A DNA stretch of 64,000 nt from Membranipora membranacea (taxonomy: Eukaryota > Bryozoa > Gymnolaemata > Cheilostomatida > Membraniporidae): the NCBI GenBank assembly GCA_914767715.1, contig OU612075.1:5208001-5272000 (forward strand), in the 5' to 3' direction. A program made the translations under genes and the position numbers. Every line of letters starts with the position of its first letter. Position 1 is the first letter of the stretch. The notes under the pieces were generated by a model that was not told the DNA's origin, did not search any database, and saw nothing but the letters and a program-made list of their open reading frames with translations. This document shows, in pieces, positions 1 through 64,000 of the stretch.

Positions 1-754
1 TGTGACATAAATAGCAAAAAAGAAAAATGATACAAACAAAGATTCAACAAAAAATAAGACTATGCCAATAAACTGAAAAAATGTTGCATTAGCCTTTTCT
101 TAAATATATTCAAAGTAAGAGTGCTTCTCAATGAAGAGGGTAAAATATTAAAGTTTGTTGCTATTTTGTGGTTTAAGTTGTCTAATGGAGGTTTAAGTTT
201 ATTTGTTTAAAGAGGTTTTCTAGAAAGTTTACAGATAACAGAGTAGTTAAAAAGTAACTTGTTGACCTCTACACACAGTTAAATACACCAAAAAAAAAAA
301 GTGTGTATCTCTTCTTGTCATTTTTATGATAAACTAACAGTAATGCAGTGATGCAATAACGCTATGCAATAGCAAAGTATTGTTTTGAATTGAACACTTA
401 CTTTTCGATGTATAGTAAGACATCTGCAAATTATATCATAGTCTTAACAAAGTCTACACATTGATAATTGTTTTTTACAAGGTCAGCCAGTTGGTGTTAC
501 CATATGATCTGGAACAGGGTTTTTTCCTTCTGTGGTGGCGGAATGATAATAAAAAAGTTGCATACCATAGGGCCTTATTTTACACAGCTTTTAAAATATC
601 CCTCCACATCCACAGAGGAAACAAAGTTGACTACATCTGAGCGTAGCACACTTTTATGGACATATTCTTGATTGTTTTTTCCCCATTCACCAATTGCTGT
701 CAGCCATTTTACCATTCTAATTGACACCCATAGTTTTTATTTGTCCAAACGCAG
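1..754 (+). other. Intron or unassigned sequence upstream of the first visible exon of the left gene
   Basis: I see no supported coding exon here. The stretch is AT-rich with short A and T runs. It ends in a pyrimidine-containing tract and an AG directly before the exon that opens at 755, so it is best read as the upstream intron of the left-hand gene. The two short open frames at 468-905 have no codon or splice support, except where the second overlaps the real exon in another frame. Confidence 0.6.
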
Positions 755-3700
755 ATTAAGGAGGAGATTGAGCATGCTGAGAGTGTCAAGAAGAAAAGTC
801 AGGAGCTGTTGGAGCTGGGAGATCAGTTGGGTGGTGGAAAAATCTCCCCCAAAAGTATTCTATCAGAAGAAACCACAGGTTGGTAGATATCCCAAAAACA
901 GATAATATAATCTATTAAATTTGCCTGTCTGAAGATAGTATTAAGAAAACTGGGACTTTACCCTTAGGTCCATAAGACTTTACCTCCAACCTCCATAACC
1001 TGGTCAAACTGTGATTTGAGAACAAAAGTCTATTACTCACCATATAGTCATGGAGTTATGTCTGCATGACTGAAGAGAAGACAATCCTTGGTGATTTTCT
1101 AGGCTTCTTGGTTGATTCAGGGAGGGTGCTTGATTCAGTTTGTTACTGGCCAATTATAAGCACCTGACCGGAGTTTTCAGAATATTTGCTGTTGGCTGTC
1201 AGCAGTGTGTTGGTTGACCACAGGTTTTAGGTTATTTTACAGTAGGTAGTGATAATGATTGGAACGTTCTGAGAGTTACCTCGCTATCAGAGACCAGTAT
1301 CCACACTATGGACATCAACCAAGCATATGTGGATAAAATCTTCACTCACCAATACAAGGTAAATGATAATAATGTGCCAATAAATTTAAACGAATTTAAT
1401 TTTATTTTCAATTTATATCATTTTTGGTTAATTTTTTCAATAAACTTAATTATTTCAAATTTGTTTATAATTGTTTCACAACCATTCTTAGCATTGTGAT
1501 GATGTTACATTTTTTAAACAGTTAATATTTTAATTTATTGAGTGCATTATCACCTAAAGTCTTACTCAAAAAAACTGAAACTTATAACATGAAGGATAAC
1601 AATACTTTTTCTCGTTGTAGAAGCAGCTACATCAAAGTATGAAAGATGAAACCATAAAGAGTAGCTCTGACACACAGAGTAAGCCACTCGTCACACTTGT
1701 CACTTGTTACCTGCCACAACCTGACATTTTGTTTGTCACCTGTCCCCCCTTTGCTTGTCATTTTCGATTGTCACATGACTCTTGATGTTTTGCCCTTTCC
1801 TTTTCACTTGTCATTTGCCGCTCGTTGCTGGTCACTTGACCATTCTATTAGCATCATCAACAGACACTTGCTGCGCAATCGCACGCACTGCACAGCACCG
1901 GAATCACATTTTAACAGGTTGCCCCATGTCACTATCAACCTGTGCTCTTTGGTGACAGTTTTTTCTTTCATTGACTTTTGAGAACTGGTTGACCCCCAGG
2001 ACCGGGCTCCAACCTGCCTACAAACAGGGAGCAACCTGGCGCATATATAGCCCCTTTGGCAACTTATATTTCGCTGCCCATGCTTCGGGATGTGGCATGT
2101 GATATGACAATTCGATTTTAATCAACCATTTTTTTCCTTATAGTGTTACAGGGTGAATACCCTGTAGTCACCCTACCAGCCGACCCTGAGGATGGACTTC
2201 TAAACAAACGAGGGTTGGGTAGTCTACTCAACATGATACCTAGTCAGGAGGCTTTACTACAACCACAAAACGTTACTGATGAGGATTTACTGCAACCAAC
2301 CAGTACTACACTATACAAAAGTGCTAGAGGAAGTGAGGTATGCTGACACCATAGACTTAATAATAAACCTAGACAGGACACTATATGGAACATTAGCATT
2401 GAGGCACTGAGGCATTTTGTTGTGGGCAACATAAAGCAACTTTCAATGTCAAAATCTGATCTAAATTGATCAAGTTATGAACAAAAAACCTTGAATATGG
2501 ACAGTAAATCAATGATAGCATTATTGCTTCTACACCTTCCAATGACGATACATCGCCCACAATTAAGTGCCTCACTTCAGCAGTATATGGTGTCCTGTCT
2601 AGAATTATCATTAAGTCTATGGTTGACACTGATTACAGAATATAATTCTTTACAAATGTTTCTTTGTAACTCACTAGCAAATTATGGGTTGGAGAATGTG
2701 TTGTTACATTGGAACTCAATGAGTGAGAATTGACAAGTTTGATCGCTTGAGATAGTGTACAATGCAGTTGGAGGCCGCTCAGGCGGATAGAGCGCCTGCC
2801 CTCAAACACGCAAGTATTGAAGGTTTTAGGTTCTTTTGACTACTAGGCACCGTGCCCCAGGTGTGCTCCAACCTGCATACAAACTGAACACAACTTGTTG
2901 CCAAAAATCACTTGGGCAAAAACTGGATGTGCATAGTCTATTTCAATGACTTCTCCTTTTTACGGGTAAACCTGGCTCACTGTTTTCTCTATTCATCAGA
3001 TGCGAGAAGTGTTGGAGGAAGGAGAAGATAATGGAGGTTCTGTACCTCGTCTACCTCCGAGGCGCCCACTTCCAAATCTGCCTACCTATCTACCCAGGAG
3101 TAAGCAGTTTCTATTAACAGACATATAATAGCTCTGATAGTCGCAATCAAATGTGTGAAATAAATTCAAAACCTGCCTCATCACTTTTGTATGTCAAACT
3201 TCAGTATATCGAAATCTTTCAGTGGGTCTCACTGAGTCATACTGTTTGTTTGTAAAATGTGAAGCTATTCGAAAAATATCTTAGGAAATACCATACATGA
3301 TGATCTGATTTGGCTTGTTGCAGATGCCTTGAATTGCGCTACAGTTCATTTCTCTCTATAATAGGCGACTTACTGAGCCCAAATAAACAACAAGCCTCAC
3401 ACACCTCACATAAAAAGAAACTTTAAAAAAACGTGCGTTGCAGATTGCTACAATCAAAAGCATTCCTGGTGTGTACAGTTTATGTGGTTCACATGCTTTT
3501 GTGACTCGGTTTTTATTTAAACAGATTTTAAATGCCTGATGTATTCGGTCGTTCATCTAAAAAGTAAGTAGTTATATTACAGCTCACAGTTTAGAGATTC
3601 CTGTAGCTGGAGAGGCTGATTCATATGGATCATGTAGCAGCTTGTATGGAGTGGCTGGTACTAGGCAGAAGAAGCACGGTAGGTAATTTCAAATAAGGAG

Positions 3701-6700
3701 GCACCATCGACTCGTTGTCACTTTTAAATCCGTAGAATAGTAACAGTAGAGAGTAAGTTTGATCCATTTTGCCCACATTCTGGTTTTCCCCACTCAACTG
3801 GTGAATCCTCAACGGTGTGCAGAGATGGGCAACTCCAAATGCAGGCAAATTGGATCATACTTGATATAGTAGCAGTAGAAGTAGCACCACTCGTAGCAGT
3901 ATGAGTATTGTTAGGAACATTAAAACCAGTAAAAGTAATTTTAGCGCAGTTTGTAGTTTTGGTAGTGGTTGCATCCTCATAGCTCACATTCCCTCAAAAT
4001 GTAACAAACTGTGTGCAAAACATGACTATTGGCATTTATTGTCTTTGACAACTGAAACATTTAGGAATGTCATAACAATGGGTCGTGTCCACACTCAAAT
4101 ATAACTGTGACTTTGTCTCCTTAGGAAACTTGGGGCTTCTTTAAAAATCCAAATGAAACCAATTTTTATCTGCTACAATATTCTTCTTTCACACAGTTCA
4201 AGCCCTACATAATCTAACAATGAATACAAAAACACTCCTGGAACAGGTGGCTCGGAGCGATCGACCTGAAGTTCAAATATCCTTTGGGAAAAGGTAATTA
4301 AATATTCCACTGTCTAGACAGAGACAGACCTTGCGATTTTTATCAAATTTGTTCGATAGCCTTCTCAGAAAATTGTGAAGTCATATGTATTGGCTATTTT
4401 GATGATGGTTTCAAAAACATAAGATAATGTCTCTGTTTCAAGTTTGAGAGACAAGGCCACCATATTATTTGGCTCACGATTTGCATACAAGTAAGCGTCA
4501 CGGTCTGGGGTGTAAACCAACAGGTTTTCAACCCAGGCCCTAAAAAACTTGCACGCAAAAGCTTCCAAATACATGGGTCAAAATTATGTGTAGTTGGGTT
4601 GGAGTCTAATGTAATGAAATTAAATCTTAAATTTACAGCACTACCCCTGAGGTGGTTCCTATGATACCTGGTGGTAACACACCTTATGCCAAGAAGGCAG
4701 CAGGAACCAAGGCGAAAGATACTAATAACAACGCTAACAGTAGCAGCGAAGGAGAAGAAACACCTCCACGCAGACTTAGAGGTGAAGGATTAGCTCGGTA
4801 AGTGTGAAATTACTCAGAGCAGAGCTGGGATAGAGTTAGCCTACTCATGTATCACTATTATTGTACCTTTATAAATGGACACATTTGCTTGAGTTTTGGT
4901 TTTGATTGGCTGATTGGTTTTGGTTTGTTATTGTGTTGAGTTATCTGCTGAGTAAATGAATTGATTGGTGCACATGTACAAAGAGTGTATAAACACAAAT
5001 TCCCTAACATTGCCTATCTCACCGTTTTCGTCAATCAGAACCTTCATCAGATTAATAATCCTATCTTGACTGTATTCCATATGCATAATATCTTATATTA
5101 TTTTTGTGTTATAATATCTTGAGGCCAATAAGCTCATCATTTTCATCGCATAGAAAAGAGGCTTCGAGACAGACAGCAGGTTCACCGACTTCTCATCACA
5201 TAAACACTAACCTGAGTCTCCCCGCCACACCAGCAGCCTGGGGCCTCAGCACCCCACCCGCAATATCCAGTAACAGACCGAGCTATAATATGTTTGATGC
5301 AGCAACTGAGATGCATCATACTATGCCTAGCAAAGTATCAAGAGGATCTAAGCAACTGTGAGTTGTGTCTAATCTGGAAGTGATTGTGAAGGAATCAGGT
5401 TTTTGGTATCCTTCTAGAGTCCTCAGTCTAATTTAGAAAACTGCTATAAGGTTTATTAAGAGCATGTGGCCCAGTTTCAACTAATTTTCACTCAAATTTG
5501 AGATTGTAAGGTAGTAAAAAGGTACAGTACCGTTTTACTACCTCAATTAGTACCTTCACATTTCAACTTGAATGAAAACTAGTTCAATCTAAGCCACATG
5601 CTGCTAATAAACCATATAGCAGTTTCCTAAATTAGACTGAGAACTCTAGGATGATACCAAAAACCTGATTCCTTCACAGTCACTTAAACCACTGCTGCCA
5701 CAGCTGGGCTTTGCCCAGCATAGCCACCAGACAAAAAATTAAATAGAGAGTTGTGGCATCAAAACATCTAGCCAGTGGCTTTGAATGGAGTTATATGAGC
5801 TCTCAAAATGTAAGGAGTATCTTCTTCCCCAGCCATCCACCATTAGTGATGACATATGTTGAGGTTGACCAATCAGGTGCCTTTAAAATCTAGCTGAGCT
5901 CCAACCTGATTGGTCAACCTCAACATATGTCATCACTAATGGTTGATGGCTGGGGAAGAAGATACTCCTTACATTTTGAGAGCTCATATAACTCCATTCA
6001 AAGCTACTGGCTAGATGTTTTGATACCACAACTCTCTATTTAAATTTTTGTCTGGTGGCACTGCTGGGCAAAACCCAGCTGTGTCAGCAGTGGTTTAAGC
6101 TCTTTGTTGTTCCACTCTCTTTACATTGTTAGTGGCTTGATCAATCTTCAACTTAATTGAGATTTTGTAGCCTTTTATCATCAAATACCCCTGATGATGA
6201 GGTGTTAGACAATGTGTTGGACAATGAACAAATAGCGACGGTTTACACCCTCGAACCAGACCTCACATCGTGAATCCAGTGTAAGCTGGTTAATCTTGAT
6301 ATTATAATTCAGAACTCCTATTAATTGAGAGAAGAAAAATTGGTCCTTTCAGCCAGATCTCAATGCATTCTTATGTCACTTAATTCAGACTCTGCTTAAT
6401 TAAGACAAATTTTTGTGTTTTTGTGAGAACAACCAGAATGTGGGCAAATTGGACCCAACTTTATCTAGTAAATACTCAGGTCATACAAGTACAATTCTAA
6501 AAGTCTAATAGTACAATTCTAATCTAATATCATAATAGATATTATATATATTGTAATAGATGATACGATATATATATAATATAATATATTATAGATATTA
6601 TAATATCATATATTATGTAAAATCAAAACTTAACAGGAAAGAGAAAACAGAAGAGAGGCCATCAGGAGTGGCGGCGACAGAGAGCTCTAAATTCAGCAGC

Positions 6701-9700
6701 ATCATCCAAGTTATGAAGATCTTCTCTCCATTCAAGTCTTTAAAGAGCAGAGGCAAGAAGGAAATCGAGCTTGTCAACGATCAAAAGTGGGTCCAAGTAT
6801 GAGTGAATTTTCTTTAGCTTATTATTTATTATTTGTCAGATTAAGGAGTTGATATTGTAGTTGTATTGGTAGGGAGGAGGAGCCAGGACGCCCAGTTCAA
6901 CCAATCAGAACCTCTAATTCTTGAGGTCTCTTGATACATCTTTCTCTCTCTCTTAAATGCTCGTAAAAAAAAACATTATTATTTATGTTTCCCACATTTG
7001 TTTCAGTGAGGTCGAAATAAATGTTATAAGTGCTACTCCTCGCTCTTCTATCAGGCCTGCATCTGTTGGTAGTCCAAAAGCTCTCAACAACATCAAACCT
7101 TCTAGTAAGTTCATATGTGATATAGCAACTCCAGCGCTGGCAAAATGGATCAAACTTGATCTAGGTCTGACCACTGTCATAGTGGGCTGGTTTTATGGAT
7201 GGACTATGAGCGTATTTGGGATGGCTATTTGGCAGAATGTATGAGCCACATAAATAGATTTTGAACAATATTCAGGTGTAAGTTTTTTACGTAGTTTTCA
7301 ATGATCAAGCGCGCTGCAACCATGTCTGATTGATTGATTGATTGGTTTATTTGTCACTCACATACAAGTATGTTGTGAAATTCGTCGTTTAATACACTTC
7401 TGTTCACATAGAAGGTAGGGAAAAAAAAGTACATAAGAAAAGCTGACATCTATCGTGGATGGGGTTTAAAAAATATTATTGTGGGATAAAATCATGGTGC
7501 GTAAAAGACTGTCTTTCCCAAAGAAGACCTGTATTTTATTGTCCTATATCTTCCTGATGGTAGCTGTGGTAAAAAGTCATTTATAAAATGTTCATCATCA
7601 TGTATGTAATTAAGTATCAGGTTTTTAGTTCAATTATCTATAATGCTATCAAGGTCACTTATGTTTTGAATATTTAGATGGTTAGCGTCTTTAAAAGACT
7701 TTCGCAGTCGTTTATTGTCTTTAGCATAAATGGATGTATACAAAATAGGCAGACAGTTTGGTTGTTGTAGATATCACATCCTAGAGGTTTATGCTGTACA
7801 TTGTGGCTCTGCCCGTAGTATTTATATTCTTACCTACAAATTTTCACCCTGGTATTGTAGACATGCTTGGGCCCAAGAAGCCAGATGCAGACCTTCTGTT
7901 GTTTAACAACCGAAGACCTGCTCTTGGAGGATCGCTATCTGATGAAAAGGAAGTGGTGGGAATTCTAATTATTTTATCAGTTATGACCCTTTGATTGCTT
8001 AAGTGACCAAGAAATAATTCAGATTGAAAAATAATGCAATTTAGAACACACTTGTTTTACAAAGTTTGCGTAATAAAACTTAGATCGTTATCAACTTTAT
8101 CTACTTTCATAGTAACCACTTTTTGTTGAAATTGAACACAGTATGGTATGCTGTTCGTATTGCCCCCATATAAGAAAATAAAAGTATAACAATTTATCAG
8201 AGCACTATTTGAAAAGTTTATAAGTAATCGTTTCTAGGTTATGTATAATGACAATTATTTTGATTGGGGCTATACTGTATTTCTGTTTAAAGTCTGACAC
8301 AAAAACCGCCGCAGGTTTGGGTCTGCTGAACTTACATGGTATAAAATCTAAACTAAACTTACTGGAACCTCAGATGACCAAACAAGGACAGAGTATGAAA
8401 GTAATGAGACGTGCTCTGGGCAACGCTGCCGCGTAAGTAAATGCGACGCAATGATTGGAACTTTCAGCTCACATATATGTTGTCAGAATTGTTGCACTCA
8501 GCTGTCCTGTTGTCAACTAAATGTTTTGAATTAGCTCTTCCCAGAACATGTTTTACCGTGCCAGGCTAGTGTAAATGTTTTCAGTCGTCCTTGTCGCTTT
8601 CTAGCAATGATGTTTTGTCTGTGACTCACCAATGCTTGAGAATGATAGAAATTATGTAGAGCTAATTATAATTTTGGTCAATAGCTAGTTGGCTTTCTTG
8701 ATATTGGGCCTGGCTTTCTGCTCCTGGGCATTGGTAAGGCTTGTTGCTGGCTGTTGCAAGGTTCTAAACTATCCTGATAGAAACAAACTTGGATTTCAAC
8801 TCGTATATTTCAGAGCTAAGATGGTACCAAGTGACTTTGACCTGAACAAACTGAAACCCAAGATAGACTCTCTACACAGTCTCAAGAAGGTTTTCATACA
8901 TCGGAAACGAGTATGTGTCGTATATGTTATCTTTAAATATTTTATCATCACAAATACCAGTGTCTTCACTGTGCTCAAACTGCATTAGCAAGATTATCTT
9001 TTCTGCATATCTGTATAAATCTCCTGACTTTTATAGGTTTTTTGGAAAAAAAGGAAAGATATTTTGTACAAAATTTTACTCAATGGTGTAATATCACAAC
9101 AATTGTCTCGGCTAGCAGTAGTCTAAGTCTATCAACCATGCAAACTGAGTGCCACTAACTCGCATTGAAACCGTCTGATCAGTTAGACTAGGCTAGCAGA
9201 TTAGACAGGGAAATTAACATATTTTGGTTGTTTGATCATTAAGCATCCGGAGAGACATGTCCAGTCTCAATGGCTACATTCGGAGATCAGAAGGATCATG
9301 CTTGAACAGGAGTATAAATCTAACAAATGGCAGGACACTGTACACAACTGTCACCCTGCTCTTACTGATTTTGAGGTACATCTTTGAATTGATTTTAATT
9401 TAAGGTCACATATGTATATACAATGTATATAGCAACATTGTAAATGCTTCTACTGCTCGTGACGAAAAATACACAGTAAATAAAAAACTGGCTACCGGGA
9501 AAATACTGTATATAAAGATATATATATAATATAGATATATTGTTCACATCCTTGCACCGATCATTTGTATCTGGAGGTACAAAAAGTTGAAAAAGTCCTC
9601 CAGTTGTCATCGTAAGTGTAAATGTGATCCTCAATATATTATCATTAAAACAAAACCTCCCCAAAACTTGAAAATTGAAGCAAACCAATTTACAACATTA

Positions 9701-11865
9701 TGGATCTCAAAGTTAGTTATTAGTTATTATTACTTCTTGATAATTGATTGATGAGTACTTTATTATCGATTAAAATACATTTGCAACGAATGACAATGTA
9801 TATAGTGGATCTGATTTGACATAAATTGATAAAAAAAGACTTCAGTACGTTGGTTAGAAAAAAAAATTGAAATAAAACAGGATTTGGTCACATCATCGGT
9901 TACAGAGTCTATATATAACTGCCATATTTAATGAAAAGGCATTTAGCTGCAGTGGCAGTAGTGTGCTTTATGATTTTGGATTTATTGCTCACTAGTCTCA
10001 CTAATTTTTGTATTCATTATTCTTGTGCTATTCCTTGACTTATAGATCGAGACTGAATGGAACGACGTTGTGCTACTGAACTTTCTGCACACAGTGACTG
10101 AGTTGATGGAGAACTTGAAGGAGAGAGAACAACTCCTCACTCTACTCGCTCAGTCTATAAATGGCTTCACAGACGATGAATCTGACAAACAGAGCGAGAA
10201 ACCTAAGACTCCGGTAAGAAAATTTACGCCGTAGCGTATGTGTTTTTGAACATATGATTTCGAAAATGCAAGCTGCAGCATTTAACAAGTGGGGAATTAA
10301 TTGCAGTCAAGGGATTGAACAGTGAGCACTTGGGAAATGCAGGAGCTGTAGTTGATGGTAATCTTTGTAAATAGCCTACAGCATGAGGCATAATCTTTGG
10401 AACTAAATAATTGTTTCAACAATGGGAAACCACTGGGTCATCCACTCATAAATATCACTCTCATGCCCTGAATTACCTATTTTGCCATAAGATATATACC
10501 TGAACTGTGGTCAACCTAAAGATCTAAACACACTGACTCTGGTTGCACCCCGAGTGATTCAGTTCTTTGTTCCGCATGATTCTGCCTATGTTCAGCTGAT
10601 GTTTATGTCTTAAAAAAATGAGGTCATCAGATCAAACCACTTTGCACTCTGAGATTGCAGTAGCTCTGCGTATTCTGTCCTGCATTGAAGTACTTTCTAC
10701 TTCTGACAGTCACCTAATAACGATGGGTGGAGCTTCCTGAATGTAGTCCGCTCTAAGCTCTTGACTCGGAGCCAGGCCAGCAGCGCTGGTAGTAATGTGT
10801 ATGAGGACGTGGAACACAAGAATATGGTCAGCAGTGCATCTTTCATGTCTTCTAAGACGTAAGTTAGACAGCTTTATCACAATTCAAGTGTTTTAACTTA
10901 CATTAATTTAATCAAATGAATCATACATTTTTTTTATAACTTTATTGGTATAAATATTTCATTGGCATATATTTGATAATCTATTGATATTAACTGTCTG
11001 GACACCTGGACAACTGGTATTACATACACACTTTACATTGGTACTGTTGGTGAAAAGGTTATTGAAATAAAATCGGCCAATCACAGTAATTTTACCCGTA
11101 TATGTTTCAATTTGGGATTGATATTATCGGTCAGTTATGCAGACAACTCACTATGCTATTTATTTCGGGGGTTCGATGGGTTAAGAATTTCCTCATTATT
11201 GAATTCCTATGTGGTTACATTACTTATGCTTGGAAAACAGCAAAAATGCATGGTCCTTTTATATTCTATAGAATGTACACTCTTTTTCATCGTAATATCA
11301 TTTTTCAGCTCTTAATTTAAAGTCACCGTTAGTTTATCACATGTATAGGAGCCTAGCCAATAATAACCTCATTCATCATTATTATATTATAGTGCAGCTC
11401 CATGTGATATCCAATCAGGCAGATGGAAGGCTGGTTCTCCTGGCTCTGCGTAAGAATAATCAACTACTTTTCAAACTCCTAATACGAAGTACATGAATTA
11501 CGGTCTCATGAGCTTGAATGGCTCAATACTGTGGCCCCTTGCTATGTTTAACTGTATTTCTAGCTTGTCAGCATGTCCTTTCATACAATCGCATGTCTCT
11601 CCAAGTGATCATGCCATCCTTAGTCCATAAGTTGGATTTCTAATTAATTTGTTACACACCCTTTCTTTCTTTCAGAAAAGAAAAAAGATCCTCACTGAAG
11701 GTATCGAGGGAGAGTCGGGGTGAGAGTGAGGGTGAGAGGCAGACATTCCTCAAACTGACATATTATAGTAAGAACTCGGACACTCCCTCCATTGTATATC
11801 AGCAGATCCCTCAACAATCGGATGACCAATTTCCTCAGACTCTCATACAACCTAAAGATTCATGA
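755..11865 (+). CDS. Unrecognised large intracellular protein, C-terminal 807 residues, 19 exons (5' end outside window)
   Basis: Exons: 755-878, 1243-1358, 1621-1678, 2144-2337, 3000-3099, 3583-3678, 4197-4293, 4639-4797, 5154-5357, 6637-6786, 7007-7104, 7861-7955, 8293-8432, 8814-8910, 9244-9375, 10046-10213, 10710-10858, 11393-11449 and 11676-11865 (TGA 11863-11865). Every junction is GT-AG and all phases agree, giving 2424 nt with no internal stop; that is the main evidence for the gene. The visible protein starts with a charged helical, coiled-coil-like stretch (EEIEHAESVKKKSQELLEL). It has a proline-rich, SH3-ligand-like LPPRRPLPNLP (about residue 185), long Ser/Pro/Gly/Asn-rich probably disordered parts, a basic patch (KSLKSRGKKE), a helical segment of about 100 residues (about 577-676) and a Lys/Arg/Glu/Ser-rich tail. 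I see no signal peptide or membrane span. It looks like a scaffold or cytoskeleton-associated protein, but I do not recognise the family. Least certain are the donor at 6787 (gtgggt) and the exon 13 acceptor at 8291-8292, both chosen by phase. Confidence 0.75.
1690..1850. repeat. Degenerate TTGTCAC-type simple repeat
   Basis: CACTTGTCA and TTGTCACTTG-like words recur about every 10-30 bases through this intronic stretch. A related, looser patch lies near 42250-42340. It looks like decayed minisatellite sequence, and the open frames over it are artefacts. Confidence 0.5.
1985..2105 (+). mobile_element. SINE-like fragment (family S1), 5'-truncated
   Basis: It shares an ordered series of words with 27038-27135 read on the minus strand (GAGCAACCTGGCGCA, then GCCCATGCTTCGGGATGTG). 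It shares CTCCAACCTGC.TACAAAC with the longer copy at 2763-2940. Three interspersed copies on both strands indicate a short retroposon family. It lies in an intron of the left gene. Confidence 0.55.
2763..2940 (+). mobile_element. SINE-like element (family S1) with tRNA-like head
   Basis: The first 65 bases or so (GGCCGCTCAGGCGGATAGAGCGC, in pieces) resemble an A-box-bearing tRNA-derived promoter, and a GGTT..GGTTC B-box-like word follows. The downstream body matches 1985-2105 and, inverted, 27038-27135. I infer a tRNA-derived SINE and see no intact cloverleaf that would support a functional tRNA. Confidence 0.5.
3755..3862. mobile_element. Short palindromic MITE (family M1), copy 1
   Basis: The ends are inverted repeats: AAGTTTGATCCATTTTGCC on the left, and GCAGGCAAATTGGATCATACTT on the right in pieces. 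The middle is short and variable. The same ends bound about 100-bp elements at 37699-37798, 48168-48260, 54304-54400 and 60694-60795, so this is a non-autonomous DNA transposon family. This copy is intronic. Confidence 0.7.
5380..5683. mobile_element. Fold-back element 1 in an intron of the left gene
   Basis: The left arm, beginning GTGATTGTGAAGGAATCAGG, is mirrored by a right arm ending CCTGATTCCTTCACAGTCAC. The pairing continues inward over most of the element (CTCAGTCTAATTTAG against CTAAATTAGACTGAG), so almost all of it can fold back. A fragment with the same inner arm is at about 39585-39665. This is a long-arm MITE with no coding capacity. Confidence 0.8.
5686..6096. mobile_element. Fold-back element 2, directly beside element 1
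   Basis: Arms of almost 200 bp (AAACCACTGCTG on the left, CAGCAGTGGTTT on the right) flank a short centre near 5880-5905. They pair through long blocks such as CCAATCAGG / CCTGATTGG and AACATATGTCATCACTAATGG. A few mismatches show it is not brand new. It abuts fold-back element 1 within three bases. Confidence 0.85.
7325..7760 (-). mobile_element. Probable LINE 3' tail, minus strand
   Basis: It begins with GATTGATTGATTGATTGG and a TTTATTTGTCACTCACATACAAG-type stretch (in pieces). That is the layout of many animal CR1/L2-class LINE 3' ends read from the opposite strand, which finish in a short microsatellite. No reverse-transcriptase frame is visible. The assignment is from general resemblance only. 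Confidence 0.4.
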
Positions 11866-12005
11866 TCGTCACACCAGAAAGAACTTAAAAACAGGGAACC
11901 ACTTTCAATGTCTTATTTAATTATCTCGAGTGACTTGAAATAGCACTACCATCAGATGATCAATTTCCTCAGACTCTCATACAACCTAAAGATTCATGAT
12001 CGTCA
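11821..12005 (+). repeat. Tandem duplication of the stop-codon region of the left gene
   Basis: The last ~45 coding/3'UTR bases (about 11822-11870, including the TGA) recur at about 11957-12005. CAATTTCCTCAGACTCTCAT and the following CAACCTAAAGATTCATGATC are identical, with an offset of about 135 bases. The second copy lies in the 3'UTR and also carries the stop. Confidence 0.85.
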
Positions 12006-14190
12006 CGCGGTAAAGGATTTAAAAACATTATACTACTTTCTAATTTTTTCCTTCGATCTCGAGTACCTTGTATGAGCACCAAACTGTTCCTCTCATTTGT
12101 TTGCTTTGGCAATTATTGCTTATAATTTACTTTTTGATATGGAGATTGGGAATTTTTGTTGGTTTATTATTGTGACATATAATTATTTTGCTGGTACCAG
12201 TTTAGGAGTTATCCACCATTTTAAATCTTATTTTGAAAGCCTCTGTTAGATCTTGCAAAATATATCAAACTATTTATGTTTCCTATTCGCTGAATTCAAT
12301 CTTCTGTGTACAGAAAAAAAAACAAGTTGATCGATTTGACAACCCCAGTGATCTTCAATTTGTTTTTGTTTAGTTGTCATTCTCAAGGGGAGAAAGTGGC
12401 TGTGAAGTAATTCACGATGAGATAGTTTAGCACAAAATTATTTGTTGTGAGGGTGTCTTGTAAATAGATCCTATTAGATTCCATCAGAATTTAACCTCGA
12501 CTCTTGATTATTTTAGCCAAAAAAAGCAAATTCGGTTATGGAATAGATACTGAGAGCATGAGAAAAATATTCCCAACTTTCACATAACTGACAGTATTAC
12601 AAAAACTGCTGATTCCTATACCATGTCTAACTCTGTATATCCCTTACTGTGGGCTAACCATAAACACCAATCACATCTTGTTTGACCACACAGCACCTGG
12701 CTATGGGGCTTCAGGTTGGAGGACAAGATCTTGGGGGCTTTTACTACAATATACCCATTTGTTGCATAGGATTTTCATCTGACACATTGAGGTAGAAGTA
12801 TATTTTTTTCCACATCTTGTCTCAGTTTGTGCCTTCCCTGTAATACCATAACAATTTAACTCATCGCAATAACTATCTAATACGCCTTTTATCCTGAGTT
12901 GTCAGTCCTACAGGTATGGGGAAGCAACTCTGCTTTCATTCATATAAATTTGAGCTTTGAAAGATGAGATTAATTACTTTTCCATTCAGACTTTACGGAT
13001 TTCCTCCAAACGGATTAAATACACCATTCCTGTTTTCCATCAACATTCAACAACATTCCATTAACCTTGCATCATAGCATACAAATACCATTCTGCACAG
13101 TTATTTTGTTCCTTGAGAACACCCATCTGTCTTCATTGCAGTGCAATCTGTTTAGAACTGACTGAGTGACTTTTGACCTGCAACTTTGACAGATAATCCC
13201 ATGGGGAAATGATAATGCATTGGTGGAAAAAGGGAAGTTATTAGATGCATTATCGGAACCTCTTCTTTAGTTCGTTACACTTTCCTGCTAAGGCTGAAAT
13301 AAAGCCTGATACTACTCTCAAAGTTTCAGAGAGAAACAAACATCATTTAAAAGGTTTTGTGGAGTTCTTTGAAAACAAACCTGATAGCTTGTTACAAGTT
13401 AATCTCCTCCTCCTAATGTTTTGTCTTGTACCAAGGGGGAATTTAGATAAATGTGAGGCCACTATCACAAAACAGTTTTTGACCAACATTGATATAATGT
13501 TCCCTTTTTAAGTCTAGCATACTTTGCTGTAAACCTCACCAAAAAAGTTGATTGTAGTCTTCTAAGTTGGCACCACGAGTTATTTTGCTTTTCAATCGGT
13601 TTGGACTCTTAGTTACAAATGCAGGGAAATTCTTCCTTATCAGCCTATGTCAAACCTAGACATTGACATGCTCACATTTATCCAGTCAAAATAAGGAAAC
13701 TCCTTGTCTTATCTCAGGTAGTGCCCAATAGATATAATATTATAAGGGAAACCCCTATGCAGATAAGACACGCTGTGACGTCCATTGCAATCTCTTCAAA
13801 CAAAATATTCAAGATCAAATAATGAGGAAGATTTACGCATAGACATTACTACTGACCACACCATCGTAACAGGAAACTTAACAAATCGAACTATTTCAAG
13901 TGTTTCAAAAATAACTCGCCAATTATGTAACTTGTTGATACACATATATACAAAGATACCTACATTACCGGAAGGTTGAAATACAAGCCAGCCTCAGAGA
14001 GTATTGCTACACATCAGGATGTGCCATGCTGTTTGGTTTTTTGTTAGATATGGGGATACAGCAGGTGCCCCTCTGGTTGGTCAACTGTCAGGACACCTGC
14101 GACACATGGTCAGAATATCGTCATAGATAACTGTCTCATTGCCTAAGAGAAGAAGATAGCAGGCTCCGTGATGATGGGGAAGTACGCAAG
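12006..14190. other. Intergenic spacer between the left gene and gene A
   Basis: This should include the 3'UTR of the left gene. I find no gene: the short frames at 13245-13511 and 13785-13979 lack splice or family support. The stretch is AT-rich with no recognisable large repeat. Confidence 0.6.
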
Positions 14191-14191
14191 G

Positions 14192-14199
14192 TATAAATA
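14192..14199 (+). promoter_or_regulatory. TATA box of gene A
   Basis: TATAAATA stands 81 bases upstream of the chosen ATG at 14273, so initiation near 14220 would leave a short leader. The flanks (GTATAAATA, then GGTTCGAA) match the corresponding site of gene B (GTATAAATA, then GGTTTCGAA), which argues for a conserved core promoter. Confidence 0.65.
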
Positions 14200-14272
14200 T
14201 GAGGTTCGAATCGGTGAACAGTATTCAGCTGGAAAAAAATCACATTGTTATTTGAAAATAATAGAGGAGAAA

Positions 14273-15737
14273 ATGGCAAAGCTCAACAGATTGCAATTTG
14301 GTAATAATTATTGGTCTGATGTTCTTGTATGCTATCTATTCTTGTATGCTCTGATATCTTATTGTTTACAGTATACTCAATATGTGAACACTTTTGATTT
14401 TTAATTTTAAAATATTATGCTATCTTTTATTTGTAGTGTTGGTTATTCTATCAGTGACGTTGATAAATAGATGCTGGAGTTATCCTAGCTCTGAATATCC
14501 AACAATTGTTTACGAGCTACAACCGCTAATATCATCCTTTATTGTAAGTACCCAGCTACCAAGCTGTGTTGAGGAGGATTCAGAAAATGTTTTTTTTATA
14601 ATAACATAAAACGCTCTCTGGCAAAACACGACCTGTGCTACTTTTAACAGATCTTCTTTTCTGAAACAAACCCAACATAATAGCATTGTTGAAATTAATA
14701 GCTGATTTGCCAATAACATTAACATTGTTTATCAAAACCAAGGAATAACAGTTACACCTTGGTTTAACATAGGTACTTTTCATCATTTATTCATCTCATT
14801 CATCATTCAACGTCTTTTCATCATTTATTCATAATTTATTTATTTTTCTAACAACACAGAAATGCTATTTTTTATAGAGAAATAGCGGGTATTTTGAAAC
14901 CAGTAACTGTAGAAGACCATGCAATGAAGTTCTCTCTTGGTCTGATGAACAGGTTAGTGTTTATAGTCTCTGCAATTTCTTGAGGAAAAAATAGGAATCA
15001 TCTCCAATTGCCAGCTGTTGATTCATAACATTATTAATGTGCATTGACGGTTTACTACCAAATTTTTGACACTCCCTTTATTTCATCATTTCCATTAATA
15101 CTGGTGTGTTATTTTATTTCGCACCTTACGGAATATTGTGTAATTTGTGTTTGTAAAACCAATATTAAAATTTATAGAAGGAAAATAACGTAGATTTGTC
15201 TGTTTCAGTTGCTTGTCCAGCTTACTACAATTTACTACCACCTTGAGACATACGATAGACTGTATGGATATGATGTTATGATGGGATATATAAGAGACCA
15301 GCCTCTCTTTGAGCTCATTCTACAGTTTCCTCACAGTAGCCCAGATATAATCTCAACTGTCACACGTCCGGGTCAGTAATTGTATTATTTTGTATTTGCA
15401 TTCTATTTGTATTGTATTGTATTTTTGATTATTACTTCTTTTCTTATTTGTCTTATCGTAATATTGTATGTAATTGTAAATGTACATAAAGAGAAAAGAA
15501 ATCCAGTTAAATCACTTTAAATTGTTACTTTTCTCTGCCTAAATTTCCCTCTAGTGGATTTCGGAAATTTTAAGCTTTTAAAGAAATAAAAATGCTTTTG
15601 AGAAATTTAATTATACATCATTAGTTCCCACAATAATCATGTGATGATTGAATAATGGATTACTGTGAACTTTTTTAGATCCGATGTGCTACGCTGTGAT
15701 ACTGAAATCTATATTGACGTGTCAGATACACTCTTAA
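14273..15737 (+). CDS. Gene A: small secreted helical protein of a novel tandem family (143 aa, 5 exons)
   Basis: Exons: 14273-14300, 14437-14543, 14878-14952, 15209-15371 and 15679-15737 (TAA 15735-15737). Phases are 1-0-0-1 and all ends are GT-AG. The first exon gives MAKLNRLQF, and joined to exon 2 it forms a standard signal peptide ending near NRCWS. Exon 2 then encodes an amphipathic helix-like segment ending ELQPLISSFI. Exon 3 carries GYFETSNC-x3-C followed by VLSW. Exon 4 (163 nt) encodes a long helix-like stretch with IYYHLETYDRLYG. Exon 5 is DPMC-x10-CQIHS. The exon 3 and exon 4 lengths equal those of gene B exactly. The product should be secreted, with disulfides most likely from C-x3-C and C-x10-C. 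I do not recognise the family; a cytokine- or hormone-like ligand is a structural guess. Confidence 0.85.
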
Positions 15738-16038
15738 AAAGGAGATCAGAAATATCCTTGTGGTGATTACAAAAGTATCATAACTTTGATCATATATTAG
15801 CATTATTCCTATCATATCCTAGAAATATCATTAGTTTTTCCAATACACACATATCTCTTGGTGAAGTTATTTTTGAGAAAATCATTGATTTTTTTCTTAT
15901 TTCACTCCGTTTGGTCTAACCTCTCTTGGTGCATTTTTATAAGAATCTCTTTACATTCTCTTCACCAGCAGTCCATTGTTATTCTACCCAATATATTATG
16001 TTTCTATTTACCTTTCTATAATTATTCAATAAAATTGG

Positions 16039-16423
16039 TTAAAGGGCAACCAAGGTTTCGCAGCAATGCATTAATGGGTCGCAAATAATGTGCTGGGCAG
16101 CATCAGCTTTGTGCATTATGCGATGCAAAACTCAAAGTAGTTGCTGACTCTAAGCTGGGAAACACTTCAGTTTAGGGGAGGTTCCAAGACTTTGCTGTAA
16201 TAATTATAGAGCACAGGCTAAGTAATAACAGGAACAGGAAACTGCTATGTGGTATTCTCTTTTAGCTGAGTTTGAGTACCTGATGGCAGAAATGTTTCAC
16301 AATAATTCTGGCTGAATAATCATCCGAATTATATTTTGACTTTTTCCCCATGCAGAAGGTGCAATCTGCTATTAATCAATGGCCATCAATGAGAAGTTGT
16401 TTGAAACCTTGGTTGCCCTTTAA
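16039..16423. mobile_element. TTAA-flanked MITE (family M2), copy 1
   Basis: It is bounded by TTAA on both sides, with perfect terminal inverted repeats AGGGCAACCAAGGTTTC / GAAACCTTGGTTGCCCT. A nearly identical copy is at 20985-21370. The TTAA target and size suggest a non-autonomous piggyBac-like element, and there is no coding capacity. Confidence 0.8.
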
Positions 16424-16544
16424 CATTATTACTATCATGAAAATTGAGAAGTAATCAATTAAGTACCATAAAATAAAAAAAGATCAAAGATGTTGCACAT
16501 TTATTACCGAATGATTACCAACAAATTCACACTGTTTGCCTGGT

Positions 16545-17060
16545 GCCAATCAGCCAGGGATTCATACCAATGGTTTTTGCCATCGTCTTGAGAGCCAAAC
16601 CCTTACATGTAATGCAATTTTGAATTTGTTATTTTAACCCGGTTGTGTTACCTCAATATTTTCTCATATAGTTTTGAATGCTCTATGATTGCTGTTACCT
16701 GTACTGTGGGGTAATAATATTGTGTATGTAATAGTATATTGTACTCTACATCTCAGCTGTTTTGAGTACTGTCAAATTATTAAACTAGTGCCAGTATACC
16801 CATATCTCGGTCAGCCAGAGGTCGAACCATTAGTTTTTTTGTTCATTTTTTGCAGCAGCCCTCCCACATTTAATTCTATTTTTAATTTGCTATTTTAACG
16901 CGGTAGTCTTGCCACAATACTCAATTAGCCTTTTGTGTCATTCATGCCTGCTGCTGTTACCTTGAACTAAGGGGTAATACTTGTGTGCGTAATAGACCAT
17001 TTAATCTACATCTCAGCTGTTCAGTGTACTATTAAACTATAAAGCTTGTGCCAGTATACC
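16545..17060 (+). repeat. Two-copy tandem duplication, unit about 260 bp
   Basis: Ordered matches run between about 16560-16810 and 16815-17065: TTAACCCGGTTGT/TTAACGCGGTAGT, GCTGTTACC, CTACATCTCAGCTGTT, TTAAACTA and TGCCAGTATACC. The copies are moderately diverged and I see no coding function. Confidence 0.7.
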
Positions 17061-17364
17061 GGAATCTTGGTCAAACATCTTGCCAAACAACATATATTTG
17101 TCCTGGCTCAAAATTTAGAACACTGCTGCATTGACAAAAGTAGTAACCTTGTCACGAGGCCACTTCAAGGTTACATAATAATAGCAACCAACACAACTTG
17201 TAAAGCATCAGCAGTAGCAGCAGCAGAATATAGATTAACAATGCAAGTGATGAACCAAAACCAATACACACCTTTGAAAGTATGTCCAATTAATACACGA
17301 TCCCAATACACAAAAAAAAATTCCTCGAGGGTAAATATCTATGTTTGAAGCTGATGTAGGCACT

Positions 17365-17530
17365 GATATATATTATATGGACGTCAATCAAGGCATGACA
17401 TAAAAGCTGCCAGATTTATAGCTTTATTTTGATCCTGACACAAAGCTCTATACTGATGGCATATCTACACAAATAGCCAGCAATGTATATTAACGCTTAT
17501 CCATAAATTCATATTTATAGATGTGGTTTT
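17365..17530 (+). repeat. Segmental duplicate of 21945-22075
   Basis: Shared words in order: GGACGTCAAT, AAAAGCTGCCAGATTTAT, GCTTTA, GATCC.GACACAAAGCT and CCATAAATT.ATAT. The two blocks are about 4.6 kb apart. With the M2 pair this suggests that a larger piece between genes A and B was copied. Confidence 0.7.
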
Positions 17531-17789
17531 AAGACGAAGGGTTAGCTTCAGAATTTTGTGTGGGCAAACAAGATATATAAGGATGTTAAATAAAATATGA
17601 GGAACTGATTGTCCTCTCAGATAAGAAAACGACGTATCAGCGAAGGTGATTTGTTGATTGCAGCTGTGCCAAGATACATCAAAATGAAGGAATCCACAAT
17701 AAGTACACCAACAATGGCTGGTGATAAGAATGTATGGAATATATCATTGTTATATCCCTCAATCAAAATAACACTGATGAAAGATAACC

Positions 17790-18640
17790 ATTATATATAT
17801 ACTTTTATTGTCATTCTACATCATCTTTAGGAATGTTTTTCATGCAGTGACAGAACAAAAAAGAAAAAACTTAAGCGGAGAGAAAAAATACTCAAGTAAC
17901 AAAAATTAATAGGATATAAAGTGCTTTGATAGTTGTTGTTTAAAATGAGTGAGTTTGGTTGCTGAGCGTATCTGAATTGGTAAAGAGTTAAAAGTTGTAG
18001 TGATTTTTTGTCTTAATTGATCAGTGTGATAATGTAATAGGAATCTGTCTCTAAAAAAGGTTTTAGAGCTAGCTGGAATAAAGCCTTCCAAAAGAAAGTC
18101 AGGTGCAATCAAATGCAAAATTTGGAAACCAAAAATACAGGTGAAATGACCAGCAAGGAGAGGAAAAGGAATCAGACCAAGAGATGTATGTAAATCTCTT
18201 GTATGTATTAGATGATATGGTATGTGGCTGACATTTGCTATTAGGCGGAAAGCCCTCTTTTGGAGCAAGTATATTCTTTCAAGAATATATTGTGGTGATA
18301 GGTTGCCATATATGCGGATGCCATATATCATATGACAAAAGACATACTGGAAATAAAAGTTACGAGATGATTTACTATCTAGGAATGCCCTGCATTTCTG
18401 GAATAATGCCAAACTTTTGTTTATTTTGATGCAAATCTGGTCTACATGATCGTCCCATGTCAATGAGTCATTCAAAGTAAAACCAAGGAGTTTGGTATTG
18501 GCATTTCGGTTTAGTTTTTGAAGAACCATTGAAGAATAATCAGGCGTATAGAATATAAAAGAACAAGGTGGTGTTATCTGTGGGCAACCATGCATTGTCA
18601 ATTTAGAAGAAGCAATAAACATAAAAATACTAGTTTATAT
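17790..18640 (-). pseudogene. 5'-truncated non-LTR retrotransposon: reverse-transcriptase C-terminal part
   Basis: The minus strand has an open frame of 238 codons (18622 to 17906). It matches the layout of the thumb and post-RT region of LINE reverse transcriptases: LGFTLNDSLTWDDHVDQI, then MIYGIRIYGN, then LLQKRAFRLIANV, and a conserved tail before a stop. The catalytic palm, with its F/YADD, and any endonuclease are absent, so it is a dead 5'-truncated copy. AATAAA on the minus strand (17803-17808) lies about 100 bases past the stop. A jockey/CR1-like clade is my best guess. Confidence 0.85.
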
Positions 18641-19284
18641 CTTTTGGTAGCCGCGTTCCTATGGCAGCAAAAAAGGATGATCTATATTTATAATTTATCT
18701 AATTACAGTAAATACTAATCACAATGGTGGAACTGGGCAGACCACAAAGGAATCAGCTGTCCTTGCATATGTGTGATGTATGTTGCATCAGCTGTCCTGG
18801 TATTGAGATATTTGAATTTTCAAAAAGCCAGCTAGGTTAGTCTTATCACAGCAACCCCACTTTTGTTTCTTTTTTTGTAAGCTAAACAAAAATGAGTCGG
18901 CTTTAATAAAACTGTGTTTGCAAACCTCCCACTGGGACGTTAGTTTTATTTTTAGTAAGTCTCTGACAGAATATTTTACCATACCATCAGTTTAAATGAA
19001 AAACATAACCTAGAGGACTAAAAAGCATTTGCATATGGGACAGTGTTCTCTATCACATGTAGCATAAGAATTTCATCAGTCTTACTGTGCTACTTTTTGA
19101 TAACGCTTACGATGCATTTAATGCCGTACCTGATTTGATTGGAGGAATTACCTCTCAGTTCCAAACGTGACATCGCATCAGCTAGGTGGAGTGTTTACAT
19201 GGTGTTACCTCAGCAAGTGTTATGATAAGCCATGCACTCGTAAAATGAAATTACCTTTTAAAAAATGTATAACTTTTTTATATA

Positions 19285-20600
19285 TAGACCAACTCATTTC
19301 ATGATAAATAGGAAAAATTCACTGATAAAACCGCAAGAGTGCTTGAGAATTTGTTGAGGACAAACATATATAGTTTTGATTATGTGAGTGGATGATATCA
19401 GTTCAGATGTTTACGTAGGCTTTGTTTTAAAGTGCACTAGAAAACCTTTGACAACACACTACTTGCGCCAATGGCAATTGGCAACACCCATGCAGCGTTT
19501 ATCACAAGTCTTGATATCCATGACTCAATTGTTAGTAAATTCATGTCCCCTGCTTTCCACCCTAGTTGATTTGATCTTCATTTACACCTAGTCTTTCTTA
19601 CTTGAGAGTTCGGCCATATGTCCTGTCTTAAAAACGCAATACCTATACCCCATAACAACTATCCTCCTCCTGTCAAGGTTTTGGTCATAAGCATGAGAAG
19701 TATATGGCTACTTAGTTTTACTCTTAGTTTTATTGGAGCTAAATTTAATTCATTTATTAATATATTTATCATGTTTGATCGTGTGATTACTTATATGGAG
19801 CTGCCCCGCAAACTCCTTAAAGGAATTTGCATTCAAGGTACAGTCTGATGGAACTGTTCTGAGGAGTGAGGATGCCCAATAACACATGTATATTGAGCAC
19901 TTCTATGGTTTTTTGCACTTGGGTAACAATTTTAGCTAGTCAATCTGAAATTTTTCCCATGACTGCCAATTTACTTTCTATGAACAGCCATTAAGGTTTT
20001 TATCTACTCCATTCCTATGGTCCTGGTAGCCTGTGACCATTGGCGTGTAACCTGATCTTTATAATCGAACCTTGATCTTTGCTTTGGGAATTCCTGAATG
20101 ACGATGCGCCCTGCTAGGTGTTATTGTAAAACGGAATTTCTTATCAGCATGTATGGCGCTGTGATCCATAAAATGTGTTTACTTTTGATGATAAATTTAG
20201 ACCAACTCATCTCATGATAGGGAAGAAATTCAGAATATACCAGGAAGAAAAGTACTTGAAAATGTCTTATAGGTGAGGTATTACGGTACATACATGATAC
20301 GCAGGTGTGTACGTAGGTCTATGTTTTAAGTACACTAGTAATGTCTGACAACAATGACAACAACGCCCAAGCTTTTTTCATCATCAGTCTCGAACATTCA
20401 TGGTTCGATGACTGTAAATCTATTTTCACTGCTTCAATAGCATATTAAATTAATCTTATTTTAAAAGCTTAGATTTTCTTCCTTGAGAATTTAGCTATAT
20501 GTCCCGGTCTTAGTCATCCCCTAATTAAAATTATTGCACACTATCTCCTTCTATCTGACAGGGTCATGGTAAAAGGCATCAATAAGTAAGGTTCTGTATA
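19285..20600 (+). repeat. Diverged tandem duplication, period about 913 bp
   Basis: Block 19285-19690 aligns with 20198-20600: TAGACCAACTCAT.TCATGATA, then (A)GTGCTTGAGAA/AGTACTTGAAAA, then ACGTAGG.CT.TGTTTTA and further words. Identity is moderate with indels. The open frames inside are not conserved between the copies, so no gene is supported. Confidence 0.6.
19976..20110 (+). repeat. Segmental duplicate of 21566-21705
   Basis: Matching words in order: CTATGAACAGC, ACTCC..TTCTATGGTC/TAGTC, TGATCT.TATAA, GAACCTTGATC.TTGCTT.GG and GAATTCC..AATGACGATGC. The tail word also recurs near 22150-22190. This belongs to the mosaic of copied blocks between genes A and B. Confidence 0.65.
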
Positions 20601-20661
20601 AGTGTTGTATTACTAAGACATATACATCATCAGTGGTAGGTATTTATTGACTTGACAGTAT

Positions 20662-20665
<4 letters not shown>

Positions 20666-20698
<33 letters not shown>

Positions 20699-20712
20699 TA
20701 TATATATATAAG
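20666..20712. repeat. (TA)n microsatellite
   Basis: Almost pure TA dinucleotides for about 45 bases, followed by AT-only sequence to about 20770. Confidence 0.95.
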
Positions 20713-20984
20713 AATATAATGAAATATAATTATAATATAATCATAATATATATTATTAATATTAGTTATTCTCACAATTCTTCATCTACCTACAAGTTAA
20801 AAAAATTCATGAATTAGCCACCCAACCTTTCTACTAAATATTTAATACACGGGTCAAAATATTAGCGAATTGTGATTTGTGAGGCTTCCCTTTTTAAAGT
20901 AACAATGAGAATTTTGCAAAAGTCTATCTACTTTTCTAGATAATTTCGAATAAGCGAAATTAAAAAAACCATTGAAAATATTAC

Positions 20985-21370
20985 TTAAAGGGCAACCAAG
21001 GTTTCGCAGCAATGCATTAATGGGTAGCAAATAATGTGCTGGGCAGCATCAGCTTTGTGCATTACGCGATGCAAAACTCAAAGGTAGTTGCTGACTCTAA
21101 GCTGGGTAACACTTCAGTTTAGGGGAGGTTCCAAGACTTTGCTGTAATAATTATAGAGCACAGGCTAAATACTAACAGGAACAGGAAACTGCTATGTGGT
21201 ATTCTCTTTTAGCTGAGTTTGAGTACCTGATGGAAGAAATGTTTCACAACAATTCTGGCTGAATAATCATCCGAATTATATTTTGTCTTTTTCCCCATGC
21301 AGAAGGTGCAATCTGCTATTAATCAATGGCCATCAATGAGAAGTTGTTTGAAACCTTGGTTGCACTTTAA
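20985..21370. mobile_element. TTAA-flanked MITE (family M2), copy 2
   Basis: It is nearly identical to 16039-16423 along its whole length. Differences include one base in the right terminal repeat (TTGCACT instead of TTGCCCT). TTAA flanks both ends. Confidence 0.8.
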
Positions 21371-22966
21371 AACCCATACGCATTGTGCCTCTCACAGCCA
21401 GCAACGGGTGCTGGTAATTTTGCAAGCGATTGATACGGTCAGATGAAGTCGTTCTTGAGATAGAAGATGCCCAAGAATACATATGAATATAGGTATCGCT
21501 TTCAGCTAATCCATTGCAAGCTTTCTGATGAATCTGATATAACATATGGGTGTCTGATCCTTAATTCATCAACTATGAACAGCGATTTAGGTTACTGTTT
21601 CACTCCGCTTCTATAGTCTTGGACGCTCAGCGACCATGAATGAGAAGACTGATCTATATAAATGAACCTTGATCGTTGCTTCGGGAATTCCAAAATGACG
21701 ATGCAACTTGATATGTATCATTGTATCAAGGAAACCCTTATCATTGTGTAAGACAGTAAGCCACTGATATACATTATATGGATGAGGGGTACATATCTGA
21801 CCCTGAGCAAGCGTATGGCTATTCATGTATGATTGCTGGACCGCATTACTCATCTTTGATTGGTCCACAAGTTCAGAATCTAGAATGGCTGACACTTGTA
21901 AATTTTTGTCAAGCAGCTTGCCTGAGCTTTTGAAGGTGTTTACTGGGACGTCAATTGATGCATAAGATAAAAGCTGCCAGATTTATGGCTTTACTTAGAT
22001 CCGGACACAAAGCTTTTCTCTGTAAATAGCCATACTATGTATTTTACTACTGTCCATAAATTTATATCAATGCAGTTAGCTTGTAAGTTGATCACATGGC
22101 CCCCACACCATACTTGTCAATACACTAGCTGACAATGGGTGAGAAAACTCATTTGGGAATTCCAAAATGACGATGCAACTCAGGCAACTTGGCTATGGTT
22201 TTATTGACACAAGGATTCCTTATCTCTGTGCGGGGCGGTGAACTGGAAGGAAATCTATCACATGGCCCCCCACAACAGGATGTTTTCGTGTGGATACACA
22301 CCGTTGTTAGATGGTGACTCACTAGCGACTTATGATAGATGTGACCTACATTAATATCTTGTTGAGATACAGATAAAGAAACACAAGTCATTCAGGTTGA
22401 CCGGTGTATTTTGTACCATGTACCATCAGCATTAACTTTATATCGGCGCAATGTAATTCCTGAGCATAAAAATAATAACGAGTTTGTGGTTTTTTGTTAC
22501 CCCCTTTACCTCTATGGTTAGTTTGTATGCGTTGTCGTCGCAATCAATTTGAAATTGAAACCGAATTATGAAGCATCAATGTTTAAGCATTCTGCCTGCA
22601 AGATGGTTTTGGGGCATTGTCTATGTCCTCAGACCAGAGATGCTGTATTACCAAGAGTAGCAACTCCCGTAATAACATTGTTGGCCATATAATTTTCAAC
22701 AAGCATAAGTGATTGAATCAAGACGTATGTGGCTATACTTTGATACCTTCCGCATATACAGAGTGATGTTTTTGACATGGCTGCTAAGATATTCCTTTTC
22801 TTGAAAGCGTGTTTGTACCACCCACATATAACTCTGCATGCCAATTGCACACTCCATTTCAAGCTCGCTTATGTTTGCTCGACTTTATTGGTTTTTTATA
22901 CTCCGCTTCCAGACCTTTGAAGGTCTTGTCAACCATCCAAACCTAATGAAAGTTTTACCAAACCAT

Positions 22967-23328
22967 GCGGGTTCTGGAAAACGCGGAAAGGCGGAAAATC
23001 AGTTCCATCGTGGAAAAGGGTTTTCCGCGTTTTCCAAAAATGAAAAAACCTGAAATTCAGGCCGTTAAAAGATGGGCGTGATATCTTAATGGGTTACAGT
23101 TCATTTTCTATGCATTGAGATCAATTTTTGAGGAAAAAATATTTTCCGCATTTTCCCAAAATATTATTTATATCACTTGATTTTTACCAAAAACACTCAT
23201 ATGATACAGTGGTGATGTCTCAATGTCTTTCCAGGATTTTTTTTTAGCATCATCATCAAATTCAAGGTGAAAAACGATTTTCCACGATGAAACTGATTTT
23301 CCGCCTTTCCGCGTTTTCCAGAACCCGC
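22967..23328. mobile_element. Fold-back element 3
   Basis: The left arm (GCGGGTTCTGGAAAACGCGG, then AAAGGCGGAAAATCAG) is mirrored by the right arm (CTGATTTTCCGCCTTTCC, then GCGTTTTCCAGAACCCGC). Degenerate repeats of TTTTCCGC fill the centre. It is noncoding and intergenic between genes A and B. Confidence 0.8.
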
Positions 23329-23775
23329 AAACATGTAATAAAACATTATGATGAAACAATGCAAAAAAACAACAGTAGTTGTTAATGATGTATTAAATTG
23401 TGAAAGTTTATCAATCGCCGTTGATTGGTCAGCAGACCTTCAGGTTTGTGGCATTTCTACGAATTGAGCCCTTTAATTGGAAAACAATCAAAGTTGCGTA
23501 AAATCTTCAGTAGCAAAGAATCCTTCTGAAAAAATATCCGGTGCATAAGTTCAACTCCATCTTAAGCAAGAAGGACCCCCACGGCAAAAACAATAAAATG
23601 CAAGCCAGGGGCCATTGTTAAGACAATAGTTTATTCTTCATCGCTTTATGCCACACGCACACAAACATGCTCATGTGTCGTGGACAAGACAAAAAATGGC
23701 TTAGCAGAGCAAGTGCCAAACATAGTTTTGATTATGTTAACAGGCAAAAACTGTGCGGGCAATTTGCCAAGTTAT

Positions 23776-23849
23776 AAAAACAATGACCAAATACTCTTCA
23801 TTGTTTTTGTAACCTGTTGCTGCAAAAATTCAAACAGGTTACAAAAACA
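23776..23849. promoter_or_regulatory. Two overlapping perfect inverted repeats just upstream of the gene B TATA box
   Basis: AAAAACAATGA pairs with TCATTGTTTTT (about 23776-23808). GTTTTTGTAACCTGTT (23803-23818) pairs perfectly with AACAGGTTACAAAAAC (23833-23848) around a 14-base loop. The last arm ends three bases before TATAAATA. This could be a regulatory palindrome or a mobile-element footprint. Confidence 0.45.
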
Positions 23850-23851
23850 GG

Positions 23852-23859
23852 TATAAATA
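23852..23859 (+). promoter_or_regulatory. Probable TATA box of gene B
   Basis: TATAAATA sits in the same context as at gene A (GTATAAATA, then GGTTTCGAAAGCGAGCATAG). The coding start is about 400 bases downstream. I infer a 5'UTR intron, with a candidate donor CAG|GTATGT at 23971 and a candidate acceptor CACAG ending at 24255, ten bases before the ATG. Confidence 0.5.
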
Positions 23860-24265
23860 CTAAATGGGTTTCGAAAGCGAGCATAGTTTTGTTAAACTCT
23901 TGCGATCACTAGCAGCAGGGAAATCAATGAGAGATGGCAAATCTAAATCTATCAAAGCTGGTTCTGTCAGGTATGTTCAAATTGTGGGCATACATGTGTA
24001 TATGCGTATATGCATAAATATGCATGCAGTGCAGTGTCACTGGTTGTCACTGGAACATCTTCAAAATAATGAATTCATCATGTTTAAGATCACACGGTAA
24101 GACCTGTTTGAGACTTTACAATTCATGGAACTTTCATTTCATCAATCATTCATTCATAAAGTTTGCGTAAATTACAGAGATGTGACACCAACTCAAGTCT
24201 GTGGTTGTATGGTTGAAAAAAAATATCAACCAATAATCAATCATACCAACCACAGTACTAATATA

Positions 24266-26446
24266 ATGAAAGTTTGCATCCATGGAGGTAAAAATATCAA
24301 TTCTAAGCAACGCAGGATGATAGTAACTGCTTGCCTGTGGTCCCTACTAACACTCATTGTTGGAAAAGAACCTCTTTTATCTGTTGTAGTTGTGGCTATC
24401 CTCTCTGTACTGTGTATTGATAGAAGCTCAGGCGTCTCACAATTTGCGTTAACAGTCAGAGAACTACAAACTCAGGTCTCAACTTTTATTGTAAGTACCT
24501 CAAACTAGGAATAGATATGAAGTCAAAAACAGGTCAAATAATCTGATAACAGCTTCTCCACTTAGACTATCTTATGTTTAGGTCTATAAGGTTTAGATAT
24601 TAGCTACATAGCCGACAATTTTTGCCAGCTTCAGTCCTATTGCTACATATTACACGTGTTTTCATATCCAACACAGGAAAACCAAACAAACAAACCAGAT
24701 GTAAAAAAATATGTTTATGAATCTTGTAGGCAAAATATGATTATTTCGAAACCAGCAACTGCAAGGCGAAATGTGATGATGTTTGCACCTGGACACAGAC
24801 AGAGGTGAGGGTTGTTATACCAGTGTGAATGTGAGATCAAAAATTTATTCATTTAATTATAACTTGAATTAAAATGATTTTCAAAAATTTAAATTTAGAT
24901 TTAGATAGATGATAACCTTGTGTCTAAACTTGATTGGAGCAGAGCTTCACTGGATCACTGCTCATACCTGGGGGATGATGTAGAATGTGCTCTCTCTAAT
25001 TTTAACCACTGTATATTTTACTTTATGCACTCCTGTTCCTAGGTGCGTAGTTCTAGGGGAGACAGGGGCGCTCTGCCGCCCCTAGAATGTTCAATACAGT
25101 GGCCAAAAATGCTATAATTTGATATTCCTTGTCAGAATCAGCTCATTTGGGACTTCAATTTGCTATTTGTATCATCAAAACACTTTGGAGGTTGGGTCTG
25201 GTGACTCAACCTAGTGTTTCTTCACACCCTCAAGGATTCTCCCCTTCCCTATTATGGCCCTGTCGCCTGATACAGTATTGATGGCAAGGTCTCGGTCCCG
25301 GTCTCGTTCTTGTGAGACCTGTCCCTTCGACACACTGCCTCGTCTCGTCAAGAGGTTGGTAAAATGACAAAACAATGCTACTAGAAAAGTCTGGACTCCA
25401 ACAAGACTAAATATTTTTGTTTTCTTTATCAATAGATCAATGTATGTTACTGTAGTACCAAATTCACACACTCTTTTAGATGTATACCAAGCTGAAGAGA
25501 ATATACTGTCAGCTGAGGAGATACGAGGCAATGTATGGACTTGAGGCGGACGTAGTAGAATTACGTGACATAACACTCGTAGATCTTATCCGGCAAATAC
25601 AAGATGGCACCCAAGAATTAACATGCACAAGAGGCAGAGCAGGTAAGCATTGTCATAATTAATTCAACTTGTCAACATAGTGATTCTTTGCTGCGATCAA
25701 CCCATTCTTTTTTGGAGATGGTGAGATCGCGTAGGTGCATTTGCTATTCACTGCCAGATGATCGGTGCCGCAGAAGTTGTGGGTTTGAGCCCCATTGAGA
25801 TAGCTATGACAGTTGATTGTTCCAGCCCCCAGCACCCTTGGCTGGATATCTCCTCTGTCTTGACAAGCTTTTGATTGTTGAGGGATTACTCCCTCCAATC
25901 AAGCCAATAGATTTTGTAAAAACAGGATTGGGCATAGTATCCGAGGTAAAGAGTTTAAAAACCAAAAATTTGTCGATTAAAAATGTTAGAAAAATAAATT
26001 TAAAATATTAAAATTGTGTAAAATTATAATTCCAGATATTTGAATTGAAAAAAAAAAATTCAATTCAAGTCATTAAATTTTTGGAGGTACTTTTATAGCC
26101 TGGTCTGTCTGCCTGACTAGTACTAATTTTCTTTGTGCCGCGTACTTAACCTTGTGAAGCTAAGGATATTCCATGATTATTATTAATAGACTAACGATGT
26201 TGGGAAAATCAATAGACAAAACACCTTGGTAGATATGAGGGGAGTAGGCCCTTCACAATCATCATTCGTTTGCATAACCTGGTTAATATTGGTTTTCCAG
26301 GTACTAGTTGTGGTATGGCTGTAAAGAAAAGTTTCACCTCATATGTTAGCGTAGACTGACATGTTTGACCTTGAACTTTTGTAGATCCCATGTGTAATGC
26401 TGTGATACTAAAATCAATATTGACATGTCAACTGCACATCTGCTGA
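24266..26446 (+). CDS. Gene B: small secreted helical protein, paralogue of A and C (140 aa, 5 exons)
   Basis: Exons: 24266-24287, 24390-24490, 24730-24804, 25480-25642 and 26385-26446 (TGA 26444-26446). Phases are 1-0-0-1. Exon 1 encodes MKVCIHG, and joined to exon 2 it yields a signal peptide (VVAILSVLCIDRSSGVS). The helix-like segment in exon 2 ends RELQTQVSTFI, against YELQPLISSFI in A. Exon 3 is YDYFETSNC-x3-C with extra cysteine DVC. Exon 4 aligns with A and C at the pattern IYCQLRRYEAMYG. Exon 5 is DPMC-x10-CQLHIC, with an extra terminal Cys. B carries more cysteines than A or C, so it may form additional or intermolecular disulfides. Intron 1 (102 nt) is open in frame with no stop, so exons 1 and 2 look like one frame. 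Confidence 0.85.
25720..25865 (+). mobile_element. SINE-like element (family S2), inside an intron of gene B
   Basis: It matches 27810-27945 on the opposite strand: TGCTATTCACTGCCAG, TGATCGGTG.CGCAG..GTTGT, GGTTTGAG/GGTTGAAG, then GTTGATTGTTCCA.CCCCCAG and CACCCT.GG. The GTGGGTTTGAGCCCC word resembles a tRNA B box. Two copies in opposite orientation indicate a retroposon family. Confidence 0.65.
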
Positions 26447-26576
26447 CTCAATGTCTTTAACTCCTTGGCTGACTTCTCTGCAGGATGGAGACAAATCCCA
26501 CATTATCTATTATCATTTTATCTCAGGTTTTTTAAATAGTCAATAATATTATTAAGAAAAAGTTTTCAGCTCTCAT

Positions 26577-26705
26577 TGCATTGCATTGCATTGCTTTGCA
26601 TTGCATTGTATTGCATTGCATTACATTGCATTGCATTGTATTGCATTGTATTGCATTACATTGCATTGTATTGTATTGCATTGCATTGCATTGCATTGCA
26701 TTGCA
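26577..26705. repeat. (TTGCA)n pentanucleotide microsatellite
   Basis: About 25 units of TTGCA with TTGTA and TTACA variants, starting about 130 bases past the gene B stop codon. Confidence 0.95.
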
Positions 26706-27037
26706 TAGGTCCCGTTAACTACATTTAGCCCAATTTGATACTTAGCTCATTACTGTGGATACTATTTTCTAATATAAGGGAGAAATCACCCTAGGTTTTT
26801 GTCTCAATAACTCATTTCACATTAAATTTAATTTTGGTTAACACATAATTTGCATACCATAATCCATATATTTTTTATCTCTGCCCTAAATTTTGAATAA
26901 ATTATTTCATGTAATATTGCTATAACCATCTTATTTCGGTTTTTTTCCTACCCACATAAAAATCATTTAATAAATTCTACCTCACTTTGAGAGACCGATC
27001 AGGTTGATTAAAAGGTTAATATAAATCAGCTGTCTTA

Positions 27038-27135
27038 TCACGCGTCACATCCCGAAGCATGGGCGGTAAAATAGTAGTTGCCTTATTGGCAAGGCAGCAA
27101 TATCTGCGCCAGGTTGCTCTCTGTTTGCAGGCAGG
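27038..27135 (-). mobile_element. SINE-like fragment (family S1), minus strand
   Basis: Read on the minus strand it contains ACCTGCCTGCAAACAGAGAG, then CAACCTGGCGCA and CGCCCATGCTTCGGGATGTG. These match 1985-2105 in order. Confidence 0.55.
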
Positions 27136-27809
27136 TCAGGACATAGAGATCAAGAACATTTCCTCGAAAGCAAAGTGTATCACCGGGCTGAGGCAAATTA
27201 TAATCATTCTTCACTCACTTTTGTCTTGCCAAAAACAATATAGACATCATCAGATCTTAGTTTACAAATACAAGCGGCAGACAAGGAAGGAAAGATACAT
27301 TGCACCAAAACACTGACAACATAACACAGAACAAACAACTCGATGGCACGAATGAATGTGCCACCTTTCAGATAATAAACTTGGGTGTGTAGTTGGTACC
27401 TTATCTATGGATTAATGAAATTTAAATTTCGAAAAATTGATACAATATTGGATGTAAAATGCAGGGCAAGTTATCACCCCCTAAAAAGTTTTGTCATTTT
27501 CCCACGAAGAATAATTCTCCCGGTACAAGTTTTCTTGAAGTGGTACAAGTTGATTCCTATTTAAAAACTGGTAAACAACAAGTTTATCAATAATCTACAT
27601 TCCACTATATCAGGCCAACATGAGTAACCGTCACTTTCCACATCCGTTATTATTATTATCATCATCATCAATTTTAACGTTAATATATTGTGATGAAATA
27701 ACACGCAACATGCAATCGGATGTAACGTAGAACAGAACCGGGATCGGGTATAAGGCTTCCTAACATAGGCTGTCGTTGCATTGTTAAAAGAAAATATTAC
27801 CAAAGGCGA

Positions 27810-27945
27810 TGTATGCACCCGAGGGTGCTGGGGGTTGGAACAATCAACCCTGAAAGCTCCCCAGCTGGACTTCAACCTACAACTACTGCGACACCAATCA
27901 CCTGGCAGTGAATAGCAAGCTCGCGCTATCACTCCATCTCACCAT
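27810..27945 (-). mobile_element. SINE-like element (family S2), minus strand
   Basis: Reverse-complement match to 25720-25865 over nearly its full length, including the TGCTATTCACTGCCAG block and the GTTCCAACCCCCAGCACCCT block. Confidence 0.65.
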
Positions 27946-28454
27946 CTATCCCCACATGTGAAGAAAATGTCACAAGCGCTGATTGGTGACACAGGTTGTG
28001 TGTTCGAAAGTGACACATTATATCTTATAGTATCATAATTGATCTTCAAGCGTACATCTTATTTACGTCAAAGAGGAAAATACCTCAATGATAAATTTAT
28101 AGTTGAGACTATCACATGACAGGATCTAAATTTAATGGGGATAAAAGATCAAAATAATTTGTAATAAATGATCTGGTATAGCAGGGTTCAATATTCGGAT
28201 GCATGATTATAATATTACCAACAATAAAAGTCATAATTTTTAAATACAATGACAACTCAACTACTCTAGGCATGTAGCAGCCTCAGTTATGGAGTTTTTT
28301 TGTTGCAGCTTTTACGTAGAGAGGGAGAGAGGGATGGGGGATTGATATATGAATAAAATTGTGTGCGTGCCAACCAAAATTATATAGATCTATATTATCA
28401 CACCCATTTTTTGAGGCTTTTTGTGATACTTTAAGTCCTGATGGCTGCAGTAGG

Positions 28455-28975
28455 GTTCTTAGGATCCTAGCTCAAGTGGGGAGGGGTGAGTGGATTACAA
28501 ATACAGTCACACTTGGCCATCGTAAAACTGAGTCACTAATTTGAAATATAGATGCAACTTTAGGATGTTAGCTCATGTAGGGAGGGGTGTTTGATAAAAA
28601 ATAATTGCGAATACGGAAACTTGGAGCCATTGATAAAAACGAACCACTAATTCTGTCCCTTCATTTTGGTGTCTAGACCAGTAGCTGATAACTATACGAC
28701 CAATGTTGATTGCGTCACAAGACGTGATCAGATTATCTAAATCTAAATGTGACATAGATCAGGATGCAGGGTTTACATTTTGTTTAACTTTTTGGTGTTA
28801 AATTTAAAGTTAAAAATGAGAGGAGCCACGATTCTCTTCATTTTCGTTATCATGATTCGTCTCTCCCAATTATACCTCAATTTACTTCAAATGTGAGATA
28901 GATCACGAAGCAGTGTTTATATCATAGAACAAGAGGAGCCACCCCCCTCCCTCTTTCTGGTTATCATGATTCAAA
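28455..28975 (+). repeat. Two adjacent two-copy tandem duplications
   Basis: The first pair is about 28458-28545 and 28560-28655, sharing TTAGGAT, TAGCTCA.GT.GGGAGGGGTG and CACTAATTT/CACTAATTC. The second pair is about 28745-28868 and 28890-28975, sharing TGTGA.ATAGATCA, GAGGAGCCAC and GGTTATCATGATTC-like words. The copies are diverged and noncoding. Confidence 0.6.
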
Positions 28976-28998
28976 ATCTGAAAAAAATCTGAACTGAT

Positions 28999-29372
28999 AA
29001 GCTTACATAAACATTGGTATTTAAATATAGTCCCATCTATCAGGCCTAAGTGAGGAAGAAAACACTAAAAGTGATAACATCACAAATGTAATGTGTTAGT
29101 ATCTTTTCATCTTGAAAGAAGGATATAACTACCTTTACCTAGTCTAAGTGGAACGATAACAGAAACAAATCCTTGATTATGTAATAAGCTTACGTAAACA
29201 TTGGTATTTAGATATAGTCCCATCTATCAGGCCTAAGTGAGGAAGAAAACACTAAAAGTGATAATGTCACAAATGTAATGTGATAGTATCTTTTCATCTT
29301 GAGAAAAGGATATAACGTACCTTCATCTAGTCTAAGTGGAACGATAACAGAAACAAATCCTTGATTATGTAA
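28999..29372 (+). repeat. Recent tandem duplication, two copies of 187 bp
   Basis: 28999-29185 and 29186-29372 are nearly identical; both begin AAGCTTAC.TAAACATTGG and end CAAATCCTTGATTATGTAA. High identity points to a recent event, unlike the diverged pairs just upstream. Confidence 0.9.
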
Positions 29373-31023
29373 CTTGTTGATCAATGGTACGGTACTGGCT
29401 TGTATTTTTGTGAACAGAGAATGGATTTAGATATGAAGCAATAAGTTACAGCGGTCATGTGATACAACAGTTTAGAGATCACAAGGTTTAGATGCTGTAA
29501 TTTGCAGTACAACCCTTGTCTGAGCCATTCATATTCCAGCTCATGTGGCATTCAGAACTCTGACCTGAAATGTTTACTTTCTATCTTCTTTCATGGTTTA
29601 TATTTATGAACAATACACCACAGTGTCCCAGCAACATACATCTGCTTCTAGAGCATGGTGACACAACAGTATTTAATTTCACATGTGTAATGAGTATTTT
29701 GGTTTAGAATCAAATATTTTGAGGTGGGTAAAATATGAGGCTCCGTTTAAATTGAAATGAGGTTCCATGTGTTAAAATTACATAAGCTGATATTTTGAAC
29801 ATGCTTATGTCAGTAACATATTCCTTGCGCAACATAAAGTACAGTGGTGTCACAGGAATTAGAATTAATTTCACTTCAGATTTTAAACGTACAGATTAGT
29901 CTCAGCAAAAAAGTTTTGGAACTATCGTATTTTTACGGAAAAAATACTGTATCTGAATTTTTGACGATCATTTATAAATTTTTTTTAGTTTCCAGAAAAT
30001 AGGAATATTATGAGTTAAAATGAAGATAAATTGACATTTGTGGTTATCCAATTGGAAGAGTATGATATGTCATAAACATAGTTTGTTCGTCAGTCAGCTG
30101 GCAATGAATGAAATTCAATTCCAACCTTTGATGTGACTTGTGGAATAATCACAGCCCTAAAAGCAGCATTCTTTCAATCCGCAGGTTTGTAGTATAAAGC
30201 GAAAAATTCTCCTGCAATCAAATCCCTAGACTACTTTGTATATTGTGTATCTTTCTATATATACATTTATTGCAAATCTTGGAAGATAGGTTTTCAAAAC
30301 AAACAAATTACAGGGGCTAGGCTTTTGGGCATTAGCAAATCCTTCCACTGGGAGTTGCTTCTCCTCGCAAATACATAAACTGATCATCATGTGTGAATAA
30401 AATCATTGCTGAAGTTGATTTTGTAACAAATGTTTTCTTGTTTGAGGTAAGATGTGTGTAGATTAGAGAGTGGTGCAATTCTTATCTATAATTTAGGTAC
30501 AGTGTTCCAGTACAATTTATTGGGGATCTTCCTCATTGCACCAAAATTTGAAAGTTTTCCTTGAGGTGTCAAAGCGAACAAAATTCAGGAAATCCATGAC
30601 TGATATTTGTGCGGGATGAGATATCAGAGTTATCCAAATTCACCTTTGAAGTAACCAACGGATACCCTAAGAAACCTTCTTATGATTTTACCAACCTACA
30701 TAGAATAGATAATCATGATATAGACAGTTTTACCAACTCACACAACAGGAAAAATTGTCCACTGAGGAAACTAGGAAGTGATGTAAATGGTCTTTATCTT
30801 AACGCCTCAATAGGTGAAATAAACTTCTGACCAAAGTCCTAATTGCCATTACGATGCAGAGATATAGGTTTGGATTGCATAATAACACATTATTTTAGAA
30901 CACCGTGACATCCTAAGAAATGTATTATATTATTGGATGGTTCATTACGCGGATGTCGTTGATAATATATTTCAACATCGGGCTACCAAAACTTTTCCAC
31001 ATGCAACATGGGAAGACTTCAAG

Positions 31024-31031
31024 TATATAAG
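31024..31031 (+). promoter_or_regulatory. Candidate TATA box of gene C
   Basis: TATATAAG lies 109 bases upstream of the ATG at 31133, a spacing like that of gene A. The flanks are less similar to A and B than those two are to each other. Confidence 0.45.
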
Positions 31032-31132
31032 CAGACATTTAACAAGATGGAAGAACAGTACGCACACGCATCTCAGAGTCCGCAACTTGGAGAGAACTAT
31101 AGCATTCACAATTTACTCGACAAAGAAGTAAA

Positions 31133-33199
31133 ATGATTTCTCTAAGCCTATATTCCCGTAAGTATATTTTTCCATATGTCACCCAATTTCGTTTTGATTA
31201 TTTATTGAATATGTTAGATTTCAAAACATTCTAAGTTATATGTAATGACACGCTGATCAGTCCTAAAGTCATCAGACTTTAAAAATCAGGCCAACAGTAT
31301 TTGATATTGATTTGTTGAAACGGTTTTGTCAATCCTTGGTCTTAAATAAGTCTTAGAAATAGTTTTCGTACCTCACTAGATGAAAGGAACTAGACCCAAT
31401 AAACTATCATGACATTTAAAAGTCGTTAACAGGAATATATCTATGATTTCATGATTTACAAAATTTAAAACCATACACTGCTGAGCTGAGCGTTGTCGGT
31501 GATGGTTGCTTTTTTATTTCTTTCAGTAATTTTGGTGCTGTCTTTTGCTGTATTAACTATCCCGGCTCACAGCCCAAGTTGTGTGGCAGCATACCCTGAT
31601 GAAGACTATCTATTGCAAGCTTACTTGGTACACATGCTCGTCACAGACTTTCTCGTTAGTAAAATTTATTCAATAACTCTTTTTACTTAAATTGAATACA
31701 TTTAATTTTAGCAACTAATTCATGATGCAGTTCCAACTGGTACACAAGCCAAAGACGCTTTTATTCATAATTATTGGGTATCTAATAATTTCAAAATGAT
31801 ATGATGATCAGACTAGTTTCAAAAAATTTGATCCTCAAATATTGTTTTCACATATTGGCCCATATTACTTTGTTTATTGCAAAGTGACTTTGTGTAATAC
31901 TGGAGTTATCTTCTTTATATCAAGGGGAGGACAACTATATTTTGAATTAAAATTGGCCATTATTATTATGTGCGTGTTAATTGCCTTGTTTTTGTATTAT
32001 AGGACACAGAGGCAAGGGATCATGGTTATCACATACACAATAGATGTAGGGAGCGATGCAGAAGCGTCAGATGCTGGAATGATACACAGGTACCCAATGA
32101 GCATCCTACTATTGTAGCTGAAGATTATTTAAATTACCTCCTTGGATATAACGTTATTTCGTACGAATATCAATTCCTTCATTTTATAGAAGTCTTAGAA
32201 TGCAGTATCAAATGCCAGTGCTGTTGCAAGCAAATCAGTTCAAACATCGATTACACCACACGAGTTTATTTGACAAATTCAGCATACTTTGAGATTGATG
32301 AAATGGAATTCAATTTCTGAAAACAGAATGTGGCGTGTTTTAGTTTCTTAAGTTAAAAGTTTGTTAAATTTACTTTACTTTCTACTGATTTTACAACTTT
32401 TTAACAAAAGTTTGTCAAATTTACTTCAATATTTCACTTCTCTGTGAGCTTTAACTTTTGATATAAGTAATTTAATTAGTATTAGATATTAATGAATTTA
32501 TAATTGAATGATTTAATTTTAGCTGTTTGATGAGTTGCAATCGGTGTACTATCAGATGAAGACCTACACACGATTGTTTGGTGCTAATGAGAGAATGAAG
32601 ATGGTCACTGATGAGATGGTGGCGCTTATTACTCTCTTCCCTCAAGTGTCGACATCTGCTGTTGTAAACCCATTCATCAGATACCCAGGTATGTAAGAGA
32701 GAATGGAGAAAATTGTACAATAATAGTTGAAGTCCTCATAGCGGTGTGTTGTGATCAAACATACACTGCGGAAGCATTACTTGCAATAACAAATAACAAG
32801 TATAACTTGAAGTCCGATTTGATTTGCCAGCATTTTCTAAATTTGCTCCCATCAAATCAAACCCACTCTAGTGAGACATAGTGGCTTCAGTAGTAGCATC
32901 TAAAGATTTGATCGAGATACATGCTTGAAGGTAATCAAGCTATCGATATACCGACCACACTGCTATTTAAATCTTCAGTCATCTGAATATTATTGATACT
33001 GTGTAGTATCATATTTTTCATTGTGTTACAGTAATTAAGTGTAAGGCAATGAACAATGTTGCCATTTGATTTTCACTCAAGTGAAAAAATAGCTTACCGA
33101 TCCCATTTTAACTAAAATAATAATTGTTCTTTTCTTTTAGATCCCATGTGTAGTACAGTAAAACTTCAATCTATCTTATCCTGTCAGATAAGCCAATAA
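31133..33199 (+). CDS. Gene C: small secreted helical protein, paralogue of A and B (154 aa, 5 exons)
   Basis: Exons: 31133-31157, 31527-31654, 32003-32089, 32523-32688 and 33141-33199 (TAA 33197-33199). Phases are 1-0-0-1, as in A and B. Exon 1 encodes MISLSLYS, and across the junction it gives a signal peptide running LILVLSFAVLTIPA. The exon 2 helix-like segment ends HMLVTDFL. Exon 3 keeps the Gly-Tyr and the C-x3-C (CRERC) but has lost the Phe-Glu-Thr-Ser of A and B. Exon 4 aligns at VYYQMKTYTRLFG. Exon 5 is DPMC-x10-CQISQ. C is the most diverged and longest copy, with exons 3 and 4 longer by four codons and one codon. AATAAA overlaps the stop codon (33195-33200), so the true poly(A) site may lie further downstream. 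Function as for A and B: secreted, family unknown. Confidence 0.85.
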
Positions 33200-34422
33200 A
33201 TGGTACATCTACAATACAGCTGCTGTCGGTTACCTCTCGGGAATCAGCCGAACACTTCAACAAAGAATCTTATACACTTGCATTATGATATGGTGCAGTC
33301 AACTCCCAACTAATCATTCCTCGTCCATAAACAGTATTACATATTCAAGATATAAATTATATTAAACTATAGTTCAATGTTTGTGATATACACTTTATGC
33401 TACTTATTCAACTCCAAATAATCATTCCTTGTCCAAAAACAGTATTAGATATTCAAGTTTTAAATTATATTATAGGCTACTATTGTTCAATTTTTTGTGT
33501 GATATTCAAGTTATGCTTTAAAACTTTTTAACACATTCGTTTTCAATGTGTCTCTTTTGAGTTATTACGCTTATATTTTGCTCATTTGATAATTGTGTAA
33601 TCTTGTTCAGAAAGGAACATGTGTACCAATAGATATCTATCGAGCCTTAATATTTTTCGTCTCTTTTGAGAATCTAATGCCTGTTTTACATCACAGCCAT
33701 TGTGTAAATAATCGTTTGCTGATAACATATTTGGTTATCAATTGATATCTATCAAGCCCACACCATTTTTCCTGGATCAAGGACTAGATGTTCAGTTTCA
33801 CTTGCAATGTTGAGGAACTAAATATCAAGAACACGAGATAACTTGTACATCCATTTTATTAATTTTATAAAGTCAATCTATGGAATGCTAGTGAATTTAA
33901 AGAAGGAAATTTACAAAAAGATGCAAAAGTGAACATAGTTGAAGTGAAACACGCAAAATAAAAATGAAGTTCCATACTTTGCGCGGTCAAGATCAACAGA
34001 ACAGCAAATTGATGGGTGTAAAATTTCACCATACAACAGTGGATCTGAGACACACATAGGACATGAAAAAAACATCAGTAGTTTAAGAATTAATGCAGAA
34101 AGTATAGTAATAATTCGGCGCTGTTTGGCTACACACTTTCATCCATTCATTGATCAACCATCAGACTGAAATCCTCATAACTGCACCAGTTTACATTATA
34201 TAGAACAGACAAAAAAAATCAAAACTACACGCTGGGTGTGACCTTGAGGTAACCTCATCATAGCAGTTCCATTTATTTGTTTTATGGGGATGCTGTGATG
34301 ATGATAATCTTTAGGTTTGTCAGGAAAAGAAATATGGGGTAGATAGAAAGAGTATAGTGGAAAAATTAAAGTTTATGAATTATAAGTTCTGGAATAAAAA
34401 TGACTAAGTTATGCAATTTGAG
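33200..34422. other. Convergent spacer between gene C and NAGA, with short tandem duplications
   Basis: No gene is supported. About 33299-33405 and 33409-33520 are a tandem pair (TCAACTCC.AA.TAATCATTCC, AAACAGTATTA.ATATTCAAG). Weaker copies of an AATTGATATCTATC-type segment lie near 33630 and 33740. Gene C and NAGA point towards each other across this spacer. Confidence 0.65.
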
Positions 34423-34428
34423 TTTATT
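34423..34428 (-). terminator. NAGA poly(A) signal
   Basis: AATAAA on the minus strand, about 50 bases beyond the NAGA stop codon. Confidence 0.6.
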
Positions 34429-34478
34429 TAGTTTGCGCAGTGTTTCATGCTGCGTGATCCGAGAAGAGGATCAACCAA

Positions 34479-37400
34479 TTAGAGGTCTTCATTAAATGGG
34501 AGGGTGTTAGGATGGCATGTCATCATATAAACTCCGCCCACAGGATTCAGCCATGCTGTCACCTTATCATGAGGGGCCAGAGTAGCAATAAACTTTCCTG
34601 TAAAATACAACAGAGCCATATTTTAGAAAAAATGGTAGGGGAAGCAAAAGTCGGAGGCGAGTTATAAGCATCACCAGGAGGGGTGCTGTAAACTTGTCCC
34701 CTAGCAATTAAAGGCATATAACTGGCAAATGGAAATTCCAGAGCAGCTGTTTCTGACATGGATTATTCAATTATAGTGTTTTTAGACCACTATATTTAGC
34801 TTTCTAGGTGAGGCAGTGCCCCCTGCCTCCCCTAGAACTGGGGACCTGGGGGCCTGTACAATCAAGAGTGTACATATCCTTTACTGGAAATATCCAACAG
34901 AAAAAGACGGAGGAATAAATATAGGCTAAAGTTTAATTCAGCTAGTTTGTGGATAACTTGATATGAATAAGCTCTAAATTTTGACTACCTGAGGTATTTT
35001 GGCTACCTGTCTATATATTTTAACATCAGAGATAGGTATTTTTGTGACAGCATTTCATAGCAGGATGATCAGATCAATCAAAACAATAAAATGAACATCT
35101 TGTAAAAGTAAGGCGTATTGCGTTGGGCATGAATAATTATAAATCATGACGTATATGAAAGGCAATGGGAGTCATATTAATTAATATCTCAGTATGGGGC
35201 AACTCCAAAATGATAGCCATATATATAATGATAGCGAGAGCAGGGAGTTTGGTCCCAAAACTCCCTGGCGAGAGCTAAGGGAAGCATTACCTTCAAATGT
35301 CTCATAGCAATCATAGCTAACAGCAGAAGCGAGTCCTAGGTCTTTAAGTGTCCTGTCAAGGCGAGATGGTGTGGGTCCTGGTGATGTCCTCAATATTGCT
35401 ACAGCCATGGTGCCACCTTTGAGCTCTCTCAAATATGTTTCAATACTTGGGTCCTACAAATAAAAAATGAACAGATTTTATATTTTTACTGGCTGGTATG
35501 CCTATAGGATATGAAGCTTTAGGTGAATTATAAATACGGAAATTTAGTTGCATGTTACTTTTGCTGTATACATAAGAGTACCCCTGTTAAAGAGGAGATC
35601 ATTTCTTAATAGTACAATATTTCAATGGACACAGAAAGTACTCTTATTAAAGCGAAGACAACTACTAGATGACATTAAATCGAAGGATCTTCACCGTCAG
35701 TCATATGTAGTGATGGCATGTCTCGGTCCCGGTCTAGGTCTCGTGAGACACTGTCTCGACTTGTCGAGACAGACACTATTGATAAATGTCGAGACTTTTT
35801 CATCGTAAACACTGTTTTTTGTCACGGTTTATGCCACAGTTTTTGATAACAAAAAATCAAAAAACCATGGCCGATGCCAATAACGTGGCAGTTTTAAATT
35901 TTATCGGCATCGATATGTCTCGGTCTCGTCTCGAATTTTGTTGCTGTCTCAGTCTCTTCCTGCCTCGCCAAAATCTGACAATTTGTCATCACTAGTCATA
36001 TGGCTAAAATAGTTTATGCTGATTGATGTTCAGTTCACCTACCTTATAAACTCTTAGTCCTTGTTTGCCGAGGGGATCCTGGTTGACAGCAATCACATTC
36101 TTATTAAGCAGAATTTTAGCAGCATCAGGACGGATATTTCTGAGATCCACGGACATAATGAGGGGCGCTGCGTAGATAGCCCACAATGCCATCTGCGCTC
36201 TCATCTGGTCATAGGTTAGACTGTAATCTCCAATGATCAGCTACAAGATGAAAGCACAAATACATGTAGATGATCAATTAATGTGAAATGTTATTTTTGT
36301 GAATGTGAATACGTCCGCTGAAGCCAATATAAATGGTGACTTCATAGAAAACAATATAAGGAAGTGACTGAAGGACAATGGGTATGATTAGGCGAGGTAA
36401 GGTAAGAGAGGTTTTGTCTTGAATTCCCGGCGGACGAAGTGGAGTTTCCAACCAAACAACTATGAGTTTATGGATATACGGTATTTTCCTACGGGCTAAT
36501 ATTCACACAGGCGGCCTGGTTCAGTATTGATGAAGGTTGGAATTTTATCAAATTTTAATCTTTTAAATTTGAGCAAGGAGAATACAAGTCTCGAAACTTG
36601 AGCTTGAAAGCCACTTCACAAACATGAAGAGCTGTTTAGTGATAAGAACCGTAAGGGCGAGTTGGCATCAAACACACCCATCACTATTCAGTGACAAACA
36701 CTCTCTCCCCAGAAAACCCAAACTAAAGTCTTATCATGTCCAATATTGTACCTCTTCAAGGTCGCTGTATTATCCCGTGACGTCAATCTGGGCAAATCAT
36801 CAGTACATTTAACATTTATCTGTACATCTAATATTTATCTATTCTAGAAATGTGACCATTATTTTTGCTTGTCATTGTTTTATAGTGACACCATTGCCAT
36901 TTACACATAACAATTCAGAGGTATCAACAATATTTGATCAAAGCCAGTTCAGTTCAATGCCACTTCTTGATTTGGAGTGTCACAAACGCTGATAACAGTC
37001 ATGATAGTGGGGTCATGACATGTTTAACCAGCTCAAATTTTGTGCTGATTTAATCACTCTTCAGTGTGGAAACGCCCCCTGAAAACCAAAACAAAAATGT
37101 TATCACTTCTAGAACCATATCACATCAGGGTCATTGAAACACTACAGAAACTCCGACAAAATGTTATCAAATCTAACATCGTACCACACTGACATCGATG
37201 TTCCACTATTAACACATGTACCTCTGATTGTTAGAGTCAATTTCGTAGCAGTACCTAACATGTACCCACCCCTAATTAATAAAATTGAACACGGGTCATC
37301 ACACCAAATTCCTTGTGATGGTACTCCTACTAAATGATTTAATTCACTCTTTATCTATTATCGATCCGAGATATACATGCAATAGTATACCAGGTGATCA

Positions 37401-40400
37401 GTGTGGCATAGTACCTCGTCAGGGTCGTTGAATTGTCCGGGGCCGGCGATCTGAGCAAACTTATCAGTGTTGTTACCGTAGTGGTCTATGATAGAGTACA
37501 CACTGCCCCAGTTATCCTGGATATCTCCATAGTTTCTCCATATGTTACAGTGGGCTGCTATTGTGTCGTATGGTGGCTGAAAATTAAATCACGCTCACAT
37601 TAATCCGCATGTTGCATAAATCGTAAAAGTTACATTAATTGCATAATCTGCTCATTGCATACTGCATAAATCACATATTTTATGTCATGACTTGGACCAA
37701 GTTTGGTCCATTTGCCTGCATTCAGAGTTGCTTCCAATCCACTGGTCATGGTCCAGTGGAAAGGGAAAATTGGATTGCAGGCAATTGGATTCAACTTGAT
37801 TTAGTCGGGACTAGACAATTTAACGTATTCAAGCAATAATGCTTCTCTCCACGACACTTTATAACTGAAACTTTATGGAAGTGTAACACTCAATTTATTC
37901 CAGCAAACGATTGATGGTCTACAGGTTTTCCCGATTACGTAGAATATAATAGAACAACCAAGAAGCAACACGTGCTTAGACTTATCGGCTCGCGTGGATG
38001 TTTTCATGGGCTACCATCGGGACAGCCGTCACTCTAGTATTCTGACTATCTGGCTGAGCCCTTGCTTTTCTTTTATTTGCTACTATACTACTATGCCAAA
38101 TTTTTTAATTTGATTAAACTAATTTTACAGCATAAACAATATAAAAATACAAAAAAAACCATAAACCTCACCAAATAAAAAAAAATAAAAAAACAATTCT
38201 CATTTTCTCTGCGGATGACGAGCGAGAATTGCTTACTACTTTACTTACATTTTTGATGTAGGCTGGCCAGCTGCAAGAATACATGATTGGGCGACCGGTC
38301 TTATTCAGAGCTTTGGACATAGCTGGGTATCCTGAAATAGTCATGTATAATAATCAAATAACTATTAGCTAACTAACTTACATATAGCCTAGAGGAAGCA
38401 TCACATGAAAAACAGGCGAATTAGACAAGGTGGTTATTCTTTGTCGCTGAGTTTGGGTATATAGAGACTGAGAGTATTCATCAGGAACACAATGCCGTCA
38501 GCAGCACAATGCTGCCATCAGTGAAACAATGATATACCATCAAATTCTTGCGCTTGGCGCTGAAGACTTGCTTTGTGCCAATTGCTTATAATGTTTCCCT
38601 ACAGGAAATATTTTGATAATTTACTAATAAAAGATGTATCATTTCCGTCAGTCATGAGCATCTGTCAGTGTTCTTTTCTCACTCATAGCTCAATGTGGTA
38701 CGATTCTAAACATTACAGTCATAAACTTTTATTCAGTGAATGTTGCCATTCATTTCATCATCTACCACTTTCCCCACCTCAGTGGTTAATAATGAAATGG
38801 CTCTACCAGCTATCCGCCACAGTTCGAGTGCTTAAACTAGTCTAGGAGATAAATGTTGTTCAGTCAGGGAGGATATGTCTAGACTATTCCAACCTTGGGA
38901 TATAATAATAGGTAGTAAATACAATTCAAGAATATAAGAAGATGTCACGGTCAATGGTATTGGACTTGTGACCCATTCTGCTTGCAGGATAGCCTTGTGA
39001 CATAGTCTATCTCTGCAACACAGCAGTGGTGGTGCTGCCTTCCATCAAGAAAGGCAACTCCCAGGGTTCAAGGTTATGAGATATCAAAACCAGTGTTCCA
39101 TTTAGGCCCAAATATTTTCAAATTATGGGTTTCAATTGTTTTCCCAATTTTGGTACTCAGACTAGGTGAATTAGTTCAAGCCCTATGCTGCAGAGACGAA
39201 CGTATGCCTCAACAGTTCGCACATGCGCAGACTGCTTGTGACCATGGAATCAAATGTATACAATTTTTATCTGTCCATTTGCACTACTGAGGTTGGGTGG
39301 GAGGGGGTCCCACCCCTCCTGTTTGAATATTGTGTTAGATTGGAGTTAACATCTATCTCTCACATTAATCATTTCTGACTTGTATCTGACATTTATAATA
39401 ATGAATAATGCATAAAATATCAGTCATGTGGCGTACAAACTAAAAACTATAGACTTTTATCACAGAGTAAGGATAAAAGTCTTACTCTTACTCTGTGCTT
39501 TGTCCTTACTCTGTGCTTTTATCTTTAGTACCTTCTCATCGTAACATAGGTTAAGATTTAGTTAAAACTGGGCCACATGCCATTTATGAATCTAGAGCAG
39601 TTTTCTAAATTAGACTGAGAACTCTAGAAAATGCCAAAAACCTGATTCTCTCACAATTGATTTGAACTATGCCAAAGCTCAGTTCAGTAACCAATTTCTT
39701 GTAAAAACCAGACAAAAAAAGACGTGATTCTGACCCTTACATTTGCAAATTTGATGAAACCGGAGGCATTTGAAAATGAGTTTCTAGAGCTAAAAAAATT
39801 GCTGCTCATAATCAGGATTTGCATAGGGATAATTTCGATAACAGCGCAGCAGCTTTGAGAGCTTACCATACTCGTAATAGGTGGCATTAGCGTAACAACC
39901 ATCTAGTTTGAGCATATCTACTCCCCAGTCAGCAAAGGTCTGAGCATCTACGTCCAAGTTATCTTCAGTGCCTGGATACCCAGCACATGTCTTAGTCCCA
40001 ATATCCCCATATATACCAAACTTCAACCCAAGTTTGTGGATCTGTCAAAGTAGAAATGGAGAATATTAAAAACATGTTAAAAAGGCGAGACTAAAAGAAC
40101 AAAAAGATTTACCACTGCAAAGACTTTTTACTGCTACGGGATTCTTAGTTTAAGATTATACATTATCATTCCTATCTAAATGGTGGATTTATGGCTTTCG
40201 ATTGATGGATTTAATGGAGCATTCAGTGTCATCGCTGATCTAATCAAATCCTTACATCACCTCACTCAAATATGGAGTTCAACGAGCTTATGAGATTATC
40301 AAATTTTAAAATGAATATAACAGTTGAGGCTGTGGGTGAAGGTCGATGGCATTTAAAATAGATAGGAAACATGGAGTTCGATGGCTTTCATGATTATGCA

Positions 40401-41562
40401 AGTTTAAAATGAAACTGAATAGGAGCAAAGATTGTAGACATGCTACAATGCTTCCTGCATAGGAACAAATAATCGGCAGTTGGAGATTGGCATTTACTTT
40501 TCATTAAGTAGTTTATTATTAGACGATACATTATTTAAAATTTCAGAGTATGGATGGAAGGGAATACATATTATGATATCAAATATGCAGCAGCTGTTTC
40601 CAATGATATTTGAAACAATTGTTGGTTTTGCTTGATCTCCAATTTACAAGGCACCAGATTATCGACCTACAATAGGTCACCATGATGCTCAATAGAAATA
40701 TGTCACTCACATAGTCAGCTAAGGCTTTGATACCACTTGGGAATCGTTTAGGGTCGGGTTGGAGACGTCCCTTACTATCTCTATCTTTGCTTGCCCAGCA
40801 GTCGTCTATACTGACATACTGATAGCCTGCATCCTTGTAGCCATCTGCTGCCATTCTGTCAGCCATCTGCATGAACAGCTTCTCACTGAACGAGATTAAA
40901 GTACAACTTGAGAATAGGGATACACAAGCTGAGCTGTAGTTGCCGGTTTCGTGACAATTTTTCTGTTTTCCTTTTCATTATGAATATATTGATTGAGCCT
41001 AGGCCAATGATTAAATCAGACGATTGTCAAGTAAATGTTGGATTTTACAACACAAACGGGCATGTCTACTACATGTTGTGCTCAATAGTGGCAAACAATA
41101 TCATTGCTGGCCGTGAACTTGGCTTGCGATAGATAATGGTTGATATTCCTTATAATAATTGGAACTATTTTGTACCAATCAAAGGATCAGCATCCACCCT
41201 CCTCCATATGAGACCATATTGTATACATGTAGCAGATGACACAATGATGGAATATGTAATTTCAATACATAATAACATAATACACACAATATGCATGACG
41301 AGGTCCTGCAAGAAACGGTATTGCCTAAAGTCTTTAGCAGGAAAAGCCGAGAATTGCAACCCTGATCATCAGCAGCAATGATAGAGTTCACTTACCCGAT
41401 GCAGTTGTCAGGGTCACTTTCACAGTTGATGTTACATCTAAATCTCTCCCAAGCCATCCATCCCATGGGTGGAGTACGAGCCAAACCATTGTCTAGGGTG
41501 TAGACCTGGTTCAGCATAGCAGCTGTTACAGCAACGATCAGCACAGATATGCCCCTCATCAT
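34479..41562 (-). CDS. NAGA: Alpha-N-acetylgalactosaminidase (GH27), complete, 8 exons, 413 aa
   Basis: Exons in transcript order, as plus coordinates: 41396-41562, 40711-40885, 39867-40041, 38249-38331, 37415-37576, 36043-36240, 35291-35453 and 34479-34597 (stop TAA 34481-34479). All phases fit. The enzyme removes terminal alpha-linked GalNAc (and some Gal) from glycoproteins and glycolipids in the lysosome. It starts with a signal peptide (about 1-23), then [18 protein letters not shown] of GH27. The nucleophile is Asp161 in LKLDGC and the acid/base is Asp218 in [10 protein letters not shown]. Ser193 and Ala196 in CSWPAY are the residues that accept GalNAc; alpha-galactosidase A has Glu and Leu there. 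NQDPLG and a C-terminal beta domain follow. Sequons include NAT, NKT and NNT. The length matches human NAGA (about 411). The exon 5 donor (gtacta) is weak, and one residue after DPD is Glu rather than the usual Met. Confidence 0.97.
34605..34850. repeat. Dispersed repeat (family R1), copy 1, in NAGA intron 7
   Basis: It matches 52348-52550 in order: AAAA.ATGGTAGGGGA.GCAAA, AGTC..AGGCGAGT, CATCAC.AGGAGGGGTGCTGTAA, TGGAAAT.CCAGAG, TATTTAGCTTTCTAGG.G and GCCTCCCTAGA. This is an unclassified interspersed element. A short possible relative is near 25045-25090. Confidence 0.7.
35708..35994. mobile_element. hAT-type MITE with exact 8-bp target duplication, in NAGA intron 6
   Basis: GTCATATG precedes (35700-35707) and follows (35995-36002) a 287-bp element with terminal inverted repeats TAGTGATG / CATCACTA. 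The 8-bp duplication and the TAGTGATG-like ends are typical of hAT non-autonomous elements. The interior is rich in GTCTCG and CGAGAC words. A related GGTCTCG-rich patch lies at 25285-25350. Confidence 0.85.
36748..36805 (-). pseudogene. Decayed duplicate of the 3' part of NAGA exon 5, in intron 5
   Basis: Aligned with 37412-37470, this stretch keeps about three quarters of its bases, including the splice-donor GTAC. It has lost a base, so the frame is broken, and codons of the conserved NDPDE motif are changed. It cannot replace the real exon. It shows that exon 5 and its flank were once tandemly duplicated. Confidence 0.7.
37699..37798. mobile_element. Short palindromic MITE (family M1), copy 2
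   Basis: The ends AAGTTTGGTCCATTTGCCTG and CAGGCAATTGGATTCAACTT are inverted repeats shared with the other M1 copies. It lies in NAGA intron 4. Confidence 0.7.
39585..39665. mobile_element. Fragment of fold-back element 1
   Basis: GAGCAGTTTTCTAAATTAGA, then CTGAGAACTCTAG and CAAAAACCTGATTC, match the right arm of 5380-5683. It lies in NAGA intron 3 on the plus-strand map. Confidence 0.7.
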
Positions 41563-43689
41563 GCAGATAGAGCCAACGACCTGCAACTATAAACAATCTG
41601 TGCAATGCATTTCATGTATGGTCTTTTTTACAAAATAATGCAATAAAGAGACAAGTATTTAGGGCAGCCAAGAATTTTAGAGGGTTGCGATAATTCTCTT
41701 GCACAGTAAGCGCAAAGAAAGCTTAAGGACGCGCGCGGTTGCACCCTCACTACGAAAATGTTCTCCAATTTGAAACCACTCGTAATTGTCATCATAGTCA
41801 CGATAACCCAAGTTGAAGTTCCTCATGCTCATGGCATTGGCAACAGTAACTCTATGTATTGCATGTGCACATTACACTTAACTACATACATTACATACTT
41901 CAACCCCTTGTTTATCAATAGCCAGCGCTTGCAAACAGTCCGCTTCTCTGCGGAGAAGATGACTTGGCCTTTTCAAATAAAAATCAAACCAACACGGAAA
42001 GAAGATTGATCCTGTTGAACTTTTTCGCCCAGCTACCCATATCGCGAGGTAAATTTGCTAGTCGATCAGCAAGCCTGTGTTTCTTAATCTTAGTGATTTG
42101 ACCGATTCATTTGTTTCTTCTTCTTTGTTCTTCAAATCAAGTATTATTTAAAATACTCAATAGTAACTCATCTGCAACCAAAACCCTGGTTAGGACTACT
42201 ATAATTGCAATAATAAGCTCATGTGATCTGGCCTTAGTCTCTGGTTGGCCTTGTCACTTGTGAGTGTCACCGCTCACACTTTAGCTGTCACAGTTTATGC
42301 ATTGAACTGTCAACTCCTGTGGTGTGTCCCTCCCTACTAATTTCTACACTTTTACTTTGTTTGTGTAACTATCTTAATTTAATCAATCTATTTATTGACT
42401 ATCTATGCAACATGAGATTGACATTTAGAATCAGTAGCACAGCAAGAGGCTGCTCTAATTAATCCAGCAGTATGCATAAAGCATTTAACTAACTAACTAA
42501 AGCAATGAGTTATAAAATGAATGATTAAAAAAGTATTTTATACAAGCAAGGAGTAATAGTGAAGCAAGGAGTAATAGCCCTGTTACATGGGCCCCTGGGA
42601 CTTACATGTCTTTACTGTGCCAATGTCCACTATCAATTGGTAGTGGACATTGGCAAAGTAGAGACATGTAAGTCCCAGGGGCCCATGCAAGTACTCCTTG
42701 ATACAAGGAAGGAAAGAATGCTTTGAAAATAAAGTAATAGCAAAGCTTACGTATTGATATATTAGCTCTGGTAATAGATCACAAATGTGGCCTTGACCTA
42801 GACTGAATTACTGTAGTTGAAGTTATCGAGACCTCTCAAACCAGTTCCCATGATTTAGTTTTCGGATTTCAAGCTATTGAAGTCAGCACAACTCCCAGTC
42901 AAATAATGATACAAGAGTTTTCTTCTCTCTATGCCAAATGCATGAGTATTTAATTGTACGCGCCACTTAAGTCATAAAATGCAACAGACACAAATTGTTC
43001 TTAATGTTGCATACAAAGACACCATACAAGGTCTATGAGTACTGCTAAATATTCACATCATTCATTTTGAGAAAGTGCTCTCTAACAACAACAACAGAAT
43101 CAATGATTTTTGAGTGTTGAAAACAGTTCTACATCTCATCTGAAATCTCTTTCAAACTGTTGGATTTTTACACATTCATAAATAAAAACAGGTAAGTGAA
43201 TGATAGACTATGAGTACTGTTCACTCTCTGATTTTATAAAAATAAAGGTATAAAACTAAAAGCAATCTGTGTTGCCTGCTGTTAGTTAGTTACTGTTAGT
43301 ATTAGTGTTGGCACAAAAAACAACAATTACAAGTCCATCACTTGATTAGTAAGATACCTGCTCCCAGTTAGTATTAGTGTAGTTGGGAGGCCTAGGTTAG
43401 GTAAGAGGATAATAAAGTAGCAAGCTTTAAACTCAGCCCAGGTCAGATTGAGGTATGGTGGTTGGTTATGAATGAAGTGCTCAGATCTTGGGCCTACACA
43501 CACACATGGATGGATTATCTATTATTTATATTTTTTAGTGTCTTTGTATAATATATAGGCTAGCAGTGACTGTGAGGATATATGTACCTGGGACCTGCAA
43601 GTCTCAGTCTGTTTATTGTCCATGTCCAATATGAATATCAACTGGATATGGTGGGCAAATAATACAGACTTGCCGGTCCAAGAGGCCAT
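41563..43689. other. Upstream flank of NAGA and intergenic sequence
   Basis: It should contain the NAGA 5'UTR and promoter, but I cannot point to a convincing TATA box. A fold-back element (42586-42687) is the only clear structure. The open frame at 41758-42009 has no supporting partner exons. Confidence 0.5.
42586..42687. mobile_element. Fold-back element 4 (short MITE)
   Basis: CATGGGCCCCTGGGACTTAC, then ATGTCT, pairs with AGACATGTAAGTCCCAGGGG, then CCCATG. An inner pair, CCAATGTCCACTA / TAGTGGACATTGG, closes on a CAATTG-centred tip. GTAAT and AAGGAG words flank both sides. It is noncoding. Confidence 0.8.
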
Positions 43690-43854
43690 TTAGGTGGGGC
43701 ATCTCTTATTAGTCTGAATATCAGGAGCATGCACTTGGTGATCTCGCGATAAGAATAAAAAGGGCATCTGTCCTGACTCCTCGATAAAGCCTTCTATATC
43801 GATAGCCAGCAACAACAAAGGTCCCAGGATAAATAGGCTAACACACAGCCTCAT
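43690..43854 (-). CDS. Possible small secreted peptide or first exon, low confidence
   Basis: ATG at 43854 opens 54 codons on the minus strand: MRLCVSLFILGPLLLLAIDI, then an acidic and mixed stretch ending in TNKRCPT and a stop. The start is an excellent signal-peptide shape. There is no family match, no second exon that I can defend and no poly(A) evidence, so it may be chance. Confidence 0.2.
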   Translation of the reverse strand: MRLCVSLFILGPLLLLAIDIEGFIEESGQMPFLFLSRDHQVHAPDIQTNKRCPT

Positions 43855-44103
43855 GGGATATATTGAGACCAAGCTAATCGGAAACGTTTCTTCAACTGGT
43901 GGTTGTTCGTTGGTAGCCTCTGCTGTTCTGCCGCTGTCGAAGTAATCTCCACAAAATGTTCATCTGTCAGGAATTCCATGTTGCCACATGTTCTGTGTTC
44001 GAGTTGTTTAAAGGTGCACAGGTAGTTTTTAGTCATCACCGAGATTGCTGATTGGACCTAATCATCAGAACTATTTTAGTGATATAGGAGCTTTGTTATC
44101 AGT

Positions 44104-44262
44104 ACTTGTAACCTTCGTTTTCAGTGTTTATAGTGATTGCTCGATTGGAGACAAAGGTTGTGTGTGGAACTCTCCTCTGAAACCATTTCCAACAAACACC
44201 AGTGCTGTCATTCAGCCTAAATTTAATCTAACGGTTTGGCAGTCAGGAGTCGAGGTGGGGAA
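44104..44262 (+). CDS. Possible exon of a secreted protein, low confidence
   Basis: After an AG at 44103 a phase-1 frame reads VLVTFVFSVYSDC, then two further Cys and Asn sequons (NTS, NLT), up to GVE and a GTGGGG donor-like site in phase 0. Phase-1 entry and phase-0 exit match exon 2 of genes A/B/C, but the sequence does not align with them and I cannot find the other exons. Confidence 0.2.
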
Positions 44263-44468
44263 ACAAATGTTCATAATCAAGGTGATTGTTGTCAAGCCGT
44301 GTCTTGTGGACTAACAGCAATGGACTACATAAACATAAGCATGTAGTGAAGTGACACAGATTGCCTCCATTGATAAATCTTATCTGTGATATCAAAACTT
44401 GACATTATCGTTCTGTCATCTTTGTTAGGACTGGTAGGCGAGCCATAAAGAATGGTTAGGAGGAAGGT

Positions 44469-44690
44469 GGCTTTCTAAGTTGTCTGAAACTAGCAAAGGT
44501 TATATCTAATATATATAGCAGATGCTGTGCTTTGTTTGGAATCTAGCCTTCTGAGAAGACAATTTGATGTTTGGAATGAAGGGCGTTTTCCAAATGTCTG
44601 AAACTAGCAAGTTCTGAAGATGTTTAACAGTTGCTGTGCTTTGTTTGTGATCTGCCCTCCTGAGAGACAATGTAATTGATCTACTGTTCT
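44469..44690 (+). repeat. Two-copy tandem duplication, period about 115 bp
   Basis: TGTCTGAAACTAGCAA, GCTGTGCTTTGTTTG and CTGAGA.GACAAT occur in the same order in both halves. Noncoding. Confidence 0.75.
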
Positions 44691-44699
44691 TCGACAGAT

Positions 44700-47600
44700 G
44701 TTTGCTCATAACTCTGCACATTGCACATATTGTTGTAGACTTTCAATTACATGGATTATGGCATCAACTATTTAACCTACATTATTTGATCGCCATTTGG
44801 GAACATTAAGGGTTTAGTGACTCTAATTACCAACCGAAATAAAGTAAACAGCTGTTGATCAGTTTATGATGGTCGGTTGATGGGATGATCCTGTCCATTG
44901 CTAAGCCACAGCATGAGAGCAACAGACAACAATTGACAGCGATGTCAAAGATTGTAAAATCCTGTTTGGTGCTGACCTTGGCAGTAATTTCATAATTTGG
45001 AAGAATGTGTTGGAAAAGCATTCTCATTTCGCTGCTGTTGGGTGTTGCAAAAGCAAACGTATGCCGTTGCTTTCGAGACTCCAGGGTGTGATCTTAATAT
45101 AGGGCAATAAACTTGAGCATCAGATTTTATTGCGGAGTCATTCATATGTAGGGCGATGTGAAGACTATTTGCAACAGCCAAAGCAATTATATTAGGAAGT
45201 TCGTCTTGCTGATTCTAGTATTGAGAGCTCTTCCTTAGTCATGCTGCCAACAATCCCATCATAATGCTGCCAGCAGATATTAGCAAGTACTATTAGCAAT
45301 GAGTATTTAGTAGTGTTACGAACACATCTATAATTATGCTGACACGATTGCATTGAGTATATATAATGATGTAACCTAGAAGCAGTAGTAACATTTTGGC
45401 TTATATCGATTTTGTGTGCTCTCCTTTTGATCATGTTATTTTACCTTATTTCAAATCTGGAGATAGATTGCCCTGTCCATACAATTATTCAATTGTTGCC
45501 CTCTGCTACATGAATGGAACCTCTGTGTGCGGAATGAATTGAGCAAATTTGATTTTCTATGGAGTGGTTATTCAGCTTTTGCACTTCTGCGCTTTTGAAG
45601 GAATGTTGTTGTTGCACTCAGTAATTGAATAGGATTGAAAGCAAAATCAGTTTTGTGTGCATTGAGTGAGAAGGCCAATATTTTAACATGTGAAGCATTT
45701 ATAGCAGTCAAGGCTAAAATATTTATTATGAGTTAAAGATTATCAGTTCTGTGTTATGAGCAATTTAGCACTGCATTCCAGTTTCGCAGAGATCACAGAG
45801 TCTCTTTGCATATCTGTTTGGTGTCAACTGTCGAGTGCCTGGTATTTTATCTTTCTTTGTTGGATCTTGACTTCCCATCTACCTGCAATTTAGATGTCGA
45901 TATTTTATGATTATAATCCTTGCAAGATCGGATTAGTGGCGAAGATGTGTCTGACGGCTACTGCCTTCCTGCCTGGAATGTAGCTCTGAATGATGCAATA
46001 TGGGTGATTGTTACATTTATCACATCCTATGAATCAAAGGTGTCCATATATAGATTGATGTGAAATTCTGATAAAAATTGATCACATTAATTTGTGAAAT
46101 AAGTTTATCTGAGAAAAGTTATTGATTGATGGCAGCTTGAAAGTGAATAATCTTAAGGTTCATGGAGGAGCTAATGAGCCTCAAGAAAGTCGTGCTGCTC
46201 CGGGTTTGCATATTGTCAGACATAGTTTATCTAGCCCATAGACATAGACAGTGCACATGTCTATGGACTTGACCTTCGGTCTGACTTACCTATTATATAT
46301 ACTGGCACTCAGTACTATCACATTATATACATACCCACATAATTGCAAAGCCTAAGTGGTGTAAGTACAATGTACTGCAAGTGAAATGTACGTACACTCT
46401 ACTGTATTCTGCAATTACTGTGGATGCATGTGGGTGGGGAAATGATTTACTGTGTGTGGGATTTAGCCTACTGCTCTATTTAACATTCGGACAGATGGTC
46501 TGTTTAAGTAATCAAACAGATAGTTTGTCTGAGAATATAAGCCTTAACAGGACTTGTACTCTTAGACCAAAATCTAATGCAAATTCAGTCTTTGTATCAA
46601 CTCTATTGATCATTTAATAGTACCAAGGTTTGTGTTCTGTCATACCTGTTAATGTTTATATTTTAGAACCATCAGGATTGACAAGCTGTCAGTGCAATAT
46701 TGATAACAGGAGAGTCAGCTTACAGTCTAATACTTCAGGGTAACTACACCCTTAGCTGACTTGGAAGGTCACACCCAGTAGCTCTACAATAAACAAGCTC
46801 TGCTGACATGTCCTGACACATTTTTAACAGTGTTAGCGGCAGCGTCCCGCTGTTTATCTCGCTTGGTGTGACTGTGAGTCATACTAGGAACATTTGGTAG
46901 CTCTCCTACTGTTGCTGTGAGGAAAGCTCTGTCACAAGATGGAGACTGCTGAAATTGTTGGAGCCAGTAGTGCAGGTATGTCAAGATAGGAAGACGTTGG
47001 CCTTAAGGTCTAGCTACACATGCCATATTACGATCATGTTTGGTAACCCATCTGGGGCATCTGGCAGATCTAATCTAGCTACCCTATGGCACTGGCCGTA
47101 GTAAAAGTGCCCCAATCCATTGGTATATGAAGTGCGTAGCCACAGTTTTACAGTGATTCCTAAGTTATCCCTTGATGATGATGAAACGCAAACTATCATT
47201 ACAGAAGTCATCGCACTTTCAAGTTCTCATGTGTTTTTTTTGCAGCCTGGATAAAGATTATATGTTGCGAAGTTCATAAAAACGCAAACAATTTTAATTG
47301 GAAATAACTAGGTTGAACATTCTAAATGCTGTACAAAAGCGAATTAATGGGAGTCTATATGAACATGCTCGCTTGACCATGTTTAATGGTATGCTTCAAA
47401 GTATGCTGGAAGGTCATTTTTTGTCAAACCAATCCGAAAAAATGTTAGGATTAATGGTAAATTGTGTCACTTGGTGTATGCTTCAAGTCCATGTTGGTAC
47501 CGAGGAAATCATAGCTATCCTATGCCGCTGGCCGTACTAAAAGTGTCCTAATCCTATAGAAAATACAGCGTGTGTAGCCACAGCCTAACTAATTATTGGT

Positions 47601-48167
47601 ACAATGTGTTTTCTGGTTCGGTGTAGTTTGCCCAGTGTACACTCTTGTATTTTTCTTTCATAAGTGGTCATTGGATAATTATGCATAAACCAAATAAATA
47701 TTCATGATAATAAGTTCAGAATGAGCTACTGGCATTTGGCAATGTTTTGAATTCACTATTGTGATTTGCATTTTCCTTTAGATATGTTTCCTGCTAAATT
47801 ATTCAGTTACTTTATTGTGCCAAAACTTACTGATCACCATGTTATTTTAGGATCTACGTAATCTTATGATTATATATTATGGCTTTCCATGAACCCTGAT
47901 TTTCCTGAAAAACAACATGGCCATTCGAACCATTGACCAGCTACTACCCATAACAATTATGTGTGTTGGTCAGGCACATAACATACCATATTTGCTAACA
48001 CTAAAGTGAAAGCTCACACGTTGGAACCAGCATTGGAGGCTAAAGCCTCACTATGGTACATGAATATAGGGCTGGAGGAGCTGCCCTTAAGGATTAAGAG
48101 ATCTGGTTTGGTCTAGACATAGGACCCCTAGGAATTTCCTGTTTCAACCAATCATCTCTCATGTTGC
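44700..48167. other. Intergenic sequence before the CRACD-like gene
   Basis: No gene is supported. A dispersed word set (GCCGTA.TAAAAGTG.CC.AATCC, GTGTAGCCACAG) occurs at about 47090-47150 and 47530-47590, and inverted at about 54597-54672, so a low-copy repeat is present. The non-coding 5' exon and promoter of the right-hand gene probably lie in this stretch, but I cannot locate them. Confidence 0.5.
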
Positions 48168-48260
48168 AAGTTTGGTTCATTTGCCTGCATTTGAAGTCGC
48201 TCCAATGGCGTGACTAGTAGAAGGGGAGCAACTGCAATCCGGGCAAATTGGATCAAACTT
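48168..48260. mobile_element. Short palindromic MITE (family M1), copy 3
   Basis: AAGTTTGGTTCATTTGCCTG on the left and GGGCAAATTGGATCAAACTT on the right, with the usual GGGGAGCAACT interior word. It ends about 125 bases before the first coding ATG of the CRACD-like gene. Confidence 0.7.
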
Positions 48261-48385
48261 ATTCTAGTTATGATGTGAAATACTCACTCCTTTTTATAAA
48301 GGTCTTTTTCTATGGGCTTGCTCATGAACTAGAGCAATATTATTATTTTTTGCTTTTCCATTTGTTTTTTGCAGACGACCTGTCA

Positions 48386-51300
48386 ATGGCGTCCGATGAC
48401 GATCAGTTATCCCAGTCACATCCCACTGGTAAATCCAAGGCTAAGCGTGGTGGAGTCCTCGGTAAACTCAAGGGTATATTTGGAAAGAAGAAGCGAACAC
48501 GAAGCCATGACCCAGCAAAACCCTTGACCGGTGATAAAAATGCAGACCCTACTATCAGGTTTGTGAACACTTCCCACTGTCCTATAACTCGGCCAATATG
48601 TTGGCTTTGAGCTGATAGGTTGTTTAGTGGGAAAAAGAGCCTATGCTAGGTCACTGAAAGATATAGTCAAACTGAAACTGCATTACTTTCATATTCACCA
48701 TATCTCAATAGGTACTTTCAGTCCCATCCGACCCGACATTGGCTCTCACCTTCAGACCAGTCAACACATTGGGTACCTTTATCTATGAGTTTTCACGAGT
48801 TCTACACTCTGAGTTTTGCAAAATATGAAACCTATGACTTTATGCCACCTTATGGGGATTAGCGCAGCTGATTAGATAATAATTGTCCAGTAATCCCCCA
48901 GATCTCATTCTGCCAAGGTCGCTGGCTCTCTGGAGATGTCCGAAAGGTCAGGCCGACATTACTACTGTGTAAAAATGTATTTTTAACAAGTTTGCTAACC
49001 CTATGCAGAACAGAAATGGCAATCACTTCGTGTTTCTTACACAGTATAAACTGAGCACTATAAAAAGTAATGGGGTGGTTTACACTTCCTAGGGCAATGA
49101 GTAAAAAGCCTTATGTATGCCTCAAAGGAATTGACCTTGCTTGAAATTCCAATGACCTATAACTGAATGTACAGTCAGAGACTATGGATAAAGTCTCATA
49201 TCAATGAGTTAAAGTATCAAACTCCTTGCTCTGATAGAGTGATCAACACAAAATGATCACACAGTGTCAACCTGTATCTACATAGCCCGGGTATCTCCCA
49301 CTCATTGACATATCCATACCCTGCGATAGGTTTGATTTAGTCTAAGTGCTTAACCTTTGCCCTAGACCTGCTGATCGTGGCATCCCCTTATCAATGATAA
49401 CAGAATACCAACTACGGCGTACAACCTGGGCTAAGTTTCGGCACTTAACTGGGAGAGGATGTGTTTCTGACAGTTAACTTTTCCTGTAGTTGTTCAGGCT
49501 ACAATACTGTAAAATGCGTTGAGCAATAACTCAGGTCATGTGAAAATCAAGATTGACTCGCATACCTTACAATAATCAAATCATTTCCATAATTCTGGCC
49601 TTCAATTAGCTAATTTCCACGTAATTACAAACTGTACTGTTTCTTTTCCTTATTTTTTCGATGTTATGAGTTATTCAGTCAGTTAGCGCTTTTGTGCTTA
49701 GACACTGTGAACTTTTGCCAACACCAGTGTAAAATCTGCTCATCCGAGTGCAAACAAGCCGATTGGCATGCTGCAACTTTTTCTTTACATTACATCTAAC
49801 AAAGCATATAGATTTTCGCCTTATCTATATTTGCAATCATCTGCTGTATAATCTTTGGTATAAGCAAGCAGCTACTCCAAATCATAAAACTCTCTGTCTG
49901 CTCAACAAAATCAATGAATTGATAAAATTCCACATTTTCACTCAGGCTTGAAATAGCCAACCCATTGATGTAGTATTATAAGCGTCTAATACCTTAATTA
50001 CTAAAGTACAACATCAGGCCAAGCTTTCATACATTCTACACAATGAGCATCACTTTCAATTTTCAATAAATATGAGTTGAATGCTCGATATAGCGTGTCA
50101 GCTCCTCAGACAAAGAAGCTATGACATCAGCTGTCTCTATATTCCTCTAGATAAAGCTGCCAATGTCATGTTGAATATATGCTGCCTCTATGATACATCA
50201 ATAATCCCATCAAGCACCAAACAATGATCAAGTCATAGCATGTCTCAATAACGAAATCTGTTGGCCATTCGCATCACTTTCAATCACCTGTTGTTTGGTT
50301 ATTGAAAATGACACGCCGCTTCTTGCTGCCTGTCGGTCGTTGCGTCGCTGTCATGTCACTGTGTATGAATATTTTAGCAGCGATGTCGGCGGAGAGAGTA
50401 ACGCGATGAGTATATCTGTTGACACAACGTTCTCACCCGAAGATCACAGCTTACCTAAGACAGGAATGGTTGGCATGAAGAACACTTCTGCTTCTATGGA
50501 GGCGCTAGTAACAAACAAAATCAAGGTTAGTCTGAGAAAAAGATGAACCGTAGACTTACTTATAATATTAAGTCTATGGATGAACTGTATCCAGCTTGTC
50601 TGTGTAGGCCTGCTATATGACAGCCTGCGTTCTTGCGCATAAACTCTGCTTAGTTAGTTGTAGATAATGGTATTCCATGGTTGGGTTGGGGTATGGTTGG
50701 TCATGGATTGCCACTACTAGCAACCCGGACATATTTTGAGCACTGTTTTGTGGGGGATTTAGCTTCAATGCCAAAATTCCGCCCGGGATGCCGGTAGCAT
50801 TCGATTATATACATACAGCTTAACTGGGTTGTGGTTGATTATGGAATGCCGCAGCCTTCAAACCGGGCAGAGTTTGAGCAGTCAAGCCGTGAGGGGTGAA
50901 ACTTTCTGTCCCAAAATGTCACCATGAACTGTTGGTGTATGCCACCTGTCAAAACAATTCAAGGTTATATTTTTGAAGATCGACTCTTTGTATAATTGAG
51001 GCCTGGTCCTTGCTGGCGACACACATTGCCATCCAGGGAGCCAGATCTAATTTAAGAACTTCCTATGACAATGAGGAGACATAAATTATTCTTCCTCTGT
51101 TAATGTTTGGTGACTTCTCCCTGTTTGATGACTCATGATTTCAGCCCCAGTATAAAGACAATTTATGGCTGTTTTCATGTGAATTCAGTACATGCTTTGT
51201 GTTTTGGCTGATGAAGCAAAAAGTATCATATGGGCGTTGGTACAGCTTTGTACAGCAAGCTGGATGGCGTAAATTTACATATTCAATGGATTATGTAGGG

Positions 51301-54300
51301 TTATGGAATTAGGTGATATAATCCGCTAGTTCAGTCCTTTCATCTTGGCTTTCAAAACTGATGTCACACTCGTATATCATCGAAATTCTGCTATACATCC
51401 CCAATTACTTGACTGTTTATGTAGCTTACGAAGGATAAGCTGTTGTCGGTTTTAGTAAGACGAAAGATTATAAATACTAGGACAGCACATGTGGCTGCTT
51501 ATCACAAAAATGGCTTGAAATATCGACTCAAAAGCTTCAAATACTGGTGGCCTCTTATCCATCCAGATAAACTGTTATTACAATGTTGAGCCTGTTGAAA
51601 TTATTGCTGTTAATGTGTTTAGGTGGTGTCGGCTGTAATCGCCAAATAGACCTTGGCATTTCCACCGATAATGGTTATTTGAACGCCCCTTCTTTTGTTC
51701 ACGTATAGCAATCACCAGAGGTAATTACTATGATACTGGCAAGATGTTATCAATATATTCTCACTTTCCATCATATATCCTCGCTATAAGGTGGCACCAC
51801 TGGGTAACACTTGTCACTGGGTTTCATGACAGCTGGTGGTTGTTGCAGCAGCACAATTAATTAAACTAACACTCCAAATCTTCAAATAACATGTAAATTT
51901 ACTTTTATCGGAATTAAATTGATTGAATAATTTTGGGTTGGGTCACCTACAGTTTTGTACTCTTTCTGACCTTGTATCAACCTGCCTTTCATTGCCATGT
52001 TTTGAAGGATGAACGCTAACTGACTCCTATCTGCCATCAAATTATGACAGCCTGCATTGAGTCTGCTGTAATGGCTTTTTACTATCTGAAGCTTCCAGCA
52101 AATTGAAGGTTGAAAGCTGTCGTAAGCTTTCACATTGTCCACCCGTGCCTCGATAATTTATCTTTTTGTTGGCCTCAAATCCACTGTCTCACAGTGATAT
52201 TGTGTCAGTGTTGATACAATTGGTGCTGACAACATGTCATTATCTGGACGTCTAGAGGGAAGTTATGTCTGTAGGGTTACATCAGAGATGGTGTTTGGAG
52301 CCTAAACGTGATATCTAGGGGCGGTGTTTGGTAACCTCTACCAGGGCCGTAGTTTAGAAAAGATGGTAGGGGAGGCAAAAGTCCAAGGCGAGTCCAAAAC
52401 ATCACAAGGAGGGGTGCTGTAAGCTCCTCACAAAGCAATTTAAGCCATATATTTGACAGATGGAAATCCCAGAGGTTCTGATATTGGTTTTTGGGCCCCT
52501 GTATTTAGCTTTCTAGGGGAGTGCTTCCGTGCCTCCCTAGAGAGCCTCAATGTGATATTTAGGGGCGGTGATGGTAACCTCTACTTGTCACTGACCGAAA
52601 GGTTTCACACTCCACTTACATAGGAGCTCTTTTTGTCGCCATTTATCGATGTCATCACCCTAGGCAGGGATTCAGTGCAGTCTGGAATTCTGAGATTTGA
52701 AGGGTCGGGGGGGGGGGGGGTTGTTGATGGTGTCAAACTTGGTTCATTAATAAGATCTCTAGGCTTTTGCATCCTCGTCATAATTTTATCGTGCTAGAAT
52801 CCAAATGAAGGCTATACAGTGTAGCAGTCCCGTATAGAATAAGCTCCATAATATATTTTAATTTGACTCTCTCCGGTTTTGGTAGTACAGGTTCTCTACT
52901 GGTTGTTTGCTATGTAAAAATGGGGGGGGGGGTTTGAGGGCCATGGTGCTTCTCTATCACTAACACACTTTCATGTAACATATTCTAGACTGTTTTGTCT
53001 TTTAACTGCTGTCAGAACTATATCAATGAAGATAACCATCTAATCTATCTCCCTACCACTTCACATATTTAACTAGACCAGCAAACCCATAAAAGAACTG
53101 ATATTTTCGGGACATTTAGAGTCATGCAGTGTCTCTTCCTGCCATCAAAAGTGCATTTATTAGGTCACCTGGAAATCTGTAATTTGAATAATTGGAGTTA
53201 GATTAGGCTATTATCTAATTATGATTATGTTCCATTAGTTGAAATAATGGAACCTCTCTTCCTATTGACATGCAAATGAGAAGCCATCAGCTTTCTTCCT
53301 GTGTTTTAGTTGATGATAAGGGTTCATGCACTATATAAACTAATATTCTGGCAGATTTAACGCTATGCATTGACTGACGTTCCAGTAACGTCCCTCAAAA
53401 ACTCATACATAATTTGCGATATGCTTGTTCATGGTCAGATAAGTTCCCCTAATCCATGAATATATATCAGTGGTTTAAGTGAAACAGACTAAATCACATT
53501 GCACACTAAGATCTTAGTCCTCGATCAGTTATTTTGGGATGTATTTGGTGCAGGGTATGGTATCAAGGTATCTTCCTCAAATGCCATAACAAGCTTCTTC
53601 CTGAGTGCCTTGGGAACTCTTCAACATCTCTATTCTCTTGAAACAGGAGATCATAATATTTACCCCAAATGTTGTTTCTCTTCCAGGGAGAACTAGAAAG
53701 GAAGTTGATGAATAGGCGGAGTTTAGATGATGATGGACTTCCCGCCTCGCCGATAGGCACACCTACTGCTACGGATATACTCAGCCAGCCAAGTTACATG
53801 GTGAGTCTCGGAAAGGGGTCTACCTCCCTTCCCCTCAAGCCTTCTTTTCGCCAAAGCTGTCAAACCCCGCAGCGTTTAACATCCGGAGCTTGCCAGGCAC
53901 AAAATTGGTAAATTGCAGTATTCTTCGGTTTGGTGCTTTCATTCACTATGACCCATTTCAACCATGCCGAGCTCAGTGATCTCCATGAGTTAGCCCTTGA
54001 TTTCTTTCACAGTGATGATCGATCGAAAGTCACGCGTTCTATTATCACGGCTCCGATGACAGAACACGTGGCTCTTGAAAAGACTGGGGGGGGGGAGGGG
54101 GGCTGTGACTTATTTTCTCTTTAAGGAAATGCCATCCTGGATCTGCTAGTCTTCCCAAGAACTGTAAAATTTAACAGCTCATTGGTAGCCAATATTCTTC
54201 AGTTGGTCGGTGTAAGGATGATCAGCAGTCGCCAGTCATTGCTAGCAAAAGTTTGTTTTTGGCATCAAAAGTTTGATTAATATGCAGTGATCGATACTAG

Positions 54301-57300
54301 GTCAAGCATGTTTCAATTTGCCTGCATTTAGGGTTTGAGCTGCCAGCAGCTCACCAGTAGGATCGGAATGACCGGAATGCAGGCAAAATGGATCCAACTT
54401 GTTCTAGATCGATACTAGGTCAGACAGTTTGAGGCGTTGAAGGTGTCTACCATATTCTTAGCTTGACTTCCCTGTCCTCAACTCGAGTACCCAATAATTA
54501 GCTAATTATTATCTCCAACCACTCCTGACTTAATCGAAAGTACATAATAATTTATAATCACTGTCTGATTGTGGCCATGTACTTATCTAACAGGCTAAAG
54601 TTGTGGCTACACACCGTGTTTTGCATAGGATTGGGTGACTTTCAGTACAGATAGTTGCATAGGATAGCTAGGCCACTGCCTAGGCAAGTGTTTGGCTTTG
54701 CTGCTGGCTTATCACATTAGAATATTATATCTTAGATCTAGACAGCTCCAAGTTTGACCTCAGGGAAATTCTTTTGATCCGCATTTGATTCTAGTCTCTA
54801 GACAGGAATGTAATTATTACCCTCGCCGACTGTAGGCAAGTGGAAAGATCGCCTACTCGAACAAAAAATGATGATGGGACCTAGACGCAATCGACTTACA
54901 TAATGTTGTGCCAATGACATTACGTCCCTGCCAATTTCCAAAGTTGCTTTTGCCAATAGTCTTGAAAATAACAGTTATTTTACTGCAAATCGTACATTGT
55001 ACATTGGTTTGAAGCTCAAATTAATGGTTGTCAGTTTTTGATGGTTTGGTAAACAAAATGATTAGCTTAAGGCAATGCTCTTGTTGTAGTCCAAACTATC
55101 ATAATCACCAAAACATTTCATAGATTACGCAATTGGTGCAGTGAGGAACTTGGAACTGATAACATCCGTTTGTATTGTGCTATTGCCCTTATAAGGAGAT
55201 TAATATGATTATACATCAGTTAGCTTTTATCATTGCTACAAAACCATCTTATGTAGCACAGGTTATAAACAGTCTTCAAAAAGCCATCAGCTGTTTTCTA
55301 AAAAGAAATATTTTGATTTGAAGTACATTTTGTGGTTAGACCAAAATAGAATGTAAGGGTCATTATCATTTGTCTATAGGCTTGTCCTTGAATGGTGACA
55401 AAAAAGTGCAGGCTCTAGGCCTGAGTCAACAATAGATATCAATGTTGGATCATGTAATTGTAAAGCAATTAATTTCAATTATGTGTTTGTGTTCAATTAT
55501 GAGCTTGGAAATCAGGCCATTTCAATACATAGGTCATAACTTCTAAATATAGCTAGTTGGCTTGATACAGACTGATGTCGTATCTGATCGCTTGCGATTC
55601 TAGGTGCTGGACACACTGCTGTGCTATGAGGATATGGATTTGGCTAGGTGATTTGAATCATTATGATATGGAAATTAAACTCGATTTAGTTATCTGATTT
55701 GGGTTGTGATCATTCGGTAGACACAAACGTGTACGAGAGCTCGGTCAAATCAACTATCAAAGAAAGTCTGATGCCTGATGGTTTTGGTATTGGTAGTGCC
55801 ATCATTTGGAAGCAATTTAGGTAATTCTGCACCAAGATGCAACCAGCATAATTATCACATTAGAGCTGTGAACTCTGCAGTATTTTGTGAATGTTGACCC
55901 TGGCTTCTATCCAATGTTGACTTTAAGAATTGAAGAGCTAAGCTGACTGATTGTCTGTTAAAGCATACTATTATCTCTAAGTTTAGCTGAGTAAACAGAA
56001 GTTAGCTCAATGAACCTCAATGGTTAGCTACACTTGAGAGAAGCTATATAACAGCGTTTGTTTATCTAGAAATGTGTGAAAGGCCTGTAGATATATGGAT
56101 GCAACATTATGGCAAGGAGTAACAGGTACTTCTTGATTATGGTCACCTGTCAATGTAGTACTGCCATAGTTGGCACATGCACACAGGCGCTTGTTGTGTT
56201 GTGTTGTCTGTTGGCATATAGGTAGATTGGTACTTGTCCAAGCCTGGTAGTTCCATTTGGCTAGGTGTATTCATGGGCCGTGATGCCAAGTTATACCTGA
56301 TAATCTGATTAATAATGTTGTTGGTTCACATGTTGTTATTTGAGCTTAGTATAGATATTTTGATGCACATGGTTTGTGCTCGGTTGTGGGAGGATCGGGA
56401 TGAGCTCCAATGCGCTTCCTTCGAGTTTGAAGTTTGTTGAGATTCACCTTCATCATCATAATCACCATCCAAATTCTGCATAGGGCCCAGTTCTCGGCTT
56501 GAGCCTTGTTAAGTTTCTGGCTGTTGATCAGGGATAGGGTCAACACGCTGTTGATGTTTATGATGTGACATAATTAGAGTAAACATGTCTTTGATTCTGC
56601 CCCAAATATAACTCAAGAGTGCTTTACGGCAATCAAAGCCGAGATATCTGATCGTAAATCACTTCAAATACCAATGTGCCATTTTAATGCTCTGAATCAT
56701 TGGCCTTGTTGCGTACAAAACATTCAACACCCCACGATTTTTGCAACACCTGCTCCCTTTCATGAAATGCATACTGGTACAACTATGTAGTAAACATTCC
56801 AAATCGCTGATTCTTTTAGCCTTACCCCAAACGAAAGGTAATCCTGTCTTATTTATTACCCATAATGCTTTACTTCTCTCATACGCTCATCCATGTTTAA
56901 TATCGGCATAACCTGCTAAGTGCATGTTGGGATACTTCCCTTGGCTGACTAAACCGGCCATCCTACTAAGTTTGTGCCATAGACTCTGTCTAAGTCTAAC
57001 GCTCTTGCCGATCAAGGTTGCTGACATTCTTGCGTTTGTAGTTGCATCCCCTTCTGAAATTTGAGCTGTTTGGCGTTCAGTTGAGGGGAACCTAACTTCA
57101 AACGCAATGTGTCGATGTTGAATCCATAAACATACAAATACATGTTTATGGTTGAACCCTTCTCAAAGGATACCTTTGTCTGGTTACATGGAGAGTATGT
57201 GTACATGTGTAATAACTGCTAACTTTCACTTACAAGTATCAAAAGGCCTGCGTTTTGCTTTCATCTGCTACCGCCGCCCTCCAAGGCTTGCTTTTAACAT

Positions 57301-60300
57301 ACATGGAGACCGCCAGCTTGCCTGAAAACCAAAATAGCATTGATTTATTGAAGTGACTCGTTATTATGGAATTGCATGTCATGGAATTGCCTCTTTTCCT
57401 AAGTACGAGATCAGAATATCATAATACCATAATATCATATCATCCCATGACTCAGTTAGCTCAAATTTGTTGAAGGTTTGGTGGAAACTTGCCATCAGAA
57501 ACGTACTCTAAAACCCATCCGTCACATATTTGTCCGCCTCCTTTCTCAAATAATGTCAGATAAATGAAGTTTTACTGTACGTCACATTTTCCATATTAGG
57601 TCATATCCATGAAGATCACCTCACTGCCATATTTGGTATTCCTGGTCCTTCACAGACAAGGAGAAAATGTTAGTTTGAAGACCAGAGTGGTTTAGGCCTA
57701 CATCCCCTCGAGTAGACCATGTTATGTATATAATACTCGTTTTCTTTACAGAGTCATGATTCATATCGTATAGACAGGGACAGCGACGGTAGCCTACTAA
57801 GTATCGGCAGCTCTGAAAATGAAGAGGTGAGTTCATGGTACCCCTCTTCCCAAGCAAAGTAGAGCTTTGGAACTCGAGCTATCCAAAACCTAATTAGTAG
57901 CCCAAACACAGTCAAACATAATGATCCCGAGCCACTTACACTTTGACTAGCCAAAGATGCTGTTCTGCTACTTTATCTAAATTTTTCAAATATGGATGGG
58001 GTTCATATTTGGGTCAATACCATCAAATTGCAATGGTACCATCATTTGGTATACATGTAGATACATTTGAATGATCTAATTGTTTTAGGAGATATTATCA
58101 TTACATCATTATTATATGTTTGTCCACCACGTAGGAAGTTTCACAGGATACCAGTTATTGTGTCTGCTTATGACATGATAGTATTTCCTCGCCTCAGGCA
58201 GTATTCCGATATCACTGCTCCATATCTAAAATCAGTCTGACCGGCCTGATATTCATATACTATGTTGAGATTAGCTAATACAGTGTTATCTGTCCAGTAT
58301 CTGAATATTACGAGATCAGTATCAAAGTTTTGCTTATGGAAGTTTATGGAAGTACAAAACTAGATTGAACCATGATGATTGTTAATTTGCACCACAGTTT
58401 TGTTTTTCATACACACCTCACCTACAGAAGTTAAATTTCTTTTTAAAAAGAATTATCCAATCCTGCTTACAGAGTCAACTTGCTAGGCATATCTATTGGG
58501 TAGTGGAGAAGATAATACACTTTAGTTACACTGTTCAACTTGGTCAGCCGTAATTTATGTATATTTTTATTTGTAGGATGCTTTTTTCAAGAGTCCGTGG
58601 AAGGCTGCCTCTACCTCTGCTATTAGGAGACGGCCTCCTCTCTCTTCAGGTGAGTAAACATAAAGGCTGGCGTCAAAGATAAGCCCTTAATTAGCCCTTG
58701 GTTTTGTGTACAAGGATGGTGAGGGTTTCATAATTTAATGCAGTTTCCTAATCAAGCTGCCAATTTGTGCAAAGCCATAGGGGACTCCCCAATGAGTTGA
58801 GCCAACTTCCTTCGTAGTAGGTAGCTGTAGTATTTTCTGAAGTCCAACTCAGAGGACATACTTGAAATTATCAAATGTATGACTAGCTAACATATACTGA
58901 GAGCTCCCACTTTAGCTAGCTAACATTAAGTCACCACCAAACTTGCTAAACTAAACTCTAGCTAACATTTATTCTGCTACGGTATACGCACAGATTATAT
59001 GATTGTATTATCGTTGTAGATTCTGAGTCAGAGCTTGATCTGGATGTTGTTGTTAAGACAGAGAATCTATCTCATGGTGCTGCCATGCATAAACGTAACG
59101 TCAGACCGAGTCGTCGGACGAAAACCAGGAGAGTCAGTGCAGCGCCCACTGCTATGGTAAGTGTTATCTGTCATATAAGTTTGGTTATTACCCTTTTATT
59201 GGCAGTAAATTTACAGTAATTTTATAAATTATGCAAGAAAATAAAGCAGTAAACATTAACGCTGTTACAGTTTGTTATCAGTGCTCTTGATATGATGTTT
59301 AGAGCGACTTCCTTTTAGGAAAATGATTATGTTTGCCTCCTCCATGTCTGAAATCAAAATGCTGAATAACTGATAAGGTTGAATTTTGATTTCAGAATGA
59401 ACATGAATTTATTTATTGTGCAGGGTTACAATACTACTGCAAAGTTACTGGTTAATTGGCTAAGTTACTGGCTAAGTTTATTGGAAAGTCATGTAGTCAG
59501 TGTTCTAAGTGGATTTTTTTTCTTTGTGGGAACTGACTACTTCTACACAGTTTGATGGTTGATTAATTTAGTTTAGTGACTCAAGTAGACAATTTCCATG
59601 TATTTCGGAGTTGTCCAATATTTGCACAACTTGTTCAAGGAGAAGACAACTTGAAATTATAAAGATTTTTATTTTTTTAATTTTTTTTAAGCCGAGTCTA
59701 GCAGAAAAGAAAACTTTGGAGATTGCTCACACATTTCTGGACGAGGGGAAAACCTCGACAGTAAAAATCCGAGCACATGAACATTCTAGTCCCAGCCCTG
59801 CTGTTGTACGCAGAACAGAGAGCAGCAGAGCCTATCCCAGTCCTGCTCAACAGGTATGAAGAGCATTAATAATATAATATATAAAATGAATAAGTAAGGT
59901 CATAGAGTATAAGCAATAAAAATGGAGATGAAGGCTTAACCATGTGTGTTTTACACCCATTTATACATATTGTTTGTAGAGCATGCTAGCAACAAAGGTA
60001 ATGAAAACTTAATATTACGCTATACCCTAGAGATGGGGAATGTTTGTCATCTTCCACAGGCTTGAGATAGCAAAACATTGTGGCTAGCGAACATTTACTC
60101 AGCCACATTACTTTGTATGAACTCAAATCTGAGTCAATCCTCTAGGGTAGATTACCATATTATCATAATTAATCCCACATTTGTCACGGTATTGGTTTGC
60201 TTAGTTCGTGCTAGACAAACTATTTTGAATGTCTGATTTGTAGAGAAAATCTGACCCTAGTGTCGCCGACGTACCGATGAAGTCTCCTAAGCCTGTAGCT

Positions 60301-63300
60301 CGAAGTGCCACCGCAGCTGCCAGTCATATACTGCATAAACCAAGTGTTGTTGCGTAAGTTTCTAAAGTTTATTGCAATACATGATTGATGTTTCTTTGGG
60401 TGGCTACAGATGAGTCTGCCACAGCTTGTGATAACCTTCCACTCAAAAGTGTTCTAGGCATGGGACTTCTTACTGGTTTATTTCCAGGACATTTAATAGA
60501 AATCATGCAAACATACCATTTGAGCTACCCCTGACTCCTTACACTGTTATTTGGTATCTCATCGTAAAATATAGCATGTTTTGTATGATTTAAAACGTTT
60601 TTAATTTTGCAGAATCAATTTGAGTTAACACTTTGTGAGCATACTTAATTTTATAAACATGGTGGGCATTGCATACTATATTCAGCCTAACATCAAGTTT
60701 GATCAAATTTGCCCGCAATCCATTTGCTCTCCTTCCGCTGGTGAAGTGGAGTGGAGGGGGAGCAACTCCGAATGCAGGCAAATTTGATCAAACTTGATTT
60801 ATATTAAGCCTAACAACCATGTATATTATTTTAGAACTGAGGAGCAGAAGGTACAGCGTAACGAGCTGCTCACAGTCTTCCAGAAGTTAAAACCATCCGC
60901 TGAATCCAACTGCAATGAGGCACAGGTAAGCTGTAGTGTCTTACAATAAATCTTATGATTACCTCGTCAGAACACTTCTAATAAAGTTCTCAAATCAGTA
61001 ATGAGAGCATTTTATACAAGCCCAATCAAAACGTTGTGTTCCAAGTTGTTGGTGGCAAAGTAAAAGGTAGGACTCAAACCATCATTGTCATCCGGCTATG
61101 TTGTCCAAAATAGCGCTATTGGACATAATTTGAAGGAAAATGCAATTGGGTAAAAGATTCAGAAAAATAATAGGAATGTAATATGCTTATCATTATGCAC
61201 ACTGTATATTCGGCAGTTAAACAGAGACTTCCATAGCTCATTAGATGGAGTGTCAAATATTGTTGACTTGAAATTTGCATAACCAGATAGGCAATAGAAA
61301 GCCACTTATATATCGAAAACAATCATACTTCCTCACTGACAATTTATTCTTTTTTTATTCTTATTTATACTTCACTATGGTGGAAAATAGTTTGTAGAAT
61401 GCAATATAGTTATAAAAATTTCTCTCGTTGTAGTCGAATTCTACAGACTTATCCCAGAATATTGCCAAAGCCTCAGAGCCTGCACTGCTTTATGGTGAAA
61501 ATAGAGGTGTCGAGTCACCGCCCCCTCCCAGACCAACGAAGAATGTTGGTTTCAGTAAGAACCAGGGTAGTTCCGCTACTCCACCTCTTCAAAGGAGAAG
61601 TAAGCCTCCTGGTGAGTTGACAATAAGGAGATAATTCTCATAATGTATCATCCATGTTAACACAGCTCTCAACAGATTAACATGGAATTATGCAGCCTGG
61701 CTCAGATGTGTTGAATTCAAACAATTAAACTATAATATAGTTTAATTATTTGAATTCAACACATCTTACCCATCGGATTGATAACTTTGATAATTTAGAG
61801 CTAAATATGTTATAAATTACATATAAACAAAATCGATAATACTAATAAAGTTTGGGCAAATACAAATTTTCATTATTATTTTTAAATAGTTGTTCCACTT
61901 AATTCAGAATTTATAACATGAATCTACCCAAAGACATTGTCATAATGCCCAAGAATTCATACTGTACTTCAGTATGACCAAACTTGGTTGGCCCAAGAGG
62001 TGTGCACTGTTTGTTTCGGTCATTTTATATGCAATAATTTCTTAAAATTACAGCTATACAACCCAGACCTAAGTCTATGTTTCCTCAACAAAGGAGTAAA
62101 ACACAGGAGATAGACGGCTCCACTGTAAGTGAAGCTATATCCAGTCTGACCTACAGCAAGAGCTTCAACGCTGCAGATTCAGACTCTGGGAGTCGTGGTA
62201 AACCGTCTCCAATGCTACGGGCCAAGGTATGAATGTTTAGATTTTCTAGAAGCTCTTGTCACAACATAAGTCCAGGGTTCAAACTTAAGTGCCCAATTTA
62301 GAATCGCACGCCAAATTGCCTGGCAAATATCGGTTAAATCTTGTGATTACCTGCACACATCATCTCCTATGGGAATTTGTTAGATGTGAAATCCAGTAAC
62401 TCTTGGACTCAGGAAAGCCCAAAGCAGTCACCACCACCTAAGAATTTAATTCTCCCTGAACTCATGGCTTTCACTCATATTGCATAATTGCATAATTTCA
62501 TATGCATAATTGGTTGTTACAGAACATTGCATTCCCTTAACCAACCTCTGATTTAAGTTTTTATTCTCCTACAGCCGACGGTGGTAGTCACTGGTGATGC
62601 AGGGGACGCAACTCCAGATTGGATTAAACTTGCTAATAAACGTAAAACTTGGGCAGTAGACAGTGGCTCAGAACCTGTCGAGCCAGTGGTTACTAGTGTG
62701 ACAACAACAGAAAAATATCCTGCTAAGCCAGCACCTCGACAAGCTACTACAAAGCCGGAAAAATCCGACACAAACCCAAACGAACTACAAAATAAACTAA
62801 CACAGGCTAAGGCAAAATCTGAGTCGTTACCGAGGGACACAAATCTAAACACTCCTCTAGACATAGACACAAAAGCTTGTGACAATAAACCTTTACTTTA
62901 TGCCAGTACGGGGCCTGTTAGTCCGCCCCCTAAACCGTTAGACCGAGGACCTACAATAACACGACGACGCTCCCCACATGACAATGTTATGAGCGAATCA
63001 TTTGGCGGATTTTACGCCGATAAGGCTCAATCACCCACTGCCACTGAGGATATTAGTGTGGCAGCAAACAAAGAGACTATCATATTACCTAAACCCAAAC
63101 CTGTGGCCATGACAAGCCCAGCTGAGGAAAGCAAAGAAAACGAACTACCCATCTCTGCGGACCCGCCGTGGAAAGCAGCGCTCAAACAACGCACAGGTAT
63201 TTATGAATATGGTTTTTCTTGTTTCACGATTTCATCAAACTATTATATATTTACTGATTATTTGTAAAGTTAGCAAAATCAGTTAATGATTGCTTGCGTG

Positions 63301-63921
63301 TTACTTACTACAGTAATAATGACATCGTCACTAGGGCAATGAACAAAATATTGTTAGTTGCACTCTCAACAGATATTTGACTTGACCCATGGCAATAATT
63401 CTTAAAAAATGTGATTGTGCTAACGTCCTCACCAATGCTGTATTTTTAAGAAAAGAAAGAAAACCCTTGATACTCTGTATTATCCCGACATGTGTTTAGG
63501 GTGTCAACGTCCGTCTCAGAGAGTTTATATTTAATAATTGGACAACCTCAAAGTAACTCAAGGCATTGAATTTTACATGCCATACATATGAGATTTGATT
63601 GGCCTGACATGTTCTCATTGCTCATTGCTGTTCTGAACAACAATATTCATAATCATCTTTATATCTCTAACTTATATAGGCAGCCTAAAAGCAGCTCCTG
63701 CATCTGATGCTCAATCAACCAGCAGCAAAGTAGCACCACCCCCAAAGCCTTCCTGGAAGTCTGCCACAGTCAAAGAGAGGAAGTCTCCTGCTTCATCCAG
63801 TATGATGACCACTTCACTCACTGTATCATCGAGCAATGAAGGGCTAGAAGACGCCATACTAGACGCAAAAATCAAGAGCAAAACTATCGAGATACCAGCC
63901 AGACGACCAAATCCTATGACA
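48386..63921 (+). CDS. CRACD/KIAA1211-like cytoskeletal regulator, N-terminal 766 residues, 13 exons (3' end outside window)
   Basis: Exons: 48386-48558 (ATG 48386; the exon itself opens after the AG at 48374), 50378-50525, 53687-53800, 57752-57826, 58577-58649, 59020-59156, 59692-59853, 60244-60353, 60835-60925, 61434-61611, 62054-62226, 62575-63196 and 63680-63921. All phases agree. Vertebrate CRACD inhibits capping protein and tunes actin dynamics; that role is from family knowledge. Seen here: a basic patch GVLGKLKGIFGKKKR (23-37), SHDS (146-149), a basic block NVRPSRRTKTRR, many Pro/Ser-rich segments (PPPPRP, PPPKP) and related W motifs, DWIKLANKRKTW (Trp494), DPPWKAALKQRTG (Trp677) and KPSWKSATVKERK (Trp711). 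The last group resembles the W..LA...R/K motifs near the CRACD C-terminus. No signal peptide or membrane span, largely disordered. Upstream coding cannot be excluded, since the reading frame continues before the ATG to the acceptor. Confidence 0.7.
50683..50930 (+). repeat. Diverged two-copy tandem duplication, period about 145 bp, intronic
   Basis: Shared words in order: TGGGTTG.GGT, GGTTG.T.ATGGA.TGCC, AACC.GG.CA..TTTGAGCA, and CCAAAAT. Moderately decayed and noncoding. Confidence 0.55.
52348..52550. repeat. Dispersed repeat (family R1), copy 2
   Basis: Ordered match to 34605-34850 in the same orientation, including GGAGGGGTGCTGTAA and TTTAGCTTTCTAGG. It lies in an intron of the CRACD-like gene. 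Confidence 0.7.
54304..54400. mobile_element. Short palindromic MITE (family M1), copy 4
   Basis: TTTCAATTTGCCTGCATT on the left and AATGCAGGCAAAATGGATCC on the right are inverted. CTAGGTC-like words flank both sides, possibly part of the target. Confidence 0.65.
60694..60795. mobile_element. Short palindromic MITE (family M1), copy 5
   Basis: TCAAGTTTGATCAAATTTGC on the left and GCAAATTTGATCAAACTTGA on the right form a perfect 20-base inverted repeat, the best preserved of the five copies. It lies 39 bases before an exon of the CRACD-like gene. Confidence 0.8.
61705..61765. repeat. Near-perfect 61-bp palindrome in an intron
   Basis: GATGTGTTGAATTCAAACAA on the left pairs with its mirror image at the right end, with one mismatch and an AT-only centre. 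It is noncoding. Confidence 0.85.
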
Positions 63922-64000
63922 GTAAGTTTTGTTTACATGTCATGCTGATTCTGACAACCATAACATGTTTTGGGTACCAGTCTCTTTGATGGAAGGAACG
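63922..64000 (+). other. Start of the next intron of the CRACD-like gene
   Basis: It opens with the donor GTAAGT directly after the last visible exon. Nothing else is recognisable before the window ends. Confidence 0.7.

Follow-up and report, generated by a model that had tools for sequence, protein, structure and literature searches.

Three loci, A, B, and C, lying on the same strand of chromosome 11 (OU612075.1, 5,222,273-5,241,199) of the sea mat Membranipora membranacea, were found from the kinship of their matched exons to be tandemly duplicated, diverging genes as far as genomic sequence can tell. They span positions 14273-15737 (A), 23934-26446 (B), and 31133-33199 (C) of the window, i.e., the whole 64-kb stretch of DNA analyzed here, to which all positions below refer. 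A preliminary description had proposed that three small secreted proteins sharing a five-exon plan form a tandem family. Exon kinship and intron phases both support such a family, and secretion is probable.

Gene Models and Promoter Elements

Three same-strand loci of five exons, encoding proteins of 140-154 aa, had been claimed. The models were found as described, with stop-free precursors of 143 aa (A), 145 aa (B), and 154 aa (C). Exon lengths are 28/107/75/163/59 nt in A, 37/101/75/163/62 nt in B, and 25/128/87/166/59 nt in C, and the alleged equality of exons 3 and 4 in A and B is thus exact. The intron phase series 1-0-0-1 holds in 3/3 genes as proposed, and 12/12 introns, ranging from 136 to 742 bases, are of the GT-AG type. 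The five-exon structure of the models is confirmed by these phases and splice sites.

All exons are on the plus strand. Exon 1 (A, 14273..14300; B, 23934..23970; C, 31133..31157) ends in phase 1 and was placed by position, phase and donor only; in A it encodes the start of a signal-like peptide. Exon 2 would encode the remaining signal-like peptide and a proposed helix A, ending in phase 0 in gene A (14437..14543). The B counterpart (24390..24490) was assigned from the gene model and tblastn, and that of C (31527..31654), which has no cross match, from position, phase and splice sites. Exon 3 carries a loop with C-x3-C, which in A (14878..14952, phase 0 end) reads GY...C-x3-C...W; it was identified by gene model and tblastn in B (24730..24804) and by tblastn from A in C (32003..32089, 87 nt). 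Exon 4, with the proposed helices B and C, is located at 15209..15371 in A (phase 1 end), 25480..25642 in B (gene model and tblastn), and 32523..32688 in C, and the A and C pieces contain helices predicted by AF2. Exon 5 (A, 15679..15737; B, 26385..26446, from gene model and tblastn; C, 33141..33199) holds the stop codon, a proposed helix D and, in all three genes, the terminal DPMC-x10-CQ that the preliminary description had noted. Its remark that none of the exons lies in a long open frame needs correction for B exon 2, which is situated inside a 135-codon open frame (24101-24508).

A hydrophobic N-terminal segment, read off the sequence by eye, is present in 3/3 precursors, and the products are probably secreted judging from this N-terminus. 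Poly(A) RNA-seq data from M. membranacea exist under ERR6464929, according to an excerpt of PMC10290214.

A TATA promoter is common to A and B at the sequence level. The element AGGTATAAATA, an 11-mer, is found 5' of the ATG at 81 bases in gene A (TATA box at 14192..14199) and at 82 bases in gene B (23852..23859), and gene B has a further TATAAA at -161. Gene C carries the TATA-like GTATATAA at -109 (31024..31030).

Kinship of the Exons

The three proteins were used as tblastn queries against both strands of the whole window (E ≤ 5, composition correction and low-complexity filter off). Cross matches among them joined corresponding exons only. With A as query, B was matched in exons 2, 3, 4, and 5 (E 0.086, 9e-5, 4e-4, and 1.8e-6; 16/18 residues identical in exon 5). 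A and C matched in exons 3, 4, and 5 (E 0.002, 1.3e-4, and 0.003), and B and C in exon 5 alone (E 0.003). C exon 2 gave no link to A or B in the window. Since tblastn cross matches were confined to the exons listed, exon 1 of all three genes and exons 2-4 of the B-C pair are without a direct sequence link. Outside A, B, and C nothing better than E 0.28 was obtained on either strand.

In blastn comparisons of locus with locus, every pair matched in exon 5 (E 2e-15 for A-B), and A-B matched in parts of exons 2 and 3 as well. A 34-base A-B match between non-corresponding introns (E 0.006) equals the exon 2 match in strength.

The proteins are 44% (A-B) and 34% (A-C) identical. Of 156 columns in the three-protein alignment 27 are invariant, and 11 of these fall in the 19-residue last segment. 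For a codon comparison we chose four gapless blocks comprising 89 codons. A and B have 42 residues in common there, 16 of them through different codons, and differ at codon positions 1/2/3 in 32/24/43 cases. The corresponding numbers are nearly flat for A-C (41/34/45) and B-C (45/40/45).

Searches for Further Copies and Known Families

No fourth copy was found by protein and pattern searches of the 339-Mb M. membranacea genome. Query A gave 11 matches, of which eight fall on exons of the three genes and three lie elsewhere (E 0.08, 0.11, and 5.0); B gave seven with one elsewhere (E 1.1) and C six with one elsewhere (E 2.9). Both strands of the loci of these five outside matches (L013, L014, L017, L024, and L083) were scanned for the motifs of the family. 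L014 has DPMC-x11-C in a reverse-strand frame for which an exon-like setting is not apparent, and a second motif match at this locus contains a stop; both were read as chance.

A first genome pattern matched seven places, two of which are B and C, and its reversed control 13. The pattern AGATCCNATGTGY, which spans the acceptor and the first bases of exon 5, occurs at 50 places in the genome, three of them A, B, and C. All the other 47 were read: none encodes DPMC-x10-C, and 3/47 encode DPMC-x11-C. Because the reversed control of AGATCCNATGTGY matched 82 times, its matches are at chance level.

The preliminary description recognized no known family, and indeed none claims A, B, or C in the Pfam, PDB, protein, viral and prokaryote searches made. 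In a Pfam-A hmmscan at E ≤ 10, where HMMER filters drop most weak matches, A and C hit no family and B hit three sub-threshold, unrelated ones. EPO_TPO, IL6, Hormone_1, LIF_OSM and other class I cytokine profiles matched none of the proteins at this threshold. A search of PDB sequences with a profile of the three gave two matches (best E 0.56). One word-limited protein search returned 843 candidates, none at E ≤ 1, and a second no candidate with three words in common. In viral and prokaryote contigs 25 and 59 stretches, respectively, fitted the pattern and none was confirmed. Such searches depend on exact matches of short words or draw on prokaryotes and viruses, so that distant animal relatives may exist. 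A tRNA scan gave none. In the literature search no title on a bryozoan helical cytokine was seen among the matches listed, and no description of a bryozoan family of small secreted proteins like A, B, and C was found in the searches made.

Predicted Structure and Chemistry

AF2 was run on the exon 4 piece alone, with the three sequences as input in two orders. With A first, helices were predicted at residues 2-20 and 24-39 and, with low confidence, at 46-52 (mean pLDDT 76.3, pTM 0.60). With C first, they were placed at 2-19 and 23-37 (pLDDT 74.6, pTM 0.52), residues 44-54 scoring below 50. Exon 4 is thus predicted to form a helix pair (B and C). Foldseek with the exon 4 model gave nothing credible (two matches, best E 7.5).

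Helical periodicity was compared with shuffles on segments chosen by us, and the p values are uncorrected. A 100-degree periodicity above shuffles was seen for proposed helix A (p 0.026) and helix C (p 0.015), and helix B reached only p 0.15. Proposed helix D had no such amphipathic signal (p 0.82), its moment being larger at the strand angle. The proposed helices are short, and in 9/12 segments the mean Chou-Fasman propensity is higher for strand than for helix.

With signal cuts of our choice (in A after residue 24), the mature chains of A, B, and C contain 4, 8, and 5 cysteines, so that a single disulphide scheme may not fit all three. Those of mature A are arranged as C-x3-C and then C-x10-C. 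The chains are acidic, with K+R against D+E of 7/13 (A), 14/15 (B), and 12/15 (C).

Comparison With Known Systems

Genes of the EPO/GH/IL-6 type have five coding exons with intron phases 1-0-0-0. In the vertebrate class I layout a tiny first exon ends in phase 1 within the signal peptide, introns in phase 0 follow helix A and the A-B loop, helices B and C share one exon, and helix D is in the last. A, B, and C likewise have five exons, the first ending in phase 1 in a signal-like peptide, as do class I helical cytokines (EPO, TPO, GH, PRL, and IL-6). A phase-1 intron inside the signal peptide is, at the same time, common in many genes for secreted proteins. Set against the EPO/GH plan, the three genes would read as signal start, signal plus helix A, C-x3-C loop (75-87 nt), helices B and C (163-166 nt), and helix D. 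The first three phases (1-0-0) agree, whereas the last is 1 in A, B, and C and 0 in vertebrate class I genes. EPO has C-x3-C just after helix A, A, B, and C have it in exon 3 after the proposed helix A, and in GH a disulphide joins the loop to helix D. Unlike class I cytokines, the bryozoan proteins have a shorter chain and two cysteines in the last segment, and sequence similarity to them is not detectable.

Two other types were considered and rejected. In class II (interferon/IL-10) cytokine genes every coding intron is in phase 0, which differs from 1-0-0-1. Insect odorant-binding proteins have a six-cysteine pattern with C-x3-C and C-x8-C, compared with the four cysteines of mature A. The Upd (Unpaired) proteins, compared by description, are likewise secreted ligands of invertebrates, with basic chains of greater length and with different genes.

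Upd ligands are named as activators of Domeless-JAK-STAT in insects (PMC13203501, excerpt). The oyster protein CgIFNLP, a lophotrochozoan protein compared by description, is said in the available part of PMC9756803 to resemble helical cytokines, but those of class II. CRLF3 is given in an extract of PMC6797617 as a group 1 class I receptor with an unknown endogenous ligand that might share features with EPO, and functional searches for this ligand are favored there over sequence similarity. A, B, and C would be candidates for such a missing invertebrate ligand. In the Tpo complex, receptor site I is formed by the A-B loop and helix D, and the disulphides link helices A-D and A-C (PMC10850085, in part), whereas for A, B, and C we propose a link from loop to helix D.

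In the M. membranacea genome, STAT_bind was found at two loci and FERM_F2 as one fragment with three PDB matches, all JAK2. At the sequence level the genome thus contains JAK- and STAT-like sequence. IL6Ra-bind (PF09240) gave no genome match, but 0/14 controls were detected either, and this result is not usable as absence.

Interpretation

Our leading reading, a tentative one to which we give somewhat less than even credence, is that A, B, and C are secreted four-helix-bundle ligands, cytokine- or hormone-like and built like class I helical cytokines. Exons 1-2 would encode helix A together with a signal peptide that is cleaved off, exon 3 a long A-B loop carrying C-x3-C, exon 4 the predicted pair of helices B and C, and exon 5 helix D. 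The loop cysteines may pair with those of C-x10-C in helix D and pin the loop along it. The resulting face of loop and helix D would bind a class I-type receptor signaling through JAK-STAT, and each of the three proteins would be a ligand variant.

This reading is favored by the exon kinship with fixed phases, the helix pair predicted for exon 4, and the EPO/GH-like exon map. It also draws on the JAK/STAT-like sequence and on the concentration of conservation in the last segment, the proposed helix D; in Tpo, helix D forms site I together with the A-B loop (PMC10850085, in part). It is weakened by the missing sequence link to cytokines, the lack of an amphipathic signal in proposed helix D, and the phase 1 of the last intron. 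Confidence is further lowered by the lead of strand propensity and by the Tpo disulphides, which differ from the proposed scheme.

Quite plausibly, if with a little less weight, the proteins are instead lineage-specific, small secreted non-ligands with a role in defence, mucus, larvae or reproduction, sharing merely helices and disulphides with cytokines. No relatives were found beyond the cluster, and the identities between the proteins suggest rapid change, as is usual for proteins of defence and reproduction. The absent cytokine link fits here as well, and so does the weakness of the evidence for helices in the other exons than exon 4. However, a single constrained fold or interface is indicated by the fixed phases and by a last exon that hardly varies, and acidic chains are unlike most membrane-lytic peptides, which are cationic.

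It is unlikely that A, B, and C are true EPO/GH/IL-6-type cytokines of a lophotrochozoan that have largely kept a vertebrate-like exon plan and act as ligands of an ancient class I receptor (CRLF3 or Domeless/gp130-like). Slightly more doubtful still is membership of a known family missed by sequence methods, be it Upd-like, interferon-like of the CgIFNLP type, CSF1/SCF-type, or odorant-binding-like. The members of such families can become too divergent to be recognized by sequence, and the class II-like description of CgIFNLP (PMC9756803, in part) would suit this. Pfam matches for B alone, all sub-threshold, nevertheless speak against it, as do phases unlike those of class II genes and a cysteine order (C-x3-C...C-x10-C) unlike the odorant-binding one.

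It is very improbable that the gene models are an artefact, with exons pieced together by eye in DNA that is dead or not spliced. Such an artefact would be allowed by models built from genomic sequence and by the lack of matches to the other loci for exon 1 of every gene and C exon 2. It would also fit a JGI database that holds the NAGA protein of this species (100% identity on a 1954-base contig, hence probably from RNA), whose gene flanks the cluster on one side, yet gave no A, B, or C protein in the word-limited searches. Against it, phase and type of splice site coincide across the three loci for every exon, as does sequence for most, no model has a stop, codons of residues common to A and B differ synonymously, and the TATA boxes of A and B stand at matching distance.

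Significance

Class I receptors are old, and so are JAK and STAT, but to our knowledge hardly any of their ligands has been described from animals other than vertebrates. One IL6-like report, on a sea star, is cited in the part of PMC8226699 available. If A, B, and C were class I cytokines with an EPO/GH/IL-6-type plan, this exon plan would date the ligand type to the bilaterian ancestor. Exon plan and phase series together form a criterion able to outlast sequence similarity. With three sequences, a public genome and RNA-seq, they offer candidate ligands for testing. If they are not cytokines, A, B, and C still represent a bryozoan family of spliced genes for small, probably secreted proteins.

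Gene Models and Kinship of A, B, and C

The preliminary description had proposed a tandem set of small secreted proteins encoded by three same-strand loci, A, B, and C, each with five exons and intron phases 1-0-0-1, and this design was rebuilt from the sequence at all three loci. Gene A (14273-15737) has exons of 28, 107, 75, 163, and 59 nt and a predicted precursor of 143 aa, gene B (23934-26446) has exons of 37, 101, 75, 163, and 62 nt and a precursor of 145 aa, and gene C (31133-33199) has exons of 25, 128, 87, 166, and 59 nt and a precursor of 154 aa. The equal lengths claimed for exons 3 and 4 of A and B were recovered as well (75 and 163 nt in both). GT-AG splice sites were found in all 12 introns. 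For exon 1 of each gene and exon 2 of C, the support consists of position, phase, and splice sites only. The ATG is preceded by AGGTATAAATA at a distance of 81 bases in A and 82 in B, and by GTATATAA at 109 bases in C. By eye, the palindrome TTCGAA lies just 3' of the TATA boxes of A (14205-14210) and B (23870-23875), and could be a start-site or regulatory element that the two genes share.

We compared the three proteins with the whole window by tblastn with composition correction off. Exons 2 to 5 matched between A and B and exons 3 to 5 between A and C; between B and C, only exon 5 did. The strongest links were those between A and B in exon 5 (E 1.8e-6) and between C and A in exon 4 (E 3.5e-5); matches beyond the three genes had E 0.28 upward. 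A comparison of the loci by blastn also matched a single 34-base stretch of A and B in introns that do not correspond (E 0.006), and weak DNA matches in this AT-rich sequence therefore mean little. In the protein alignment 27 of 156 columns are invariant, 11 of them within the last 19 residues, and two cysteines, one tyrosine, one valine, and one tryptophan of the exon-3 loop are common to A, B, and C. Across 89 codons in four blocks chosen by us, A and B have 42 residues in common, 16 of them through different codons. Altogether, the agreement in exons, phases, and splice sites, the cross matches, the alignment, the codon differences, and the upstream AGGTATAAATA and GTATATAA make it very likely that the predicted A, B, and C are three real, related genes.

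Surroundings of the Cluster

A multi-exon gene on the plus strand, with exons seen by eye, appears to lie upstream of the cluster (about 740-11860). An inverted repeat at 5683-6099, with 196-base arms that are 96% complementary and 25 bases apart, apparently sits in one of its introns. On the other side, at about 36000-41540 on the minus strand, is an alpha-galactosidase/NAGA gene, one open frame of which gave the Pfam family Melibiase_2. When its exons are joined, identity is 81% to Bugula neritina, 83% to Watersipora subatra, and 100% to a JGI-sourced record, which marks the animal as a cheilostome bryozoan. The window covers 5,208,001-5,272,000 of contig 11, which corresponds to chromosome 11 of Membranipora membranacea tzMemMemb1.1 (PMC10290214), and the assignment to this species is firm.

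Two copies of an element of about 380 bases (16041-16421 and 20987-21368) are 95-97% identical, adjoin TTAA, and have 19-base inverted ends, AAAGGGCAACCAAGGTTTC, with one mismatch in the second copy. The element resembles a non-autonomous DNA transposon (MITE). A 242-codon open frame on the minus strand (17906-18634) resembles the end of a LINE reverse transcriptase by eye and had no Pfam match at E<=0.01. The stretch between B and C includes two tandem copies of a segment of about 188 bases (28997-29372), which are 95-96% alike.

Searches for Relatives and Further Copies

At E<=10, Pfam gave no family for A or C and three weak, unrelated matches for B. A profile of the three proteins was run against a database of 5.8 billion proteins; of the 843 candidates that shared words with it, none reached E<=1, and a second protein search with words confined to conserved stretches gave no candidates. 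Since some bryozoan proteins are included in this database, the silence reflects fast divergence, unannotated relatives, or absence there. The same database holds M. membranacea NAGA on a 1954-base contig, yet no A, B, or C match; as the gene itself spans more than 5 kb, this record probably derives from RNA.

The searches of the species' own genome covered 339,339,785 bases in 18 contigs; for tzMemMemb1.1, the assembly paper reports 339.4 Mb in 21 scaffolds, three more than the set searched (PMC10290214). A, B, and C found their own and one another's exons and five outside matches (E 0.08 to 5). A motif scan of these five loci on both strands returned only a DPMC-x11-C frame in one of them, L014, and one stop-containing frame, both of which we read as chance rather than as family members. 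The exon-5 pattern (acceptor and exon start) occurs at 50 places in the genome, and none of the 47 outside the cluster, all of which were read, continues as DPMC-x10-C. As neither search revealed a further copy, the family would, at the sensitivity used, consist of a single cluster of three genes. The preliminary observation holds, and the searches made here turned up no description of this family.

Predicted Structure and Possible Function

Judged from the sequence itself, each precursor opens with a hydrophobic, signal-like stretch. Exons 1 and 2 would encode the signal and a helix A, exon 3 a loop carrying C-x3-C, exon 4 helices B and C, and exon 5 a short last segment with DPMC-x10-CQ, the proposed helix D. 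The two loop cysteines would pair with the two of the last segment and pin the loop to helix D; the latter two would be about 16 angstroms apart if the segment is a helix, and so could not pair with each other. Folding of exon 4 alone from the three sequences gave a helix pair with either A or C leading, at moderate confidence (pLDDT 76.3 and 74.6; pTM 0.60 and 0.52) and with a poorly predicted tail. Foldseek returned nothing for this model; little more could be expected of a piece with two helices. Helical periodicity supports helices A and C and falls short of significance for helix B; for the proposed helix D it is absent, and there the moment is greater at the strand angle. In 9 of 12 segments, simple propensities were higher for strand than for helix.

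EPO and GH have the same exon plan as that proposed for A, B, and C, with the first three introns in the same phases. EPO carries a C-x3-C just after helix A, and GH anchors its A-B loop to helix D, which resembles the disulphide scheme proposed here. TPO differs from this scheme, its two disulphides being described as linking helices A-D and A-C (PMC10850085). Conservation among A, B, and C peaks in the last segment; in the TPO complex, receptor site I is assigned to the A-B loop and helix D (PMC10850085). In the M. membranacea genome, STAT_bind sequence occurs at two loci, and a single FERM_F2 fragment matched three PDB entries, each of them JAK2 (E about 0.005).

Invertebrates are not known to have an orthologue of EPO or EPOR, and human EPO acts on beetle neurons via CRLF3 (PMC5509957), the endogenous ligand of which is elsewhere stated as unknown (PMC6797617). 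IL6-like reports have been cited for both Drosophila and a sea star (PMC8226699), and oyster CgIFNLP has been listed as structurally class II-like (PMC9756803). The methods of one paper name brachiopods, annelids, and mollusks as part of its taxon set, and a search of its text found 'bryozoa' 0 times. Among the matches listed in the literature searches, no title concerned a bryozoan helical cytokine.

Several features count against a cytokine: the last intron in phase 1, the lack of an amphipathic signal in the proposed helix D, the short chain, the cysteine counts (4, 8, and 5 in the mature chains of A, B, and C, with signal cuts chosen by us), and the absence of a receptor match, the genome search for a receptor being empty and its controls silent too. 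Many secreted, fast-changing families are also small and helical. Nearly as likely as the cytokine reading is that A, B, and C serve in defence or reproduction and have no receptor, against which stands the acidity of the chains. The exon plan and phases, the exon-4 helix pair, the conservation pattern, and the STAT/JAK sequence suggest, at somewhat less than even chances, that A, B, and C are secreted four-helix cytokine-like ligands, which is a testable proposal rather than a result.
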